Source: an uncultured Alphaproteobacteria bacterium
Lineage (GTDB): Bacteria > Pseudomonadota > Alphaproteobacteria > HIMB59 > GCA-002718135
Reading direction: 5' to 3'
Assembly: GCA_902561355.1 (NCBI GenBank)
Contig: CACEPG010000005.1
Location: 1 to 60,304, forward strand
DNA: 60,304 nt
Shown here: piece after piece, positions 1-60,304 of the stretch
Numbering within the stretch: position 1 is the stretch's first letter
How the letters are laid out: each line of letters opens with the position of its first letter
Translations under genes and position numbers: made by a program
The notes under the pieces: generated by a model
What the model was told of the DNA's origin: nothing
Seen by the model: only the letters and a program-made list of their open reading frames with translations
Databases searched by the model: none

Positions 1-379
1 AAACTGCTACTAAAGATCCAAAAGAGATTTTACCTTGTATATATTGCGTAACAACAATAATAGCTCCACCACAACCCGGTATAGCTCCTAACAATGAGGC
101 TATAGGTACATGAATTTTTTTAGTCTTAATTAAAAAGGTATTTACATTAAAGTTAGTTAATGAATCTAATCCGATAAACAAAATTAGAGTAAATCCAACA
201 AAAACTGATACTTGGAGATAAGCGTCAATCATAGATTCACGAACAACTTCACCAAAACTTCCACTTTGAAATGCTAAGCTTAGTATGAGTAATCCTAAAA
301 AGGATTTTTTCAATAGACGCCCTTCATTTTCAAACATCAACCGTTTTTTCTCTTTAATTACTGAAAATAATGTATTCAT
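1..379 (-). CDS. Putative 10-TM heavy-metal (Mn) exporter, N-terminal part
   Basis: The reading frame opens at an ATG at 379 and is still open at base 1, so only the first 126 codons are present. The translation starts MNTLFSVIKEKKRLMF. It has a hydrophobic segment at about residues 27-37 (LGLLILSLAFQ), a second at about 55-68, and a GAIPGCGGAIIV stretch near residue 100. That Pro-Gly-Cys-Gly pattern resembles the predicted 10-TM heavy-metal exporter family (ArsP_2 / putative manganese transporter). The gene is divergent from mntR with an MntR-type operator between them, which supports manganese efflux. The family call is from memory of the motif; the metal is inferred from context. Confidence 0.65.
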   Translation of the reverse strand, partial: MNTLFSVIKEKKRLMFENEGRLLKKSFLGLLILSLAFQSGSFGEVVRESMIDAYLQVSVFVGFTLILFIGLDSLTNFNVNTFLIKTKKIHVPIASLLGAIPGCGGAIIVVTQYIQGKISFGSLVAV

Positions 380-398
380 TCTTGTATGTATAGCTAAA

Positions 399-420
399 TA
401 TTATAGCTATGGCTATATTT
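399..420. promoter_or_regulatory. MntR-box operator in the divergent exporter/mntR intergenic region
   Basis: The palindrome ATAGC-TATG-GCTAT lies at 403-416 with AT-rich flanks. The E. coli MntR box has the same ATAGC-N4-GCTAT core. It sits 20-60 bp from the starts of both divergent genes, so MntR bound here could control the exporter and itself. A lone half site (ATAGC) occurs at 390-394. Confidence 0.7.
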
Positions 421-463
421 AAATTTATAGAAAATATTCTATATTAGTGATATTTAGAATTTT

Positions 464-859
464 ATGTCCTTTAGAAAAGTTAGAGATGCACATAAAACAG
501 AAAATACTGAAGATTATTTAGAATTAATTGCAGAACTATTAAATAATAATGGTGAAGCTAGAATTGTAGATATTGCTTCTAAGCTTGGTATTGCCCAGGC
601 TACAGCTAACAAAACAATTAAACGTCTCCAAAGCCAAGGATATATAAAGAAAGAACCCTATAGGTCAATTTTTCTTACTTTAAAAGGTCAAAAAATTGCA
701 AGTGCATCTAAAAAAAGGCATAATATTGTTTTAAATTTTCTGTTAAATTTAGGAATAGATTTCAAAACAGCTAAAGCTGATTCAGAAGGTATTGAACATC
801 ATGTTAGTGATAAAACATTAAAAAAAATGGATCAGCTTAATAGTAAAAAAAAGCTATAG
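464..859 (+). CDS. mntR: Manganese-responsive regulator MntR
   Basis: A DtxR/MntR-family metalloregulator of 131 aa. A winged helix-turn-helix spans about residues 30-75 (GEARIVDIASKLGIAQATANK, then a PYRSIFLT wing). The metal-binding and dimerisation part ends in DSEGIEHHVS at about 106-115, the signature of proteobacterial MntR with its Glu/His ligands. The protein is slightly shorter than E. coli MntR (about 155 aa) because it lacks that protein's longer N-terminal extension. The ATG at 464 follows the MntR box at 399-420, implying autoregulation. The divergent gene is a predicted metal exporter. Confidence 0.9.
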   Translation: MSFRKVRDAHKTENTEDYLELIAELLNNNGEARIVDIASKLGIAQATANKTIKRLQSQGYIKKEPYRSIFLTLKGQKIASASKKRHNIVLNFLLNLGIDFKTAKADSEGIEHHVSDKTLKKMDQLNSKKKL

Positions 860-861
860 TT

Positions 862-1485
862 TTATTTTTTTTGTATCAATACAATTCTAATTTTTATATT
901 TTTTGTAAAATCATTATTTTTAGGGAGATAATCAATAGGTTTTGATTTATATATTAAGTTATAATTTTTTGAAATATCAATTAACTTTTGATTAAAGTCT
1001 AACTTATCCCATAGATCAGTTCTTTGTGTAAAAATAAAAACCCCACCTTTATTTAAATATTTTGATACATTATTAAAAAGTTTTTTATGTTTTTTACAAT
1101 AAGTCATTGCACCAATTAAACTCACAATGTCATAATTAATTTTAAGATACATTTTGTCTTCAAAGTTATTTTTAAATAATTTTCTATAAATGTTTTTTTT
1201 ATGAGCAATTTTTAAACTGATACTAGAAATATCTGATCCATCAATTTTAAAAGAGTCAAAAACCTTTAAAACTTCCTCTCCAAACAAACCTGTTCCACAT
1301 GCTAAATCTAAAATTAAACCAGATTTAATACTAGTATATTTTTTTAATATTTTTACACTTTTTTGAGGCGCTCTATAATTCCATGTTTTTAATGTTTCAT
1401 CATAATTATCTGCCCAACTATCATAATATAATCTTGTTTCTTTTTGATTACCGATTCCATGCAATAAAGATTTTTTACTATTCAT
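862..1485 (-). CDS. Class I SAM-dependent methyltransferase
   Basis: A 207-aa Rossmann-fold methyltransferase. SAM-binding motif I, LILDLACGTGLFG, lies at about residues 57-69; an acidic residue (DGSD) follows at the end of the second strand, and there is a later INYDIVSLIGAM motif. An N-terminal YYDSWADNYDETL segment is common in this superfamily. The substrate cannot be told. Its start overlaps the end of the upstream nitrilase-family gene by 8 bp, so the two are probably co-transcribed. Confidence 0.8.
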   Translation of the reverse strand: MNSKKSLLHGIGNQKETRLYYDSWADNYDETLKTWNYRAPQKSVKILKKYTSIKSGLILDLACGTGLFGEEVLKVFDSFKIDGSDISSISLKIAHKKNIYRKLFKNNFEDKMYLKINYDIVSLIGAMTYCKKHKKLFNNVSKYLNKGGVFIFTQRTDLWDKLDFNQKLIDISKNYNLIYKSKPIDYLPKNNDFTKNIKIRIVLIQKK

Positions 1486-2284
1486 GATAAATAGATGGTA
1501 TTTTTTTCCTAACTTTATTTACTTCATCAATATCTAAAATTGAATTAATTATTTTTGGTTTATTTTTAGCCCTAGCAATTATAGTTCCCCAAGGATCAAC
1601 TGTAATAGAGTGGCCATATGTTTTTCTTTTACTATGATGAGTACCACACATATTAGTAGCTATTAAAAAAACACTGTTTTCTATTGATCTTGCTTTTATT
1701 AATATTTCCCAATGTGCTTTACCTGTTGGCACTGTGAAAGCGGCAGGCATAAGGATAATTTTTACTCCTTTTTTTGCCAAACTCCTGAAGAGAATTGGAA
1801 ATCTTAAATCATAACATATAGTAAGTCCAATTTTTAAATTGTTAATTTTAACTAAAGCTATTTTATTACCAGCATCAAATGAATCAGATTCTCTGTATTT
1901 TTCTTTCTTACTAATATCTACATCAAACATATGAATTTTATCGTAAGTATTTATTATTTTTCCTTTCTTATTTATAATTATTGAGCGATTTATTAATTTT
2001 TTACTATTTTTTTTTTTTAATAAAAGAGATCCAATATTAATATTAACTCTATTATTTTTAGCAAAAGATTTAGACATTTTTAAAATAGGGCAATGTTCTT
2101 GATATGTTGAATTATAAAATAAATGTTTTTTATCATTAGTAATAATATTCGAACATTCAGGGGTGCAAATCAAGTCAGGTCTAAAAATAAGTGTTTTTTT
2201 AAAATACTTTTCTAATAAATTAGCATTTTCATAAGGAGTATCTTGAGCTTGAAATTGTATTTGAGAAACTTTAAATTTTTTCAT
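1478..2284 (-). CDS. Carbon-nitrogen hydrolase (nitrilase/omega-amidase family)
   Basis: A 268-aa nitrilase-superfamily amidohydrolase. The catalytic triad is visible: Glu43 in TPECSN, Lys116 in DKIHMFD, and Cys157 in GLTICYDLRFP. The last motif is typical of the Nit2/omega-amidase branch, which hydrolyses small omega-amides such as 2-oxoglutaramate to free ammonia. The exact substrate is inferred only at branch level. It is the first gene of a two-gene minus-strand unit with the methyltransferase that overlaps its 3' end. Confidence 0.85.
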   Translation of the reverse strand: MKKFKVSQIQFQAQDTPYENANLLEKYFKKTLIFRPDLICTPECSNIITNDKKHLFYNSTYQEHCPILKMSKSFAKNNRVNINIGSLLLKKKNSKKLINRSIIINKKGKIINTYDKIHMFDVDISKKEKYRESDSFDAGNKIALVKINNLKIGLTICYDLRFPILFRSLAKKGVKIILMPAAFTVPTGKAHWEILIKARSIENSVFLIATNMCGTHHSKRKTYGHSITVDPWGTIIARAKNKPKIINSILDIDEVNKVRKKIPSIYHE

Positions 2285-2369
2285 TATTCACTTTTATATA
2301 AAATCCTACAATAAACAAAACTTACATCTATCAATTGTTTTTTGATTAGTATAAACATTTTTAATAATT

Positions 2370-3158
2370 ATGAAAAATAATTTACTAAAAATATTAGGAA
2401 GTAATTTGCCAATAATTAATACATGGCTGTCTCTGCCCAATTCTTTTGTATCTGAAGCATTTGGTAAAATGGGTTGGGACTCAATAACAATTGATATGCA
2501 ACATGGTCAAAATGATTATCAATCGTCAATACCAATGCTGCAATCTTTATCTAATAGTAGCTCTGTACCGATGGTAAGAGTTCCTTGGAGCGAACCTGGA
2601 ATAATCATGAAGATGTTAGATATAGGAGTCATGGGAATCATAGCTCCCATGATAAATAATAAGGAGGATTGTGAAAAATTTGTTTCATACTGTTATTATC
2701 CACCCATTGGTCAAAGAAGTTTTGGTCCAATGAGAGCTCAACTGATTCATGGGTCTGATTATTTTCAAAATGCAAATGATAATATTTTAAGTTTTGCAAT
2801 GATCGAAACTAAAGAAGCTGTGAGCAACTTAAATGAAATTTTATCAGTAAAAAATTTAACTGGCGTCTATATTGGTCCTGCAGATATGAGCTCTTCTTAT
2901 GGATTGCAACCAAAGTTTGATATTAAAGAAGATCCAATTTTTTCTAATATTAAATTAATCGCAAAAAAAGCACAGGAATATAACAAAATTGCAGGCATTC
3001 ATACTGGATCAACTGCATACGCTAAGGAAATGATAGAATTGGGATTTAATTTAGTTACAATTTCTTCAGATTTTAGAGCTATGACAACTTTTGCTCAAAA
3101 TCTTATAAATGAAATGAAAGAAACAAATATAAATGAATCTAAATCTGATACTTACTAA
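2370..3158 (+). CDS. HpcH/HpaI-family aldolase (2-dehydro-3-deoxyglucarate aldolase-like)
   Basis: A 262-aa class II pyruvate aldolase. It has the catalytic-histidine motif IDMQHG (His45), the pyruvate-binding Arg70 in MVRVPW, and metal-ligand positions in MIETKEA and GPADMSSSYG. The stretch GQRSFGPMRA is also typical of the family. Such enzymes cleave 4-hydroxy-2-oxo acids to pyruvate plus an aldehyde; the physiological substrate is unknown. The gene stands alone on the plus strand, and its last 4 bp overlap a convergent small membrane-protein gene. Confidence 0.88.
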   Translation: MKNNLLKILGSNLPIINTWLSLPNSFVSEAFGKMGWDSITIDMQHGQNDYQSSIPMLQSLSNSSSVPMVRVPWSEPGIIMKMLDIGVMGIIAPMINNKEDCEKFVSYCYYPPIGQRSFGPMRAQLIHGSDYFQNANDNILSFAMIETKEAVSNLNEILSVKNLTGVYIGPADMSSSYGLQPKFDIKEDPIFSNIKLIAKKAQEYNKIAGIHTGSTAYAKEMIELGFNLVTISSDFRAMTTFAQNLINEMKETNINESKSDTY

Positions 3159-3328
3159 TTAATATCTTTGTCTTTGCGAAAAAAAGGAATTAAAAAAACA
3201 ATACAACCAATAAGAAAAAAAATACTTGCAAACATAGCCCAAAAGCTTCCTATGCTTGTAATGATAAATCCTATTGCTGAAATCAAAAACATAATCCATC
3301 CTAATAAATTTATTGAATTATTGCTCAT
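3155..3328 (-). CDS. Small two-helix membrane protein (57 aa)
   Basis: A short frame from the ATG at 3328 to a TAG at 3155, translating as MSNNSINLLGWIMFLISAIGF and onward, and ending PFFRKDKDIN. It has two hydrophobic segments (about residues 8-24 and 28-49) and a charged cytoplasmic-looking tail with Lys/Arg/Asp. It overlaps the convergent aldolase gene by 4 bp, a spacing seen repeatedly among real genes in this window. I do not recognise a family. The support is the clean two-helix composition; conservation is untested. Confidence 0.6.
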   Translation of the reverse strand: MSNNSINLLGWIMFLISAIGFIITSIGSFWAMFASIFFLIGCIVFLIPFFRKDKDIN

Positions 3329-3396
3329 AACTTAAATTTTATCAAAATTTTCAAGAAATACTAATAAATAAATCTCTATTATAAAATAAAAATAAT

Positions 3397-3420
3397 AAGC
3401 GCCTGTTTTATGAGGCGCTT
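3397..3420 (-). terminator. Rho-independent terminator for the 121-aa membrane protein gene
   Basis: A perfect 7-bp GC-rich stem, AAGCGCC and GGCGCTT, with a 10-nt loop, lies 12 bp past the stop codon of the gene at 3432-3797. On the minus strand it is followed by ATTATTTTTATTTT. Confidence 0.75.
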
Positions 3421-3431
3421 AAAAAATTACA

Positions 3432-3797
3432 TTAATCTCTGCTGTAAAAGTAAAAAGCTATAGTAAATAGGGCTGTTAAAACAACGTTTACATATGCTGT
3501 GGCGCCAGCTACAGCTCCAGTTACAATATGAAATAAAATTATTGCTGTGAAAAATAATCCTCCAAGCGCAAATAACATTCCAATTGATTTAATATTTTCA
3601 CTTGCAATATCAGGAAATCTCCAACTCCAAATTCCTTGAACGATAAAAACAACACCGACAAACTGACCAAAGGTTAATAAATCTGGTGTAATTTCCCATC
3701 CAGCTTGTTGCAACCAAAAAGAACCGAGAAAAAGTGAGCCTAAACCATTAATAAGTAAAATAACAGCTTGAGCTTTAAATATTGTATTAAGATTCAT
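3432..3797 (-). CDS. Four-helix integral membrane protein, function unknown
   Basis: A 121-aa hydrophobic protein with four likely membrane segments at about residues 8-28, 40-60, 70-92 and 98-117, ending in FYFYSRD. Length and topology resemble small uncharacterised 4-TM proteins of marine Alphaproteobacteria; I cannot assign a family with confidence. A GGAG-like ribosome binding site (minus strand GAGGAGTATAT) precedes the ATG. The gene is monocistronic, closed by a hairpin terminator. Confidence 0.7.
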   Translation of the reverse strand: MNLNTIFKAQAVILLINGLGSLFLGSFWLQQAGWEITPDLLTFGQFVGVVFIVQGIWSWRFPDIASENIKSIGMLFALGGLFFTAIILFHIVTGAVAGATAYVNVVLTALFTIAFYFYSRD

Positions 3798-3877
3798 ATA
3801 TACTCCTCAATCGCACCTATGTTAAAATATTGCGATTCTTTCAAGAGTTAAAAATGTTAGTAATAAAAGTTAAATTT

Positions 3878-4483
3878 TTAATTATTTAAGCGGATCCATT
3901 TTAAGCAATCTTCAAGCCTATCATCTCCCCAAAACAACTCAGTTTTATAAATAAAAGTAGGACTTCCAAAGACACCTTTTTTAAAAGCTTCGGAAGTGTT
4001 TCTTTCATAATTTTCATTAATATTATCTTCATTTGATTTATTTATTATATTTTCATAATCTAAATTTAATTTGTCTAATATTTCTTTAAGATTTGGGTTA
4101 GTTGCTGGCTCCTTACCTTCCTGAAACCATCTTTTGTAAGTAAGAATTACATAATCAATTCCCCAACCTTCACTCATACCTAAGATTGCAATTTTATTTG
4201 CTAAATCAAATTGAGTTAATGGATAAGGTGCGGGCACTTTAACATCAAAGCCATAAAATTTAGCCCTTCTTTCTATGTCTCTCCACATATAATTCGATTT
4301 TATTTTTTTTGAGGGGGGTGTGAATGGAATATTATCCATTTCCATCATAATTTTTCTTACACTAAATGGCTTCCATTTAAATTTAACATTTTCTTTTTTT
4401 TCAAATTCTAGAACTCTATTTACAGATAAATAGGTGTATGTACTTCCTATAGAAAACCAGAAATCTATTTCATGCATATGCAA
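3878..4483 (-). CDS. 2-hydroxychromene-2-carboxylate isomerase / DsbA-family oxidoreductase
   Basis: A 201-aa thioredoxin-fold protein of the HCCA isomerase/GST-kappa branch. The N-terminal IDFWFSIGSTYTYLSVNRV carries the Ser that replaces the CxxC motif of DsbA in this branch. The C-terminal GVFGSPTFIYKTELFWGDDRLE is the family's cis-Pro/G-x-P region followed by the WGxDRL motif. Known members isomerise naphthalene-pathway intermediates using glutathione, but most marine homologues have no proven substrate. The start may be the ATG at 4483 or the in-frame ATG two codons later. Confidence 0.85.
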   Translation of the reverse strand: MHMHEIDFWFSIGSTYTYLSVNRVLEFEKKENVKFKWKPFSVRKIMMEMDNIPFTPPSKKIKSNYMWRDIERRAKFYGFDVKVPAPYPLTQFDLANKIAILGMSEGWGIDYVILTYKRWFQEGKEPATNPNLKEILDKLNLDYENIINKSNEDNINENYERNTSEAFKKGVFGSPTFIYKTELFWGDDRLEDCLKWIRLNN

Positions 4484-4581
4484 AATCTTAGCATATAAAA
4501 TATCAAAAAAAACTAATTTAAATTAATTATATTTCCTATTATTAACGTATATTAAAATGATTATGTTAATAACAAATTAGT

Positions 4582-4656
4582 GCTGATATAGTATAATGGT
4601 TATTACAGGCCGTTGGTAACGGTCAGATTCAAGTTCGATTCTCGGTATCAGCACCA
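4582..4656 (+). tRNA. tRNA-Thr (anticodon GGT)
   Basis: The sequence folds as a cloverleaf. The acceptor stem GCTGATA/TATCAGC is perfect, the discriminator is A, and CCA is encoded. The anticodon stem GGCCG/CGGTC encloses the loop TTGGTAA, with anticodon GGT at 4615-4617. The T loop is TTCGATT. The acceptor ends equal those I recall for E. coli tRNA-Thr(GGT). The D stem has only three pairs (GTA/TAC) and the T stem has one A-C mismatch (4631/4643), with a 4-nt variable loop. Confidence 0.87.
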
Positions 4657-4716
4657 TTTATATTAATTTACATATTGAAATACTTATATCATTAACTAAA
4701 TAAATATTTTAATTAT

Positions 4717-5214
4717 ATGAAAATTTTTATTTTTTTACTTTGTTTTATTACTAATATTGGATTTTCAGCTTCTATGAATAACATAGGAGAAAAAGGGAAA
4801 TCTTCTGAGGTAGATAGGGTTATTCAAATAAAAATGTATGATAATTATTTTGAACCAAATGAAATTAATATAAAAAAAGGTGAAACAATTAAATTTTTAG
4901 TCCAAAATTTTGGATCACTTGTTCATGAATTTAATATAGCAACAAACAAAATGCATTTAAGTCATCAAACAGAAATGCTTAAAATGATGGAAAAAGAAAT
5001 TTTGCTAGGTGACAAAATTGATTATGAAAAAATGAAGGAATTAGCAAAAACAGATCATTCAATGGCTCATTCACACTCAAACAGTTTGTTATTAGAACCA
5101 AATAAAAGCGGTGAAATAATATGGAAATTCAATAATGAAACTAAGCTAGAAGGCGCTTGTAATGTGCCAGGTCATTACGAAAGTGATATGATTGTTAAAA
5201 TTAATTTTAATTAA
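4717..5214 (+). CDS. Exported cupredoxin-like copper protein
   Basis: A 165-aa protein with a signal peptide (about residues 1-18, MKIFIFLLCFITNIGFSA) and a plastocyanin/azurin-type domain. Type 1 copper ligands are visible as His70 in LVHEFN and Cys148, His153 and Met158 in ACNVPGHYESDM. Between them is an insertion of about 45 residues rich in Met and His (HSMAHSHS), which may bind extra copper. It lies 60 bp downstream of the tRNA and is not obviously in an operon. It could be an electron carrier or a periplasmic copper chaperone of the CopI/auracyanin-like type. Confidence 0.82.
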   Translation: MKIFIFLLCFITNIGFSASMNNIGEKGKSSEVDRVIQIKMYDNYFEPNEINIKKGETIKFLVQNFGSLVHEFNIATNKMHLSHQTEMLKMMEKEILLGDKIDYEKMKELAKTDHSMAHSHSNSLLLEPNKSGEIIWKFNNETKLEGACNVPGHYESDMIVKINFN

Positions 5215-5271
5215 CAAATTTAGATTCTTCATATCGACAACTTAAGACTTAAAAGTTTGCAATTAAATTAA

Positions 5272-6195
5272 TTATAGTTTTATTAGTTCAGAATATAGGT
5301 AATTAGCTATACTTTTCATTCCATTATGACTACTTAAGCTTTCAGCTACAGAATTATAATTGGTATTTGTATTAATATCATAAGTAAATAACTCACCTTC
5401 TGAATCTTGTAAAAATTCAATACCAGCTATATCAATATTATTATTCTGAAGAACTCTCTTATAATTATTTAATATATTATTTGAAAAATTTTCTAAAATC
5501 ATAAATTTATTGCCACTTGAATTAGCTGGACAAAATTCAACTTCTGTATCACAATCATCTGCGGGACAAAGTTCAAAACCATCGCTCGCATCTACTTGAA
5601 CTGCATATAAAAATTTTTTATCAATAAATTCAGTTCTAATTATGCAATTATTTTTTGGCTTAATATAATCCTGAAGAATTGTTATCCCATCAATTGACTC
5701 TTCAAAATAACTTGAATTAACATGTTTTTCAAATTTTTGAAGATCATCAAATAACTTTATTCCTAATCCTTTACCTGCCCTATTATGCTTAGTAATAAAT
5801 GGGCGTTCAAAATTTTTAGATAAATTTAAAAGTTGTTTTTTACCCTTTGCAAAAAAGGTTGTGGGAATTTTAATTCCTTCTTTTTTTAATTCTTTATATT
5901 GTAAACTTTTTGAAATTTCTAAATTAAGAGCGCGAGAACCATTTACTACTTTTCTTTCATGATATTCAAGCCAGTCTAAAATTATTGAAGTATATTCTGG
6001 GGCATATCTATGACCTCTTGTATGTGAAGAAGCGCTCATTCTATTATAAAAAACCCCTAATGGGGGGTATTGATTTGTATCAAGTGATTTTAAATTCATA
6101 TGCCACTTTTCATAAGGTGCATTTAATTTTGTTAATTCCTCCTCTAGAGGACTAGTCCATTCATCATTTTCATGAATAATATAAATTTTTTTCAT
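5272..6195 (-). CDS. ATP-grasp ligase (RimK/glutathione-synthase-like)
   Basis: A 307-aa ATP-grasp protein. The central ATP-binding part includes RPFITKHNRAGKGLGIKLF (about residues 132-150), a glycine-rich loop typical of RimK-type ligases. The C-terminal GIEFLQDSEGELFTYDINTNTNYN carries the metal-binding Glu/Asp/Asn of ATP-grasp enzymes. These enzymes join an acyl-phosphate to an amine or thiol. The N-terminal substrate domain (residues 1-100) is unlike glutathione synthase, so the substrate is unknown. It is the last gene of the minus-strand photobiology block but separated by about 190 bp. Confidence 0.78.
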   Translation of the reverse strand: MKKIYIIHENDEWTSPLEEELTKLNAPYEKWHMNLKSLDTNQYPPLGVFYNRMSASSHTRGHRYAPEYTSIILDWLEYHERKVVNGSRALNLEISKSLQYKELKKEGIKIPTTFFAKGKKQLLNLSKNFERPFITKHNRAGKGLGIKLFDDLQKFEKHVNSSYFEESIDGITILQDYIKPKNNCIIRTEFIDKKFLYAVQVDASDGFELCPADDCDTEVEFCPANSSGNKFMILENFSNNILNNYKRVLQNNNIDIAGIEFLQDSEGELFTYDINTNTNYNSVAESLSSHNGMKSIANYLYSELIKL

Positions 6196-6387
6196 TTACT
6201 AAAACACCTCTTAAATTTAATTGAAAAATTAATAGAAGGTTTCTACTAATTACAACAGAAACAAACTAAACAGCACTTATAATTTCTTAATAAAAAGAAA
6301 TTATTTGTTTTAATATTATTAAAGGTGTCTAGTTTTTTAAACATATAGTATTTTATATTAATAATTTAAACAAAGGCAATTGTTATT

Positions 6388-6609
6388 TTAATAATTTTTT
6401 AATTTTTTTAAGATTTTATTTTTTTTTTCATGTTTTAACTTTCTTCCAGAGACCCTTTCTCTCCATTTTTTAAAAGAAGCTGATTTCAAATTTTTTCTCA
6501 TTATTTTAATTACATCTGCCTCAGTAACGCCATATAACCTTTTAATTTTTTCAAAAGAAGTTTTATCATGCCAAGCAAGTTTAATAATTGAGTCTAAATT
6601 ATCAGTCAT
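6388..6609 (-). CDS. TIGR03643/DUF2805-type small protein
   Basis: A 73-aa basic protein, MTDNLDSIIKLAWHDKTSFEKIKRLYGVTEADVIKIMRKNLK and onward, with the WRERVSGRKLKHEKK C-terminus I associate with the DUF2805/TIGR03643 family. Its first half looks like a helix-turn-helix (FEKIKRLYGVTEADVIKIMRKNL). Members are often found next to photolyase/cryptochrome genes, as here (33 bp downstream of one). The function is unknown; a DNA-binding or accessory role is inference. Confidence 0.75.
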   Translation of the reverse strand: MTDNLDSIIKLAWHDKTSFEKIKRLYGVTEADVIKIMRKNLKSASFKKWRERVSGRKLKHEKKNKILKKLKNY

Positions 6610-6642
6610 AAAATCAATATATGGTCAAAATTAAAAAAAACT

Positions 6643-8133
6643 TTAATTGGCATTAGTATTTTTTTTAATAAATTGATTAGCTGAAGATAAAATAATTTCT
6701 TTTCTTTTATAGTCCATTTTATCAAAAATTTTAACCATCATAGATAATCTTGGATTTTTTAAAAAAAATTTTCTATTTTTGTTTATAAAACGCCAGTATA
6801 ATCCATCCATTATATTATTCCATTGCCCTTTTTTAAAATTCATCATTTTCATAATGTAACTTGAACCGCAAATATAAGGCTTAGTTGAAAATATTCCTCC
6901 ATCGCTAAAAAGCCCCATCCCATAAAGATTAGGTGCCATAACCCAGTCAGAACTATCGACAAACATTTCCATAAACCAATCGTAAGCCTTCTGCGGATGT
7001 ATTTCACAAAGATTCATTATGTTAGCTAAAATCATTAACCTTTCTATATGATGACTCCAACCAAATTGTTGTGCATTTTTAATTGAATGATCTAAAGGAA
7101 TTAAGCCTGTTGTACCTTGATACCAGTGCTTGGTTAAAGATCTCTTATGATTAAAGAAATTATTATTTTCTAATTCTTTATCAAAGTTTTGATAAATACC
7201 TCTCATAAATTCCCTCCAACCTATTATCTGTCTTATAAAACCTTCATAGGAATTAATTTTAGTTTTGTTTTCAATTTTTTTTATTTTATCTAATATTTGT
7301 TTAGGAGTAATCAAGCCATTATTTAACAATGGGCTAAGGACACTATGAAACAAAATATTGTTTTTTGTATCAACAGCATCTTCATAATCACCAAAAAATT
7401 CTAATTTTTTAGTAATGAAAAAAATTAACCATTTTTTTGCATCCTGATGCGTAGTTGGAAACCAAAAGTTATTAACCTCTCCTGGATGAGATGAAAATTT
7501 TTCTTCAACAATTTTTTTTATTTCATTTGTATGTTTTGTTTCTTTAATTTTAACCAAATCAGGTATTTTTATATCACTTGGAATTTTTTTTCTATTTTCT
7601 GCATCGTAGCTCCATTTACCCCCTTTGGGCTTACCATCTACTATCAAAATATTATTTTGCTTTCTGCTAATCTTATAAAAATTTGCCATTAGAGGTTTTT
7701 TTGAATTACTTAAAAATTCTTTAAATTCTTTTCTCGAAGTTAAAAACATAGGACTTTTGATAACTGTCCAAATAAGATTATTTTTTTTAACTATTTTAGA
7801 AATTTTTTTTTCAAAAAACTTATCTTCAATTTCAAACGAAATAATTTCTTCTATATTATTGTTTTTTATGTGATCTTTTAATTTTAATTCAATTGGAGTT
7901 TCAAACTTATAATTTAAATCAAAATATGTAAGTTTAAATTTTTCTTTTCTTAAAGTATCAGCATATGATCTCATAGAAGATAAATATAAAACAAGTTTTA
8001 ATTTATGATGTTTTTGATATGAGCATAATCCATAATCTTCACATATAAAAAAATTTGAATTCTTATAAGCTTTAATATACTTAGTTGAAAAAAGCTGATT
8101 TCCCAATATTAAAAATAAGCTTTTATTTTTCAT
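6643..8133 (-). CDS. Photolyase/cryptochrome-related protein (PhrB-like), cluster cysteines missing
   Basis: A 496-aa protein with the deoxyribodipyrimidine photolyase-related architecture: N-terminal Rossmann-like domain (FLILGNQLF and onward) and C-terminal FAD-binding helical domain with IIGWREFMRGIY, HWYQGTTGL, WSHHIERLMILANIMNLCEIHP and MYGMGLFSDGGIFSTKPY. This is the FeS-BCP/PhrB (6-4) photolyase branch. In PhrB the segment between the SYI and LYW motifs carries cluster cysteines. Here it reads MKMMNFKKGQWNNIMDG with no Cys, so a [4Fe-4S] cluster is unlikely. It is co-directional with proteorhodopsin (37 bp gap) and with the 73-aa protein. Confidence 0.88.
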   Translation of the reverse strand: MKNKSLFLILGNQLFSTKYIKAYKNSNFFICEDYGLCSYQKHHKLKLVLYLSSMRSYADTLRKEKFKLTYFDLNYKFETPIELKLKDHIKNNNIEEIISFEIEDKFFEKKISKIVKKNNLIWTVIKSPMFLTSRKEFKEFLSNSKKPLMANFYKISRKQNNILIVDGKPKGGKWSYDAENRKKIPSDIKIPDLVKIKETKHTNEIKKIVEEKFSSHPGEVNNFWFPTTHQDAKKWLIFFITKKLEFFGDYEDAVDTKNNILFHSVLSPLLNNGLITPKQILDKIKKIENKTKINSYEGFIRQIIGWREFMRGIYQNFDKELENNNFFNHKRSLTKHWYQGTTGLIPLDHSIKNAQQFGWSHHIERLMILANIMNLCEIHPQKAYDWFMEMFVDSSDWVMAPNLYGMGLFSDGGIFSTKPYICGSSYIMKMMNFKKGQWNNIMDGLYWRFINKNRKFFLKNPRLSMMVKIFDKMDYKRKEIILSSANQFIKKNTNAN

Positions 8134-8170
8134 TAATTAAAAAAAATTAGTAAAATGATTTTTTAAATTT

Positions 8171-8890
8171 TTATCTCTTTAATTCTTGTTCTTTGCTATC
8201 TTGATAAGCTAAATTCCATATGATTAGCCCAAATAAAATTTTATTTATAAAATCAGCTAAATTGTAAATAAGATTTAAAAAATTAGTATTTATTTCATTT
8301 CCACTAATCATAGGTGTAATAAAACCAAATATATAACCGACAGGGTAAATAGACCAACCGACTAGCACTATAAGCCTAAGTGAGTTAAAAGCTTTTAAAA
8401 TATTTTTATCTGTTTTAGCTTTTAAGCTTGATTCACCTCTATATATTTCAAAAATTATTAAAATCCAACCAGCCATGCCTATTACAAAACCTAGTCCTGG
8501 TGATACCCAACTAACTTCGCCTGCATATCCACCAAGCAACATTACGAGAGTACCAATTAACAGTCTCCAAAAAACATTTGAAGATACTGTTATTCCTGCT
8601 GCAACAAGAATTAAATAAAATTCAATCATTTGAAGAGGTACAGTTAAAAACCAATCAATATATCTATAAACTATTGGGGATTCACCTGTGCTTACCCAAT
8701 AGTCTCTCATATAATAATAGTGAATTCCAGCTATGAGCGTGACCATACCAACAACCAACATTGATATTCTCCAGGATGATTTTACATGCATTCCCTCATA
8801 AAGAAAGAAAACTGTAGCTGGGACCATAGCTACGGAAACTATCCAAAACGAAACACCTACATAATCTGTGTATTGAAGAAAATTTTCCAT
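8171..8890 (-). CDS. Proteorhodopsin, blue-absorbing type (light-driven proton pump)
   Basis: A 239-aa seven-helix rhodopsin. Key residues: His57 (GIHYYY, the proton-acceptor partner), Asp79 (RYIDWFLTVP, Schiff-base counterion), Glu90 (MIEFYLI, proton donor) and Lys216 (ADFINKILFG, retinal Schiff base). The spectral-tuning position, eight residues after the counterion, is Gln87 (VPLQ), which marks blue absorption in proteorhodopsins. No obvious cleavable signal peptide is present. It lies between the photolyase-like gene and a 127-aa membrane protein on the same strand. No retinal-synthesis genes (blh, crt) are in the window. Confidence 0.96.
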   Translation of the reverse strand: MENFLQYTDYVGVSFWIVSVAMVPATVFFLYEGMHVKSSWRISMLVVGMVTLIAGIHYYYMRDYWVSTGESPIVYRYIDWFLTVPLQMIEFYLILVAAGITVSSNVFWRLLIGTLVMLLGGYAGEVSWVSPGLGFVIGMAGWILIIFEIYRGESSLKAKTDKNILKAFNSLRLIVLVGWSIYPVGYIFGFITPMISGNEINTNFLNLIYNLADFINKILFGLIIWNLAYQDSKEQELKR

Positions 8891-8938
8891 AAAAACCCTT
8901 GTTTTTAAATTAGTTCAACAATCATTAATTTCAAGTTT

Positions 8939-9322
8939 TTAATCTCTTTTTATTAAAATATACAAAGTAAAAAATGAAACTAGAGAAAATAAAACTGCAT
9001 TAATCATAATAGTTTCTAAATTTGTTTCACCAGGACTATTAGTAATAATATAACGCCAAAAATTTGCAGCTATAACAAATTGTATTAGAAAAATGCATAA
9101 AAAAATTGGAAGTTGATTTTTTGTACCTTTCAAAAAAATTATACTTAATGCAAAAGAAAAAGATAAAAAAATGATACCTATTATTTCAGCTAAACCTGCT
9201 ACTGCATGATTAAAGAAACCAATATTGTTTAATGCAAATTCATCAGTAAAAACCAAAAGCTGTATGCTAAAGTAAATAAAAAAAATTATATTTATAATTA
9301 TAAATAATTTTTTCAAATTCAT
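8939..9322 (-). CDS. Four-helix membrane protein next to proteorhodopsin, function unknown
   Basis: A 127-aa hydrophobic protein with likely membrane segments at about residues 5-25, 40-63, 73-90 and 104-123, ending KRD. I do not recognise a family. Its ATG overlaps the PhyH-gene stop (TAATG, sharing base 9322), so translation is coupled to that gene. It precedes proteorhodopsin by 48 bp on the same strand. A link to light-driven energetics is only suggested by position. Confidence 0.7.
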   Translation of the reverse strand: MNLKKLFIIINIIFFIYFSIQLLVFTDEFALNNIGFFNHAVAGLAEIIGIIFLSFSFALSIIFLKGTKNQLPIFLCIFLIQFVIAANFWRYIITNSPGETNLETIMINAVLFSLVSFFTLYILIKRD

Positions 9323-10146
9323 TATTTAATTTCTTTCCAGATTAGGGGGAAATAACTTTCATCCAGTTCATTACTGTCATGTTTTTTGTATTTTCTATAA
9401 ATATTTCCTGTACCTCCTGAATTTGTTGGATGAAATACAGAATCATGAGGTATACAATGTGCGACAATTGCCCTGCGGTTTTCATTTGTAATATTAATTC
9501 CTGAACCATGCCAAGTAAAACCATGATGGAATGATGCTCCACCAGCAGGAACTTCAACATAAGAAATTTCTAATTTTTTATTATTTTGTTTAGCAAATTT
9601 ATTTAGTTCATTTTTGTAATTATCAGGAGAGTGGAATTGACCTTTTGGTGGATTTAAACCCCATTTATGAGAACCTTTTACATATTCTAAAGTACCTTTC
9701 TCTCTTGATGTATCATCAAGTGAAATCCAGCAAGTCATCATAGTTTGAGGAATGATCCAATCGTCATATGCAGCATCTTGATGATATCCTAACGTTTTAC
9801 CTCCAGGTGGTTTCCACAAAACATTATCTTGTATTAGCTTAGCTCCTTTCCAATTCATTAATTTGGAGCAGCTTTCACCAATGACTTTATGGCATACAAT
9901 GCTTTTAATTAAATTATCTGATTTCCAGGCATTACAAATTTGACGAGTTACATTATTTGGATCTCTCCCAAATTTCCAATTCCACTCATCAGGTTCGACA
10001 CCAGTTTCAAAATCACCTCTGAAAAGAGGTTCAAATTTATTTATAAATTTATTTAAATAATTTAAATCTAGAAAGTTTTTAATTATTATGAAACCATTTT
10101 CTTCAAAATCATTTTGTAAATCAGTATTAATTTTTAGATTAATCAT
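9322..10146 (-). CDS. Phytanoyl-CoA dioxygenase (PhyH) family oxygenase
   Basis: A 274-aa Fe(II)/2-oxoglutarate dioxygenase. The iron facial triad is visible as His122-x-Asp124 (LGYHQDAAY) and His213 (FTWHGSG), and the 2-oxoglutarate-binding Arg lies in NENRRAIVAH (about 224-225). The start chosen is the ATG at 10146 (MINLKINTDL); a longer frame to 10191 would overlap the divergent GST gene start. PhyH relatives hydroxylate varied small substrates, including ectoine and alkyl-chain compounds, so the substrate is open. It is first in the unit with the 127-aa membrane protein and proteorhodopsin. Confidence 0.88.
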   Translation of the reverse strand: MINLKINTDLQNDFEENGFIIIKNFLDLNYLNKFINKFEPLFRGDFETGVEPDEWNWKFGRDPNNVTRQICNAWKSDNLIKSIVCHKVIGESCSKLMNWKGAKLIQDNVLWKPPGGKTLGYHQDAAYDDWIIPQTMMTCWISLDDTSREKGTLEYVKGSHKWGLNPPKGQFHSPDNYKNELNKFAKQNNKKLEISYVEVPAGGASFHHGFTWHGSGINITNENRRAIVAHCIPHDSVFHPTNSGGTGNIYRKYKKHDSNELDESYFPLIWKEIK

Positions 10147-10184
10147 TATAATATAAAAATTAAATATATATATCGATAAAAAAA

Positions 10185-10835
10185 ATGTCATTAAAAGTTT
10201 ATTATAGTTCCACTCCTTTTTGGAGAGCTGAAGTGCTTAGAGTATCTTTGTATATAAGTAATACACCTTTTGAAGATATAAGAATTTCAAGAGAGGAATT
10301 TATAAATATGATTAAAACTGGTTTTTTACCAAATGGAAAAAGAGTACCATTTCATCAATTGCCAGTCATAGAAGTAAATGGTGAAATAATAGGTCAAACA
10401 GGTGCCATCGCAAGATATTGTGGAAAAATCTCAAATCTATATTCTGATGATAATATTAATGCAGCAAAAATTGATCAGGTTATAGATGCTGCAACGGACA
10501 TAACGAATTTAGTAAGTCCAACAATAAGAGAAAAAGATGAACAAAAAAAACTCGAAGACAGACTATTATTAAAAAATAAACTTTTACCTAGATGGTTTAA
10601 ATATCTTGAGAACATTTTATCAGAAGACACTTCGGAATGGTTTGTAGAAAATAAAATGACTATTGCAGATATTGCGATGTGGCGTTTACTTGGATGGCTT
10701 ACTTCGGGAATAATTGATGGAATACCACCTTCGATAATAGACAACTACCCAAAGTTAAAAAATATACATTATAAAGTTCATCATCATCCAAAGGTTCAGG
10801 AGTGGATGTTAAAAACTTATGGCAAAGAAATCTAA
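10185..10835 (+). CDS. Glutathione S-transferase family protein
   Basis: A 216-aa GST. The N-terminal thioredoxin-like domain has LKVYYSSTPFWRAEVLRVSLY with Tyr/Ser catalytic candidates, the cis-Pro in FHQLPVIEVNGEIIGQTGAIARYC, and the glutathione-binding Glu/Gln-Thr/Ser stretch IGQTGAI. A helical C-terminal domain contains TIADIAMWRLLGW. This arrangement is close to sigma/prostaglandin-D-synthase-like GSTs. It opens a tight plus-strand unit GST-pdxJ-LysE with 1-3 bp spacers. Confidence 0.87.
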   Translation: MSLKVYYSSTPFWRAEVLRVSLYISNTPFEDIRISREEFINMIKTGFLPNGKRVPFHQLPVIEVNGEIIGQTGAIARYCGKISNLYSDDNINAAKIDQVIDAATDITNLVSPTIREKDEQKKLEDRLLLKNKLLPRWFKYLENILSEDTSEWFVENKMTIADIAMWRLLGWLTSGIIDGIPPSIIDNYPKLKNIHYKVHHHPKVQEWMLKTYGKEI

Positions 10836-10838
10836 TTT

Positions 10839-11573
10839 ATGACTTCTCTTAGTATTAATTTAAATAAGTTTGCTTTAATAAGAAATGCAAGAGGTGCCGA
10901 TCTTCCAAACTTATTTAATATCAGCAAGAAATGTATTGAATATGGTGCTGACAGTATAACTGTTCACCCGCGACCAGATGAGAGACACACCAAATTTTCT
11001 GATTTAAATATTTTAAAAAAACTTACAAATGAATATGAAAAAATTGAATTTAATATTGAAGGATATCCTTCAAAGAGATTTATTGAAAAAGTTATTGATG
11101 TAAAGCCAGATCAAGTAACTTTAGTTCCTGATCCTCCTGATGCACTTACCTCTTCATTTGGTTGGGATTGTGAAAAAAATAAAGACTTTCTCATGGAAGT
11201 TATTAAGGGGTTTAAAGACAATAATATCCGTGTGTCAATTTTCATAAATCCATCGACTAAGACACTCTCAAACTTAGAAATTATTAAACCACATAGAGTA
11301 GAATTATACACATATGATTATGCAAAAAACTATGAGAAAGATAAGGTATTAGCAATTACTCCATATATTGAAGTGGCAAAATATTTAGAAAAAGAATTTC
11401 CTAACATAGAGTTGAATGCTGGGCATGATTTGAGCTTAGATAATTTAGATTTTATTCTTAAAAATATTCCTAAAATAAAAGAGGTGTCGATTGGTCATGC
11501 TCTAGTTTGTGATACAATTGATTTTGGACTTCAAGAAACAGTTAATAAATATAAACAAATAACTCAAAGATAA
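10839..11573 (+). CDS. pdxJ: Pyridoxine 5'-phosphate synthase
   Basis: A 244-aa PdxJ, which condenses 3-amino-2-oxopropyl phosphate with 1-deoxyxylulose 5-phosphate to make pyridoxine 5'-phosphate, the last ring-forming step of DXP-dependent vitamin B6 synthesis. Seen: LSINLNKFALIRNARG (residues 4-19), VHPRPDERH (42-50) with its catalytic/phosphate residues, VTLVPD, and NAGHDLSLDNL near the C-terminus. Length matches the family (about 240). It starts 3 bp after the GST stop and is followed 1 bp later by a LysE-type exporter. Confidence 0.96.
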   Translation: MTSLSINLNKFALIRNARGADLPNLFNISKKCIEYGADSITVHPRPDERHTKFSDLNILKKLTNEYEKIEFNIEGYPSKRFIEKVIDVKPDQVTLVPDPPDALTSSFGWDCEKNKDFLMEVIKGFKDNNIRVSIFINPSTKTLSNLEIIKPHRVELYTYDYAKNYEKDKVLAITPYIEVAKYLEKEFPNIELNAGHDLSLDNLDFILKNIPKIKEVSIGHALVCDTIDFGLQETVNKYKQITQR

Positions 11574-11574
11574 T

Positions 11575-12207
11575 ATGAGTAATTGGTTTTGGATCCAATT
11601 TGTAACGATTTGTATAGTTGGAGCTATGTCACCCGGGCCTTCAATGGCTTTAATAATTAGAAATTCCATAAAGTACGGAAGACTATCAGGGATATTAAGT
11701 TCGGTAGGTCATGCTATTGGTATAGGTATTTATGCTGCTGTTTCAGTAGCAGGATTACAAATCATACTAATTAATAATATTTTTTTATTTAACGCTATTC
11801 AATTTTGTGGAAGTGTATTTTTACTAATTCTTGGCATTATTTTTCTGCGCGACTCTGGACATAAACTTTCAATAGAAGATGAGCAAAAAAGTGTTAATTC
11901 ATTTATGCAAGGATTTGCAATTTCTATTTTAAATCCTAAAATTTTAATTTGGTTTGCAGCTATATTTTCGCAATTTATAGAGATTTCTTCTACAAATTTT
12001 ATTAAATTAACAATGGTGTTCATCGCTTCATCTATTGATGGTTTGTGGTACATCATATTAACAATTATTGTTACAGGGTTTGGATTAAAGCAATTTTTAG
12101 AAAATAATACAAAGATTATTCAAAATATTTCGGGTGTTGTATTAATATTTATATCAATAATTATTTTGTATAATGCTCTAAACCCATACTTCCTCCAGCA
12201 CTCTTAA
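11575..12207 (+). CDS. LysE/RhtB-family amino-acid exporter
   Basis: A 210-aa inner-membrane protein with about six membrane segments. The N-terminal ICIVGAMSPGPSMALIIRNSIKYGRLSGI is the family signature (GAxSPGPxxAxVxxxSxxxGRxxG). The mid-region FAISILNPKILIWFAAIF also matches LysE/RhtB. The exported compound cannot be told. The last 30 bp (12178-12207) overlap the 3' end of the convergent dipeptidase gene, the longest gene overlap in the window. Confidence 0.9.
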   Translation: MSNWFWIQFVTICIVGAMSPGPSMALIIRNSIKYGRLSGILSSVGHAIGIGIYAAVSVAGLQIILINNIFLFNAIQFCGSVFLLILGIIFLRDSGHKLSIEDEQKSVNSFMQGFAISILNPKILIWFAAIFSQFIEISSTNFIKLTMVFIASSIDGLWYIILTIIVTGFGLKQFLENNTKIIQNISGVVLIFISIIILYNALNPYFLQHS

Positions 12208-13260
12208 AATATTTTTACCCATAATCTTTTCAATTGAGCTAGTTGAATAGCCTCTTCTTTCTAATTCCTCAGTTATTATCATATGATCCATACAATCATG
12301 CCAATTCTTTGGAAGGCAATCAAGACCGTCATAATCACTACCTATTCCAACATAATCTATACCAATCATTTTAGTTACATATTCTATGTGATCAACAAAC
12401 TTACTAATATCAGGGCAAACATCTGATAATTTATTTTGAAGAAAGTGTTGTTTTGCTATCCATTTTCCAGCGATATTATCTTGTTTTTTGGCAATTTCAT
12501 TTAGTTTATCCCTATATTTATCTCTTATTTGTTTTTCTCTAATTTTGAAAGTGGGATCAATAAAAAATGGATAAGGATTTAAGCCTATTAAACCATTAGT
12601 ATTTTTTATAGCTTTTATTTGGTCATCTTTTAAGTTTCTAAAATGTGGACATAACTTGTAAACGCTTGAATGAGATGCAATAATTGGTTTTTTTGAATAT
12701 TTCATTATATCCCAAAAACTTTTCTCCCCAATATGTGAAACATCAATTAAAACTTTGTTTTCTTGGCAAGTATAAATTACCTTTATACCAAACTTATTTA
12801 ATCCAAATGTTTTCAGGGAATTTTTTTTATGTGTTTCTCCATAACCTGAGCTAACCCAATCAAGTGAATGATTCCAAGTAGGTCCAAAATAAAAAAGACC
12901 CTTATTAATAAAGTATTCTAAATTTTCTATTTTATTTTCCAATGCCTCCCCTCCTTCCATTGCAATTGGAAGAGAAAGTTGATTATTTTTTTTTGCAGAT
13001 TTAATTTCTTCTAATGTGACAGGAACACAAACCCCTCTAAGACTTCGTAATGCTTTAAGTTTTTCATACATTCTAGATGCAAATTCGAAATAACTTATAT
13101 TAGCTTCTTTTTCTGAAGCCCATACAATCATCACTTCTAAATCTATAGACGATAATTTTAATCTCTCTATATCAGTGTGCCCTGAGGATGTGTTTTTAGT
13201 AACATCCTCACCAATCATCATTCTTTGCACAAGATCATTATGCAAGTCAGCAACAAACAT
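12178..13260 (-). CDS. Membrane dipeptidase (peptidase M19) family
   Basis: A 360-aa renal-dipeptidase-type metallopeptidase. Zinc ligands are visible as His7-x-Asp9 in VADLHNDLV, Glu in AMEGGEAL, and His in ASHSSVYKLCPHFRN. The C-terminal YVGIGSDYDGLDCLP is the conserved aspartate motif. No signal peptide is apparent, so it is probably cytoplasmic and cleaves dipeptides, possibly D-residue-containing ones. Its start lies 2 bp downstream of the cyclophilin stop on the same strand. Confidence 0.92.
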   Translation of the reverse strand: MFVADLHNDLVQRMMIGEDVTKNTSSGHTDIERLKLSSIDLEVMIVWASEKEANISYFEFASRMYEKLKALRSLRGVCVPVTLEEIKSAKKNNQLSLPIAMEGGEALENKIENLEYFINKGLFYFGPTWNHSLDWVSSGYGETHKKNSLKTFGLNKFGIKVIYTCQENKVLIDVSHIGEKSFWDIMKYSKKPIIASHSSVYKLCPHFRNLKDDQIKAIKNTNGLIGLNPYPFFIDPTFKIREKQIRDKYRDKLNEIAKKQDNIAGKWIAKQHFLQNKLSDVCPDISKFVDHIEYVTKMIGIDYVGIGSDYDGLDCLPKNWHDCMDHMIITEELERRGYSTSSIEKIMGKNILRVLEEVWV

Positions 13261-13262
13261 AA

Positions 13263-13829
13263 TTATTCTGAAACAATCTCCATTTTAATTATTTTATCAG
13301 GATCCTGAGGTGGCTCCCCTCTAGTAATATTGTCAACAAGTTCCATACCTTCTATTACTTGAGCCCAAACCGTGTATTGACCATCTAAAAAGCTTGCATC
13401 ATTGAAGACAATAAAAAACTGACTGTTTGCACTATTAGGGCTTTGTGCTCTCGCCATTGAAACAGCGCCTCTGCCATGATTTGCATCAGAAAACTCCGCA
13501 GGTATATCTGGCAAACTAGAACCACCTGTTCCAGCTCTGGACATATTAAATTTTTCATTATTAGAATTTCCAAATTCAACATCTCCTGTTTGAGCCATAA
13601 AACCTGCAATTACCCTATGAAAGACTACACCATCATATTGCCCTTCATTAATTAGTTGTTTTATTTGTGCAACATGTTTTGGTGCTAAATCAGGACGAGT
13701 TTCTATTTTTACAACACCGTCTTTAAGCGTCATGTGTATTATATCTTTTTCTTCTGCCATAACTGATCCTCCATATATTAAAGTTGAGATTGCCAGGCTT
13801 AGAAATAAAGATTTTAATTTTTTAATCAT
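13263..13829 (-). CDS. Exported peptidyl-prolyl cis-trans isomerase (cyclophilin)
   Basis: A 188-aa cyclophilin with a signal peptide (MIKKLKSLFLSLAISTLIYGGSVMA). The core has VVFHRVIAGFMAQTGD, in which the catalytic Arg sits in FHRV, then SANSQFFIVFNDASFLDGQYTVWAQVIEGM. The ATG at 13829 is preferred because AGGGAAC lies just upstream; a GTG frame extends to 13850. It likely folds periplasmic proteins. It is co-transcribed with the M19 dipeptidase. Confidence 0.94.
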   Translation of the reverse strand: MIKKLKSLFLSLAISTLIYGGSVMAEEKDIIHMTLKDGVVKIETRPDLAPKHVAQIKQLINEGQYDGVVFHRVIAGFMAQTGDVEFGNSNNEKFNMSRAGTGGSSLPDIPAEFSDANHGRGAVSMARAQSPNSANSQFFIVFNDASFLDGQYTVWAQVIEGMELVDNITRGEPPQDPDKIIKMEIVSE

Positions 13830-13874
13830 ATTTGTTCCCTTTACCTTCACTCAAAAAGTTTTATATAGTGTGTA

Positions 13875-14339
13875 ATGCATTTGTTTGAGGAAAATATCAA
13901 GAACTTAGAATTAATTATTCCAGAACCGCCAACAGCATTGGCTAGTTATGTTCCTTTTAAAGTTATTGACAATTTAATGTATATTTCTGGGCAAGCTCCA
14001 GTTAGGGATGGAAAAATTGTATATAAAGGTAAGGTTGGTAAAGATATTACAATAGAAGAAGGAATAGATGCAGCAAAACTCTGCAGTTTAAATATTATCT
14101 CTGCATTAAAAAAAGGTATTGATGGCAATTGGAATCGGTTGGATAGTTTTATTAAGATAGTAGGATATGTTAATTGTAAAGAAGATTTCACTGATCAACC
14201 TAAAATAATTAATGGCGCCTCAGATATTATAGTAAATATTTTTGGAGAACAAGGCAGGCACACAAGAGTAGCGGTTGGATCCAATGCTTTGCCTCTTGGA
14301 ATTGCTGTTGAAATAGATGCAATTATAAAAATAAAATAA
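13875..14339 (+). CDS. RidA/YjgF-family protein
   Basis: A 154-aa member of the larger YjgF-like subgroup. Seen: LMYISGQAPVRDGKIVYKGKVG, EEGIDAAKLCSLNIISALKK, and the C-terminal GEQGRHTRVAVGSNALPLGIAVEIDAI, which carries the conserved Arg (HTRVAVG) and Glu (VEIDAI) of the imine-deaminase pocket. RidA proteins hydrolyse reactive enamines/imines from PLP enzymes. It is divergent from the cyclophilin gene and ends immediately before the next start codon. Confidence 0.9.
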   Translation: MHLFEENIKNLELIIPEPPTALASYVPFKVIDNLMYISGQAPVRDGKIVYKGKVGKDITIEEGIDAAKLCSLNIISALKKGIDGNWNRLDSFIKIVGYVNCKEDFTDQPKIINGASDIIVNIFGEQGRHTRVAVGSNALPLGIAVEIDAIIKIK

Positions 14340-15485
14340 ATGACACCAACAAGCAATGGTTATAATTTTGAATCATCATTAGCTAATATAAAAAAAGAAG
14401 ATTGGGATTTGTGTTTAAATGATGATCATCCTTTTACACAATATGAATTTTTATTAGCATTAGAAAAAAGCAAAAGTGCATGTCTAAAAACTGGATGGCA
14501 ACCTTACCATTATGTAGAATATGAAAAAAATAAAAAAATTTCTGCGATTTGTCCATTATATATAAAAAATCACTCTTTTGGAGAATATATATTTGATCAG
14601 GCATGGGCAGATGCATATACGCGACATGGTTTGGATTATTATCCAAAACTTCAATCAGCTATTCCTTTTACACCTGTAACTGGAGAGAGAATTTTTATAA
14701 ATAATAATAGTAAAAATATAAATAAAAAAAAATCAGATGTAATCTCTAATATTATTACAGAAGTAAAAAAAATTAATGTCTCATCTTTACATTTCAATTT
14801 TATTTCAAATTCAAAATATTGGAATAATAATGAACTTAAGATTAGAGAAGGAATTCAATTTCATTGGAAGAACTATAATTATAATTCATTTGATGATTTT
14901 CTAAAAACACTTTCCTCTAGAAAAAGAAAGCAAATAAAAAAGGAAAGATTGTGCCTAGAAAAAAATGATTTAAATGTTAAATTTTTACACGGAAATGAAA
15001 TTAAAGAGGATCATATGAATTTTTTTTATGATTGCTATACTGATACAACTAGTAGAAAATGGGGATCGGCATATTTAACAAAAGATTTCTTTTTTCAAAT
15101 TCTAAAAAATTTTAAGGATAAAATTTTATTAATAATTGCTTTTCAAAATAACAATAAAATAGCTTCAGCAATAAATTTTATTAGTAAAACACATTTATAT
15201 GGACGTTTGTGGGGAGCTAAAAAAGAAATCCCTTACTTGCATTTTGAATTATGTTACTATCAAGCTATTGAATATGCAATTAAAAATAATATTCAAATCG
15301 TTGAGGCTGGAGCGCAAGGTGAGCATAAACTGCAAAGAGGTTACATGCCCGAAAAAACTTGGAGTGCTCATTATATAAAAAATAAAGAATTCAGTTTAGC
15401 GATTGAAGAATTTTTAAATCATGAAACAGAGGCTGTTAGTAAATATAAAAAAAATCTAGAAGAATTTGCCCCTTATAAAAATTAG
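14340..15485 (+). CDS. FemAB/GNAT-like 'peptidogalycan biosynthesis' family protein
   Basis: A 381-aa protein resembling the DUF482/PF04339 family of tandem GNAT-like acyltransferases. Recognisable parts are WADAYTRHGLDYYPKLQSAIPFTPVTGERI, SRKRKQIKKER, and the C-terminal HFELCYYQAIEYAIKNNIQIVEAGAQGEHKLQRGYMPEKTWSAHYI. The biochemical role of this family is unproven; it is often described as peptidoglycan-related or aminoacyl-transferring. It begins directly after the RidA stop and overlaps convergent clpA by 4 bp. Confidence 0.85.
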   Translation: MTPTSNGYNFESSLANIKKEDWDLCLNDDHPFTQYEFLLALEKSKSACLKTGWQPYHYVEYEKNKKISAICPLYIKNHSFGEYIFDQAWADAYTRHGLDYYPKLQSAIPFTPVTGERIFINNNSKNINKKKSDVISNIITEVKKINVSSLHFNFISNSKYWNNNELKIREGIQFHWKNYNYNSFDDFLKTLSSRKRKQIKKERLCLEKNDLNVKFLHGNEIKEDHMNFFYDCYTDTTSRKWGSAYLTKDFFFQILKNFKDKILLIIAFQNNNKIASAINFISKTHLYGRLWGAKKEIPYLHFELCYYQAIEYAIKNNIQIVEAGAQGEHKLQRGYMPEKTWSAHYIKNKEFSLAIEEFLNHETEAVSKYKKNLEEFAPYKN

Positions 15486-17755
15486 ACTAATTCTTTTTTA
15501 TTTTCTTGTTTTGAGGAGAAATTGAACTTGATCTTATTGTCTTTTAAAGTAATTTCTACATGGCCTCCTTTGGCTAAAGTTCCAAATATTAACTCTTCTG
15601 CCATTGGTTTTTTTACTTTCTCCTGAATTATACGACCTAATTCTCGAGCACCGTATACCTCGTCATATCCCTCATTCGCTAAATATTCCTTAGCAGAACT
15701 ATCTATTGAAAGAGAAACACCTTTATCTTCTAATTGAGCCTCAACTTCTATAATAAATTTATCTACGATAGAAAGAACAATTTCTTTACTCAAATTATTA
15801 AAATGAATTATAGAATCAATTCTGTTTCTAAATTCAGGAGAAAAAATTTTATTGATAGCTTCAGAATTATCTTCACTTGATTTGATTGAATTAAAGCCAA
15901 TACGTTTCTTTGAAATATCGATAGCACCTGCATTAGTAGTCATAATTAATATCACATTCCTAAAATCTACTGTTTTTCCATTATGATCTGTTAATTTTCC
16001 ATAATCCATAACTTGCAGCAAAATGTTGAAAAGATCGTAATGTGCTTTTTCAATTTCATCTAGTAACAATACGCAGTGAGGATTTTGATCAATACCGTCG
16101 GTGAGAAGACCTCCTTGATCAAAGCCAACATATCCTGGGGGAGCGCCAATCAATCTACTTACAGTATGTCTTTCCATGTATTCAGACATATCAAATCGTA
16201 ATAATTTTACTCCTAATGTTTTGCTAAGCTGTCTTGCTACTTCAGTTTTGCCTACCCCTGTTGGTCCAGAAAATAAATATGAACCTATTGGCTTGCCATC
16301 TTCCCTCAATCCAGCTCTAGCAAGTTTGATTGATGATGAAAGCTCTTCTATTGCTTTTTCTTGTCCAAAAACAAAGTTTTTTAAATCTCTTTCTAAATTT
16401 TTGAGATTTTCTTTATCATTTTTATTAACAGATTTTGTTGGTATTCTTGCGATAAGAGCAACAACTGATTCAATATCTTTAGCTGTTATGATTTTTTTTC
16501 TTTTTGAAATAGGTATAAGATACTGAGAAGCTCCAGCTTCATCTATTACATCAATTGCTTTGTCAGGCAACTTTCTGTCTCCTAAGTACTTATTTGACAA
16601 TTCTACTGCACTTATAATAGCATCAGCAGAATATTTAATATTATGATGCTCCTCGTAATAGTTCTTTAAACCATTTAGAATTTTAATTGCTTCATCTTTT
16701 GTTGGTTCTTTAATATCAATTTTTTGAAATCTTCTTACAAGAGCTCTATCTTTTTCAAAATAATTTTTAAATTCTTTGTATGTTGTTGAACCAATACATC
16801 TAAGATTCCCATTGCTTAATGAAGGTTTTAATAAATTACTAGCATCCATAGAGCCGCCACTTGTAGCACCAGCACCTATAACTGTGTGTATTTCATCAAT
16901 AAATAAAACAGCTTTTTTTTCTTTTTGAAGATCTTTCAATACTTCTTTTAATCTTTCTTCAAAATCCCCACGGTACCTTGTTCCTGCTAGTAAAGAACCC
17001 ATATCAAGCGAGTATATAACTGCATCTTTTATTATATCTGGTACATCTTTTTCAACTATTCTCTTGGCTAATCCTTCTGCTAATGCTGTTTTACCAACTC
17101 CAGCATCTCCAACAAATAAGGGATTGTTTTTTTGTCTTCTACATAAAATTTGAATAGTCCTATCTATTTCTAATTTCCTTCCAATTAATTTATCAATTTT
17201 GCCATCTTTCGACTTTTCATTAAGATTAACACAAAATTGATCTAGAGCTTTTTTTGTTGATTTTCTTTCAGAAGATTCATTTATAAACTCTTCAACAATT
17301 TCATCAGATTCAATATTTTCTTCTACTTTTGAAATTCCATGAGAAATGTATTGGACCGCATCTAATCTGGACATATTTTGTTGTTGAAGAAAATATACAG
17401 CATGACTCTCTTTTTCTGAAAACATAGCTACAATCATATTTGCTCCAGTAACATTCTCTCGTCCACTTGATTGTACATGAATAGCTGCTCGCTGTATTAC
17501 ACGTTGAAAGCTATTTGTTAATTTTGGTTCACCTGAAAAATTATCTTTCAAATTCTCTAAATTCTTTAATATAAATTCATCCAAATTTTTTTTTAAAATT
17601 TCAACATTTACTCCACAAGCGTTAAGTACACTTAAGGCATCCTTGTCATTTGTCAAAGAAAGTAATAAATGTTCTAATGTTACAAATTCATGCTTATTAT
17701 TTGAGGCAGACTGATAAGCTTCACGAAGCGTTTGTTCTAAATTTGATGATAACAT
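15482..17755 (-). CDS. clpA: ATP-dependent Clp protease ATPase subunit ClpA
   Basis: A 757-aa Clp/Hsp100 unfoldase. It has an N-terminal Clp-N repeat domain (about 1-150), a first AAA+ module with Walker A GDAGVGKT (about 216-223) and LFIDEIHTVIGAG, and a second with GPTGVGKTE and LLLDEIEKAH, ending in the D2-small domain. It feeds substrates to ClpP. The start at 17755 overlaps the clpS stop (TAATG), and the first residues [10 protein letters not shown] match ClpA, so the longer frame to 17776 is not used. The ClpP partner is not in the window. Confidence 0.97.
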   Translation of the reverse strand: MLSSNLEQTLREAYQSASNNKHEFVTLEHLLLSLTNDKDALSVLNACGVNVEILKKNLDEFILKNLENLKDNFSGEPKLTNSFQRVIQRAAIHVQSSGRENVTGANMIVAMFSEKESHAVYFLQQQNMSRLDAVQYISHGISKVEENIESDEIVEEFINESSERKSTKKALDQFCVNLNEKSKDGKIDKLIGRKLEIDRTIQILCRRQKNNPLFVGDAGVGKTALAEGLAKRIVEKDVPDIIKDAVIYSLDMGSLLAGTRYRGDFEERLKEVLKDLQKEKKAVLFIDEIHTVIGAGATSGGSMDASNLLKPSLSNGNLRCIGSTTYKEFKNYFEKDRALVRRFQKIDIKEPTKDEAIKILNGLKNYYEEHHNIKYSADAIISAVELSNKYLGDRKLPDKAIDVIDEAGASQYLIPISKRKKIITAKDIESVVALIARIPTKSVNKNDKENLKNLERDLKNFVFGQEKAIEELSSSIKLARAGLREDGKPIGSYLFSGPTGVGKTEVARQLSKTLGVKLLRFDMSEYMERHTVSRLIGAPPGYVGFDQGGLLTDGIDQNPHCVLLLDEIEKAHYDLFNILLQVMDYGKLTDHNGKTVDFRNVILIMTTNAGAIDISKKRIGFNSIKSSEDNSEAINKIFSPEFRNRIDSIIHFNNLSKEIVLSIVDKFIIEVEAQLEDKGVSLSIDSSAKEYLANEGYDEVYGARELGRIIQEKVKKPMAEELIFGTLAKGGHVEITLKDNKIKFNFSSKQENKKELV

Positions 17756-18096
17756 TAATTTTTTTCCATAGTGCATTGCAAAGGATGTTCAAATTTTTTT
17801 GACATATCTAATACAGATTTGCATTTTGATTCAGCAACTTCAAAAGTAAATGTTCCACATACGCCAACACCATTTTTATGTACGTGGAGCATGATCTGAG
17901 TTGCCTCTTCTTGTTGTTTATTAAATATTTTTTCTAAAACCATTACTACAAATTCCATTGGTGTATAATCATCATTTAATAGCAAAACATTGTACATAGA
18001 AGGTTTTTTTGTTTTAGGCTTGGTATCTAGTAATAATCCTCTCTCAAAATCACCATCACTATTATTATTTGAATATTTGTTTGAATTTAAATTCAT
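17755..18096 (-). CDS. clpS: ClpS adaptor protein
   Basis: A 113-aa N-degron adaptor for ClpAP. The core is [26 protein letters not shown], with the NDDYTPMEF motif that binds N-terminal hydrophobic residues, then the HxxG-type segment [23 protein letters not shown]. It is translationally coupled to clpA by the TAATG overlap, the standard clpS-clpA arrangement. Confidence 0.97.
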
Positions 18097-18167
18097 ATTT
18101 AATTACTAAATAATCACTTTTTTTTAAATTTAAAGTAATTTTTATAATTGTTAATATCCAATCGTAT

Positions 18168-19274
18168 ATGCTATGGTTAATAAAAAAAATGAGTAATTTT
18201 TTTAGGTTTTTTGTAACACTAAGTTTTCTTTTTTTATTCTCTTTAGATGCAATAGCAAAGAAAGCAGCTATTGTTTTAGATTATGATACCAAAGAAGTGC
18301 TATTTGAAATAAACGCAGATACTCGAAATTACCCTGCCTCTTTGACAAAAATTATGACACTTTATATTACTTTTGATTACCTTAAAAAAGGTAAACTAAA
18401 AAATAAAACGTTATTAAAAGTTTCGAAAAAAGCTGCTTCTAAAAAACCAAGTAAACTTTATTTAGAACCAGGTTCATCTATTAGAGTTGAAGATGCTATC
18501 TTTGCACTAATTATAAAATCAGCAAATGATGTTGCTGCTGTTGTTGCTGAAAATATTAGTGGATCTGAACAAGAATTTTCCAAACTAATGACCAAATACG
18601 CTCATGATTTAGGAATGCATAATACAAACTTCAAAAATGCTTCAGGTTTACATCATAAATCTCAATTAACTACTGCTAGAGACATTGCAACTTTATCGCA
18701 TGCACTTATTAAAAATTTCCCAAACAAATATAAATTGTTTAGTAGTGAAAAATTTACATATGCAGGTAAGACATATAAAACACATAACAAATTAATGCTA
18801 AACTATGAAGGTGCAGATGGGATTAAAACTGGTTATATTAGCAAATCTGGTTATCAATTAGCTTTTTCTGCTGTTCGAGAAAATAAAAGATTAATAGGGG
18901 TAATCTTTGGTGGTGATTCAGGGTCGCAAAGAAACAAATCTCTTAAAATAATTATGGATAAAGAATTTGCAGAATTAAATATTTCTAAAAAAAAATCTAA
19001 GGTAATAGTTTCAAATAAAAATATTAAATCAAATGATTCATATTCAATAGTAGTAGGAACTTTTAAATATAAAAATAATGCAGATAAACAATTAAAATTA
19101 ATAAAAAGTAAATACCCCAAAACAACAAATAATAAAAATGCTCTAATAGTTTTAATTAAAGCAGGAGGTAAACAACTTTATGAGTCACGTTTTGAAAATT
19201 TTTCAAAAAATGAAGCCTATAAAGCTTGTAAAAGATTGAAAAAATATAACAGAGATTGCTTTATTAGATCTTAA
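18168..19274 (+). CDS. D-alanyl-D-alanine carboxypeptidase (DacA-like) with C-terminal SPOR domain
   Basis: A 368-aa S11-family penicillin-binding protein. A signal peptide covers roughly residues 1-30. The serine active site is SLTK (58-61), followed by SAN (118-120) and KTG (220-222), all in the expected order. The last ~80 residues (YSIVVGTFKYKNNADKQL and onward) look like a SPOR domain, which binds denuded glycan at division sites, so the enzyme probably trims peptidoglycan at the septum. MSNFF at 18189 is an alternative start. The 3' end overlaps the convergent phosphomannomutase gene by 11 bp. Confidence 0.93.
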   Translation: MLWLIKKMSNFFRFFVTLSFLFLFSLDAIAKKAAIVLDYDTKEVLFEINADTRNYPASLTKIMTLYITFDYLKKGKLKNKTLLKVSKKAASKKPSKLYLEPGSSIRVEDAIFALIIKSANDVAAVVAENISGSEQEFSKLMTKYAHDLGMHNTNFKNASGLHHKSQLTTARDIATLSHALIKNFPNKYKLFSSEKFTYAGKTYKTHNKLMLNYEGADGIKTGYISKSGYQLAFSAVRENKRLIGVIFGGDSGSQRNKSLKIIMDKEFAELNISKKKSKVIVSNKNIKSNDSYSIVVGTFKYKNNADKQLKLIKSKYPKTTNNKNALIVLIKAGGKQLYESRFENFSKNEAYKACKRLKKYNRDCFIRS

Positions 19275-20670
19275 ACTTATAGCTAACACCACTTAAATGA
19301 AGTTGTTCTTCAATAATACTTAGAAGAGACAATAAACCATCTTTACTAATAGCTTCTGCTCTACATGTTAACTGGTTTTGTGTATTGCTTGCACGCATTA
19401 AAAACCACCCATCTTTAGTTTCAACACGTACCCCATCAATATCTATAATTTTTCCTTCAATATTCCTTAATCGATCTTTAACTTCATCTATTATTATAAA
19501 CTTTCTAACTTCCTCAACATCAAATCGAGTTTCAGGAGTTGAAAAAGTTTTAGGGAAAACATCAATTAACTCACTTAATGATTGCTTGGTGTTTCCTAAA
19601 ATTCTTAACAATCTTAATCCAACATACATAGCATCATCATAACCAAAAAAATCATCAGAATAACAGACATGACCACTCATTTCACCTGAAAGAGGTGAAG
19701 ATAATTCTTTCATTTTTTCTTTTATCGGTGAGTGCCCGGTTTTAGACATTATAGGATCACAATTCATTTTAATAGCTTCATCAAAAAAAACTTTGCTACA
19801 TTTTACATCCATAATAATTTTTGGATTTTTGTAAAGTTTTGAAATCTCGGAACATAGTATAAGCATGTACTGATCTGCCCAGACAATATTACCTTTATTG
19901 TCAATAACACCTAATCTATCACCATCACCATCAAAAGCTAAACCAATATCACATTTATTTTCTAAAACTGTATTTATTAGCTGTTCCATATTTTTTGGCA
20001 CAGTAGGATCTGGATGATGGTTTGGAAAGTTACCATCAACTTCTGCATTAATTATAATATTCTCTGTATTAATTAATTGAGAAGTAATTTGATTTATAAC
20101 TGAGCCCATGGCTCCATTACCTGTATCCCAAGCAACTTTAATATGTTTATTTATATTTATATTGTGAAGAATTCTTGAAATGTATTTTTGTACAATAGAT
20201 TTCTTATGGATGCTTCCTTTATTTGAAGTTATTTCATTTTGATTAATTAAAGTTTGAAGATTTTTAATTTCATCAGAAAAAAAAGAATGCTTATTTAAAA
20301 CCATTTTAAAACCATTGTATTCTGAAGGGTTATGCGATCCTGTAACCATAATTGCAGCATCTGAATTAAGATGAAAATCAGCAAAATAAATCATTGGCGT
20401 TGGACCCATTCCAACGTCAAAAACATCAGCTCCTGAATCTTTTAAACCATAACAAAGAGCTTCATGTAATGCTGGAGAAGTTAATCTACCATCATATCCT
20501 GTTACAATTTTATTTGAATTTAATTTTTTTTTAACAATTTGGCCAAAAGTTCTTCCAATTGTGTATGCGGTATTATTATTAAGATTATTGCCAACAATAC
20601 CTCTTATATCATATTCTCTTAAAACTTCTGGATCAAAACTTTCAACAGAAAAATTATTTTCCAACACCAT
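19264..20670 (-). CDS. Phosphomannomutase/phosphoglucomutase (alpha-D-phosphohexomutase)
   Basis: A 468-aa phosphohexomutase. The phosphoserine loop is VTGSHNPSEYNG, the metal-binding loop is FDGDGDRLGV, the sugar-specificity loop is GEMSGHVCY (GEMSGH is typical of PMM/PGM), and the C-terminal phosphate-binding loop is RASNTQN. It interconverts hexose-1-P and hexose-6-P to supply nucleotide sugars. The ATG at 20670 lies inside the end of the upstream UDP-glucose dehydrogenase gene (17-bp overlap), giving an envelope-sugar operon. Confidence 0.94.
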   Translation of the reverse strand: MVLENNFSVESFDPEVLREYDIRGIVGNNLNNNTAYTIGRTFGQIVKKKLNSNKIVTGYDGRLTSPALHEALCYGLKDSGADVFDVGMGPTPMIYFADFHLNSDAAIMVTGSHNPSEYNGFKMVLNKHSFFSDEIKNLQTLINQNEITSNKGSIHKKSIVQKYISRILHNININKHIKVAWDTGNGAMGSVINQITSQLINTENIIINAEVDGNFPNHHPDPTVPKNMEQLINTVLENKCDIGLAFDGDGDRLGVIDNKGNIVWADQYMLILCSEISKLYKNPKIIMDVKCSKVFFDEAIKMNCDPIMSKTGHSPIKEKMKELSSPLSGEMSGHVCYSDDFFGYDDAMYVGLRLLRILGNTKQSLSELIDVFPKTFSTPETRFDVEEVRKFIIIDEVKDRLRNIEGKIIDIDGVRVETKDGWFLMRASNTQNQLTCRAEAISKDGLLSLLSIIEEQLHLSGVSYKFKI

Positions 20671-21955
20671 AATACTCAAATCCTATTTGTTCCAATTCAG
20701 ATGGGTTGTAAATATTTCTTAAATCAAAAATTACAAGATCCTTCAATTTTTCTTTTATTTTATTTAAATCCAGGGCGCGAAATTCATTCCATTCTGTAGC
20801 AATTATTACACAATTTGCTGATCTGCACGCCTCATAGGCAGAGTTACATAATATTAATTCTTTTAATATAGATTTTGCACTTTTCATTCCTTGCGGATCA
20901 TAAGTTTGAATTTTAATGCCTTTTTTTATAAATTCTTTTGCAATTTTAATTGAAGTAGAATCGCGTACATCGTTTGTATTTGGCTTAAAGCTTAATCCTA
21001 ACAAGGCTATGGTATTACCTTGTTTAAAATTTTTTAATTTTATTATTTTTTGTGCAATATTGGTTGGTCTAACCTCATTAGATTTCATAACTGCATCTAA
21101 AATAGAAAAATCTAAATCATGTTTGTAAGCAGTATTTACAAATGCTTTAACATCTTTAGGAAAGCAAGAACCTCCAAAACCTGGTCCGGCATGAAGAAAT
21201 TTAGAACCAATACGTTTATCTATTCCCATAGCTTTTGCAACATCTTGAACATTAGCTCCTACCTTTTCACATAAATCAGCGATTTGATTAATAAATCCAA
21301 TTTTTGTAGCTAAAAAACTATTTGAAGCATATTTAATCACCTCAGATGTTTCAATAGATGTTGAGACTATTGGAGTTTCAATTAAATTAAGTGGCCTGTA
21401 TAATTCACGCATAATATTTTCTGATTTTTTTGACTCAGTTCCTAAAACAATTCTATCAGGGCGCATAAAATCATTAATTGCAGAACCCTCTCTCAAAAAC
21501 TCCGGGTTTGAAACAACATCAAATTTATTTAGATCTAATTTTTTTGAAATTATTTTTTTTAATTTAGTTGTTGTTCCAACTGGTACAGTAGACTTTGTAA
21601 CAACAACACAGTAATCTTTAATATGTTTACTAAGTTCTACAGCAACATCCCAAACTGCACTTAAATCTGCATCATTTTCTAATCTTTTTGTAGGAGTTCC
21701 TACTGTAATGAAAACTACATTTGCATCTTCAACAGCTTCCGCGATCGAAGGTGTAAAACTTAAAAGTTTAGTATCATTTAAATGTTTGTTCAACAAGCCA
21801 TCAATCCCAGGTTCAAAAAAAGGACATTTTGCATTTTTTAATTTATCTATTCTGCTTTTATCTTTATCCACACATACTGTCTCATAGCCAAATTCAGCAA
21901 AACAAGCACCTGTGATTAAACCAACATAACCAGTACCAACTACAACTAATTTCAT
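20654..21955 (-). CDS. UDP-glucose 6-dehydrogenase
   Basis: A 433-aa UDP-glucose/GDP-mannose dehydrogenase. It has an N-terminal NAD fold GTGYVGLITGACFAEFGY (residues 7-24), TVGTPT, TKSTVPVGTT, the catalytic Cys in GPGFGGSCFPKD, and LSFKPNTNDVRDS in the C-terminal substrate domain. It makes UDP-glucuronate for polysaccharides. Ugd is preferred over GDP-mannose dehydrogenase from overall similarity and the partner phosphohexomutase; that choice is inference. Confidence 0.93.
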   Translation of the reverse strand: MKLVVVGTGYVGLITGACFAEFGYETVCVDKDKSRIDKLKNAKCPFFEPGIDGLLNKHLNDTKLLSFTPSIAEAVEDANVVFITVGTPTKRLENDADLSAVWDVAVELSKHIKDYCVVVTKSTVPVGTTTKLKKIISKKLDLNKFDVVSNPEFLREGSAINDFMRPDRIVLGTESKKSENIMRELYRPLNLIETPIVSTSIETSEVIKYASNSFLATKIGFINQIADLCEKVGANVQDVAKAMGIDKRIGSKFLHAGPGFGGSCFPKDVKAFVNTAYKHDLDFSILDAVMKSNEVRPTNIAQKIIKLKNFKQGNTIALLGLSFKPNTNDVRDSTSIKIAKEFIKKGIKIQTYDPQGMKSAKSILKELILCNSAYEACRSANCVIIATEWNEFRALDLNKIKEKLKDLVIFDLRNIYNPSELEQIGFEYYGVGK

Positions 21956-22032
21956 ATATTTCTTCTACACTATTATATATGTTATTTTAACTTTTGATTA
22001 ATCTTCAATTTAAATAGATTTAAGATATTTTC

Positions 22033-23049
22033 TTATATTTTGTGTACAGTTCCTCTTTCAATAATTATAGGTTTTGCTAAAAAAGATTGAGGTTTATAAT
22101 TTTTTTTATCCATATCAAGAAGCATATCCAGAGCTTTTAAACCCATCTCTTTTCTAGGATGTCTAACAGCGGTCAGGGCTGGACTAGTTAAAGTTTCAAC
22201 AACAGGTCCATCGAATGTAATTATTGAAATATCTTTTCCAATTGCTTTACCTAATTCTTTACAAGCCTTAATAGCTCCAACACCAGAATATTCTGTTGAG
22301 CATATTAAAGCTGTAATTTCTGGATTTTTTTTTAACATTTTTTTTATGAGACTGGCGCTTTGTTCAGGCTCTTCTGTTTTAACGGTTAAATAATATTTTT
22401 TGTTAAATTTTATTTTATTTTTTTTAAGAGATTTTATATATCCTTGCTGTCTTTGAAATGCAAAGTTGTAATTTTCAACAATATTAATATAACCAATATT
22501 TTTGTGATTTCTTTCAATTAAATATTTCATTATTAAATTAACACTACCTTCATTATCTAAATCTACCCAAGAATTATTTTTTAAATCTTTTGTTCTTCCC
22601 CAAGTAACAAATTTAATTTTATTTTTTTTTAGAATTTTTATTCTATAATCATTTGTTTTTAAATTATGTAAGATAATTTTATCTACTTTTTGAACATGTA
22701 TTAACTTTTCATAAGCTTTTATTTCTTCCTCAACATTATTAGCGAACATCATAAAAAATTGAATATCTTCTGAATGTATTTTACTATTCATACCTGCAAT
22801 AAATTCAAAAAAAGATGATTGATTTAAAAGATTTGAATTTAATCCATATAATGGAACTATAAATCCTACAGTTTTAGATTTTCCAGAAGCAAGTCTACTT
22901 GCATTTGGATTTGGGGAATAATTATATTTTTTTGCAAATTTCTCTACTCTTGTCCTTGTTTTATCACTAACATCTGAATAACCTCCAAGTGCTCTAGATA
23001 CAGTAGTAATAGATAACCCAAGTTTTCTTGACAAAGTTCTTATATCCAT
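22033..23049 (-). CDS. LacI-family transcriptional repressor of the sugar region
   Basis: A 338-aa LacI/GalR regulator. The helix-turn-helix is at the N-terminus (MDIRTLSRKLGLSITTVSRALGGYSDVS), with the hinge NPNASRLASGKSKTVGFIVP and a periplasmic-binding-protein-like effector domain containing FVTWGR, ICSTEYSGVGAIKACKELG and a C-terminal LTSPALTAVRHPRKEMG. It is divergent from the aglE-like gene. A perfect 16-bp palindrome lies between them and related ones lie at 30448 and 35828, so it probably represses the importers and itself. The inducer is likely an alpha-glucoside-like sugar, by analogy with AglR. Confidence 0.94.
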   Translation of the reverse strand: MDIRTLSRKLGLSITTVSRALGGYSDVSDKTRTRVEKFAKKYNYSPNPNASRLASGKSKTVGFIVPLYGLNSNLLNQSSFFEFIAGMNSKIHSEDIQFFMMFANNVEEEIKAYEKLIHVQKVDKIILHNLKTNDYRIKILKKNKIKFVTWGRTKDLKNNSWVDLDNEGSVNLIMKYLIERNHKNIGYINIVENYNFAFQRQQGYIKSLKKNKIKFNKKYYLTVKTEEPEQSASLIKKMLKKNPEITALICSTEYSGVGAIKACKELGKAIGKDISIITFDGPVVETLTSPALTAVRHPRKEMGLKALDMLLDMDKKNYKPQSFLAKPIIIERGTVHKI

Positions 23050-23097
23050 AATTTAAACTTTTATTAACATATATAATGGTAAGTAACACATAATCAA

Positions 23098-23126
23098 TTG
23101 ACAACCAAAACGTTTTGGTAAAAAAT
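23098..23126 (+). promoter_or_regulatory. aglE-like promoter with LacI operator in the spacer
   Basis: A consensus -35 hexamer TTGACA (23098-23103) is followed by the perfect palindrome ACCAAAACGTTTTGGT (23104-23119) and an A/T-rich -10 candidate (AAAAAT at 23121-23126, 17-bp spacer). The operator fills the spacer, the classical position for repression. GGAGG precedes the ATG at 23155. Confidence 0.85.
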
Positions 23127-23154
23127 AATCTATATTTATAAATATGGAGGACTA

Positions 23155-24462
23155 ATGAATTATTTTACAAAAATTTTATTAGCTACCTTTTCCTCATTTG
23201 TAATTAGCTTTTCTGCTTTTGCAGGTGGACACTATACTGGTCCTGATTTATCTGGACAAAAAGTAGTTATGTTTGGTCCATGGTTGTCACCAGAGCAAGA
23301 AACAATGAGAGAAGTAGGTGCTATTTTTGAAAAAGCTACGGGAGCAACTTTTGAATATGGTGGATCTGATAGTTTTGAACAACAAGTAATGATTGATCTT
23401 AAAGCAGGTAGTGCTGCTGATTTAGTTGTGTTCCCTCAACCAGGTCTGGCAGCAAATGCTGCTGCAATGGGAGGGCTAGTACCGCTTGGAAATGATATAA
23501 AACAAATGGTATTGGATAATTATGCTGCTGGTCAATCATGGATTGATCTTTCAACATATGCAGATGAAAATGGCAATGATCAATTCAATGCTATTTTCTT
23601 CAGAACAAATGTAAAAAGCTTAGTATGGTATTCTCCAGACAACTTCGAAGATAATGGATATGAAGTTCCTGGATCTATGGAAGAACTAATTGCTCTTACA
23701 AGAAAAATGGCTTCAGATGGAAATACTCCATGGTGCATAGGTTTAGGTTCAGGTGCTGCAACAGGATGGCCTGCGACTGACTGGATGGAGGACATTATGC
23801 TTAGAACTCATTCGCCTGATGTTTATGACATGTGGGTTTCAAATGAAATGCCTTTTAATGATCCAAGAGTTTTAGAAGCAATGGATTTCTTTGGTTCATT
23901 TGCACTAAACGATAGCTTTGTTAATGGTGGATCTAAAGCAGTTGCTACAACTGATTTTAGAGACGCTCCTAATGGACTATTTACTTCTCCAGCTGAATGT
24001 ATGATGCATAGACAAGCAAGTTTCATTCCTGCATTCTTCCCAGAAGGTGTGGAAGCTGGTGTAGATTATGACTTCTTTTATTTTCCTGCTTACGCAACAA
24101 AAGATCTTGGAACTCCAGTTCTTGGAGCAGGAACTTTAGTAGCTGCAACTAATGATAATCCGGCTACTATAGAATTCATGAAGTTCTTAATGCATCCGGA
24201 ACCGCATGAATATTGGATGGCTAAAGGAGGCTTTTTAACTCCTCACAAAGGTGTTGATGGAAGCAAGTATGCTAGTGATACTTTTAGAAAACTTGGTGAA
24301 ATTCTAACAGGTGCTACAACTTTTAGATTTGATGCTTCTGATTTAATGCCTGGCGCTATTGGTGCTGGAAGTTTCTGGACAGGTATGGTTGACTATACCA
24401 ATGGAAAATCAGCTAAAGATGTAGCTGATGCGATCCAAGATAGTTGGGACGCAATTAAATAA
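23155..24462 (+). CDS. Sugar ABC transporter substrate-binding protein (AglE-like)
   Basis: A 435-aa CUT1 extracellular solute-binding protein with a signal peptide ending near AFAGGH (residues 20-25). The mature protein has the two-lobed pattern with WLSPEQETMREVGAIFEKATGA, YGGSDSFEQQVMIDLKAG, a Trp-rich binding region and LMHPEPHEYWMAKGGFLTPHKGV, closest to alpha-glucoside binding protein AglE. Base composition is more GC-rich than its neighbours, as usual for highly expressed binding proteins. A strong terminator follows, so it is probably made in excess over the permeases. Confidence 0.92.
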   Translation: MNYFTKILLATFSSFVISFSAFAGGHYTGPDLSGQKVVMFGPWLSPEQETMREVGAIFEKATGATFEYGGSDSFEQQVMIDLKAGSAADLVVFPQPGLAANAAAMGGLVPLGNDIKQMVLDNYAAGQSWIDLSTYADENGNDQFNAIFFRTNVKSLVWYSPDNFEDNGYEVPGSMEELIALTRKMASDGNTPWCIGLGSGAATGWPATDWMEDIMLRTHSPDVYDMWVSNEMPFNDPRVLEAMDFFGSFALNDSFVNGGSKAVATTDFRDAPNGLFTSPAECMMHRQASFIPAFFPEGVEAGVDYDFFYFPAYATKDLGTPVLGAGTLVAATNDNPATIEFMKFLMHPEPHEYWMAKGGFLTPHKGVDGSKYASDTFRKLGEILTGATTFRFDASDLMPGAIGAGSFWTGMVDYTNGKSAKDVADAIQDSWDAIK

Positions 24463-24476
24463 TAATACCTCCATAA

Positions 24477-24512
24477 ACAGGCGAACAATTTACTTGTTCG
24501 CCTGTTTTTTTT
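24477..24512 (+). terminator. Partial terminator between binding-protein and permease genes
   Basis: A perfect 12-bp stem, ACAGGCGAACAA/TTGTTCGCCTGT, with a 5-nt loop, followed by eight T. It lies 14 bp after the binding-protein stop and 17 bp before the first permease. It should stop most transcripts and leave some read-through. Confidence 0.92.
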
Positions 24513-24528
24513 ATATATTTACTTATTA

Positions 24529-25512
24529 ATGAGTGTCTTCAATTTAGTATCTATTGTTTTTTTAGGAATATTATTTTTTATATTATATTTCCATATTTCA
24601 AATTACATCTTAGATTTATATGATAATAGATCTTATAGAAGATTTAAATTTGAAAACTCTTTTAGAGTTGTAATTTTTATAGCGCCGGCATTTATTATTT
24701 TATTTATATTTATACTATACCCTGTTTTTGAAACAATAAGACTAAGTTTTTATGATAAATTTGGAAGAGAGTTTGTAGGATTATATAATTATAATTGGGC
24801 TATTAATGATCCTGAATTTAAAAGAAGTATTTTAAATAATTTAGGATGGCTATTAATTGTTCCAACATTGAGTACTTTTTTTGGCCTAGTTATAGCAAGT
24901 TTGTCAGATAGAGTTTGGTGGGGATCAATAGCAAAATCTATTATTTTTATGCCAATGGCAATTTCTTTCGTAGGCGCTGGTGTAATTTGGAAATTTATTT
25001 ATGAATATAGAGGACCGGGAGATACGCAAATTGGATTTTTGAATGCAATAATCGTGTCTTTTGGTTATGAGCCCCAGGCTTGGCTAACTATTCCAATTTG
25101 GAATAATGTATTTTTGATGACTATAATGATATGGATCCAAACTGGATTGGCATTAGTAATTTTTAGTGCAGCCCTTAGAGGTATTCCAAAAGAAATGCTG
25201 GAAGCAGCAAGAATAGATGGAGCAAGTGAATTAAAAATTTTTTTTTCTTTAGTTATACCTTACCTTGAGCAAACAATTTTAGTTATTTGGACAATTATAA
25301 CAATTCTTGTTTTAAAAATATTTGATATCATTTTTGCTATGACTAATGGAGAATGGCAGACAGGTGTATTAGCAAATTTAATGTATGATTGGATGTTTAG
25401 AGGAGGTGGTGACTCTGGTAGGGGTAGCGTATTAGCAATAGTCATAATGATAGGAGTTGTCCCTATTATGGCTTGGAATATCTATAAACATAGACAAGAA
25501 CAAAAAATATAA
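24529..25512 (+). CDS. Sugar ABC transporter permease (AglF/MalF-like)
   Basis: A 327-aa CUT1 permease. An N-terminal membrane segment (residues 5-27) precedes the standard six-helix core beginning at FRVVIFIAPAFIILF. The EAA loop that contacts the ATPase is EMLEAARIDGASELKIFFSLVIPYLEQ. It overlaps the next permease start by 1 bp (TAATG). With the AglE-like protein and the AglG-like permease it forms an alpha-glucoside-type importer; the ATPase gene is about 9 kb downstream. Confidence 0.92.
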   Translation: MSVFNLVSIVFLGILFFILYFHISNYILDLYDNRSYRRFKFENSFRVVIFIAPAFIILFIFILYPVFETIRLSFYDKFGREFVGLYNYNWAINDPEFKRSILNNLGWLLIVPTLSTFFGLVIASLSDRVWWGSIAKSIIFMPMAISFVGAGVIWKFIYEYRGPGDTQIGFLNAIIVSFGYEPQAWLTIPIWNNVFLMTIMIWIQTGLALVIFSAALRGIPKEMLEAARIDGASELKIFFSLVIPYLEQTILVIWTIITILVLKIFDIIFAMTNGEWQTGVLANLMYDWMFRGGGDSGRGSVLAIVIMIGVVPIMAWNIYKHRQEQKI

Positions 25513-26651
25513 TGAAAAAAATTTCTTATTCTTCAGTTCTGTCACAATTATTATTATTGTTATTTGTTATTATTTGGATAATTCCAACATTTGGTCTTTT
25601 TATAAGTTCTTTAAGAGACAAAGATCTATTAGCAATTAGTGGTTGGTGGACCTCTTTGACTACCACAAAAGTTAATGAGATTCATAGAATGTCAGGAATG
25701 GAGGAGCAAATTAAAGTTGAAGATTATTTTATTATTCAAGGTAAATTATTTGATGATAATTCTAAAAAAAAAATACAAACTTTTGGAATAACATCAAAGA
25801 AAATTAATGAATTTAATGTTGGTGAAACAGCAATTTTTAAAAACAAAAACGAAGTTACAGTAAAAGAGAATGGCGAATATATTTTAAAATCAAAAAAAGA
25901 GTTTACTAAAAAGAAAGGAAAAAGACTTTTTATTACAGCTTTGAGTCCTCCTGCTTTTACATTTGAAAATTATAAAGAAGTATTATTTAAAGAAGGTATT
26001 GGTCAAGCATTTATAAATACGGCAGCTGTAGCCTTGCCCTCAACTATCATTCCTCTAATTATTTGCTCTTTTTTTGCTTATTCTTTAACTTGGATGAAAT
26101 TTTTTGGAAGAGATACTTTGTTAGCAATAGTTATTGCCTCACTTGTTGTTCCTTTGCAAATGTCTCTTATACCAATACTCACAATTTATAATGACTTTGG
26201 AGCTTTATTTGGAGTTGCCGCTAAATCATATCCTGGAGTCTGGATGGCACATACAGGTTTTGGTCTTGCATCAACAACATTCTTATTAAGAAATTTTATA
26301 AAATCATTACCTAGTGAAATGATGGAAGCTGCTAAAGTTGATGGAGCTTCCCATTATGATATTTTTATAAGAATTATAGTGCCTTTATCGATACCTGCTT
26401 TTGCTTCAATTTTTATTTTGCAATTTCTCTGGTGTTGGAATGATTTATTAGTTGGTTTAGTTTTTTTAGATCAAGTGCCAAGTGAGATAATTTTGACTGC
26501 AAAATTAAAAGAATTACTTGGATCAAGGGGGGAGAATTGGGAAATTTTAACAACTGGAGCATTTGTTTCTATGTCTGTTCCTTTATTTATATTTTTTGCA
26601 CTTCAAAGGTATTTTATAAGGGGTTTAGTGGCAGGGTCTGTAAAAGGTTAA
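25512..26651 (+). CDS. Sugar ABC transporter permease (AglG-like) with large periplasmic insert
   Basis: A 379-aa CUT1 permease. Membrane segment 1 (about 10-33) is followed by a polar insert of about 110 residues (roughly 45-150) rich in Lys/Glu, then the remaining membrane core. The EAA loop is EMMEAAKVDGASHYDIFIRIIVPLSIP, and the C-terminus YFIRGLVAGSVKG is typical of MalG-type permeases. AglG of rhizobia shares the unusual length and insert, which supports the Agl assignment. Its start overlaps the stop of the previous permease. Confidence 0.92.
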   Translation: MKKISYSSVLSQLLLLLFVIIWIIPTFGLFISSLRDKDLLAISGWWTSLTTTKVNEIHRMSGMEEQIKVEDYFIIQGKLFDDNSKKKIQTFGITSKKINEFNVGETAIFKNKNEVTVKENGEYILKSKKEFTKKKGKRLFITALSPPAFTFENYKEVLFKEGIGQAFINTAAVALPSTIIPLIICSFFAYSLTWMKFFGRDTLLAIVIASLVVPLQMSLIPILTIYNDFGALFGVAAKSYPGVWMAHTGFGLASTTFLLRNFIKSLPSEMMEAAKVDGASHYDIFIRIIVPLSIPAFASIFILQFLWCWNDLLVGLVFLDQVPSEIILTAKLKELLGSRGENWEILTTGAFVSMSVPLFIFFALQRYFIRGLVAGSVKG

Positions 26652-26655
26652 AGAT

Positions 26656-26967
26656 CTAAATTATATTTATATAAACTTTCTCTTTTTCCAATTTTACTTG
26701 ATAAGTTTTTAGAGCTTTACATGGAGGATCCTGTATAACTACTCCTGTTTTTATATTGAAAATTCCTTGATGCATTGGACATTCTATTTCATCATCTGTT
26801 ACTAATCCATCTTCAAGATGGACTTCTTCGTGTGTACAGATGCCTTCAGTTGCAAAAAAACCATCTTTAATATGATATATACAAAAGGTTTGATCTTTAT
26901 AATCAAATCTTTTTAAATCTTCAAAATCAATATCACTTTTTTCACAAACATATATCCAGTTTTCCAT
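26656..26967 (-). CDS. Rieske [2Fe-2S] ferredoxin-like protein
   Basis: A 103-aa single-domain Rieske protein. Cluster ligands are Cys44-x-His46 (GICTHEEV) and Cys63-x2-His66 (ECPMHQG), the spacing of biphenyl/naphthalene-dioxygenase-type ferredoxins (about 105 aa). It probably carries electrons to an oxygenase. The nearest oxygenase-like gene is the divergent desaturase at 27062. It ends 4 bp from the convergent AglG-like gene. Confidence 0.92.
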   Translation of the reverse strand: MENWIYVCEKSDIDFEDLKRFDYKDQTFCIYHIKDGFFATEGICTHEEVHLEDGLVTDDEIECPMHQGIFNIKTGVVIQDPPCKALKTYQVKLEKEKVYINII

Positions 26968-27061
26968 AATTATTAAATATATTGAAATTGAAAAATTTAA
27001 AGAAATATTTATTTAATATAATAAGATAATAATTTATTATATTTATTAATAAATAAAATAT

Positions 27062-28075
27062 ATGGCTGAGCATATCAAAAATCAAACAGGTATAAATAAT
27101 ATTTCTAGTGAATGGTTTAAAGCCAAAATAGATAGAAAAAAATTAAAAGAACTTTCAAGAAGAAATGATTATGAAGGGTGGAAACATATCATAATTTTTA
27201 CTGCATCCTTAACTTTACTTGGAGCATTGTGCGTTTATTTCTGGGGATCTTTATGGTTTATTTTATTTTACTTGAGTTATTGTACCCTATGGGGAGGCGC
27301 TGATGCGATCTGGCATGAGTGCGGTCATCGTACAGCTTTTAAAACAAGAAAGTTAAATGATTTTTTTTATGTTATTGCAAGTTTCCTTAACAATTTTGAA
27401 CCAGTAAGATGGCGATGGAGTCATTCATTACACCATAGTTATACTGCTTCGATAGACCCTCATGACTTCGAAGTTGATGAAAGTATTTTTTCTAAATACA
27501 CTTTATTTAATTTCTTAATAAGATTTATTCCTGGTTATTATTTTTTAATTCTACATAAATCTCTTCATTTAGAAATCATTAAACACGCTATTGGAATTGA
27601 AACTAAAGTAATGAAAGAATGTATTCCACCCGAAAAAAAATCTAAATGTATATTAAGTTCAAGAATTTTTGTTTTTATATGGATATTAATAATTATTTTT
27701 TCAATAATCATTCAATCATTTTTACCAATCTTGCTTTTTTTAATTCCTAAATTTTTTATTTCATTAAATATAGTTTGGGGATTAACACAACATATGGGAT
27801 TAAAGGAAGGTACAAAAGATCACAGAGAATCAACTAGATCAGTTAGATTAAATCCTGTTTTTAGCTTTATCTACTGGAAAATGGAATATCATATAGAGCA
27901 CCATATGTTCCCTATGGTGCCATCATATAATCTTCCAAAATTATATGAATTAATTAAAGATCAATTACCTAAACCGCAAAGTTTATTTGAGGCTTATAAA
28001 GAGATTATACCTGCGGTAATAAAAAAATCAAAAAATCCAAATTACTATATTGAGGTAAAAATTCCTTCTAATTGA
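27062..28075 (+). CDS. Membrane fatty-acid desaturase / alkane hydroxylase-type di-iron protein
   Basis: A 337-aa integral-membrane di-iron protein. The three histidine boxes are HECGH (85-89), HSLHH (121-125) and HIEHH (near 281), with an extra TQHMG. Membrane pairs lie at about 43-80 and 210-245. This His pattern belongs to the desaturase/hydroxylase superfamily. Whether it desaturates lipids or hydroxylates a small molecule is open. The divergent Rieske ferredoxin could supply electrons; that pairing is inferred from position. Confidence 0.87.
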   Translation: MAEHIKNQTGINNISSEWFKAKIDRKKLKELSRRNDYEGWKHIIIFTASLTLLGALCVYFWGSLWFILFYLSYCTLWGGADAIWHECGHRTAFKTRKLNDFFYVIASFLNNFEPVRWRWSHSLHHSYTASIDPHDFEVDESIFSKYTLFNFLIRFIPGYYFLILHKSLHLEIIKHAIGIETKVMKECIPPEKKSKCILSSRIFVFIWILIIIFSIIIQSFLPILLFLIPKFFISLNIVWGLTQHMGLKEGTKDHRESTRSVRLNPVFSFIYWKMEYHIEHHMFPMVPSYNLPKLYELIKDQLPKPQSLFEAYKEIIPAVIKKSKNPNYYIEVKIPSN

Positions 28076-28169
28076 ATGTTTAACGAATATAATAAATGAT
28101 TGAATAATATTGACATAATACAAAGCTTTAGATTTATATAAAATATTATTAAGTTTTTTGGAGATTAAA

Positions 28170-29606
28170 ATGGAAGTTAGAAATTTTATTGGTGGCAATT
28201 TTGTTGACTCAATATCAAAGTCAAACATACCAGTAATTAATCCAGCTAATCAAAATGTTGTTGGACAAATAGACGAAGCTTTAGATGAAGAAATTGATCT
28301 GGCGTTATTAGCTGCAAAAAATTCATTTAATCAGAGAATACTTCAAGATATGGATGCTTCACTAAAATCAAAAAAAATGAGATCCATCGCTTCAAAATTA
28401 AGAGAGTATAAAAAAAGAGGAGGTATGATCTTAAGTCAAGAAAATGGGAAAACTATTGAACAATGCGAGGGAGAATTTGATGGAGCTGCAAATGTATTCG
28501 ATTATTATGCTGGCTTAACTGATAAAATTGAAAATAAACTTATACCTTCAGGAAATGATACCTTTAACTATATTGTTCTTGAGCCATTTGGTGTAAGTTT
28601 GCAAATAGTTCCTTGGAACTATCCAATAGCACTTTTTGCTAGATCAGTTGCTGTAAGTTTAGTTGTAGGAAATACTATAGTAATAAAACCTCCTGAGCTA
28701 TGCCCAATTTCATCAAATATTTTTGGAGAAATTTTTAATGAAGTGGAGCTACCAGATGGTGTTATAAATATAGTGCATGGATATGGAGAAGTTACAGGAA
28801 AAAAATTAGTTGATCATAATTCAATAGATCAAGTTGTTTTCACTGGTTCGCCTGAGGTTGCATCAGAAATTTTAAAGAGAACCGCTGACAGAATCATTCC
28901 ATGCCATCTTGAACTAGGTGGTAAATCTGCAGCTATAATTTATCCAGATGCAAATATTGATAATGCAGTAGATAGCACAATTAAAGGTATTTTTAAGCCT
29001 AACGCTGGCCAAATATGTGTAGCAATGTCTAGAGTGATTATACATCAAAAAATAAAAGATGAATACATTACAAAATTATTTGAAAAAACTAAAAAATTAA
29101 AGATTGGGGCAGGTAGTGATAATACTACAGAGGTTACTCCATTAATTTCAACTGAACAATTGCAAAGGGTTTCAAATTATTGTCAATCAGGAGTTCAATC
29201 TGGGGCAGAATTGATCATAGGTGGTGAAAAACATGATCAAGAAAATGGCAACTATTATAAACCAACTATATTTGATAATGTTGATCCAAAATCAACCATT
29301 GCCCAAGAAGAAATATTTGGTCCAGTTACAAGTATTTTTAATTTTGAAACAGAAGAAGAAGCTGTAGAAATAGCAAATTCCACAGACTATGGTCTTGCCT
29401 CGGGTGTTTTTACAAATAATGATGAGAAAGCTAAGTGGACCGCAGATAGAATTGAGGCTGGAATTGTTTGGCATAATGATTGGTTTGTTGATGGAGTTAA
29501 TTTGCCTGGAGGTGGTTATAAAAAATCAGGTTATGGTCGAGATGGAGGAATAGATAGTTTATATAGTTATGGACAAACAAAGCGTGTAAGTAAAAGAATA
29601 TATTAA
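28170..29606 (+). CDS. NAD(P)-dependent aldehyde dehydrogenase
   Basis: A 478-aa ALDH-superfamily enzyme. Seen: IVPWNYPIALFARS and NTIVIKPPELCP in the NAD fold, the general-base Glu in HLELGGKSAAII, and the catalytic Cys in NAGQICVAMSR. The ATG at 28170 is chosen because TTGGAG at 28158-28163 serves as its ribosome binding site; a TTG frame begins inside that site. It is followed 9 bp later by the PanB-like gene. The aldehyde substrate is unknown. Confidence 0.93.
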   Translation: MEVRNFIGGNFVDSISKSNIPVINPANQNVVGQIDEALDEEIDLALLAAKNSFNQRILQDMDASLKSKKMRSIASKLREYKKRGGMILSQENGKTIEQCEGEFDGAANVFDYYAGLTDKIENKLIPSGNDTFNYIVLEPFGVSLQIVPWNYPIALFARSVAVSLVVGNTIVIKPPELCPISSNIFGEIFNEVELPDGVINIVHGYGEVTGKKLVDHNSIDQVVFTGSPEVASEILKRTADRIIPCHLELGGKSAAIIYPDANIDNAVDSTIKGIFKPNAGQICVAMSRVIIHQKIKDEYITKLFEKTKKLKIGAGSDNTTEVTPLISTEQLQRVSNYCQSGVQSGAELIIGGEKHDQENGNYYKPTIFDNVDPKSTIAQEEIFGPVTSIFNFETEEEAVEIANSTDYGLASGVFTNNDEKAKWTADRIEAGIVWHNDWFVDGVNLPGGGYKKSGYGRDGGIDSLYSYGQTKRVSKRIY

Positions 29607-29615
29607 TAATTTATA

Positions 29616-30401
29616 ATGATAAAAAAATTAACAGTAAAAGAAATTCTTGAATGTAAAGGAAATAAAAAATTAACCGAAGTATATACTCATAACCCTTTAG
29701 AAGCTGAATCTTGTGAATTGGCTGAAGTTGAAATGATAGTATCTTCAGAAAACAATGATATTCAAGGTATTAGAAATGCAGCAAAAAATACTTTTTTAAC
29801 AGTGGGACTCCAATACGGAAAATATTTAACTGAGTTAGATATTTTGAATAGATGTTTTTATCTTTATGAAAATGGAGCTGACGCAATTTATTGCCCTCAA
29901 AGTTGTAAATTTATAAAAGCTATTTCTGATGAGGGAATTCCTGTTGTTGGTCACACAGGCTTTATACCTTACAAATCTACATTTTATGGAGGATTTAAAG
30001 CTTATGGCAAAATTTCTAGTGAGGCACAAAAAATTTTTGATGAAACTTTGAGAATTGAAGACGCAGGTGCTTTTGCTGCAGAAATTGAAATTGTTCCATT
30101 TAAAGTTGCAGAGTATATTTCAAATAAAGTTAAAATATTTATGATTGGTATGGGCAGTGGCCAAGGGTGCGATGCTCAATATTTATTTTCAGAAGATGTT
30201 CTTGGTTATAATAAAGGACACATCCCAAGACATGCAAAAGTTTATGCTAACTTATCTCAAGATTATGAAAATATTAAATCAAAATCAATAGATGCTTTTA
30301 AAAAGTTTAAAAAAGATGTAGTATCAAAACAATATCCATATAAACAGCACGATATTAATATTCTAGATGAAGAATATGAAAAATTTATAAAAAATCATTA
30401 A
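29616..30401 (+). CDS. PanB-fold protein lacking the metal ligands (not a true ketopantoate hydroxymethyltransferase)
   Basis: A 261-aa protein whose C-terminal half aligns with PanB: VGHTGFIP, GGFKAYGK, DAGAFAAEIEIVPFKVAEYI with the catalytic-Glu position kept, MIGMGSGQGCDAQYLFSEDVLG and HIPRHAKVYANL. In E. coli PanB the Mg2+ ligands lie in VGDSLG, LLADLPF and VKIEGG. The matching segments here read VSSENND, LTVGLQYG and IYCPQSC, so the three acidic ligands appear lost. A different reaction in the PEP-mutase/PanB superfamily is likely. It is co-directional with the aldehyde dehydrogenase 9 bp upstream. Confidence 0.75.
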   Translation: MIKKLTVKEILECKGNKKLTEVYTHNPLEAESCELAEVEMIVSSENNDIQGIRNAAKNTFLTVGLQYGKYLTELDILNRCFYLYENGADAIYCPQSCKFIKAISDEGIPVVGHTGFIPYKSTFYGGFKAYGKISSEAQKIFDETLRIEDAGAFAAEIEIVPFKVAEYISNKVKIFMIGMGSGQGCDAQYLFSEDVLGYNKGHIPRHAKVYANLSQDYENIKSKSIDAFKKFKKDVVSKQYPYKQHDINILDEEYEKFIKNH

Positions 30402-30447
30402 TTTTATTCTATATTATCTTTATATTTTATAATATTTGATTTGACTT

Positions 30448-30461
30448 CCAAAACGCTTTGG
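30448..30461. promoter_or_regulatory. LacI-type operator upstream of the frcB-like gene
   Basis: CCAAAACGCTTTGG differs from the perfect palindrome at 23105-23118 by one base. A TATAAT at 30428-30433 upstream would place the operator just past the transcription start, where it could block elongation or promoter clearance. The gene start codon is 45 bp further on. Confidence 0.75.
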
Positions 30462-30505
30462 CTTTTACTGCTTTTATATTTGATTTAATTTATTTAGGAG
30501 GAAAA

Positions 30506-31501
30506 ATGAAATATAGAAATTTTATAATAACGATATTATTCCTATTACCTTTGTCGTCTTTCACATATGCAGCTCCAACTGGACAAGACCTAGGTGACAA
30601 TTGGTGCTCAGATGTAAAAATGCATTTTTATGCAGGAGGACCTGAAGCTGGTGGATTTGCTGGTATTGTTGCTGCAGGTGCGATGAACGCAATTAGAGAT
30701 ACTGGCGCAGATGCTGAGATTATCTATTCTGAATGGGATTTTGAAAAAATGGTTCGTCAGCTTAGAGAGTCTGTAGGCTTAGGTGTAGATGCTATTGCAA
30801 TGATGGGTCATCCGGGTAATGACGCTTTGATGCCACTTGCTAAACAAGCTGCAGAAAAAGGTATATTAATGACATATCAAAATGTAGACCCAGCTGGAGT
30901 ACGTGCAAAGTATGGGGGTGGCTATGTTGGTGCTAATTTAGCTACACAGGGTAAAGCACTTGCAAGAGAAGCTATTAGACAATATGGATTCAAAGCTGGT
31001 GATCATGCAATTGTTATGGTTCCGCTTGGTGACTATGCAAGAGCTCAAAGAGAAGATGGTGCAAGAATTATTTTTGAAGAACATGGTATGACTGTAACTG
31101 TTGTAGATGGAGACCCAAAATATGCATCTGACCCTAATATGTCTATTCCAATTTTTTCTGCAGCACTTGCGGCTAATCCAGATACAAAAGTAATAGTTCA
31201 TTCTGGAAGTGATATAATGAACGTTGCTGAAGGAATTGCAAAAGCTTCTGGCTATGGTCCAAATGAGCTGCTACAAATTGGTTTCGATACTAGTCCACAA
31301 ATCATGTCAGCTTTTGAAAAAGGTTATGTTCATCTAACTTCAGACCAACAACCTTTCTTACAAGGTTATTTACCTGTACTTTCTTTATGTCAAACTGCTG
31401 TATTAGGTACTGGAGCTATAAATCAAGATACTGGAGCTGGCTTTGTAGATACAAACAATTACCAAGCTGTTAAAGCTCTTGCAGACGCAGGTTTAAGATA
31501 G
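30506..31501 (+). CDS. CUT2-type sugar-binding protein (FrcB/RbsB-like)
   Basis: A 331-aa periplasmic binding protein with a signal peptide (MKYRNFIITILFLLPLSSFTYA). The type I fold has MHFYAGGPEAGGFAGIVAAG, GVDAIAMMGHPGNDALMPLAKQAAEKG and IQIGFDTSP-like segments as in ribose/fructose binding proteins. The ATG at 30506 is chosen because a strong AGGAGG lies at 30496-30501; a TTG frame to 30458 would start inside the operator. The ribosome binding site has 12 bases complementary to the candidate small RNA at 35857. Confidence 0.92.
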   Translation: MKYRNFIITILFLLPLSSFTYAAPTGQDLGDNWCSDVKMHFYAGGPEAGGFAGIVAAGAMNAIRDTGADAEIIYSEWDFEKMVRQLRESVGLGVDAIAMMGHPGNDALMPLAKQAAEKGILMTYQNVDPAGVRAKYGGGYVGANLATQGKALAREAIRQYGFKAGDHAIVMVPLGDYARAQREDGARIIFEEHGMTVTVVDGDPKYASDPNMSIPIFSAALAANPDTKVIVHSGSDIMNVAEGIAKASGYGPNELLQIGFDTSPQIMSAFEKGYVHLTSDQQPFLQGYLPVLSLCQTAVLGTGAINQDTGAGFVDTNNYQAVKALADAGLR

Positions 31502-31515
31502 TAATTTAAATATAT

Positions 31516-31547
31516 AAACTGACCCATTAAATATGGGTCAGTTTTAC
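31516..31547 (+). terminator. Hairpin between binding-protein and ATPase genes
   Basis: A perfect 12-bp stem, AAACTGACCCAT/ATGGGTCAGTTT, with the 5-nt loop TAAAT, starts 15 bp after the stop codon. The T run is short, so it may be a weak terminator or an mRNA-stabilising hairpin that raises binding-protein output. Confidence 0.8.
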
Positions 31548-31560
31548 CTAAATTTAACTT

Positions 31561-32307
31561 ATGGAAAAAATAATCGAATTGAAAAATGTAACCAAGAGAT
31601 TTGGTGGTATAACAGCACTAAATAAAGCTTCATTATATGTTGAGCAAGGTGAAGTTGTAGGTTTAATTGGTGATAATGGTGCTGGCAAATCTACATTAAT
31701 TAAAACTCTTGTTGGGGTTTATGGTCCTGATGAAGGAGAAATAATAATAAGAGGTAATAAAGTTTTAAATTGGACAGCATTAAAAGCACGGGAGTCAGGG
31801 ATTGAAACAGTTTTTCAAGATAGGGCTTTATGTCCGCAACAATCAATAGTTTGGAATATCTTTATGGGGAAAGAATTAACATACCCTTTTGGCTTTGTTA
31901 GAGAAAAAGAACAAATTAGTGAAGCAAATAGATTAATTAGAGAAATAGGTTTTACATCAAAATTAATTGATGCTGAGTCACCTGTAGGAAACTTATCTGG
32001 TGGAGAGAGACAAGGTGTTGCTATAGCAAGAGCAATATATAATAATGCAGAATTAATTATACTTGATGAACCTACAAATGCTTTATCACTTAATGAAACT
32101 CAAAAAGTTTTTGAATTTGTAAATAATGTCAAAAAATCTAATAGATCTGTTTTATTCATAGGTCATAATATTTATCATGTTTATGATATTTCTGATCGAT
32201 TTGTAATCTTAGACCGTGGTGAAGTTGTTCACCAACTTAATAAAGAAGAAGTTAAAACACCTGAAGAATTAATGAAAATAATGCGTGATACAATTAAAAA
32301 ACATTAG
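31561..32307 (+). CDS. Sugar ABC transporter ATPase, single-domain CUT2 type (FrcA-like)
   Basis: A 248-aa ABC ATPase. Walker A GDNGAGKST (37-45), signature NLSGGERQGVAIARA, Walker B LIILDEPTNALS, and the switch His in FIGHNIYHVYD. It has one ATPase domain, unlike the fused double domain of RbsA/XylG, which matches FrcA of Sinorhizobium fructose import. It starts after the hairpin downstream of the binding protein and is followed 8 bp later by the permease. Confidence 0.92.
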   Translation: MEKIIELKNVTKRFGGITALNKASLYVEQGEVVGLIGDNGAGKSTLIKTLVGVYGPDEGEIIIRGNKVLNWTALKARESGIETVFQDRALCPQQSIVWNIFMGKELTYPFGFVREKEQISEANRLIREIGFTSKLIDAESPVGNLSGGERQGVAIARAIYNNAELIILDEPTNALSLNETQKVFEFVNNVKKSNRSVLFIGHNIYHVYDISDRFVILDRGEVVHQLNKEEVKTPEELMKIMRDTIKKH

Positions 32308-32315
32308 AGAGAATT

Positions 32316-33290
32316 ATGAATAAAGAAAAATCAATTGTAGGAAATATTTTTCATAAAAATGGAAGAGCTTTAGGAAGTATGGGGTATTTTATATTATTGA
32401 TGTTAGTATTTCTTATTGGGGCACCAGAAGCATGGATGAGACCAAGCTTGCATCAATCTGTTTTTGTAATGCTGCCAACACTTATATTTTTGGTAATTCC
32501 ATTAGTTTTTTTAGTTGCTTCAGGAGAAATTGATTTATCTTTTGCCTCAACTTATGCAGTTGCTGCATATGTTTTTGCTATAATGGTAAAGTCAGGCATA
32601 GATCCTGCTATTGCTATTCTAGCTGGTATTTTAACCGGCGCTATTATTGGAGCATTAGTTGGTGCTTTGATAGTTGTCTTTAGACTATCATCTTTAGTTG
32701 CTTCATTAGGTATGCTGTTTCTTTTGAGGGGTGTAATTTTATTGTTAACTGAAAGTCGTTCAATTACGATTATGGAAATTGACAATCATTGGACTTACTC
32801 TGCTCTTGTTGGAAATTTTTATGGATTTCCAATGCAAATTTTTTGGGCTTCTTTATTTGTAATTTATTGTTATTATTTATTTAGCAAGCATGTTTTTGGA
32901 ATTCATATACATCATGTTGGTGATAATTCTGTAAGTGCTGAACAAATGGGAATTAATGTTAAGGCAGTGAAAATAAAAGCTTTTATGTTTGTTGGAATTG
33001 GAGCAGCTATAGGAGGTATCTTTACTACCTTGATTACTTATACTTTTTTTCCAACACAAGGTTTTGGATACTTATTATTAGCTCTTGCAGCTGTTTTTGT
33101 GGGGGGTACTCCTTATTGGGGTGGATTAGGTACAATTATTGGAGCTATATTTGGTGTAGGAATTATAGCTTATATGGAAATTGGAATTATAGCTATTGGA
33201 TGGAGTGGTACTTGGAGACAATTTTTTAATGGGTTAATTATTTTGTTAGCACTTTTAGGTCATAGATTGCATGGAGAAAGGGTTAGATAA
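32316..33290 (+). CDS. Sugar ABC transporter permease, CUT2 type (FrcC/RbsC-like)
   Basis: A 324-aa permease with about 8-10 membrane segments. The conserved LVASGEIDLSFASTYAVAAYVFAIMV and GALIVVFRLSSLVASLGMLFLLRGV are RbsC/BPD_transp_2 motifs, and FVGIGAAIGGIFTTL plus AVFVGGTPYWGGLGTIIGAIFG follow. It forms the channel of the FrcBAC-like importer. The GH4 glycosidase gene begins 1 bp after its stop, so import and glycoside cleavage are likely co-expressed. Confidence 0.93.
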   Translation: MNKEKSIVGNIFHKNGRALGSMGYFILLMLVFLIGAPEAWMRPSLHQSVFVMLPTLIFLVIPLVFLVASGEIDLSFASTYAVAAYVFAIMVKSGIDPAIAILAGILTGAIIGALVGALIVVFRLSSLVASLGMLFLLRGVILLLTESRSITIMEIDNHWTYSALVGNFYGFPMQIFWASLFVIYCYYLFSKHVFGIHIHHVGDNSVSAEQMGINVKAVKIKAFMFVGIGAAIGGIFTTLITYTFFPTQGFGYLLLALAAVFVGGTPYWGGLGTIIGAIFGVGIIAYMEIGIIAIGWSGTWRQFFNGLIILLALLGHRLHGERVR

Positions 33291-33291
33291 A

Positions 33292-34599
33292 ATGAACAAA
33301 ATTGTTTTAATTGGTGCTGGAAGCGTTAATTTTGGCTTAGGAACTTTAGGGGATATTTTTAAATCAAAAATTCTTGAGGGCTCAACTATAACTCTGCATG
33401 ATATCAATCCTAAAACTTTAGAAAATACAAAAAATATTGCATTAAAATACAAAGAAAAACTTAAGTTAAATTTTAAAATTGAGGCAACAGTTAATAGAGA
33501 AGAAGCGCTTAAAGATGCAACTTATTGTATAATATCCATAGAAATTGGAAGTCGTTTCGATTTATGGGATCAAGATTGGAAAATCCCTTTACAATATGGT
33601 TTCAAACAAATTTATGGAGAGAATGGTGGTCCGGGAGGTTTATTTCATTCATTAAGAATAGCTCCTGTCATATTAAATATTTGTGAAGATATAATAAAAT
33701 ATTGTCCTAATGCCTTTGTATTTAATTATTCGAATCCAATGCAAAGAATCTGCCATGCTGTTACAACAAAATTTCCAGATTTAAAATTTGTTGGTCTTTG
33801 TCATGAGATAGCATCTATGGAGAGACAACTACCAACTATAATGGAAACTGATTTTTCAAATATTGAAATTAAGGCTGGTGGATTAAACCACTTAAGTATT
33901 TTACTTGAAGTAAAATATAAAGATTCACAAAAAGATGGTTATCCAAAAATACATGAAAAGTTTGAAAGCTATTATTCTAAATTAACAAGTGAATACTATC
34001 CTTCTAGCCCAGGAGGTGAGAGAGGTGTTTTTTTTCAATTATATAAACTTTATGGATACCTTCCAATTACAACAGATAGTCATTTAGGTGAATATATTCA
34101 ATGGGCATATAGTGTTGCTGATCATGAGGCTATCATGGAATTCTATGACAATTACAAAAAGAGATGCTTAACTTTCTATGATAAGGAATCTCACTACGCA
34201 GAATATTTTGCAACGAATAATAAAATAAACGAGAGAATAGTTCCGATTATGGAAGCAATTATTGAAGATACAAATTTTGAAGAATCTGCTGTTAATGTAC
34301 CAAACAAAAATTTTATTGAGTGTCTTCCAGAAAATATTGTTGTAGAAGTGCCTGGTATTTTAAATAAATCAGGAGTAAAAGGAGTGAAGCTTGAAAATTA
34401 TCCTTCCAATTTTGGCAGCTTACTAAATAATCAAGTAAGCACTATACAACTTACAACCGATGCAGTAATAAATAAATCAAAGGATAGTGCATATCAAGCT
34501 TTATTAGCTGATCCAGTTGTTGATAATGTTAAATCTGCCCAAAAATTGTTAGACACAATGTTAGTTTTTCAAAAAGAATATCTTGGATATCTAAAATAG
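33292..34599 (+). CDS. Glycoside hydrolase family 4 (alpha-glucosidase/galactosidase-like, NAD-dependent)
   Basis: A 435-aa GH4 enzyme. The N-terminal NAD-binding motif is KIVLIGAGSVNFG (residues 3-15). The metal-binding Cys170-His171 (VGLCHE) and His200 (GGLNHLS) are placed as Cys174 and His203 in Thermotoga AglA. NYSNPMQR is also conserved. GH4 enzymes cleave glycosides by a redox-elimination mechanism needing NAD+ and Mn2+. The ATG at 33292 is preferred to one at 33271 inside the permease gene. Substrate is probably an alpha-glycoside taken up by a neighbouring importer. Confidence 0.92.
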   Translation: MNKIVLIGAGSVNFGLGTLGDIFKSKILEGSTITLHDINPKTLENTKNIALKYKEKLKLNFKIEATVNREEALKDATYCIISIEIGSRFDLWDQDWKIPLQYGFKQIYGENGGPGGLFHSLRIAPVILNICEDIIKYCPNAFVFNYSNPMQRICHAVTTKFPDLKFVGLCHEIASMERQLPTIMETDFSNIEIKAGGLNHLSILLEVKYKDSQKDGYPKIHEKFESYYSKLTSEYYPSSPGGERGVFFQLYKLYGYLPITTDSHLGEYIQWAYSVADHEAIMEFYDNYKKRCLTFYDKESHYAEYFATNNKINERIVPIMEAIIEDTNFEESAVNVPNKNFIECLPENIVVEVPGILNKSGVKGVKLENYPSNFGSLLNNQVSTIQLTTDAVINKSKDSAYQALLADPVVDNVKSAQKLLDTMLVFQKEYLGYLK

Positions 34600-34673
34600 T
34601 TGTTGAATATAAATTAATTATCACTTAAAAAAAATATTATTAACACTTGAAAGATCGCTCAAAGGAGGATGAA

Positions 34674-35753
34674 GTGGCAGATATAAATATAAATACAGTA
34701 AATAAGTATTACGGTGACGTTCACGTTATTAAAGACGTATCTTTAGATATAAAAAGTCAATCTTTTACAGTTCTTGTTGGGCCATCAGGTTGTGGTAAAT
34801 CAACAATGCTACGTATGATTGCTGGTTTAGAAGATATTAATTCTGGAACTATCTCAATTGATGGGCAGGTAGTTAATGATCTTCCTCCTAAGCAAAGAAA
34901 CATTGCAATGGTTTTCCAATCATATGCATTATACCCTCATATGACTGTTTTCGATAATATGGCTTTTGGTTTAAAATTAGAAAAAAGATCTAAGGATGAA
35001 ATTAATGAAAGAGTTCAAGAAGCCGCGCGCATACTTCAAATTGAAGATTATCTATTAAGAAAACCAAAACAACTTTCTGGAGGTCAAAGACAAAGAGTTG
35101 CGATTGGAAGAGCAATCACACGTAAACCAAAAGTTTTTTTATTTGATGAACCGCTATCTAATCTTGATGCAGCATTACGTGTGCAGATGAGAGTTGAATT
35201 AGCCAAATTACATGATCAATTAAATGCAACAATGATATATGTTACTCATGATCAAACAGAAGCGATGACATTAGCAAATGATATTGTAGTATTAGATGAA
35301 GGGATAGTTTCACAAAAAGGTACGCCTATGGAACTTTATAACAAACCAAATAATTTATTTGTAGGAGGTTTTATTGGTTCGCCAAAAATGAATTTTATTT
35401 CGTCAAAAATATTAAGTAAAAGTCATAATTCTACTGAAATTGAGCTTTTAGATAATGCAAAAATAAATATACATAAAACATCTGTTTCAGCTAATGAAGG
35501 TGATTCTGTAAAGCTGGGGATTCGTCCTGAGCATTTGTTAGTTAATGAAGATGCAGATGCATCATGGGAAAGCAAAGTTTTTGTTGTTGAAAAACTTGGT
35601 TCAGGTACTTTTTTATACTTAGAAAAAGAAGGAGAGCCATTAGTTGTTGAAACAGAAGGCGATACAAATATAAAAGTTGGAGATACAATAAAGGTTGGTT
35701 TTACCGCTTCACGTTGCCATATATTTGGTAAGAATAATAAGGCATTTGGATAA
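34674..35753 (+). CDS. CUT1 sugar ABC transporter ATPase (AglK/UgpC/MalK-like)
   Basis: A 359-aa ATPase. Walker A GPSGCGKST (about 36-44), Q-loop FQSYALYPHMTV, signature LSGGQRQRVAIGRA, Walker B VFLFDEPLSNLD, switch THDQTEAM, and a C-terminal TOBE/regulatory domain (GIRPEHLLV). The GTG at 34674 is the likely start: AGGAGG lies at 34663-34668, whereas the longer TTG frame begins upstream of it. This is the only CUT1-type ATPase in the window, while two CUT1 permease sets (24529-26651 and 50047-52619) lack one, so it may energise both. Confidence 0.93.
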   Translation: MADININTVNKYYGDVHVIKDVSLDIKSQSFTVLVGPSGCGKSTMLRMIAGLEDINSGTISIDGQVVNDLPPKQRNIAMVFQSYALYPHMTVFDNMAFGLKLEKRSKDEINERVQEAARILQIEDYLLRKPKQLSGGQRQRVAIGRAITRKPKVFLFDEPLSNLDAALRVQMRVELAKLHDQLNATMIYVTHDQTEAMTLANDIVVLDEGIVSQKGTPMELYNKPNNLFVGGFIGSPKMNFISSKILSKSHNSTEIELLDNAKINIHKTSVSANEGDSVKLGIRPEHLLVNEDADASWESKVFVVEKLGSGTFLYLEKEGEPLVVETEGDTNIKVGDTIKVGFTASRCHIFGKNNKAFG

Positions 35754-35822
35754 ATCTATCAGAATCGTTATTTAAACTTAATACTAATATTTGTTATATT
35801 TAATGGATTCTTATCTATATTA

Positions 35823-35850
35823 TTGTTCCAAAACGTTTTAGTTATATAAA
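35823..35850 (+). promoter_or_regulatory. LacI-operator promoter for the candidate small RNA
   Basis: TTGTTC (35823-35828) and TATAAA (35845-35850) form a -35/-10 pair with a 16-bp spacer. The palindrome CCAAAACGTTTTAG (35828-35841; one base off the perfect site at 23105) fills the spacer. Transcription would start near 35857, just where the RNA stem begins. Confidence 0.75.
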
Positions 35851-35856
35851 TTACTG

Positions 35857-35937
35857 GAGCAGAGTGTTTCATATTATTTCCTCCTAAAAGAGATATTCCT
35901 CTTGTAAACTTCTCTGCTCTTTATTTAAAATTTTTTT
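35857..35937 (+). ncRNA. Candidate sRNA with anti-Shine-Dalgarno segment
   Basis: GAGCAGAG (35857-35864) pairs with CTCTGCTC (35912-35919). Inside, GTTT (35866-35869) pairs with AAAC (35906-35909), and AAGAG/CTCTT (35888-35892/35899-35903) forms a second hairpin. TTTCCTCCTAAA (35877-35888) is left mostly unpaired. A T-rich run follows to 35937, suggesting termination. The exposed segment is perfectly complementary over 12 nt to 30493-30504, the frcB-like ribosome binding site, and over 10 nt to the site of the binding protein at 49974. AbcR sRNAs of Rhizobiales act on ABC-transporter mRNAs in a similar way. It could instead be an attenuator leader of the gene at 36008. Confidence 0.6.
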
Positions 35938-36007
35938 CTATAAAATAAGATTGAATTCTTCTATGAAAATAGAATATTAACTAAATCAAATAAATATTAA
36001 AAATAAA

Positions 36008-37033
36008 ATGGCTAAAATAATGATAATTGGTGCGGGTGTAATGAGTTGTGCATTTTCAGTGGTTTGTTTAGAAAATAATCATCAAGCATATATTATTGGA
36101 TCAGACTTTGATAATGAACTTATTGATGAAATTGCTAAAAAAAATAATTTTCATCCCTCTTTAAATACTCAATTATCAGATAAAACCAAGTTTATAAAAT
36201 CTAAAAATTTATATGAAAATAATTTGAATGATGCTGAACTTATTGTAATTGGCACTAATTCTAAAGGAATGGAGTGGAGTTCAGAGACATTAGAAAAGAT
36301 TTTTATAAATAAAAAATTACCTCCTATATTATTACTAACTAAAGGATTAAATGTAATAAATAATAAATTTGAATTACTGATTGAAAAATTGTCAAGATTA
36401 TTAAGTATAAAAAAAATTGAAAATATTAATATTTCTGCTGTTGCAGGACCTTGTCTAGCTAGTGAATTAGCTGCCAAAAGTCACAGCAGTGTAATAATCA
36501 CTAATAAAGATATAAGAGTTTGTGAATGGTTAAAAAATATACTTAGCACACATTATTATCATATTTCAATATCAGATGATGTCATTGGTGTTGAGGTTTC
36601 AGCAGCAATTAAAAATATTTTTTCAATAGCTGTTGGATCAGCTAAAGAATTAAATAATAATAGTGATAAATATTTAAACACATCAGCAGCATTGTTTAAT
36701 CAAAGCGTATATGAAATGCAAATATTTGTATCTTTTTTAAAAGGTAGAAAAGAAACCGTTAATGGATTAGCAGGTATTGGAGACCTCCATGTAAGTGCAG
36801 CTGGAGGGAGAAATAGTTTAATGGGCTCCTTTTTAGGGAAAGGATTATTGTATTCAGAAATAAAGAATAATCAAATGAAAAATATTACAATCGAAGGTGC
36901 AGAACTATCTATCGAAATTTTTAATCTAGTAAAAGATAATTTTACTATTAAAGAAATTCCATTAATGTTTTCAATTATGGAGTCAATTGTTGAAAATAAA
37001 AAAATAGATATTAAATGGGAATACTTTGTTTAA
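36008..37033 (+). CDS. NAD(P)H-dependent glycerol-3-phosphate dehydrogenase-like (GpsA family)
   Basis: A 341-aa dehydrogenase. It has a nucleotide-binding GAGVMSCAF (7-15), the GpsA motifs VAGPCLASELAAK and SAAIKNIFSIAVGSAKEL with the catalytic Lys, and NGLAGIGDLHVSAAGGRN. The sequence departs from housekeeping GpsA (Val-Met-Ser instead of Ala-Trp-Gly in the first loop) and the gene sits in a sugar-catabolism region, so it may be a paralogue acting on another polyol phosphate. No ribosome binding site of strength is visible. It is monocistronic or heads a unit with the kinase 88 bp downstream. Confidence 0.82.
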   Translation: MAKIMIIGAGVMSCAFSVVCLENNHQAYIIGSDFDNELIDEIAKKNNFHPSLNTQLSDKTKFIKSKNLYENNLNDAELIVIGTNSKGMEWSSETLEKIFINKKLPPILLLTKGLNVINNKFELLIEKLSRLLSIKKIENINISAVAGPCLASELAAKSHSSVIITNKDIRVCEWLKNILSTHYYHISISDDVIGVEVSAAIKNIFSIAVGSAKELNNNSDKYLNTSAALFNQSVYEMQIFVSFLKGRKETVNGLAGIGDLHVSAAGGRNSLMGSFLGKGLLYSEIKNNQMKNITIEGAELSIEIFNLVKDNFTIKEIPLMFSIMESIVENKKIDIKWEYFV

Positions 37034-37120
37034 ATTTTAAACAATTAGATTAAGAAATAATTAATTTTAAATATATTTATGTTTATAGATAAATAAGTTG
37101 TAAATAAATTACTTTTAACA

Positions 37121-37993
37121 ATGAATAGTAAAATAGTCTTAACAATTCAAAAACAACTAAAAGATATAACAAATAAAAAATTTTCAAAAAAATATATAAA
37201 TAAAAAAATTATCCCTGTTATTAATCATATAGTAAGCTCTGATAAAAAGAAATTTTTAATTGGTGGTTCTCAGGGTGTAGGCAAATCAACTTTAGTTTAC
37301 GTTATAAAAAAAAATATTCAAACTTTTTACAATAAAAGAGTATTAACTCTTTCTTTAGATGATTATTATCTTTCTAAAAAAAAAAGATTTTCTCTTTCAA
37401 AGAAAATACATCCTTTGTTAAGTACGAGAGGTGTTCCCGGAACACATAATATTAAATTGTTAATTAATCATATCAAGCAATTTAATAATTCAAAATACCC
37501 AATAAACATTCCTATTTTTGACAAATTAATTGATGATAGTTTATCAAAAAAAAGAAAAGAAAATTCAAAAGCAGATATATTAATCTTAGAGGGATGGTGC
37601 TGCGGAGCAAAGAAAATGAAAAATAATTTTCTTTTAAAGAATATAAATTTATTAGAAAAAAATCAAGATAAAAAATATTTATGGAGAAAATATTATAATA
37701 ATAAATTAAAATATGAATATCATGACTTATTTAAAATGTTTGATTATAAAATTTTCTTAAAAGCTTCTTCATTCAAATATGTTTTAAATTGGCGTTTAAA
37801 ACAAGAAAAAATGAACAAATCTAATTTAAATATTCAAAAAAAAATGGATCAAAAAAATCTTATAAACTTTATTCAACATTATGAAAAATTAACTAGATGG
37901 ATGTTAAAAAACCATAAAACTATGTTTGACTTAATTATTAAAGTTAATAATAAACAAAAAATTATTGCAGTTACTAAAAATAAAATTAATTAA
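37121..37993 (+). CDS. D-glycerate 3-kinase-like P-loop kinase
   Basis: A 290-aa kinase of the GLYK-like type. P-loop GGSQGVGKST (48-57), SLDDYYLSKKKR, the diagnostic HPLLSTRGVPGTHNIKLL and the Walker-B-like DILILEGWCCGAK. Plant/yeast D-glycerate 3-kinase has the same RGxPGTHD pattern, so the likely reaction is D-glycerate + ATP to 3-phosphoglycerate. The sequence is very Lys/Asn rich, in keeping with AT bias. It lies downstream of the GpsA-like gene, and its stop overlaps the convergent methyltransferase gene by 4 bp. Confidence 0.82.
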   Translation: MNSKIVLTIQKQLKDITNKKFSKKYINKKIIPVINHIVSSDKKKFLIGGSQGVGKSTLVYVIKKNIQTFYNKRVLTLSLDDYYLSKKKRFSLSKKIHPLLSTRGVPGTHNIKLLINHIKQFNNSKYPINIPIFDKLIDDSLSKKRKENSKADILILEGWCCGAKKMKNNFLLKNINLLEKNQDKKYLWRKYYNNKLKYEYHDLFKMFDYKIFLKASSFKYVLNWRLKQEKMNKSNLNIQKKMDQKNLINFIQHYEKLTRWMLKNHKTMFDLIIKVNNKQKIIAVTKNKIN

Positions 37994-38448
37994 AAAAGTA
38001 ACCATCTCTTAACGGCTAAAGTATAACGATCAAACTCATCTCCAAATTTATTTTTTAAATATATTTCTTCAGCTGGTATAACAAAATTATTAATCCAAAA
38101 AAATAAACCTAAAGCAGATAAAAAATATAGTACGTTTTCAAAGGTTAAAAACATACTTAAATGAAACAATACAAATGCTATATAAATCGGATTTCTGCTA
38201 TAAGCAAAAATTCCAGTTTTAATTAATCTATTTGAGTCTGTTTTTGGTCTAGGATTTTCATTGTAGGATTTAAAAAGATTGAATGCTGAAAAGAAAAATA
38301 CTGTACTTATTATCATTCCCAATAAACCTAATAAATTTATTAAATATAAAAGATTGTACTTAGGAAATATGAATTCACCAAAAGCATATGAAAATATTAG
38401 CAAATATACAGATATGTATAGAGGATTGCCTTTAACTTTTGGGCCCAT
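37990..38448 (-). CDS. Isoprenylcysteine carboxyl methyltransferase-type membrane methyltransferase
   Basis: A 152-aa integral-membrane protein with about four segments. The signature is RPKTDSNRLIKTGIFAYSRNPIYIAFVLFHLS, with the RNPxY motif for SAM binding in ICMT/PEMT relatives, then a late FGDEFDRYTLAVKRWL. The substrate is unknown in bacteria. The start overlaps the upstream HAD phosphatase stop (TAATG). Confidence 0.87.
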   Translation of the reverse strand: MGPKVKGNPLYISVYLLIFSYAFGEFIFPKYNLLYLINLLGLLGMIISTVFFFSAFNLFKSYNENPRPKTDSNRLIKTGIFAYSRNPIYIAFVLFHLSMFLTFENVLYFLSALGLFFWINNFVIPAEEIYLKNKFGDEFDRYTLAVKRWLLF

Positions 38449-39107
38449 TAAAATTTCTCAATAAAATATGAAAGCTTATCAAAATTATCTGTAACTTCAA
38501 CAGCTCCAGCATTAAATAATTCAATATTATTTCTTTCTTTATACCAATGACCTCCCGCCGTAAGCCCAATAACTTTTACATCTGCAGCAACACCAGCTTT
38601 AACTCCAACACTACTATCTTCAATAATAAGAGTTTCATTTTTTTTCAAATTATTATCATAAATAGTCTTTAAATATATGTCAGGAAAAGGCTTGGGTTTA
38701 TCTACCATGTCAAAAGAATAAACTTTATCAGATTTAAAATATTTATCTAACTTTACTTTTTTCAAACCCTGTAATATTCTTTTTTTAACACTATTAGAAC
38801 CTATAAATAAATTAAGATTTGAATTTTTTACGAATTGATATGCTCCTTTTACAGGTTCCAATTCTTTTAAATATATATTTGTCACAATATTCATAATATC
38901 TTCATTAAATTTTTTTTTATCTCTAATTGAAAATTTTTTTGATAAAATGGATATTACTTCAAAAGTTTTTAATCCAGCAAATTGAGCAAAATTTTGTTCT
39001 TGAAAATCATAACCTAAGTTATTCATGTGCCTTGAAAAAGATTTTGCTACAAGCATCTCGCTATCGACTAAAACTCCATCAAAATCAAAAATTATGTTGT
39101 TAATCAT
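38448..39107 (-). CDS. HAD-superfamily phosphatase (beta-phosphoglucomutase-like)
   Basis: A 219-aa HAD hydrolase, subfamily IA. The nucleophile motif is FDFDGVLVDSEM (Asp8, Asp10), motif II is FIGSNSVKKR, Lys lies in DKPKPFPDIYL, and the acidic motif is IIEDSSVGVKAGVAA. It could be a sugar phosphatase or beta-phosphoglucomutase; the cap region does not decide. It is translationally coupled to the downstream membrane methyltransferase. Confidence 0.9.
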   Translation of the reverse strand: MINNIIFDFDGVLVDSEMLVAKSFSRHMNNLGYDFQEQNFAQFAGLKTFEVISILSKKFSIRDKKKFNEDIMNIVTNIYLKELEPVKGAYQFVKNSNLNLFIGSNSVKKRILQGLKKVKLDKYFKSDKVYSFDMVDKPKPFPDIYLKTIYDNNLKKNETLIIEDSSVGVKAGVAADVKVIGLTAGGHWYKERNNIELFNAGAVEVTDNFDKLSYFIEKF

Positions 39108-39193
39108 AAATAAATATATCTCTTTTAATGAATTTTAATCAATTTTGTCTTATTTTTTTATTGAAATATAATTAATATATAATACGAATAATT

Positions 39194-39243
39194 AAGCGAT
39201 ACATAACTCGTCGTCATTATACGAAAGTGGGATAGGTCGCCTT
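39194..39243 (+). promoter_or_regulatory. Structured 5' leader of the LLM-oxidoreductase operon
   Basis: In a 150-bp gap, AAG-CGAT (39194-39200) can pair with GTCG-CTT (39236-39243, bulged C at 39240). TCGT/ACGA (39211-39214/39221-39224) forms an internal hairpin with a 6-nt loop. TATAAT at 39178-39183 could be the -10 box. AGGAGG follows at about 39250. The GC content is well above the surrounding spacer. It could be a cis-regulatory RNA; I cannot match it to a known riboswitch. Confidence 0.4.
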
Positions 39244-39259
39244 CAGATTAGGAGGTAAA

Positions 39260-40432
39260 ATGAAAATTGGCTATTTCTGCAATTCAACTAACTGGGGCAA
39301 TAAAAAGAGTTATAATCAGATATTAGAAGAAATTAGAGATATAGCTACGTATTGTGATCAAAATGATTGGGACTCAATTTGGTTTTCTGAACATCACTTT
39401 AGTCATGAAGGTATGGAAGTTTGTCCAAATCCAATTTTGTTAAGTAGCGATATAGCGGCAAGAACTAGAAACATTCGTATTGGGCAAGCAGCATCAATTA
39501 TAACTTTTTGGAATCCTATTCGAGCAGCAGAAGATATTGCTTTGTTGGACCAGTTATCTAATGGTAGAGTAGAGGCAGGTGTTGGTAGAGGTATTTATGG
39601 AAGAGAAGCATTAAATATGAATGCTGATGCTGATATGAAAGACCAGGCAAAAAACTTTAGGTTATTTGAAGAAACTTTAGACATCATTAAAAAAGCTTGG
39701 ACTAAAAAATTTTTCAATCATGAAGGTGAATTTTATACTTACCCTGCACCAAATTTTGAGTGGGAACATGATATGAGTCCTCCAAGTTCAGAATTTATGA
39801 ATTTGGATACCAAAATTCTAGAGAAAATAAGTGTCGTACCTCAAACTGTTCAAAAGCCTCATCCACCTCTATGGCAAGTAGTCGATAGTCCAAGTTCAAT
39901 AGAATGGGCTGCAAAAAATGACATTAATATTATTATGTGGATACCACCTGTTCAATCACTAAAAAAACGTTTCGAAATATATCAAAACGCTAAATCTGAA
40001 AAAGAAAAACGTCATGTTGAGCTAGGTGAAGGAATTAGTGTTGTAAGAGATATGTTTGTAGCTAATAGTATGGAAGAGGCTAAAGATAAAGCTGGTGAGC
40101 AAATGGTTAATTATATGCGGTGGGTATGTCATTGGAGAGGTCTTGGAACTCATATGAATCCAGGAGAAGAACTTCCTAAAACAGATCATAAATTAGATTT
40201 GCTTTCTTATGAGTTTTTGCATGAAAGAAATATGCTTTTTGGAACTGTTGATTATATAATTAATAAAATAGAAGAAATGCAAAAAGAATTAAATTTACAA
40301 AATTTAAAAGTCTGGTCTAATTTTCCTGAAGTTAAACATGAAGATTGTATGAAGAGTATAAAATTATTTACTGAAAAAATAATTCCTCATTTTAAAAGTA
40401 AAAATAATAGCAAGATAAAAGCTGCATCATAA
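39260..40432 (+). CDS. LLM-class flavin-dependent monooxygenase (luciferase-like)
   Basis: A 390-aa bacterial-luciferase-like oxidoreductase. Seen: WDSIWFSEHHFSHEGM (about residues 34-49), IRIGQAASIITFWNPIRAAEDIALLDQLSNGRVEAGVGRG, and a mid-protein VPQTVQKPHPPLWQVVDSP. These match the FMN-dependent group related to alkanal and limonene monooxygenases. It needs reduced flavin from a partner reductase, which is not in the window. The start follows a strong AGGAGG. The stop overlaps the ThDP-enzyme start by 1 bp, so the two are coupled. Confidence 0.92.
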   Translation: MKIGYFCNSTNWGNKKSYNQILEEIRDIATYCDQNDWDSIWFSEHHFSHEGMEVCPNPILLSSDIAARTRNIRIGQAASIITFWNPIRAAEDIALLDQLSNGRVEAGVGRGIYGREALNMNADADMKDQAKNFRLFEETLDIIKKAWTKKFFNHEGEFYTYPAPNFEWEHDMSPPSSEFMNLDTKILEKISVVPQTVQKPHPPLWQVVDSPSSIEWAAKNDINIIMWIPPVQSLKKRFEIYQNAKSEKEKRHVELGEGISVVRDMFVANSMEEAKDKAGEQMVNYMRWVCHWRGLGTHMNPGEELPKTDHKLDLLSYEFLHERNMLFGTVDYIINKIEEMQKELNLQNLKVWSNFPEVKHEDCMKSIKLFTEKIIPHFKSKNNSKIKAAS

Positions 40433-42126
40433 TGAATGAAAAGAAGAACCGTCCTATTACGGGAGGTATGGCTGTTATAGAATGCTTAAAAGCTTATAAT
40501 ATTAAATATGTTTTTGGCTTAATTGGGTCTGCAACTATGGAAATCTTTGATGCGCTTTATGATCAAAAAGATATAACATTTATAGATGTAAGAGATGAGC
40601 GCACAGGAGCTCATATGGCTGATGCATTTGCTAGAGCATCAGGTAGTCATGGTGTTATTATTGCAGGTCAAAATGGTCCTGGTGCAACAAATCTAGTGAC
40701 AGGTGTTGCTCAAGCGAAAGCTGCTTTTTCTCCTCTTCTATCTATTGCAGGAGCAATATCAACTGAGCATGAAGGCAAAGATGCTTTTCAAGAAGTTGAT
40801 CAACAAAAATTATTTGAACCAATAACAAAAAAAACATTTTCTATAAAAAATACTAAATCCATCACAAAGGAATTAAGCGAAGCATTAAACATATCAACTC
40901 AAGGAAAATGGGGGCCTGTTCATGTAAATATTCCTCGTGATGTACTTTCAGGAATAGAGTGTTTTGACAATTTTATAATTGAAAATAAAATTGAGCCTAA
41001 AAAGATAAATGAAAATGATTTAGGTAAAATTATTTCGTTAATTGAACAATCCTCTAAACCTGTAATTATTTGCGGTGCAGGAGTCAAGAATTCCAAAACA
41101 TCAGATAAGGTAATCTTACTATCAAAAAAATTAAATATACCTATTGTTGCTTCTGCTGGACATGGAGATGTAATTACATTTGAATACAATCTATATGGTG
41201 GGCAAATGGGACCAAGAGGTAATAAAGTTGCCACTACTCTAGTGAAAAATGCAGATTTAATCTTAGCTATGGGTACAAGACTTGGTTTTAATTCAACTTT
41301 TTATTCCTATGATAATATTTCAGAGTCGGCAAAAATTGTTCAAATTGATATTGATCCAATTGCTATTGGTAGGTATTTTCCAATAGAAGTAGGAATTCAA
41401 AATGATGTAAAAATATTTTTAGACAATTTAATTCCTTTAACAAAAAATAAAGTTTTAAAAAATGAACATCAAGAATGGATTAAAAACTTTATAAAAGAAA
41501 AAATAAATTACTATAAAAAAAGAGAGGAAGAAGCTGATATAAATTCAAAAATCATTCAACCATCAGGATTATTCAAAGAATTAAGAAAAATAATACCCAA
41601 AAATTCTGCAGTAACACTAGATGCAGGTACTTTATGCCTGCAAGCAACGGATGAATTTAATTTTATTGAGCCTAGATCACTATTTACTCCTTTAGACTTT
41701 GGATTGGTTGGTTTTTCATTTGCTGCTGGTCTTGGTGTAAAGCTAGCAAAACCAGATTTGCCTGTTTTTAGTCTAATGGGAGATGGAGGATTTGGAATGA
41801 CAGTATCAGAATTATCAACTGCTGTTCATCACAAAATTAACACTGTTACCATTGTTATGAATAATAAATCTTGGGGAGCAGAAAAAGCCTACCAAAGAGA
41901 TTTTTATAACAAAAGATATATCGGGGCAGATATTGACAGCCCCCCTTTTCATAAACTTGCTGAAATTTATGGAGCTAAAGGTTATTATGTTAATGAGCTT
42001 AAAGATTTAAAAGAAGCTGTATCTAATGCTTTGATATGTAATCAACCTTCAGTGATAAATGTCGATATTGACCCAAAAGCACTTTATAGCTTTCGAAAAG
42101 ATTCTTTTATACATCGATCAAAATGA
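40432..42126 (+). CDS. Thiamine-diphosphate enzyme, sulfoacetaldehyde-acetyltransferase (Xsc)/acetolactate-synthase-like
   Basis: A 564-aa three-domain ThDP enzyme. The activating Glu lies in DERTGAHMADAFARASG (about 57-73). IIAGQNGPGATNLVTGV and DAFQEVDQQKLFEPITKKTF resemble Xsc more than biosynthetic IlvB. The ThDP-binding motif is GDGGFGMTVSELSTAVHHKINTVTIVMNN. Xsc turns sulfoacetaldehyde plus phosphate into acetyl phosphate plus sulfite, but no sulfonate importer or Pta is nearby, so the substrate is open. It is coupled to the LLM gene before it and to the hydrolase after it. Confidence 0.85.
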   Translation: MNEKKNRPITGGMAVIECLKAYNIKYVFGLIGSATMEIFDALYDQKDITFIDVRDERTGAHMADAFARASGSHGVIIAGQNGPGATNLVTGVAQAKAAFSPLLSIAGAISTEHEGKDAFQEVDQQKLFEPITKKTFSIKNTKSITKELSEALNISTQGKWGPVHVNIPRDVLSGIECFDNFIIENKIEPKKINENDLGKIISLIEQSSKPVIICGAGVKNSKTSDKVILLSKKLNIPIVASAGHGDVITFEYNLYGGQMGPRGNKVATTLVKNADLILAMGTRLGFNSTFYSYDNISESAKIVQIDIDPIAIGRYFPIEVGIQNDVKIFLDNLIPLTKNKVLKNEHQEWIKNFIKEKINYYKKREEEADINSKIIQPSGLFKELRKIIPKNSAVTLDAGTLCLQATDEFNFIEPRSLFTPLDFGLVGFSFAAGLGVKLAKPDLPVFSLMGDGGFGMTVSELSTAVHHKINTVTIVMNNKSWGAEKAYQRDFYNKRYIGADIDSPPFHKLAEIYGAKGYYVNELKDLKEAVSNALICNQPSVINVDIDPKALYSFRKDSFIHRSK

Positions 42127-42905
42127 AATTAAAAAATCACACAGACTCTCAAGGTAATTATTATGAGTTTAGTGAAGTAAAAAATTCTCCAATGACCATA
42201 TTTATTCACGGAGTAGGACTGGACAATACAATGTGGTATCCTCAAAAGGAATACTTTGATAAACAATCAGTCTTATTTTATGATTTACTAAATCATGGCC
42301 AATCAACTCGAGGTTACAAAGAACTGAGCTTTGAAATATATAGTAATCAATTATTAAATATAATTAATGAATTGCAAATAGATAAAATTAATATTGTTGG
42401 GTTTTCAATTGGAGCTCTGATAGCTCAGCATTTTACAGAAAAATTTTATAATAAAGTAAATAAATTAGTTTTAATTGCAAGCGTGTATCAAAGATCAGAT
42501 AAACAAATCGAAACTGTTCAAAAAAGATATAATGAAGCTCTTAATGGTGCAAGCATAACTATTGATTCAATAAAAAGATGGTTTTCAGAAAGTTATTTAA
42601 ATAATAACCCCAGAGTCTATGATTTTTTCTATAACCTTTTGGAGAAAAAAAAGAATGAAGATTTTTTGCCTGCATACAAAATATTTGTAAACTCTGATAA
42701 ATATTCAATTAATTATAATAATTTTAATATGCCATCTTTAATCATGACAGGGGAAAATGAAGTAGGTTCTACTCCTCACATGAGTGAAGAAATTAGCAAA
42801 GCAATCAAAAATAGTGATTTATATATTATTAAAAAAGCAAAACACGGCGCAACAATTGAACAATCAAATGTTGTAAATGAGAAACTAAATAAATTCTTAT
42901 TCTAA
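42123..42905 (+). CDS. Alpha/beta hydrolase
   Basis: A 260-aa hydrolase. The oxyanion-hole region is FIHGVGLDNTMW, the nucleophile elbow is VGFSIGALIAQ (catalytic Ser), the acid is probably in MTGENEVGSTP, and the His lies in KAKHGATIEQ. It resembles 3-oxoadipate enol-lactonase-type hydrolases. It overlaps the ThDP-enzyme gene by 4 bp, making LLM-ThDP-hydrolase one transcript. It probably hydrolyses an ester, lactone or C-C bond in that pathway. Confidence 0.9.
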   Translation: MKLKNHTDSQGNYYEFSEVKNSPMTIFIHGVGLDNTMWYPQKEYFDKQSVLFYDLLNHGQSTRGYKELSFEIYSNQLLNIINELQIDKINIVGFSIGALIAQHFTEKFYNKVNKLVLIASVYQRSDKQIETVQKRYNEALNGASITIDSIKRWFSESYLNNNPRVYDFFYNLLEKKKNEDFLPAYKIFVNSDKYSINYNNFNMPSLIMTGENEVGSTPHMSEEISKAIKNSDLYIIKKAKHGATIEQSNVVNEKLNKFLF

Positions 42906-43096
42906 CCTACAGAACAAGACATATCTGCGCCACAGCACATTGGTGACTTTATTTTTCCGTGTCCAGTAGGACATTTTGATATTTGTACCTCAGACCCATC
43001 ATCTTTTATTAATATATCATTCATAAGAGGCTCATTGCATTTAGCACATGAAGCATTAACTGACATACCGCAAGATTTACATTCATAAGTTGCCAT
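42902..43096 (-). CDS. Small zinc-ribbon protein (64 aa)
   Basis: A 64-aa protein with CxxC pairs CKSC and CAKC (residues 5-8 and 17-20) and later cysteines in SKCPTGHGKIKSPMCCGADMSC, ten cysteines/His in all. This is enough for two metal sites, probably zinc. I do not recognise the function. It overlaps the convergent hydrolase stop by 4 bp. The minus-strand sequence GGGAGTTATC precedes its ATG as a ribosome binding site. Confidence 0.75.
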   Translation of the reverse strand: MATYECKSCGMSVNASCAKCNEPLMNDILIKDDGSEVQISKCPTGHGKIKSPMCCGADMSCSVG

Positions 43097-43145
43097 GATA
43101 ACTCCCTACTTAAACTATATTTTTAGTTTTGACCAAAGTAAATAC

Positions 43146-44249
43146 TTAATTAATTTCTGAAACTTTATAATCTGCACTATTTAGCCATTCTGGGTTAATA
43201 TTTATTCCCCATCCAGGCTTATCAGTTACATTAACACAGCCATTTTCCACTACAAATGGATTATCTAAAAAAAGATCTTGTTGCCATGGATAATAATCTT
43301 CACCTTCAATTGATAGTTCTAAATATGGTCCAGCATTAGGTATAGCTTTTAGTAAATGCATTGTGCACATAGTAACTAATGACAAATTTGCAGCATGGGG
43401 AGTACATATATATCCACCCTCTTCTATTATTTTTGCAACTTGAAGAGTTCTTGTTAATCCACCTAGATACATTACATCAGGCTGAAAAATATTTACAATT
43501 TTTCTCTCTACCATATCTCTCCATATTCTAATGTCGCAATCTTGTTCACCTCCAGTAACATCAATTGTGAGTGCATTAGTAACTTTTTTTGTTTGCTCTG
43601 GCTCCCAATAAGGGCAAGGCTCTTCGAAATGTGTCACATTGTTATCCTGTAGAAGTTTTCCAATTTCAATTGCTTGAGCGGATGAAAAACAACTATTTGC
43701 ATCCACTAATTTTTTTACAGAACTATCTAATGATTTGTTTATTGTCTTTACAATATCTTCTGTTCTGCCTTCCCATTCGTCTGAGCCTCTCCCACACTCA
43801 GCACCAATCCTAAATTTAAAGGCATCTATCCCTTTTTCCTGAAATAATTTTTCAAAACGATCAGCTTCATCACTAGCGCTAATATCTCTTTTCATTGATG
43901 AGCCATATACCTTTAGTTTTCCAGGTTTTCCTCCAATTAAAGTTGCAACAGGTTTATTTTCCAATCTACCTTTTAAGTCCCATAAAGAAGTGTCAAGACC
44001 TGCAATCGCTCTTAATAGATAAGAGCCAGGAAATTTATGTTCTTTTTCTAATACTAAATTTTCTATATCATTAAAATCAGTCCATATTTTACCTAAAACC
44101 CAAGGCGCAACTTGTTTGTGAAAAATTTGCGCTGAAATATCAGCATAATAAGTTGACATTTGTCCAAATCCTTCAGATCCATCTTCTAATGTTGTTTTAA
44201 CAAAACTAACATAAGGTTTTGTGAAAGTTTCAAGTTTTTTAATTTTCAT
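43146..44249 (-). CDS. Enolase-superfamily (mandelate racemase/muconate lactonizing) sugar-acid dehydratase-like
   Basis: A 367-aa protein with an N-terminal capping domain and a TIM-barrel. Metal ligands are Asp in KLVDANSCF, Glu in THFEEPCPYW and Glu in VTGGEQD. Catalytic candidates are Lys in AFKFRIGAE, Asp in IFQPDVMYLGG and His in CTPHAANLS, the Asp-His dyad of the MR subgroup. Likely reaction is dehydration of an aldonate. It is the last gene of the amino-sugar cluster and coupled (TAATG) to the GMC gene, which could make the acid. Confidence 0.88.
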   Translation of the reverse strand: MKIKKLETFTKPYVSFVKTTLEDGSEGFGQMSTYYADISAQIFHKQVAPWVLGKIWTDFNDIENLVLEKEHKFPGSYLLRAIAGLDTSLWDLKGRLENKPVATLIGGKPGKLKVYGSSMKRDISASDEADRFEKLFQEKGIDAFKFRIGAECGRGSDEWEGRTEDIVKTINKSLDSSVKKLVDANSCFSSAQAIEIGKLLQDNNVTHFEEPCPYWEPEQTKKVTNALTIDVTGGEQDCDIRIWRDMVERKIVNIFQPDVMYLGGLTRTLQVAKIIEEGGYICTPHAANLSLVTMCTMHLLKAIPNAGPYLELSIEGEDYYPWQQDLFLDNPFVVENGCVNVTDKPGWGININPEWLNSADYKVSEIN

Positions 44250-45865
44250 TAATAAGATTGTTTTAATTCTTCTAAAATAATTTTACTAGATAAATATGAT
44301 AACATCATAACAGGTGCATTGATATTTCCCGAAGTAATATTCGGCATAATAGAAGCATCAACTATCCATAGATTATCTAATCCATGAACTTTCAATTTAT
44401 CTGATACAACACCCTTAGCAATATCTTTGCTCATGCGACATGTCCCACATGGGTGGTAAATGGTTGTTGCATTTGATTTAAAGTGATCAAGTAACTCATC
44501 ATCAGTAGCTTTTATAGGATCAATGCTAACAGGGGATTTGATAATATCACTAATATTTTTATTAGAAGAGAACTTCCTCATAAAATCAAATGTAGCATAT
44601 AGATCATGAATATCCCTTTGATCACTTAAATAATTAGGATCTATAGTCGGTAAATAATCATCTTGATATGATTGTAGCTTAACTTCACCAAGACTTTTAG
44701 GTCTACATGGATTAAAGCCAATAATAAAACCATTAAATTTATCAGTATTAAGTAAGGGTCTTCTGTTTTTGTAAGAAACTGAATATGTTAAAGGATTAAA
44801 GTAAAGCTGAATATTAGGAAATGGATCAAGAGAATTCCAATTAATATATCCGCCTCCTTGATTTAAACTTAAAGCAAGTGGCCCACTCCTGTTATAAAGA
44901 TATTTTAAAACTGATTTTATTCTTCCTCCCCAAGTACCTAAATCCTTATTTAAAGTTGGCACAAAAGTTTTATACAAATAATCTAAACCCAAATGATCCT
45001 GGAAATTTTTTCCGACATTAGGGTTATGTAAATTAACAGGTATATTATGGTCTTTTAAATCTTCAGCTTGCCCTATTCCTGACTTTAATAATAAATATGG
45101 GGTCATAATAGAACCGGTTGATAGGATAGTTCCAATTTTAGGTCTTACAGAAATTTTTTTATTTTTATGTTTAATATTCAAACTTACTATTTTTTTATTT
45201 TCATAATTTAATTTTAAAACTTCAGTTTTAGTAAAAATAGTTAAATTTGGATGATTTCTTATCGGTTTTAAAAATACTTTAGATGAAGAAGTTCTAAAAC
45301 CTTTAAATATGTTAACATTATAATTCCCAACTTGATTTTCAATTGAGCTTTTAAGATTTTTATTAAATGTAAAATTCAAATCTTTAGAAGCATCAAAAAA
45401 ATTGTTTAATATTGGATGATGTTTTTTACTAATATCATTTACAGGGATTTTATTAGAAGGTAATCTTTTTGTATTCTCATTAACTGCAAATTCTATTTGA
45501 TCATATGCTGTTTTAATATTCTCCCATGACCATTTAGCGCTTAAATCCCAATTTTCAAAATCTGAGCGTAATCCTCTTGAATAAATCATAGCATTGATAG
45601 AGCCTGAACCTCCTAATACTTTACCACGTGGATAATATATTTCACGATTATGTAAATTTTTTTGATTTATTGAATAAAAATTCCAATTCATTTTTTTATT
45701 ATAAAATGTCATACCATAGCCAAGAGGTACTTGAATGACTGGGTTATTGTCACTAGGACCTGCTTCTATTAATAATATTTTATAATTTGTATTATTAATA
45801 ATTTGATTTGTTACTATACAGCCTGCAGAACCTGCGCCAACAATCACTAAATCAAAATTATCCAA
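44249..45865 (-). CDS. GMC-family FAD oxidoreductase (choline/sugar dehydrogenase-like)
   Basis: A 538-aa flavoprotein. The FAD-binding motif is LVIVGAGSAGCIV at the N-terminus, GMC signature 1 is PRGKVLGGSGSINAMIYSRG, and signature 2 lies near GTILSTGSIMTPYLLLKSGIG. The C-terminal part has IYHPCGTCRMS with the catalytic His region and SGNINAPVMM. It may oxidise an alcohol or sugar to lactone/acid for the coupled downstream dehydratase; the substrate is unknown. Some asparagines replace the usual NPN motif (NIN). Confidence 0.92.
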   Translation of the reverse strand: MDNFDLVIVGAGSAGCIVTNQIINNTNYKILLIEAGPSDNNPVIQVPLGYGMTFYNKKMNWNFYSINQKNLHNREIYYPRGKVLGGSGSINAMIYSRGLRSDFENWDLSAKWSWENIKTAYDQIEFAVNENTKRLPSNKIPVNDISKKHHPILNNFFDASKDLNFTFNKNLKSSIENQVGNYNVNIFKGFRTSSSKVFLKPIRNHPNLTIFTKTEVLKLNYENKKIVSLNIKHKNKKISVRPKIGTILSTGSIMTPYLLLKSGIGQAEDLKDHNIPVNLHNPNVGKNFQDHLGLDYLYKTFVPTLNKDLGTWGGRIKSVLKYLYNRSGPLALSLNQGGGYINWNSLDPFPNIQLYFNPLTYSVSYKNRRPLLNTDKFNGFIIGFNPCRPKSLGEVKLQSYQDDYLPTIDPNYLSDQRDIHDLYATFDFMRKFSSNKNISDIIKSPVSIDPIKATDDELLDHFKSNATTIYHPCGTCRMSKDIAKGVVSDKLKVHGLDNLWIVDASIMPNITSGNINAPVMMLSYLSSKIILEELKQSY

Positions 45866-45869
45866 TATA

Positions 45870-46892
45870 TTAATAAGTTTGAGTTACTTTTGTTAAATAA
45901 CGAGGTTTGTCAGGATCAAGTCCTTTTTTTATAGCATACCGGATAATCCAGGGATAAAATTTTGACATTAAAATTACTGAATCAAATTCAGTAATATGGA
46001 ATGCTGGATAGTAGAAATCTGTATCTTGATTATTATTTGAGGAAAAATTGTAAATTAATTTTGTATAATTGGCAATTTCACTACTATCTTTTTGAACAGT
46101 TTGTCCACTTTTATCTTTCATTCCTAAAATAAAAAGTTTGAATGAATCTTGAATTAAGGTTTTAGGTCCATGCATTACTTCAGCACTACTAAATGGCTCT
46201 ATCATTTCTTGACATAACTCTTTAAATTTAAGTGAGATTTCATTTGACAGTGCAAAACCCACTCCTCTACCAAGTATAAAACCATTATTAATATTATTAT
46301 TTACAATATCTGAATTCCAATGATTGTCTGAGTCTTTATGCAAAGATTCACTTAATTGTTTTATTTTATCATTTATATCTTTTTTTTCTTGGCAAACAAA
46401 AACTAGTTTTATTAAAATTAATAACGTTTGAACAAATGACTTTGTGGCTGCTACACTATTTTCTTCTCCAGCAAAAATATTAAAAAAATAATTAGCTTCA
46501 TTGACAATAGAGCTATGTTCATTATTTGAAATTAAAATAGTTTTTGCGCCCATAGATTTTGATTTATTTGCACATAATATTAAATCTGAGCTTCTGCCAG
46601 ATTGTGAAATAACAATCACTAAAGCTTCTGAAAAATCAAATTTAGATTTTTCAAGAGTTATAATTGAAGGAGGCATACTATAAGAAGGCAAACCTAAATA
46701 TTTAGCAAAAATATATGAACTATATAATGCTGCACAATCTGACGTTCCTCTAGCTACAGTAACTATATATTTAATTTTTTTTTTATTAATTAAATTTAAA
46801 ATTTCTTTATAGGGATTGTCATCAACATAACAAAAATTTTCTACTACATTTGGAATGCTTAAAGCTTCTTTCAATACATTTGATTCAGTCAT
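45870..46892 (-). CDS. SIS-domain amino-sugar-phosphate deaminase (NagB-II/AgaS/GlmS-C-like)
   Basis: About 340 aa with two SIS domains like the isomerase half of GlmS but no glutaminase domain. Seen: IVTVARGTSDCAALYSSYIF, VIVISQSGRSSDLILC, SVAATKSFVQT and FSSAEVMHGPKTLI. This is the layout of NagB-II, which converts glucosamine-6-P to fructose-6-P and ammonia. The ATG at 46892 has GGAA upstream; another ATG at 46907 overlaps nagA by 23 bp. It is directly downstream of nagA. The substrate could be GalN-6-P instead. Confidence 0.88.
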   Translation of the reverse strand: MTESNVLKEALSIPNVVENFCYVDDNPYKEILNLINKKKIKYIVTVARGTSDCAALYSSYIFAKYLGLPSYSMPPSIITLEKSKFDFSEALVIVISQSGRSSDLILCANKSKSMGAKTILISNNEHSSIVNEANYFFNIFAGEENSVAATKSFVQTLLILIKLVFVCQEKKDINDKIKQLSESLHKDSDNHWNSDIVNNNINNGFILGRGVGFALSNEISLKFKELCQEMIEPFSSAEVMHGPKTLIQDSFKLFILGMKDKSGQTVQKDSSEIANYTKLIYNFSSNNNQDTDFYYPAFHITEFDSVILMSKFYPWIIRYAIKKGLDPDKPRYLTKVTQTY

Positions 46893-47985
46893 TAACTTTA
46901 ATTCCATTTAAATAGATTGCTTTAAGTTTATAATTTTTATCAAGAACTAAAATATTAGATTTTTTACCTTCACCAATATATCCAATTTCAGAAATTCTAA
47001 GATATTTGGCTGCATTATAGCTAGTCATTTTAACAATATCATTTAATGAAAAATTTAATTTTAATAAATTGCAGAATGTGTCATGCATACTAACTATACT
47101 GCCAGCTAATTTATTAGTTTTAGTTACTACGGCAATGTTTTTTCTTATTTCAATATCAACTCCAAAAAAATTATATACCCCTTCTTTTAATCCAGTAGCA
47201 CCCATAGAATCTGTTACTGCATAGAGATTTTCTATGCATTTTTTTGCAATTTTAATAGAAGCAGCACTTACATGATTTAAATCACAAATTATTTCTGCAT
47301 AAGATCCCAAATCGAGAGCTGCAGACAAAACACCAGGATTTCTATGATCATTACCAGACATTGCATTATAAAGATGAGTGAAACCTATTTCATATTTGCT
47401 CATAAATTTTGCACAACAATCGTAATTAGCTAGAGAATGACCAAATTGAATTTTAATTCCAAGGCTGTTTATTTCTTCTATAAAATCTACCATGCTGTCT
47501 AATTCTGGAGCAAGAGTAATTACTTTTATTGGTGCTAATTCTTGTAAGTTTTTTACAAATTCAATAGATGGATTAATAGCTAGTGGCGGTTGAACGCCTA
47601 GTTTATTTGGGTTAATGAATGGACCTTCGAGATGTACACCCAAAATATTAGAATTAATTTTTTTATAATTTTCAAATTCTTTAAGTGCCTTAAAGGTATG
47701 ATCAAAAGTGCTAGTCCAAGTAGTTGGTAATATTGATGTAGTTCCATTTTTTAAATGATATTTTGTCATTTTGTTTATTGAGCTCCAACCATCCATTGTG
47801 TCAAAACCATTTGCACCGTGACAATGTAAATCAACAAACCCTGGTATAATCAAATCATCTGACTTTTTTTCTACTCTATTAATTTGATTAATTTTTTCAT
47901 CAAACATTATTTCGCCATAAAATGACTCGTCAAAATTAATTATATTGCCTTTTAATGTTATCAATTTGTTACCTTTTTTTAACAA
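46885..47985 (-). CDS. nagA: N-acetylglucosamine-6-phosphate deacetylase
   Basis: A 366-aa amidohydrolase. The metal site includes HxH in VDLHCHGANGFDTMDG, Glu in HLEGPFINP, and His in QFGHSL and THLYNAMSGNDHRNPG. The catalytic Asp is in AVTDSMGATG. It removes the acetyl group from GlcNAc-6-P (or GalNAc-6-P). It sits in frame with the SIS gene before it (2-bp gap) and overlaps the deaminase after it, giving a compact NagA-NagB pathway. Confidence 0.94.
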   Translation of the reverse strand: MLKKGNKLITLKGNIINFDESFYGEIMFDEKINQINRVEKKSDDLIIPGFVDLHCHGANGFDTMDGWSSINKMTKYHLKNGTTSILPTTWTSTFDHTFKALKEFENYKKINSNILGVHLEGPFINPNKLGVQPPLAINPSIEFVKNLQELAPIKVITLAPELDSMVDFIEEINSLGIKIQFGHSLANYDCCAKFMSKYEIGFTHLYNAMSGNDHRNPGVLSAALDLGSYAEIICDLNHVSAASIKIAKKCIENLYAVTDSMGATGLKEGVYNFFGVDIEIRKNIAVVTKTNKLAGSIVSMHDTFCNLLKLNFSLNDIVKMTSYNAAKYLRISEIGYIGEGKKSNILVLDKNYKLKAIYLNGIKVND

Positions 47986-47987
47986 GA

Positions 47988-48716
47988 TTATAAATGTGGA
48001 TTAATTTTTCTAAATTTATTTTCAAGTTTATTATTATTTTTATTAGCATTTGGCATATTTGAGCTGATATAAAAAGGAAAAAATTTTTCTGATTTTAACG
48101 TATTAGCTACCTCTATTAATATTGAATTTAATATGAATGATCCAGTTATAGTTGATGCTGGCCCTACACTAAATTGATTGATATTTATAATTGAATCACC
48201 AGGTGGAATTTTATTATCAATAAAAACATCAACTATTTCATATAACCTTTTATTTAATTTTGAGAGTGGTGCTTTTTTTGAAAATTTGACTGAAGTAATA
48301 GCAATAGTTTTAATTTTTTTTTCTTTTGCTATCACTGCTGCTTCTACTGGGGCATGATTTACGCCAGAATTAGAAACAATCATCAATATATCTTTATTGG
48401 TAATTTTGTATTTGCTTAGAGCTTTCTTAGCAACATTTGGGGTTCTCTCTAAAGATGTTGCTTTTTTTGCTCCTTTTTTAAATGTCAAATTATCATCTCT
48501 AATGGGACAAGCCGCAGCAAAACCTCCAGCTCTATGAAAAGCTTCTTCACCTAAAAGTCGTGAATGTCCAGTTCCAAAAATATACAACTGCCCTCCTTGT
48601 TTATATGAGTCTCTAATAAGTTTAGAACTTGTTATTATTTTACTTTTTTCTTCTTTTAATATTTTATTTAAGATTGAGTTGATTTTAGATAAGTAATTAT
48701 TGGTTAATCTACTCAT
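47988..48716 (-). CDS. SIS-domain phosphosugar-binding protein (UPF0309-like)
   Basis: A 242-aa protein with one SIS fold. LYIFGTGHSRLLGEEAFHRAGGFAAA, ILMIVSNSGVNHAPVEAA and a Pro-Gly-Asp segment (IPPGDSII) match the UPF0309/SIS_2 group. It probably binds or isomerises a phosphosugar; a relation to MurQ-type etherases is possible but unproven. It lies between the binding-protein gene and nagA with a 2-bp gap to nagA. Confidence 0.82.
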   Translation of the reverse strand: MSRLTNNYLSKINSILNKILKEEKSKIITSSKLIRDSYKQGGQLYIFGTGHSRLLGEEAFHRAGGFAAACPIRDDNLTFKKGAKKATSLERTPNVAKKALSKYKITNKDILMIVSNSGVNHAPVEAAVIAKEKKIKTIAITSVKFSKKAPLSKLNKRLYEIVDVFIDNKIPPGDSIININQFSVGPASTITGSFILNSILIEVANTLKSEKFFPFYISSNMPNANKNNNKLENKFRKINPHL

Positions 48717-48730
48717 ATATTTTTGAGTTC

Positions 48731-48752
48731 ACTGGGGCATTAAAGCCCCAGT
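48731..48752 (-). terminator. Hairpin downstream of the amino-sugar binding-protein gene
   Basis: ACTGGGGC/GCCCCAGT is a perfect 8-bp stem with a 6-nt loop, 10 bp past the binding-protein stop. The minus-strand sequence after it has no T run, so it is more likely an mRNA-stabilising or partial termination hairpin than a strong terminator. Confidence 0.65.
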
Positions 48753-48762
48753 TTTTTATAGT

Positions 48763-49974
48763 TTACTTATATTCTTCCAATTCTTCAGCTGCTTCGGCAA
48801 CTAAATCTGCTGCATCTCCTTCTCCAAGTATTGCTCCTTGGATCATTGAGTTCATAACAGCTTGGAAAGCTTTGTAATCAACAAACAATGGCTCTGGCCC
48901 ACCATCACCAATTGCATCAATAAACATCATCCAGTAATCTTCATTGTATGGTGCTACTGTTCCAATTTGTGGATACTGCATTATTGGAGTTAATCCCCAG
49001 TCAGTATCTAAACTATATTGAGAGTCACCAGATGAAATTATACTAGCTAATTCCATTGCATGATCTTCAACACCAGTATTATTAAATACTGCAATACTAT
49101 CTGTGATTAATAGAGTACCTTGGCTTCCTTGCGGTCCAGCAGGAATTCTAACCGTCTTAACGTTTAAACCTTCCTTATGTTGGCCTCTACCCCATGGTCC
49201 GTTAATGTACATTGCAATTTTTTCATCATTGAAAAGTTCAGTAAGCTGAGATCTCTCCCATGCTAATGGACCTTCCTGAGATACATTGGCAAGTTTTCCA
49301 TAAAAAGCTAAAGTCTCAACTGTGTTTGATGAATCAAGAGTAATTGCGTTAGTCATTGGATCAATAACTTGTCCACCATTACTATAAAGATAGTTTAAGA
49401 ACTGGTGCATAGTATTATCAAAATCTTTACCTGCTAAACCAATTCCTGCAACACCATTCACATTATTTGTAACAGCTTCAGCCATTGAATATAAATCATC
49501 CCATGTTTTAGGGCCTTCACAAGCAACACCTGCTTGCTCTAGTAAACCACAATTCATGAAAAGAGCTTTAGTTGAAAACGCGTGAGGGAAACCCCAAGTT
49601 TTGCCCATATGCGTAACTGTATTCAAAATACCTGGTTGATACATTGCTTGTTGAGAAGCTGGAATGTTTGTTTCTAGAATGTGTCCATTCTCTGCAAGAC
49701 CTTTTAAAGTTCTTGAACCTACATAAGAAAATGCAACTGGATCTCCTGCAATTGCAAGATTTATTACTTTATCCTGACAAGTACCCCAAGGAACTGCCTC
49801 TAATGTTACATTAACGCCAGGATTATTTTTCATATACTCATCAGCTATTTCTACGTAATTAGGTCTAAGATCACTACCACAAAAAACCCCATGCACATCA
49901 GCTGCAAAAGATTTAAAACCAGTAAGTGAAAATATTGAAATTATAAGAAATGAAGATAGTTTTTTTAAATTCAT
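48763..49974 (-). CDS. Sugar ABC transporter substrate-binding protein (CUT1, amino-sugar cluster)
   Basis: A 403-aa binding protein with signal peptide (MNLKKLSSFLIISIFSLTGFKSFAADV). It has MKNNPGVNVTLEAVPWGTCQDKVINLAIAGDP and MYINGPWGRGQHKEGL, usual for CUT1 proteins. An acidic C-terminal helix (residues 388-403) ends the protein. GGAGGAAAT precedes the ATG and can pair over 10 nt with the candidate sRNA at 35857. The ligand is probably a GlcNAc- or GalNAc-containing disaccharide because of the GH20, NagA and deaminase genes around it. Confidence 0.92.
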   Translation of the reverse strand: MNLKKLSSFLIISIFSLTGFKSFAADVHGVFCGSDLRPNYVEIADEYMKNNPGVNVTLEAVPWGTCQDKVINLAIAGDPVAFSYVGSRTLKGLAENGHILETNIPASQQAMYQPGILNTVTHMGKTWGFPHAFSTKALFMNCGLLEQAGVACEGPKTWDDLYSMAEAVTNNVNGVAGIGLAGKDFDNTMHQFLNYLYSNGGQVIDPMTNAITLDSSNTVETLAFYGKLANVSQEGPLAWERSQLTELFNDEKIAMYINGPWGRGQHKEGLNVKTVRIPAGPQGSQGTLLITDSIAVFNNTGVEDHAMELASIISSGDSQYSLDTDWGLTPIMQYPQIGTVAPYNEDYWMMFIDAIGDGGPEPLFVDYKAFQAVMNSMIQGAILGEGDAADLVAEAAEELEEYK

Positions 49975-50046
49975 ATTTCCTCCGTTATTTATAAAACACT
50001 TAACATTAAGTAGTAATATGGATCAAGGTTGTTTTACTGCTTAAGG

Positions 50047-50886
50047 CTAGTTTTTTACTGCTCCTGAGGTTAATCCTTCCACAATATATTTTTGAAGAAA
50101 TAAAAAGACAATTAAAACCGGGGCTATTCCTACAAGTGATGCAGCCATCATTTCATTCCATTTTACCGTAGTATAACCAATAAATTCATACAATCCGGAT
50201 GGAATCGGCATGTATTCTTTCTTTTGGTTAAAAGTGATAGCAAATAAGAATTGTTGAGCATATGCACCGATAAATGCATAAATACCAACAACAACTAATC
50301 CTGGCGTACTCAAAGGAGCTATTATATGCCTTAAAATCTGAACACGTGATGCCCCATCCACAAACGCTGCTTCTTCAAGATCTACAGGTATTTTTTCAAA
50401 ATAAGATTTTAGTAGCCAAATAGCAGTTGGAATTAAAAAAGCTACACCGGGCACAATCATTGCCTGATATGTATTTAGTAATCCGAAAGTTCTGAGAACT
50501 TTATATAAAGGAATAAGAAGCACTGCCCCAGAGAACATATTAATTGCTAGTAAAATATACAAAGAAGAATTTTTAAAAGGAAAATTAAATCTTGCGTATG
50601 AATAAGCTGCAGGAATTACAAATAAAAGAGTAATTAAAGAAGTAACTGAAGCAAGAAAAAAACTATTGAATATATATCTTGGAAGCATTGGTACTGTATT
50701 CCACATTTCTCTATAAGCCCAGAAAGATAGGTCATCAGAAAAAAATTGATAAGGCGACCTAAATAAATGATCTAATGGACGAAGAGATGCATAAAACATT
50801 TCAACAAAAGGAAGTAATATAAAGATTAAAAAAATAGTAATTGAAAAATATAAAATTATTTTTTCGTAAAGTTTATATTTATTCAA
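50047..50886 (-). CDS. Sugar ABC transporter permease, MalG-like, copy 2
   Basis: A 279-aa six-helix CUT1 permease. The EAA loop is DLEEAAFVDGASRVQILRHIIAPLSTPG, and the C-terminus is YIVEGLTSGAVKN. It differs from the adjacent copy 1 (50888-51727) at about 27 of 279 residues, mostly in the first 22. Codons differ at many silent sites although the protein is nearly unchanged. It begins 1 bp after copy 1. Whether both copies are used with the single MalF-like partner is unknown. Confidence 0.93.
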   Translation of the reverse strand: MNKYKLYEKIILYFSITIFLIFILLPFVEMFYASLRPLDHLFRSPYQFFSDDLSFWAYREMWNTVPMLPRYIFNSFFLASVTSLITLLFVIPAAYSYARFNFPFKNSSLYILLAINMFSGAVLLIPLYKVLRTFGLLNTYQAMIVPGVAFLIPTAIWLLKSYFEKIPVDLEEAAFVDGASRVQILRHIIAPLSTPGLVVVGIYAFIGAYAQQFLFAITFNQKKEYMPIPSGLYEFIGYTTVKWNEMMAASLVGIAPVLIVFLFLQKYIVEGLTSGAVKN

Positions 50887-50887
50887 T

Positions 50888-51727
50888 CTAGTTTTTAACT
50901 GCTCCAGCAGTTAATCCTTCCACAATGTATTTTTGTAAAAATATAAATAAAATCAATACGGGAGCTATTCCAACTAATGAGGCTGCCATCATTTCATTCC
51001 ATTTGACACTTTGATATCCAATAAACTCATATAATCCTGAAGGTATTGGCATATATTCTTTCTTTTGATTGAAAGTGATAGCAAATAAGAATTGTTGAGC
51101 ATATGCACCGATAAATGCATAGATACCAACTACTACCAAACCAGGTGTACTAAGAGGGGCAATAATGTGACGAAGGATTTGAACTCTTGAAGCACCGTCA
51201 ACAAAAGCTGCCTCTTCAAGATCTACAGGTATTTTTTCAAAATAAGATTTTAATAACCATATTGAGGTGGGTATTAAAAAAGCAACTCCAGGAACAATCA
51301 TCGCTTGATAACTGTTCAAAAGTCCAAATGTTCTAAGAACCTTGTATAAAGGAATTAATAAAACAGCCCCAGAAAACATATTAATTGCTAATAAAATATA
51401 AAGAGAAGAATTTTTAAAAGGAAAATTAAATCGCGCATATGAATAAGCAGCAGGAATAACAAAAAGTAAAGTTAAAATTGCTACAGATGATGCTAAGAAA
51501 AAACTATTAAATATATACCGTCCTAACATAGGTACCGTGTTCCACATTTCTCTGTAAGCCCAGAATGATAAATCATCTGAATAGAATTGATAGGGAGATC
51601 TAAATAAATGGTCTAAAGGTCGAAGAGATGCATAAAACATCTCCACAAAAGGTAAGAGAATAAAGGTCATAAAAATAAAGATTGCCGAATAAATAAAAAA
51701 CTTTTCTAAGAATGTATATCTATCCAT
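50888..51727 (-). CDS. Sugar ABC transporter permease, MalG-like, copy 1
   Basis: A 279-aa permease, paralogous to the gene directly downstream. Membrane segment 1 (residues 10-30) differs most between copies (KFFIYSAIFIF here). The large central region (LLFVIPAAYSYARFNFPFKNS) and the EAA loop are identical. Its start overlaps the end of the MalF-like gene by 8 bp, so this copy is the one directly coupled to its heterodimer partner. Confidence 0.93.
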   Translation of the reverse strand: MDRYTFLEKFFIYSAIFIFMTFILLPFVEMFYASLRPLDHLFRSPYQFYSDDLSFWAYREMWNTVPMLGRYIFNSFFLASSVAILTLLFVIPAAYSYARFNFPFKNSSLYILLAINMFSGAVLLIPLYKVLRTFGLLNSYQAMIVPGVAFLIPTSIWLLKSYFEKIPVDLEEAAFVDGASRVQILRHIIAPLSTPGLVVVGIYAFIGAYAQQFLFAITFNQKKEYMPIPSGLYEFIGYQSVKWNEMMAASLVGIAPVLILFIFLQKYIVEGLTAGAVKN

Positions 51728-52619
51728 GTGAAATCTTCTTATTAATTCTAGCTAGAAGAGCTAGGTAAAAACCTGCAAATAAAGTTAATAAAATCATTAC
51801 AACCACTGCTCTAGCTGCACCTCTTCCAAACTTATAGTTACCTAACGCCTGCTTATATGTATCAATAATTAAAGTGGTTGTTGCACCTCTTGGTCCTCCT
51901 TCAGTCAATATCCAAATTATTTCAAAAGAATTGAAAGTCCAAATTGCCGATAATATAGACATAGTAATAATAACAGGTGTAATTTGAGGAAGTGTAATTT
52001 TAAAAAATCTGTCCCATCTGGATGCACCATCACAATAAGCAGCTTCATATAAATCTTTTGGAACTCCTTGCATTGCTGCTAAGAAAAAAACTGTTACCAT
52101 CGGAGTACCAACCCATACATCAGCTACAATTGTAGAAATAAATGCGCTTTGCTTGTATGCAAGAAAGCCAAAGGGCCCATCTAAAATTCCTGTATGCATT
52201 CCTACACCAGCAATAATGCCAAAATATCCATTATAAAGCCAAAGCCATCCAAGCATACCTATAGCAATTGGAACCACCCATGGAGGCATTATCAAAACTC
52301 TAAACATAGATCGGCCTCTTAAGTTAGCATTCAATAAAATTGCTCCAATTAAACCTATAATTAACTTCAAACTTACTGAGAAAAACATCCAAACAAAAGT
52401 TCTTGTAACAATTTTATTAAACTTTTTACTTGAAAGCATTTTTTCATAATTTTCAAAACCAACATAATCCTCTCCAGCTAAGCTAGAGTTTGTAAAAGAT
52501 AGTCTTATTGTTTCAAGAACTGGCCAAGCAACAATTAATAGAATATAAATAGCTGCAGGAGCTATTAGTGCGTAAGCTAAAAATGTAGGAGAATTAAAAG
52601 ATCTTAGTTTTTTATTCAT
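51720..52619 (-). CDS. Sugar ABC transporter permease, MalF-like
   Basis: A 299-aa CUT1 permease. N-terminal LAYALIAPAAIYILLIVAWPVLETIRLSF, then six membrane segments and the EAA loop KDLYEAAYCDGASRWDRFFKITLPQITPV. It heads the three-permease run, starts 2 bp after the Gfo/Idh gene and overlaps MalG copy 1 by 8 bp. No ATPase gene follows. Confidence 0.93.
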   Translation of the reverse strand: MNKKLRSFNSPTFLAYALIAPAAIYILLIVAWPVLETIRLSFTNSSLAGEDYVGFENYEKMLSSKKFNKIVTRTFVWMFFSVSLKLIIGLIGAILLNANLRGRSMFRVLIMPPWVVPIAIGMLGWLWLYNGYFGIIAGVGMHTGILDGPFGFLAYKQSAFISTIVADVWVGTPMVTVFFLAAMQGVPKDLYEAAYCDGASRWDRFFKITLPQITPVIITMSILSAIWTFNSFEIIWILTEGGPRGATTTLIIDTYKQALGNYKFGRGAARAVVVMILLTLFAGFYLALLARINKKISHG

Positions 52620-52621
52620 TA

Positions 52622-53770
52622 TTAATGTTTCATTTCCTTGTCTAACCTATTCCAACTAGATGTTAAATCAATAATTTTACCTGTCTTTCTTGATTCATCT
52701 AACTTCATAGCAACAACACCTGCTTCAATACAATCTTTGACACCCACTGGTAAATTTATTTTATCAGAATTGGTTAAATGTTGGTTAATATCTTTTAACA
52801 TAAGATTATCTGCACCATAATGACCTTTTACCATTCCAAATGCAGCACCGTAATCTTCATCTAAAATAATATTATTTTGTTGATCATGTGCTTTTAAAAA
52901 ACCACGAACAAAATCACCTTCTACCATTCCATTTGTGCCCATTACAGCAAAGCGTCTAAACTCATCGGGTACACGCATGTTTGTGTGAAAAGCTAAAGTC
53001 GCTCCATTTTCATATTCAATTATTGCTACTTGGTGATCAACTATATCAGCATCGCTATCAAATACATTTTTTTTTGCTTCCCATCCAAATAAATTATATT
53101 TTGAAAATTCTTCTAAATTTTCTTTTGGTTTATTTTGGGGAATAAACGAACTTCTGCCTCCAAAACTCGCTACTCTTTTAACTCTACATCCTGCTATCAT
53201 GTTGTAAAAATCTATATCATGACAACACTTTTCCAACATAAATCCGCCAGAAAATTTTTCTTTTCGACGCCAATTACGCATAAAAAAACCACCATGCCAA
53301 GGCATGATATGTTCTGAAGCTTCAATAGAAACAATTTTACCCAAAACATTTTTATTTATTAAATCTCTAACTGATCTAGCATGCTGGGAATATCTCAAAA
53401 CCAAACCTACTAAGACTTGATCTTCACCAAACTCACCTAACAACTTTGCTAATTGAAAAGATTGATTTTCATTAACAACAATTGGTTTTTCTGCAAAAAT
53501 TTTAATGCCTGAATTAAGTCCAATTTTAATATGCTCTAAATGCAAATGGTTAGGAGAGCCTATCATCAAAAGATCTAATGTTTCATTAGATATCATATCG
53601 TTTAAATTTGTGTATTCTTTAGTGGGGAAAAAATTATGTTTTTCTGCGTACTCTTTACCAATTGGTAATGGATCAACATAAGCAATTAATTCTGCTTCTT
53701 TATTTATTTGAGATAATTCGTGATATACGTGTGCTATTCTGTTTCCTAAACCAACTGCCCCAATTTTCAT
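52622..53770 (-). CDS. Gfo/Idh/MocA-family oxidoreductase
   Basis: A 382-aa NAD(P)-dependent sugar oxidoreductase. Rossmann motif IGAVGLGNRIAHVYHE (3-18), SPNHLHLEHI, and the catalytic-Lys motif FAEKPIVVNENQ. The C-terminal domain includes GGFMLEKCCHDIDFYN with the proton-relay His/Asp. It may oxidise an amino sugar or act like GH109; this cannot be settled here. It begins after a (ATT)6 repeat and GGGAG, downstream of the GH20 gene. Confidence 0.9.
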   Translation of the reverse strand: MKIGAVGLGNRIAHVYHELSQINKEAELIAYVDPLPIGKEYAEKHNFFPTKEYTNLNDMISNETLDLLMIGSPNHLHLEHIKIGLNSGIKIFAEKPIVVNENQSFQLAKLLGEFGEDQVLVGLVLRYSQHARSVRDLINKNVLGKIVSIEASEHIMPWHGGFFMRNWRRKEKFSGGFMLEKCCHDIDFYNMIAGCRVKRVASFGGRSSFIPQNKPKENLEEFSKYNLFGWEAKKNVFDSDADIVDHQVAIIEYENGATLAFHTNMRVPDEFRRFAVMGTNGMVEGDFVRGFLKAHDQQNNIILDEDYGAAFGMVKGHYGADNLMLKDINQHLTNSDKINLPVGVKDCIEAGVVAMKLDESRKTGKIIDLTSSWNRLDKEMKH

Positions 53771-53781
53771 TTAATCTCCCA

Positions 53782-53799
53782 AATAATAATAATAATAAT
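53782..53799. repeat. (AAT)6 trinucleotide repeat
   Basis: Six perfect AAT units in the 30-bp gap between the GH20 stop and the Gfo/Idh start. On the coding strand (ATT)6 ends 2-3 bp before TGGGAG, the ribosome binding site. Confidence 0.9.
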
Positions 53800-53800
53800 A

Positions 53801-55663
53801 CTAAAAATTATGAAACTTCCACCCCAATTTTGATAAAAAGTCTAAATTATTTAACAATGATGATCTAAATTGAGCCCATGGTCTTTTTGCTTTTGTACAC
53901 CAAGCTATCTCTGCAAGAGCAGCAAGGCGCGGGTTAATCATTTGGTCAAAATAATCTTTATTAGTAATTGTTTCTGACCAAAGTTGACCTTGAATACCCA
54001 ATACATTTTGTAAATCTTCAGTTTCATAATCCTTTAGAGGTTCCCAATCAAAAACTTCTTTTACCTCTATAGTTGCAGCCCAACAAATTCCTCTTTCATA
54101 TGTAGACTTGTTGTGCGCCATATCAAAATATGTTTTATGACCGGGACAAAGAACAGTTTTAAAACCTTTTTTTGCAGACATTAATCCAACATCAGGATGC
54201 TCCCAAGCAAATATAATACAAGATTTATCAACTTTTCCCGCGCTACCTGAAGAACCTATCTCATTATGAGGAGGTAAAGCTGCTTCATTCCAAGCTGCTG
54301 TTAGATTATTTGATTTTTTTAAAATATTAATAATATTATTCATATAATCATCCTGCAATTCATCAAAAGAAGCAATGTTGTTATTTTTCATATATTCAAT
54401 TACTTTGGGAGATCCCTCCCAAGACTCCCTAGGTCTTTCATCAACACCAACATGAATAATATTAAATGAAAAAATTTCAGTTAATTCCGCTAAAATATTT
54501 TTTAAAAATTTATGAGTCTCATCAATAGCAGGATTTATTGTATTGTTAGGATAATTCCCAACATCCTCTGCAATGATATTAGAACTTGAGTCTCTGAGTT
54601 CAGGCATCACCTTAAGCAATGTCCAAGAATGTGCTGGCAAATCTATTTCAGGCATAATTTCAATATTTCTATGTTTTGCATATTCAATCAACTCATTAAC
54701 TTCGCTTCGAGAATAATAACCTCCACTCTTATTGAAGCCAGTCCCATAGAATGGTGGAATAATCTCGTTATACCCTCTGAATGCTCCTAGTTTAGTTAAA
54801 TTTGGATAACACTTTAATTCAATTCGCCAAGCCTCATTATCAGTTAGATGCCAATGAAAACGATTCAATTTAAAAAAACACATATAGTCCATTAGTCTTT
54901 TTATTTCATCAATTGTGTAAAACTGTCTTGCACAATCCAAATGCATTCCTCTCCAACTTAATGAAGGGCTATCCTCAATTAAGCAAATAGGAAGATATGT
55001 TTTGTAAAAATTTATAAGCTGGATCAGGGTAATAATTGAATATAATTTTCCTCCATAATCAGAATACTCAATTGATATTGATTCTTTCTTGATATTAATT
55101 TTGTATTCCTCAGATTGAAAATTTTGTTTTTTAAAAACAATAGAATGTCCTGATGATGTATTAAATTTTATATTAGATGCCTTTAATAAATTATTTAAAT
55201 TATCAAAAAATTTTTTTTCATCTGGAGAAATTTTAAAATCTAGATTTTTTATTTGAATAGTTTCTTTTTCTAATTTTAATATATTAGGTAAGGGAATTAT
55301 CGGATCAAATATTTTATCTTTTTCACCTGAATATAATATTTCTGGAATTGGATTTTCGAAATCAAGTGGGCTAATTTTACATTCTAATTTCTGATCATCG
55401 TTTCCTAAAACAAATAATCCTTCAGGTCCACAAGAAAGATTGTAAGAGCCAATTCTTGGTTCTTGCAAAGTTAAAATTATTTCATCTTGCTGAGAATGAA
55501 TTTCATAATATCTTCCAATTTGTTTTGATATAGTTGCGCCAATAATTTCTTGAATGGAATAAACAAGAGAAAAACATACTTTAAAATCACCATGTGAATA
55601 CTGGTTGTTTGAAATTTTTATTTTTAATTTATTATTTTTGGTAAAAATTAAGTGTATTTCCAT
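53801..55663 (-). CDS. Beta-N-acetylhexosaminidase, GH20 (cytoplasmic)
   Basis: A 620-aa GH20 enzyme. An N-terminal GH20b-like domain (about 1-230) precedes the catalytic barrel: SWRGMHLDCARQFYTIDEIKRLMDY, NRFHWHLTDNEAWRIEL, MPEIDLPAHSW and the catalytic Asp-Glu pair in IHVGVDERP. It ends with IQGQLWSETI. No signal peptide is visible, so it should cut imported chito- or galacto-N-disaccharides inside the cell. The ATG at 55663 is chosen over a TTG at 55669. The gene leads the minus-strand cluster and is divergent from the galactokinase-family gene. Confidence 0.93.
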   Translation of the reverse strand: MEIHLIFTKNNKLKIKISNNQYSHGDFKVCFSLVYSIQEIIGATISKQIGRYYEIHSQQDEIILTLQEPRIGSYNLSCGPEGLFVLGNDDQKLECKISPLDFENPIPEILYSGEKDKIFDPIIPLPNILKLEKETIQIKNLDFKISPDEKKFFDNLNNLLKASNIKFNTSSGHSIVFKKQNFQSEEYKINIKKESISIEYSDYGGKLYSIITLIQLINFYKTYLPICLIEDSPSLSWRGMHLDCARQFYTIDEIKRLMDYMCFFKLNRFHWHLTDNEAWRIELKCYPNLTKLGAFRGYNEIIPPFYGTGFNKSGGYYSRSEVNELIEYAKHRNIEIMPEIDLPAHSWTLLKVMPELRDSSSNIIAEDVGNYPNNTINPAIDETHKFLKNILAELTEIFSFNIIHVGVDERPRESWEGSPKVIEYMKNNNIASFDELQDDYMNNIINILKKSNNLTAAWNEAALPPHNEIGSSGSAGKVDKSCIIFAWEHPDVGLMSAKKGFKTVLCPGHKTYFDMAHNKSTYERGICWAATIEVKEVFDWEPLKDYETEDLQNVLGIQGQLWSETITNKDYFDQMINPRLAALAEIAWCTKAKRPWAQFRSSLLNNLDFLSKLGWKFHNF

Positions 55664-55691
55664 AATCAATAATTTATATATTTAGTTTATC

Positions 55692-56759
55692 ATGAGTTTT
55701 AAAGAAATATTTCAGACTGAATCTTTAGTTTCCTGTAATGCTCATGCAAGAGTAAATTTAATTGGGGAGCATACTGACTATACAGGAGGTTTTGTTTTAC
55801 CCACTTTATTAAAATTTAAAACTACAATTGAAATTTCTGCGAATGGTGAAAAAATATATCAGGTATATTCAAAATATTTTAAAGAAAAAAAAACCTTCAA
55901 TGATTTTATTAAATCTAAAAATAATAATTGGATTGATTATATCAAAGGTTGTTTATTTGTTTTTTATAATGAATGTAAATATGTCTCGAATAAGCATTTA
56001 AACATATATATTTCATCTGATATTCCAATGGAAAGAGGCATATCATCATCTTCCGCACTATGTGTAGGAATGCTTAAATCTCTTAATGAATTTTTTAAAA
56101 CACAGATTTCTGATAAACACATTGCAATTTTAGCACAAAAAGTTGAAAGGGATTACATTGGTGTATCTGGAGGTATAATGGATCAAATGGTTTCATCTAT
56201 TGGTATCCATCGTAAAGCTTTTTTTTTAGATTGTCTTAATTTAAAATACCAACTGCTAGATATTCCTCAAAACTGGAAATTTTATTTAGTAGATTCAGAA
56301 GTACAAAGAAATTTAAGAAATAGTTCTTATAATGAAAGATATATTCAACTTAAAAAAGCTGAAAAAGAATTGAGCGTAGAATATTTGGGTGCAATAAAAT
56401 TAAAAAACTTTAAGAAAGAAAAAATCTCTGACCCAATAATTCAGAAAAGAGCTTCACATGTTATCTCAGAGAATGAAAGAGTTTTAAAATCAATAGAATA
56501 TATGCGTAAAAAAAATATTAGAAAATTTGGCAATTTAATGACTGAAAGTCATTTATCTTATTCAAATGATTTTGAAGCTTCAACAAAAGATGTTGATTTA
56601 ATTGTAGAAAATTCAATTAAAGCTGGTGCAAATGGTGCAAGATTAACGGGTGGTGGATTTGGAGGATTTACAGTATCTTTAATTGAAGAAAACATTAAAG
56701 ATAAATGGTTAGAGTATATGTTGAATATTTATGATATAAGTAATTTTTTTGAAGTATAA
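55692..56759 (+). CDS. GHMP kinase, galactokinase family
   Basis: A 355-aa sugar 1-kinase-type protein. The galactokinase signature is ARVNLIGEHTDYTGGFVLP (about 19-37), the ATP loop is PMERGISSSSALCVG, the catalytic Asp region is GGIMDQMVSSIG, and motif 3 is GARLTGGGFGGF. It should phosphorylate galactose or N-acetylgalactosamine at C1. No GalT or GalE is present, and the divergent cluster is for amino sugars, so GalNAc/GlcNAc is a possible substrate. It is coupled (TAATG) to the following aldehyde dehydrogenase. Confidence 0.88.
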   Translation: MSFKEIFQTESLVSCNAHARVNLIGEHTDYTGGFVLPTLLKFKTTIEISANGEKIYQVYSKYFKEKKTFNDFIKSKNNNWIDYIKGCLFVFYNECKYVSNKHLNIYISSDIPMERGISSSSALCVGMLKSLNEFFKTQISDKHIAILAQKVERDYIGVSGGIMDQMVSSIGIHRKAFFLDCLNLKYQLLDIPQNWKFYLVDSEVQRNLRNSSYNERYIQLKKAEKELSVEYLGAIKLKNFKKEKISDPIIQKRASHVISENERVLKSIEYMRKKNIRKFGNLMTESHLSYSNDFEASTKDVDLIVENSIKAGANGARLTGGGFGGFTVSLIEENIKDKWLEYMLNIYDISNFFEV

Positions 56760-58231
56760 TGGAAAAATATAAAAATTATATTAATGGCGAATTTATAGAA
56801 TCTCAATCAGGCAAAACATTTAAATCAATAAATCCCTCTTCAGAAATTGAATTTGCTGAAGTTGCTGAAGCCGAAGCTTTTGAGGTTAATTTAGCAGTTG
56901 AATCAGCTTCTAAGGCATTTCATGGTGAATGGTCAACTTTTTTACCAAAAGATAGAGCAAAATATTTACGTAAAATAGGTGATCTGCTTTTAGAAAATGC
57001 TGAAAAATTAGGAACAATAGAAACTAAAGATACAGGTAAATTATTTAAAGAAACTAAATTTCAAGCAAATTATATTGCAGAATATTATTATTATTATGCA
57101 GGTCTTGTAGATAAAATTGAAGGTTCAACGCTACCAATTGATAAAGAAGAAATGCATGTTTTTACAACTAGAGTTCCTATCGGTGTAATAGCAGCAGTGA
57201 TACCTTGGAATTCACAAATGTTTTTAACAGCAGTAAAACTTGCTCCAGCTTTAGCTATGGGCAATTCAATTATTATTAAAGCATCAGAAGTGGCTCCTAC
57301 TCCACTTCTTGAATTTGCAAAACTAATAGATAAAGTAAAACTTCCAAGAGGTGTGGTTAATATTATTACTGGATTTCCTGAAAATTGTAGCAAGGTACTA
57401 ACATCTCATCCTAAAATTGATCGCATAGCTTTTACAGGCGGGGTACAAACTGCAAAACAAATTGTAAAAAACTCTGCAGAAAATTTGTCTCATGTAACTT
57501 TGGAATTAGGTGGAAAAAGTCCAGTAGTTATTTTTAAAGATGCAAGAAAAGATAATGCTATTAATGGAGTAATGGCAAGTATTTTTGGAGCCAGTGGTCA
57601 GAGTTGTATTGCTGGTTCAAGATTATATTTACAAGAAGAAATCTATGATGAATATCTAGAAGAAATTAAAAACAAATCTATTCAAATAAAAATTGGTGAA
57701 CCGATGGAACCAAGTACTCAATTGGGTCCTTTAGCTACCTTGCAGCAACTAACAAATATAGAAAAAAAGATAAGTGAAACTCTTAATCAAGGAGGAAAGA
57801 TAATTACAGGTGGTAGTAAACCTAAAAATATAAGCAAGGGTTATTATTTTGAACCAACAATCATTGAATGCAATAACCATAATCTTCCCGTTGCAGAAAA
57901 TGAATTATTTGGGCCTGTTTTATCTGTAATGAAATTTAAAGATGAGAAACATGCAATTGAATTAATGAATGATAATAATTTTGGTTTAGCAGCAGGAATA
58001 TTTACTGAAAACAATGGTATAGCTATGCGTGTTTCAAAATCTGTTAGAGCTGGTATAGTTTTTGTTAATACTTACAGACTTATATCGCCAGTTGCTCCAT
58101 TTGGAGGTTTTAAAAATAGTGGGTTTGGTAGAGAATCAGGATTAGAAGTAATAAAAGATTATTCTAATATTAAAACCACCTGGATTAATACATCAACAAA
58201 AACAATTAGCGACCCTTTTATAGTCAGATAA
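56759..58231 (+). CDS. Aldehyde dehydrogenase (betaine-aldehyde/aminobutyraldehyde-like)
   Basis: A 490-aa ALDH. Seen: IAAVIPWNSQMFLTAVKLAPALAMGNSIIIKASE, the base Glu in VTLELGGKSPVVIF, the catalytic Cys in GASGQSCIAGSRLY, and VFVNTYRLISPVAPFGGFKNSGFGRESG at the C-terminus. The substrate is unknown. Its start overlaps the kinase stop, and an M24 hydrolase follows 9 bp after its end. Confidence 0.93.
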   Translation: MEKYKNYINGEFIESQSGKTFKSINPSSEIEFAEVAEAEAFEVNLAVESASKAFHGEWSTFLPKDRAKYLRKIGDLLLENAEKLGTIETKDTGKLFKETKFQANYIAEYYYYYAGLVDKIEGSTLPIDKEEMHVFTTRVPIGVIAAVIPWNSQMFLTAVKLAPALAMGNSIIIKASEVAPTPLLEFAKLIDKVKLPRGVVNIITGFPENCSKVLTSHPKIDRIAFTGGVQTAKQIVKNSAENLSHVTLELGGKSPVVIFKDARKDNAINGVMASIFGASGQSCIAGSRLYLQEEIYDEYLEEIKNKSIQIKIGEPMEPSTQLGPLATLQQLTNIEKKISETLNQGGKIITGGSKPKNISKGYYFEPTIIECNNHNLPVAENELFGPVLSVMKFKDEKHAIELMNDNNFGLAAGIFTENNGIAMRVSKSVRAGIVFVNTYRLISPVAPFGGFKNSGFGRESGLEVIKDYSNIKTTWINTSTKTISDPFIVR

Positions 58232-58240
58232 ATTTTTACT

Positions 58241-59413
58241 ATGTCAAATTTAAATATACCTCAACACGGTTTTTCAAATTTAGAATTTGAAGAAAGATTA
58301 TCAAAAGCTCAAAAAATCATGCACAAACAACAACTAGATGCAATATTCGTAACAACTCCACAAAATATTCGGTATTTCACTGGTTTTGACTCTCAATTTT
58401 GGGAAAGTCCCACGCGTCCATGGTTTGTAGTTGTTCCTAATGAAGGAAAACCAATTGCTGTCATCCCAGAGATTGGACAACCAGCAATGGAATCTACTTG
58501 GTTGGATGAAGTAAGAACGTGGACAGCGCCAAATCCAAAAGATGATGGAATTTCTCTTTTAAAATCAACTCTTGAACAATGTTCGAACCGTTTTAAAAAA
58601 ATAGGTGCAGAACTTGGACGTGAAATGTCACTGAGAATGCCAGTTATCGATTTTTATAAATTAAAAGAAAAAACACAATTAGAAATTGTTGATGGTTCAC
58701 CAGCTATTTGGAACATGCGAATGGTTAAAACAAAAGCGGAAATTAATCATATTAATTATATTTGTAATATTGCGAGTGCTGCCTATGAAGAACTTCCAAA
58801 TCATCTTGAAATTGGTGATACAGAAAGAGAGGCTGTTCGTAAATTACGAATAGATATTGCTAAAAGAGGCGCAGATTCGACTCCTTTTATGCCAGGTATA
58901 TCTGGACCAGGAGGAGTTTCACAAATAGTATGCGGGCCTACTGATCGCATTCTTGAAAAAGGTGATATACTTTTTATTGATACAGGCTCAACCTATGATG
59001 GTTATTTTTGTGATTTTGATCGAAATTTTGCTTTTGGAGAAATCTCAAGTGAAGTTGAAAGAGTGCATGAGGTTTTATGGCTTGCCACAGAAGCAGGAAT
59101 TAAGGCGGCTATTCCAGGAGCAAAAACGGATGATATTTGGTTAGCTATGAATACAATAATTCAAGATGCGGGCACAATAGGAAATAACGTTGGTCGGCTT
59201 GGACATGGACTTGGATTGCAATTAACAGAACCTCCCTCTCATAGACCAGGAGATAATACTCTTATCCTAGAAGATATGGTTTTAACTATTGAACCTGCTA
59301 TGGAATATGCGCCAGGTAAGATGATTGTGCATGAAGAAAATATAGCAATTACTAAAGACGGTGCAAAGCTTTTAACAAAACGTGCACCACGTGAAATGCC
59401 ATTAGTAAAATAA
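58241..59413 (+). CDS. M24-family metallohydrolase (Xaa-Pro dipeptidase/creatinase/ectoine-hydrolase-like)
   Basis: A 390-aa pita-bread-fold protein. The N-terminal creatinase-like domain (about 15-155) is followed by the M24 domain with all metal ligands: Asp in LFIDTGSTYDG, Asp in YFCDFDRNFAFG, His in RLGHGLGLQLTEPPS, Glu in LTIEPAMEY and Glu in VHEENIAI. Prolidases, creatinases, ectoine hydrolase DoeA and DddP lyases share this fold, so the substrate is not decided. Co-directional with the aldehyde dehydrogenase. Confidence 0.88.
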   Translation: MSNLNIPQHGFSNLEFEERLSKAQKIMHKQQLDAIFVTTPQNIRYFTGFDSQFWESPTRPWFVVVPNEGKPIAVIPEIGQPAMESTWLDEVRTWTAPNPKDDGISLLKSTLEQCSNRFKKIGAELGREMSLRMPVIDFYKLKEKTQLEIVDGSPAIWNMRMVKTKAEINHINYICNIASAAYEELPNHLEIGDTEREAVRKLRIDIAKRGADSTPFMPGISGPGGVSQIVCGPTDRILEKGDILFIDTGSTYDGYFCDFDRNFAFGEISSEVERVHEVLWLATEAGIKAAIPGAKTDDIWLAMNTIIQDAGTIGNNVGRLGHGLGLQLTEPPSHRPGDNTLILEDMVLTIEPAMEYAPGKMIVHEENIAITKDGAKLLTKRAPREMPLVK

Positions 59414-59429
59414 AATTATAATATTTTAA

Positions 59430-60304
59430 TTAATCACTAAGAGATTTTAATAATCTAAGCTTTCCTTCGGTAGAATCATGGTCAATATAACATCCTTGTA
59501 AATGTCTAAAGCCAGTGTTTACATCATATTCAGTTCGTCCATGCAAAATTCTTAAGTTGTCAAACATCATAAGCATTCCACCCTCTAACCTAAAATTAAT
59601 TTCAAATTCTTTTGATGCATATAAATTAAAAATTTTACTTCTTGCTGCATAAAATTTTTCTATTTTTTTTGGTTCTAAATATGTTACAAAATCTAATCTT
59701 CCACTAAATCGACTTTGCACATAATTACCAAAATCATCTAATTCTATTAATTTACCATAATTTTCTAACAGTATATCTTTATCAGTAAATTTAAACAAAA
59801 CGTCTGTTTGAGTTAATATATCAAAAGCCTCTTTGTCAGTTTCTCTTAAATGTTCAGCTATAGCAAATCCATCAACAAGTCGGGAGTCTCCACCTTTTGC
59901 TTCATTTGCAATACAATGCAATATTTGAATTCCTGGAATAGGTTTTCTATAAGGATTGTCAGTATGTGCTGTAAGACCAAGACTTGTGTATGCTAAATCG
60001 TTAGCTTTTGGTTTTGAAACAACATCAAAATGCTTACCAAAATTTGTCGTTCTTACTGGACCCAAACTTTCAGCAAACTTTATTACAGTACCCTCAGCTT
60101 TTGACACATTTGATATAATAACAAAGCCTAATTGTTGAAAAGTTTCTAACATTTTGATCAAATTTTCCTGATTTCTTAATTTTTCATGATCATAGATAGG
60201 CAAATCATTAAATCTATTTTTCCAAGGTGTTTTTAATGGAATAATATCAGTTTTGTTTATTTCAGATAATATTTTTTTTAAAGATAGAGTCCCATTTGCT
60301 CCGT
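59430..60304 (-). CDS. Gamma-butyrobetaine dioxygenase-like Fe(II)/2-oxoglutarate oxygenase, 5' end outside window
   Basis: The frame is open from 60304, where it reads GANGTLSLKKILSEINK, to a stop at 59430, about 290 codons; the N-terminus lies outside. Iron ligands are His-x-Asp in LTAHTDNPYRKP and the distal His in RILHGRTEYD; 2-oxoglutarate Arg is probably in NTGFRHLQGCY. The stretch PGIQILHCIANEAKGGDSRLVDG is typical of gamma-butyrobetaine and trimethyllysine hydroxylases. It may act on carnitine-pathway quaternary amines. The TTG at 60203 is not a real start because coding similarity continues upstream. Confidence 0.9.
   Translation of the reverse strand, partial: GANGTLSLKKILSEINKTDIIPLKTPWKNRFNDLPIYDHEKLRNQENLIKMLETFQQLGFVIISNVSKAEGTVIKFAESLGPVRTTNFGKHFDVVSKPKANDLAYTSLGLTAHTDNPYRKPIPGIQILHCIANEAKGGDSRLVDGFAIAEHLRETDKEAFDILTQTDVLFKFTDKDILLENYGKLIELDDFGNYVQSRFSGRLDFVTYLEPKKIEKFYAARSKIFNLYASKEFEINFRLEGGMLMMFDNLRILHGRTEYDVNTGFRHLQGCYIDHDSTEGKLRLLKSLSD

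Follow-up and report, generated by a model that had tools for sequence, protein, structure and literature searches.

Some small RNAs (sRNAs) derive from mRNA 3' ends; their genes terminate a metabolic operon, while the genes that they regulate lie elsewhere. In Alphaproteobacteria, AbcR1 and AbcR2 (the alpha-r15 family of Sinorhizobium, Agrobacterium, and Brucella) target mainly the periplasmic components of ABC importers (PMC8844928). The two validated targets of Sinorhizobium NfeR1 are likewise genes for periplasmic binding proteins (PMC8844928). SisA-D (alpha-R8) are four nutrient-linked siblings from Caulobacter that were recovered with Hfq by RIL-seq, and a TonB-dependent receptor was studied as their representative target (PMC12559287). 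Streamlined ocean heterotrophs rank their nutrients with few regulators.

The window, which is the whole 60,304-nt stretch of DNA analyzed here, has at 35857-35937 what appears, from its sequence, to be a discrete and conserved sRNA gene with its own -10 box, encoding a candidate transcript (Table 1). The gene stands at the end of a cluster of alpha-glucoside (agl) import genes. Compared with sRNAs from mRNA 3' ends, it differs in having a -10 box of its own that is conserved, plus its own operator in one lineage. The sRNA is most likely AbcR-like in logic but unrelated to AbcR; its seed, architecture, and genomic place are different, and its background is Hfq negative. AbcR and the new sRNA both have an anti-SD seed in a hairpin loop, a second anti-SD segment (a possible one here), and a home in the Alphaproteobacteria (PMC8844928). 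The predicted targets here are biased to the ribosome-binding sites (RBSs) of binding proteins (SBPs), with 8 of the top 10, and more weakly so in a second genome, G110. However, AbcR sRNAs are 114 to 121 nt long, while the sRNA here has a ~63-nt core closed on itself; their seeds are CUCCUCCC/UUCCCCUC (PMC8844928), while those here are UUUCCUCCU and AUUCCUCUU. AbcR genes lie in tandem beside lsrB under LsrB/RpoH1 control, whereas a single copy with LacI as its likely regulator ends a sugar operon here. AbcR also acts in an Hfq network, whereas Hfq (PF17209) was found in none of 45 family genomes, namely, the window's own and 44 others with a completeness of 80% or more (90% or more in ten of these). 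The control search recovered Hfq in Caulobacter and E. coli, and a search of the same 45 genomes for ProQ was negative too, with positive controls. Finally, Rfam 15 offered no family for the region at gathering or permissive thresholds, AbcR not necessarily being among its models, and the sole match at an E value of ≤5 was a chance SAM-SAH hit. The AbcR-like logic proposed in the first-pass annotation is supported, as is a bias of the complementarity to SBP start sites, though no Hfq was found.

SisA-D share the stretch UUUCCUCC of their single-stranded UUUCCUCCCU with the new sRNA, are likewise nutrient linked, and have one copy downstream of a metabolic gene (PMC12559287). The alpha-R8 segment is 10 nt of single-stranded UUUCCUCCCU, whereas the segment here is UUUCCUCCUA, invariant to UUUCCUCCU, with 8 nt shared. 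Also, alpha-R8 RNAs consist of a weak 5' hairpin, an open stretch, and a separate Rho-independent terminator, whereas here the closing stem P1 encloses the seed. NfeR1 resembles the sRNA in its redundant anti-SD motifs and, going by the predicted targets here, in its periplasmic binding protein targets but differs in being 115 nt long and stress induced, with three identical motifs (PMC8844928).

Table 1. Features of the sRNA locus and of its predicted regulon in the window
Feature	Position	Strand	Basis or remark
lacI gene, likely regulator	22033-23049	-	Pfam LacI and Peripla_BP_3; operator in divergent gap
LacI operator CCAAAACGTTTTGG, lacI/aglE-like gap	23105-23118		Same site at aglE in five relatives
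aglE-like sugar-binding protein gene	23155-24462	+	SBP_bac_1; permeases then to 26651
LacI operator CCAAAACGCTTTGG, upstream of frcB-like gene	30448-30461		Operator scan
Predicted target: RBS and start of frcB-like gene	30493-30508	+	12-nt complement; no. 6 in duplex list; cofolding rank 229
aglK/malK-type ABC ATPase gene, conserved upstream neighbor	34674-35753	+	Pfam
Weak -35 box TTGTTC	35823-35828	+	Read directly; 16-bp spacer to TATAAA
LacI-type operator CCAAAACGTTTTAG, overlapping the sRNA promoter	35828-35841		Read directly; operator scan
-10 box TATAAA	35845-35850	+	Read directly; position conserved upstream in relatives
sRNA gene: structured core (35857-35919) and T-rich 3' end	35857-35937	+	Covariance model, covariation, fold z score
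P1 stem, 5' arm	35857-35866	+	Partner 35910-35919
Closing-stem arms GAGCAGAG/CTCTGCTC	35857-35864/35912-35919	+	Read directly
Inner hairpin TATTTC/GAGATA, CUCCUAAAA in loop	35875-35895	+	RNAalifold, covariation
Anti-SD segment 1, TTTCCTCCT (AUUAUUUCCUCCU in most members)	35877-35885	+	TTTCCTCCT invariant
Open stretch TTTCCTCCTAAA	35877-35888	+	Read directly
Possible second anti-SD segment, ATTCCTCTT	35895-35903	+	TTCCTC kept in nearly all members
T-rich run 3' of core	35920-35937	+	Read directly
Predicted target: RBS and start of amino-sugar SBP gene	49972-49983	-	10-nt complement; duplex rank 20; cofolding rank 234

Promoter, fold, and conservation of the sRNA

The promoter with its 16-bp spacer, the LacI-type operator, the closing stem, the open anti-SD stretch, and the T-rich run described in the first-pass annotation are all present as placed. 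By themselves, the promoter hexamers are no better than chance, and scans for promoter and terminator consensus sequences were uninformative. Comparison with relatives says more about the -10 box: in 44 distinct upstream regions it is conserved at -12, where the best match averages 5.16 of 6 positions versus 4.40 ± 0.11 in shuffles, 7 standard deviations above. Folding gives the 81-nt RNA -17.2 kcal/mol (z = -3.7), and none of 200 shuffles was equally stable.

A covariance model, R1, built from 18 sequences, matches the core in the window with an E value of 4e-16. With it, the sRNA was found as a single copy per genome in 82 of the 102 genomes of the genus, including all six of those at least 90% complete. 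Beyond the genus, genomes of g5, g6, and g7 hold single, strong copies, and g3 has a weak one. The sister family, f2, gave no match, and among 289 genomes from throughout the class, strong matches were restricted to this one family. BLAST of the region against 61 related genomes likewise showed the core to be present across most of the genus. Where the sRNA is absent, this is consistent with gaps in the sequence: the contig with aglK is cut in G028, and no close aglK orthologue occurs in G111, G112, or G127. Phage records did not match the region. In an exact scan, a 19-mer matched marine Alphaproteobacteria of this clade, mostly single-cell genomes, while bacterial genomes outside the clade yielded many ordinary RBSs on the other strand, mostly in Firmicutes. 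Within the searches made, the sRNA family appears restricted to a single family in one order of Alphaproteobacteria, probably AEGEAN-169/HIMB59. The HIMB59 order comprises the families HIMB59 and GCA-002718135 (PMC10734472), and the AEGEAN-169 clade has alpha-glucoside and fructose importers (PMC10308909). We found no earlier description of this sRNA family, and the window copy serves as its founding example.

The covariation search that the first-pass annotation had proposed bears the structure out. Of the cells that the 16 pairs make up in 25 distinct sequences, 97.2% are paired, and five of the pairs have changed on both sides (from GAGC/GCTC to GGGC/GCCC and, in L267, GGTAG/CTACC). None of 500 shuffles reached as high a covariation score, and structures slid along the alignment drop to about half paired; this result is somewhat favored by the fitting of the alignment to the model. 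In P1, 4 of 10 pairs have changed on both sides. The inner stem is paired in 98% of cells, with one pair changed on both sides and three on one side. The inner hairpin of the first-pass annotation is one of two alternatives, and covariation favors the other: TATTTC/GAAGTA in relatives becomes TATTTC/GAGATA in the window, with CUCC left in the loop. Within the seed, TTTCCTCCT is identical in all 25 distinct strong members, whereas the CAU on its 5' side varies, and divergent members lose this CAU, which would pair with AUG. By analogy with AbcR, ATTCCTCTT is possibly a second anti-SD segment. The transcribed strand is plus, because the G-U pairs in the stems would be A-C on the other strand, and the conserved -10 box points the same way.

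Genomic place and LacI operators

Every locus that was read upstream of the sRNA has ~100 nt between aglK and the sRNA. The gene order in five genomes, with 15 to 40 kb read, runs from lacI through the divergent aglE-aglF-aglG, in some cases additional genes (e.g., GH4), and aglK to the sRNA. The other flank varies, with a convergent glpD in most genomes, a HAD hydrolase in g5 to g7, and a GpsA-like gene in the window. In the window (23155-35753), the agl cluster is broken by desaturase, dehydrogenase, and frc genes, while it is compact in G022 or G034; the inserted frc operon has a LacI operator of its own.

At the sRNA promoter lies a LacI-type palindrome with a CG center, a predicted binding site common to the other genes of the regulon, and the lacI gene is present. 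Allowing at most one mismatch, the operator occurs exactly three times in the 1.24-Mb genome of the window, at lacI/aglE, frcB, and the sRNA promoter, whereas 14 permuted versions of its arms do not occur at all. It precedes aglE as CCAAAACGTTTTGG in all five genomes read (G001, G034, G029, G022, and G110). Sequence in the window lineage supports the LacI control that had been proposed for the sRNA. The frcB-like gene, which the first-pass annotation took to serve another sugar, is instead a coregulated gene, since the same LacI operator stands upstream of it.

The operator at the sRNA promoter, also present in L138, L152, L164, and L262 to L264, is not family-wide. In most members of the genus the sRNA has no operator, only its place at the operon end, and none was present at the sRNA in the main-group genomes read (G022, G029, and G110). 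In that group, coupling to the operon would come by position or by another signal. The interruption of the agl cluster in the window may fit a need for a separate sRNA operator; nevertheless, two relatives with compact clusters (G001 and G034) have an operator at the sRNA as well.

Predicted targets

The two complementary sites of the first-pass annotation are exact: 30493-30504 (TTTAGGAGGAAA) is complementary to the open segment over 12 nt, and 49974-49983 (TATTTCCTCC), at a minus-strand gene, over 10 nt. The excess length of these matches had been offered as the evidence. However, complementary runs of at least 12 nt occur in 7 (0.6%) and of at least 10 nt in 24 (2.0%) of 1,189 start regions, and seeds with shuffled flanks give 1.4 (maximum, 7) and 13.8 ± 12 (maximum, 61) starts, respectively. 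The match lengths are within this chance range and unexceptional alone, and we rejected the pair as decisive evidence. The real evidence is of other kinds: conservation, covariation, the set of operators, and the type of gene that is matched.

For the last of these, duplexes of a 25-nt seed with the 1,189 predicted starts of the window's own 1.24-Mb genome were ranked. Eight of the best 10 duplexes fall at genes for Pfam-confirmed binding proteins (OpuAC, two Peripla_BP_4, of which one is frcB, two SBP_bac_3, SBP_bac_1, SBP_bac_8, and DctP), and the best predicted targets would serve the uptake of amino acids, betaine, dicarboxylates, and sugars. Compared with these 8 of 10 SBPs, the ten best sites of flank-shuffled seeds include 3.5 ± 1.5 secreted-like proteins, and the 9-nt anti-SD core by itself gave 6 of 10 of the top sites. 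GGAGG occurs at 15% of secreted-like genes versus 3% of other genes, and any strong anti-SD sequence finds SBPs because SBPs have the strongest RBSs. In G110 (800 kb), the extended seed gave 4 of 10 versus 2.7 ± 1.4 for shuffled flanks, with no clear extra SBP bias; in the same genome, GGAGGAAA is found at 4 of 94 secreted-like starts and at none of 713 other starts. The SBP excess among predicted targets is clear in the window's genome, weaker in the second genome, and in part a matter of the strong RBSs of such genes. The genome-wide prediction suggested in the first-pass annotation thus supports an SBP bias at home, but the bias of the extended seed was not reproduced in G110.

Cofolding with the whole sRNA, in which loop-loop contacts are not representable, made only 4 of 10 of the top sites secreted-like; AapJ-like, OpuAC, and SBP_bac_3 genes took ranks 2 to 4. 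Among relatives, 21 loci were chosen for a near-exact match to the seed at a place other than the sRNA, and in all 21 the best site is the RBS and start codon of a gene that resembles an SBP in sequence, on the complementary strand, though most belong to just two sets of orthologues, those of the DppA/OppA-like and the OpuAC gene, and so are not independent. Such sites also arise without the sRNA, since in the sister family, which has none, 7 of 52 genomes contain the exact 15-nt target.

These data leave some room, at well under even chances, for a conserved sRNA with a narrow role, acting on one or two targets (the DppA/OppA-like or the glycine-betaine SBP) or as a brake on its own regulon, with the SBP bias a product of strong RBSs. 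Outside the sRNA, a main-group genome typically has one exact 15-mer complement, which in the cases examined lies at a DppA/OppA-like SBP, and the OpuAC gene has a one-mismatch version in the window group. Moreover, the anti-SD core alone accounts for much of the SBP bias, and frcB and the sRNA have a common operator. A role this narrow is harder to square with best sites in the own genome that belong, in 8 of 10 cases, to SBPs of different families, above what flank-shuffled seeds find.

Proposed circuit

On balance, we favor a trans-acting sRNA that ends a LacI-controlled alpha-glucoside cluster, blocks the mRNAs of other importers, and so sets up a local nutrient hierarchy. By sequence, P1 closes around the inner hairpin, which presents the anti-SD CUCC in its loop. 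Once sugar had released LacI, the agl cluster would be expressed jointly with the sRNA, which would then pair via UUUCCUCCU and, where possible, via the adjacent AUAUUA and CAU, with RBSs and start codons in the mRNAs of amino-acid, glycine-betaine, oligopeptide, TRAP, and other sugar binding proteins, blocking their translation. The resulting local nutrient hierarchy would operate without Hfq or ProQ, and on the coregulated frcB the sRNA would act as an incoherent feed-forward brake. The hierarchy of sugars through an RNA put forward in the first-pass annotation is right in outline, but its key example, frcB, belongs to the same LacI regulon.

A wider reading, which we hold only tentatively, is that, in a streamlined and abundant ocean family without Hfq or ProQ, a sugar operon has its own arm of catabolite repression, a self-closing sRNA that could silence many importers together through its loop and is coupled to the operon by position and, in one lineage with a rearranged operon, by its own copy of the LacI operator. 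If true, uptake of one sugar would turn down uptake of other nutrients, and AbcR-like regulation would exist in a lineage without the usual RNA chaperones. An operon-linked, conserved sRNA with an importer-biased seed in Hfq- and ProQ-negative genomes makes the question of nutrient ranking testable.

Other readings of the locus

That the structure is a cis element of the aglK transcript, namely, a terminator or mRNA-protecting 3' end, shared in most relatives with the convergent glpD, is improbable. It would account for the constant distance of ~100 nt from aglK and for an inverted repeat of ~30 bp (z = -4.7) that, in most members of the genus (e.g., L279:1624-1755), is made up of the 3' half of the sRNA and the region of the glpD 3' end; this repeat may form as an alternative to the closed P1 fold. 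Nevertheless, the downstream arm of the repeat is absent from the window lineage and from L008, and neither a terminator nor a protective hairpin needs an invariant TTTCCTCCT loop or a conserved -10 box just upstream of the stem. Also, two sister-family aglK orthologues that were examined (84% and 72% identical) have no such element, and on this ground an element of the aglK 3' untranslated region only is disfavored.

A leader or riboswitch of the downstream GpsA-like gene at 36008 is very improbable: the two lie on the same strand in the window and in L271, with 89 nt from the end of the core to the gene, but nearly all relatives have the convergent glpD or the HAD hydrolase there, and, given that this neighbor is not conserved and that Rfam has no match, we rejected it. 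Least credible of all is a short peptide on the opposite strand, for which the reverse complement TAGGAGGAAATAATATGAAA would supply a strong RBS and an ATG in the window and most relatives but for which neither start nor frame is conserved (frame and length vary with TTTCAT versus TTCAT, and L267, L269, and L272 have no ATG), while the G-U pairs fit the plus strand only; it was rejected too.

Three further features of the neighborhood were noted. First, a GANTC-type motif (AGAATCG or CGATTCG) stands directly 3' of the aglK stop codon in nearly all relatives, ~80 to 105 nt before the sRNA; in the window it is at 35761-35767, with the same place in L002 to L020, and it reads CGATTCG in L262 to L264. 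Second, in the sister family (L326 and L040; G038), an aglK gene 84% identical to that of the window has no sRNA behind it, and the aglK of G038 lies ~1 kb from an SBP gene bearing an exact seed complement. Third, the amino-sugar ABC operon of the window includes tandem, near-identical permease genes of 279 amino acids each at 50047-50886 and 50888-51727 on the minus strand.
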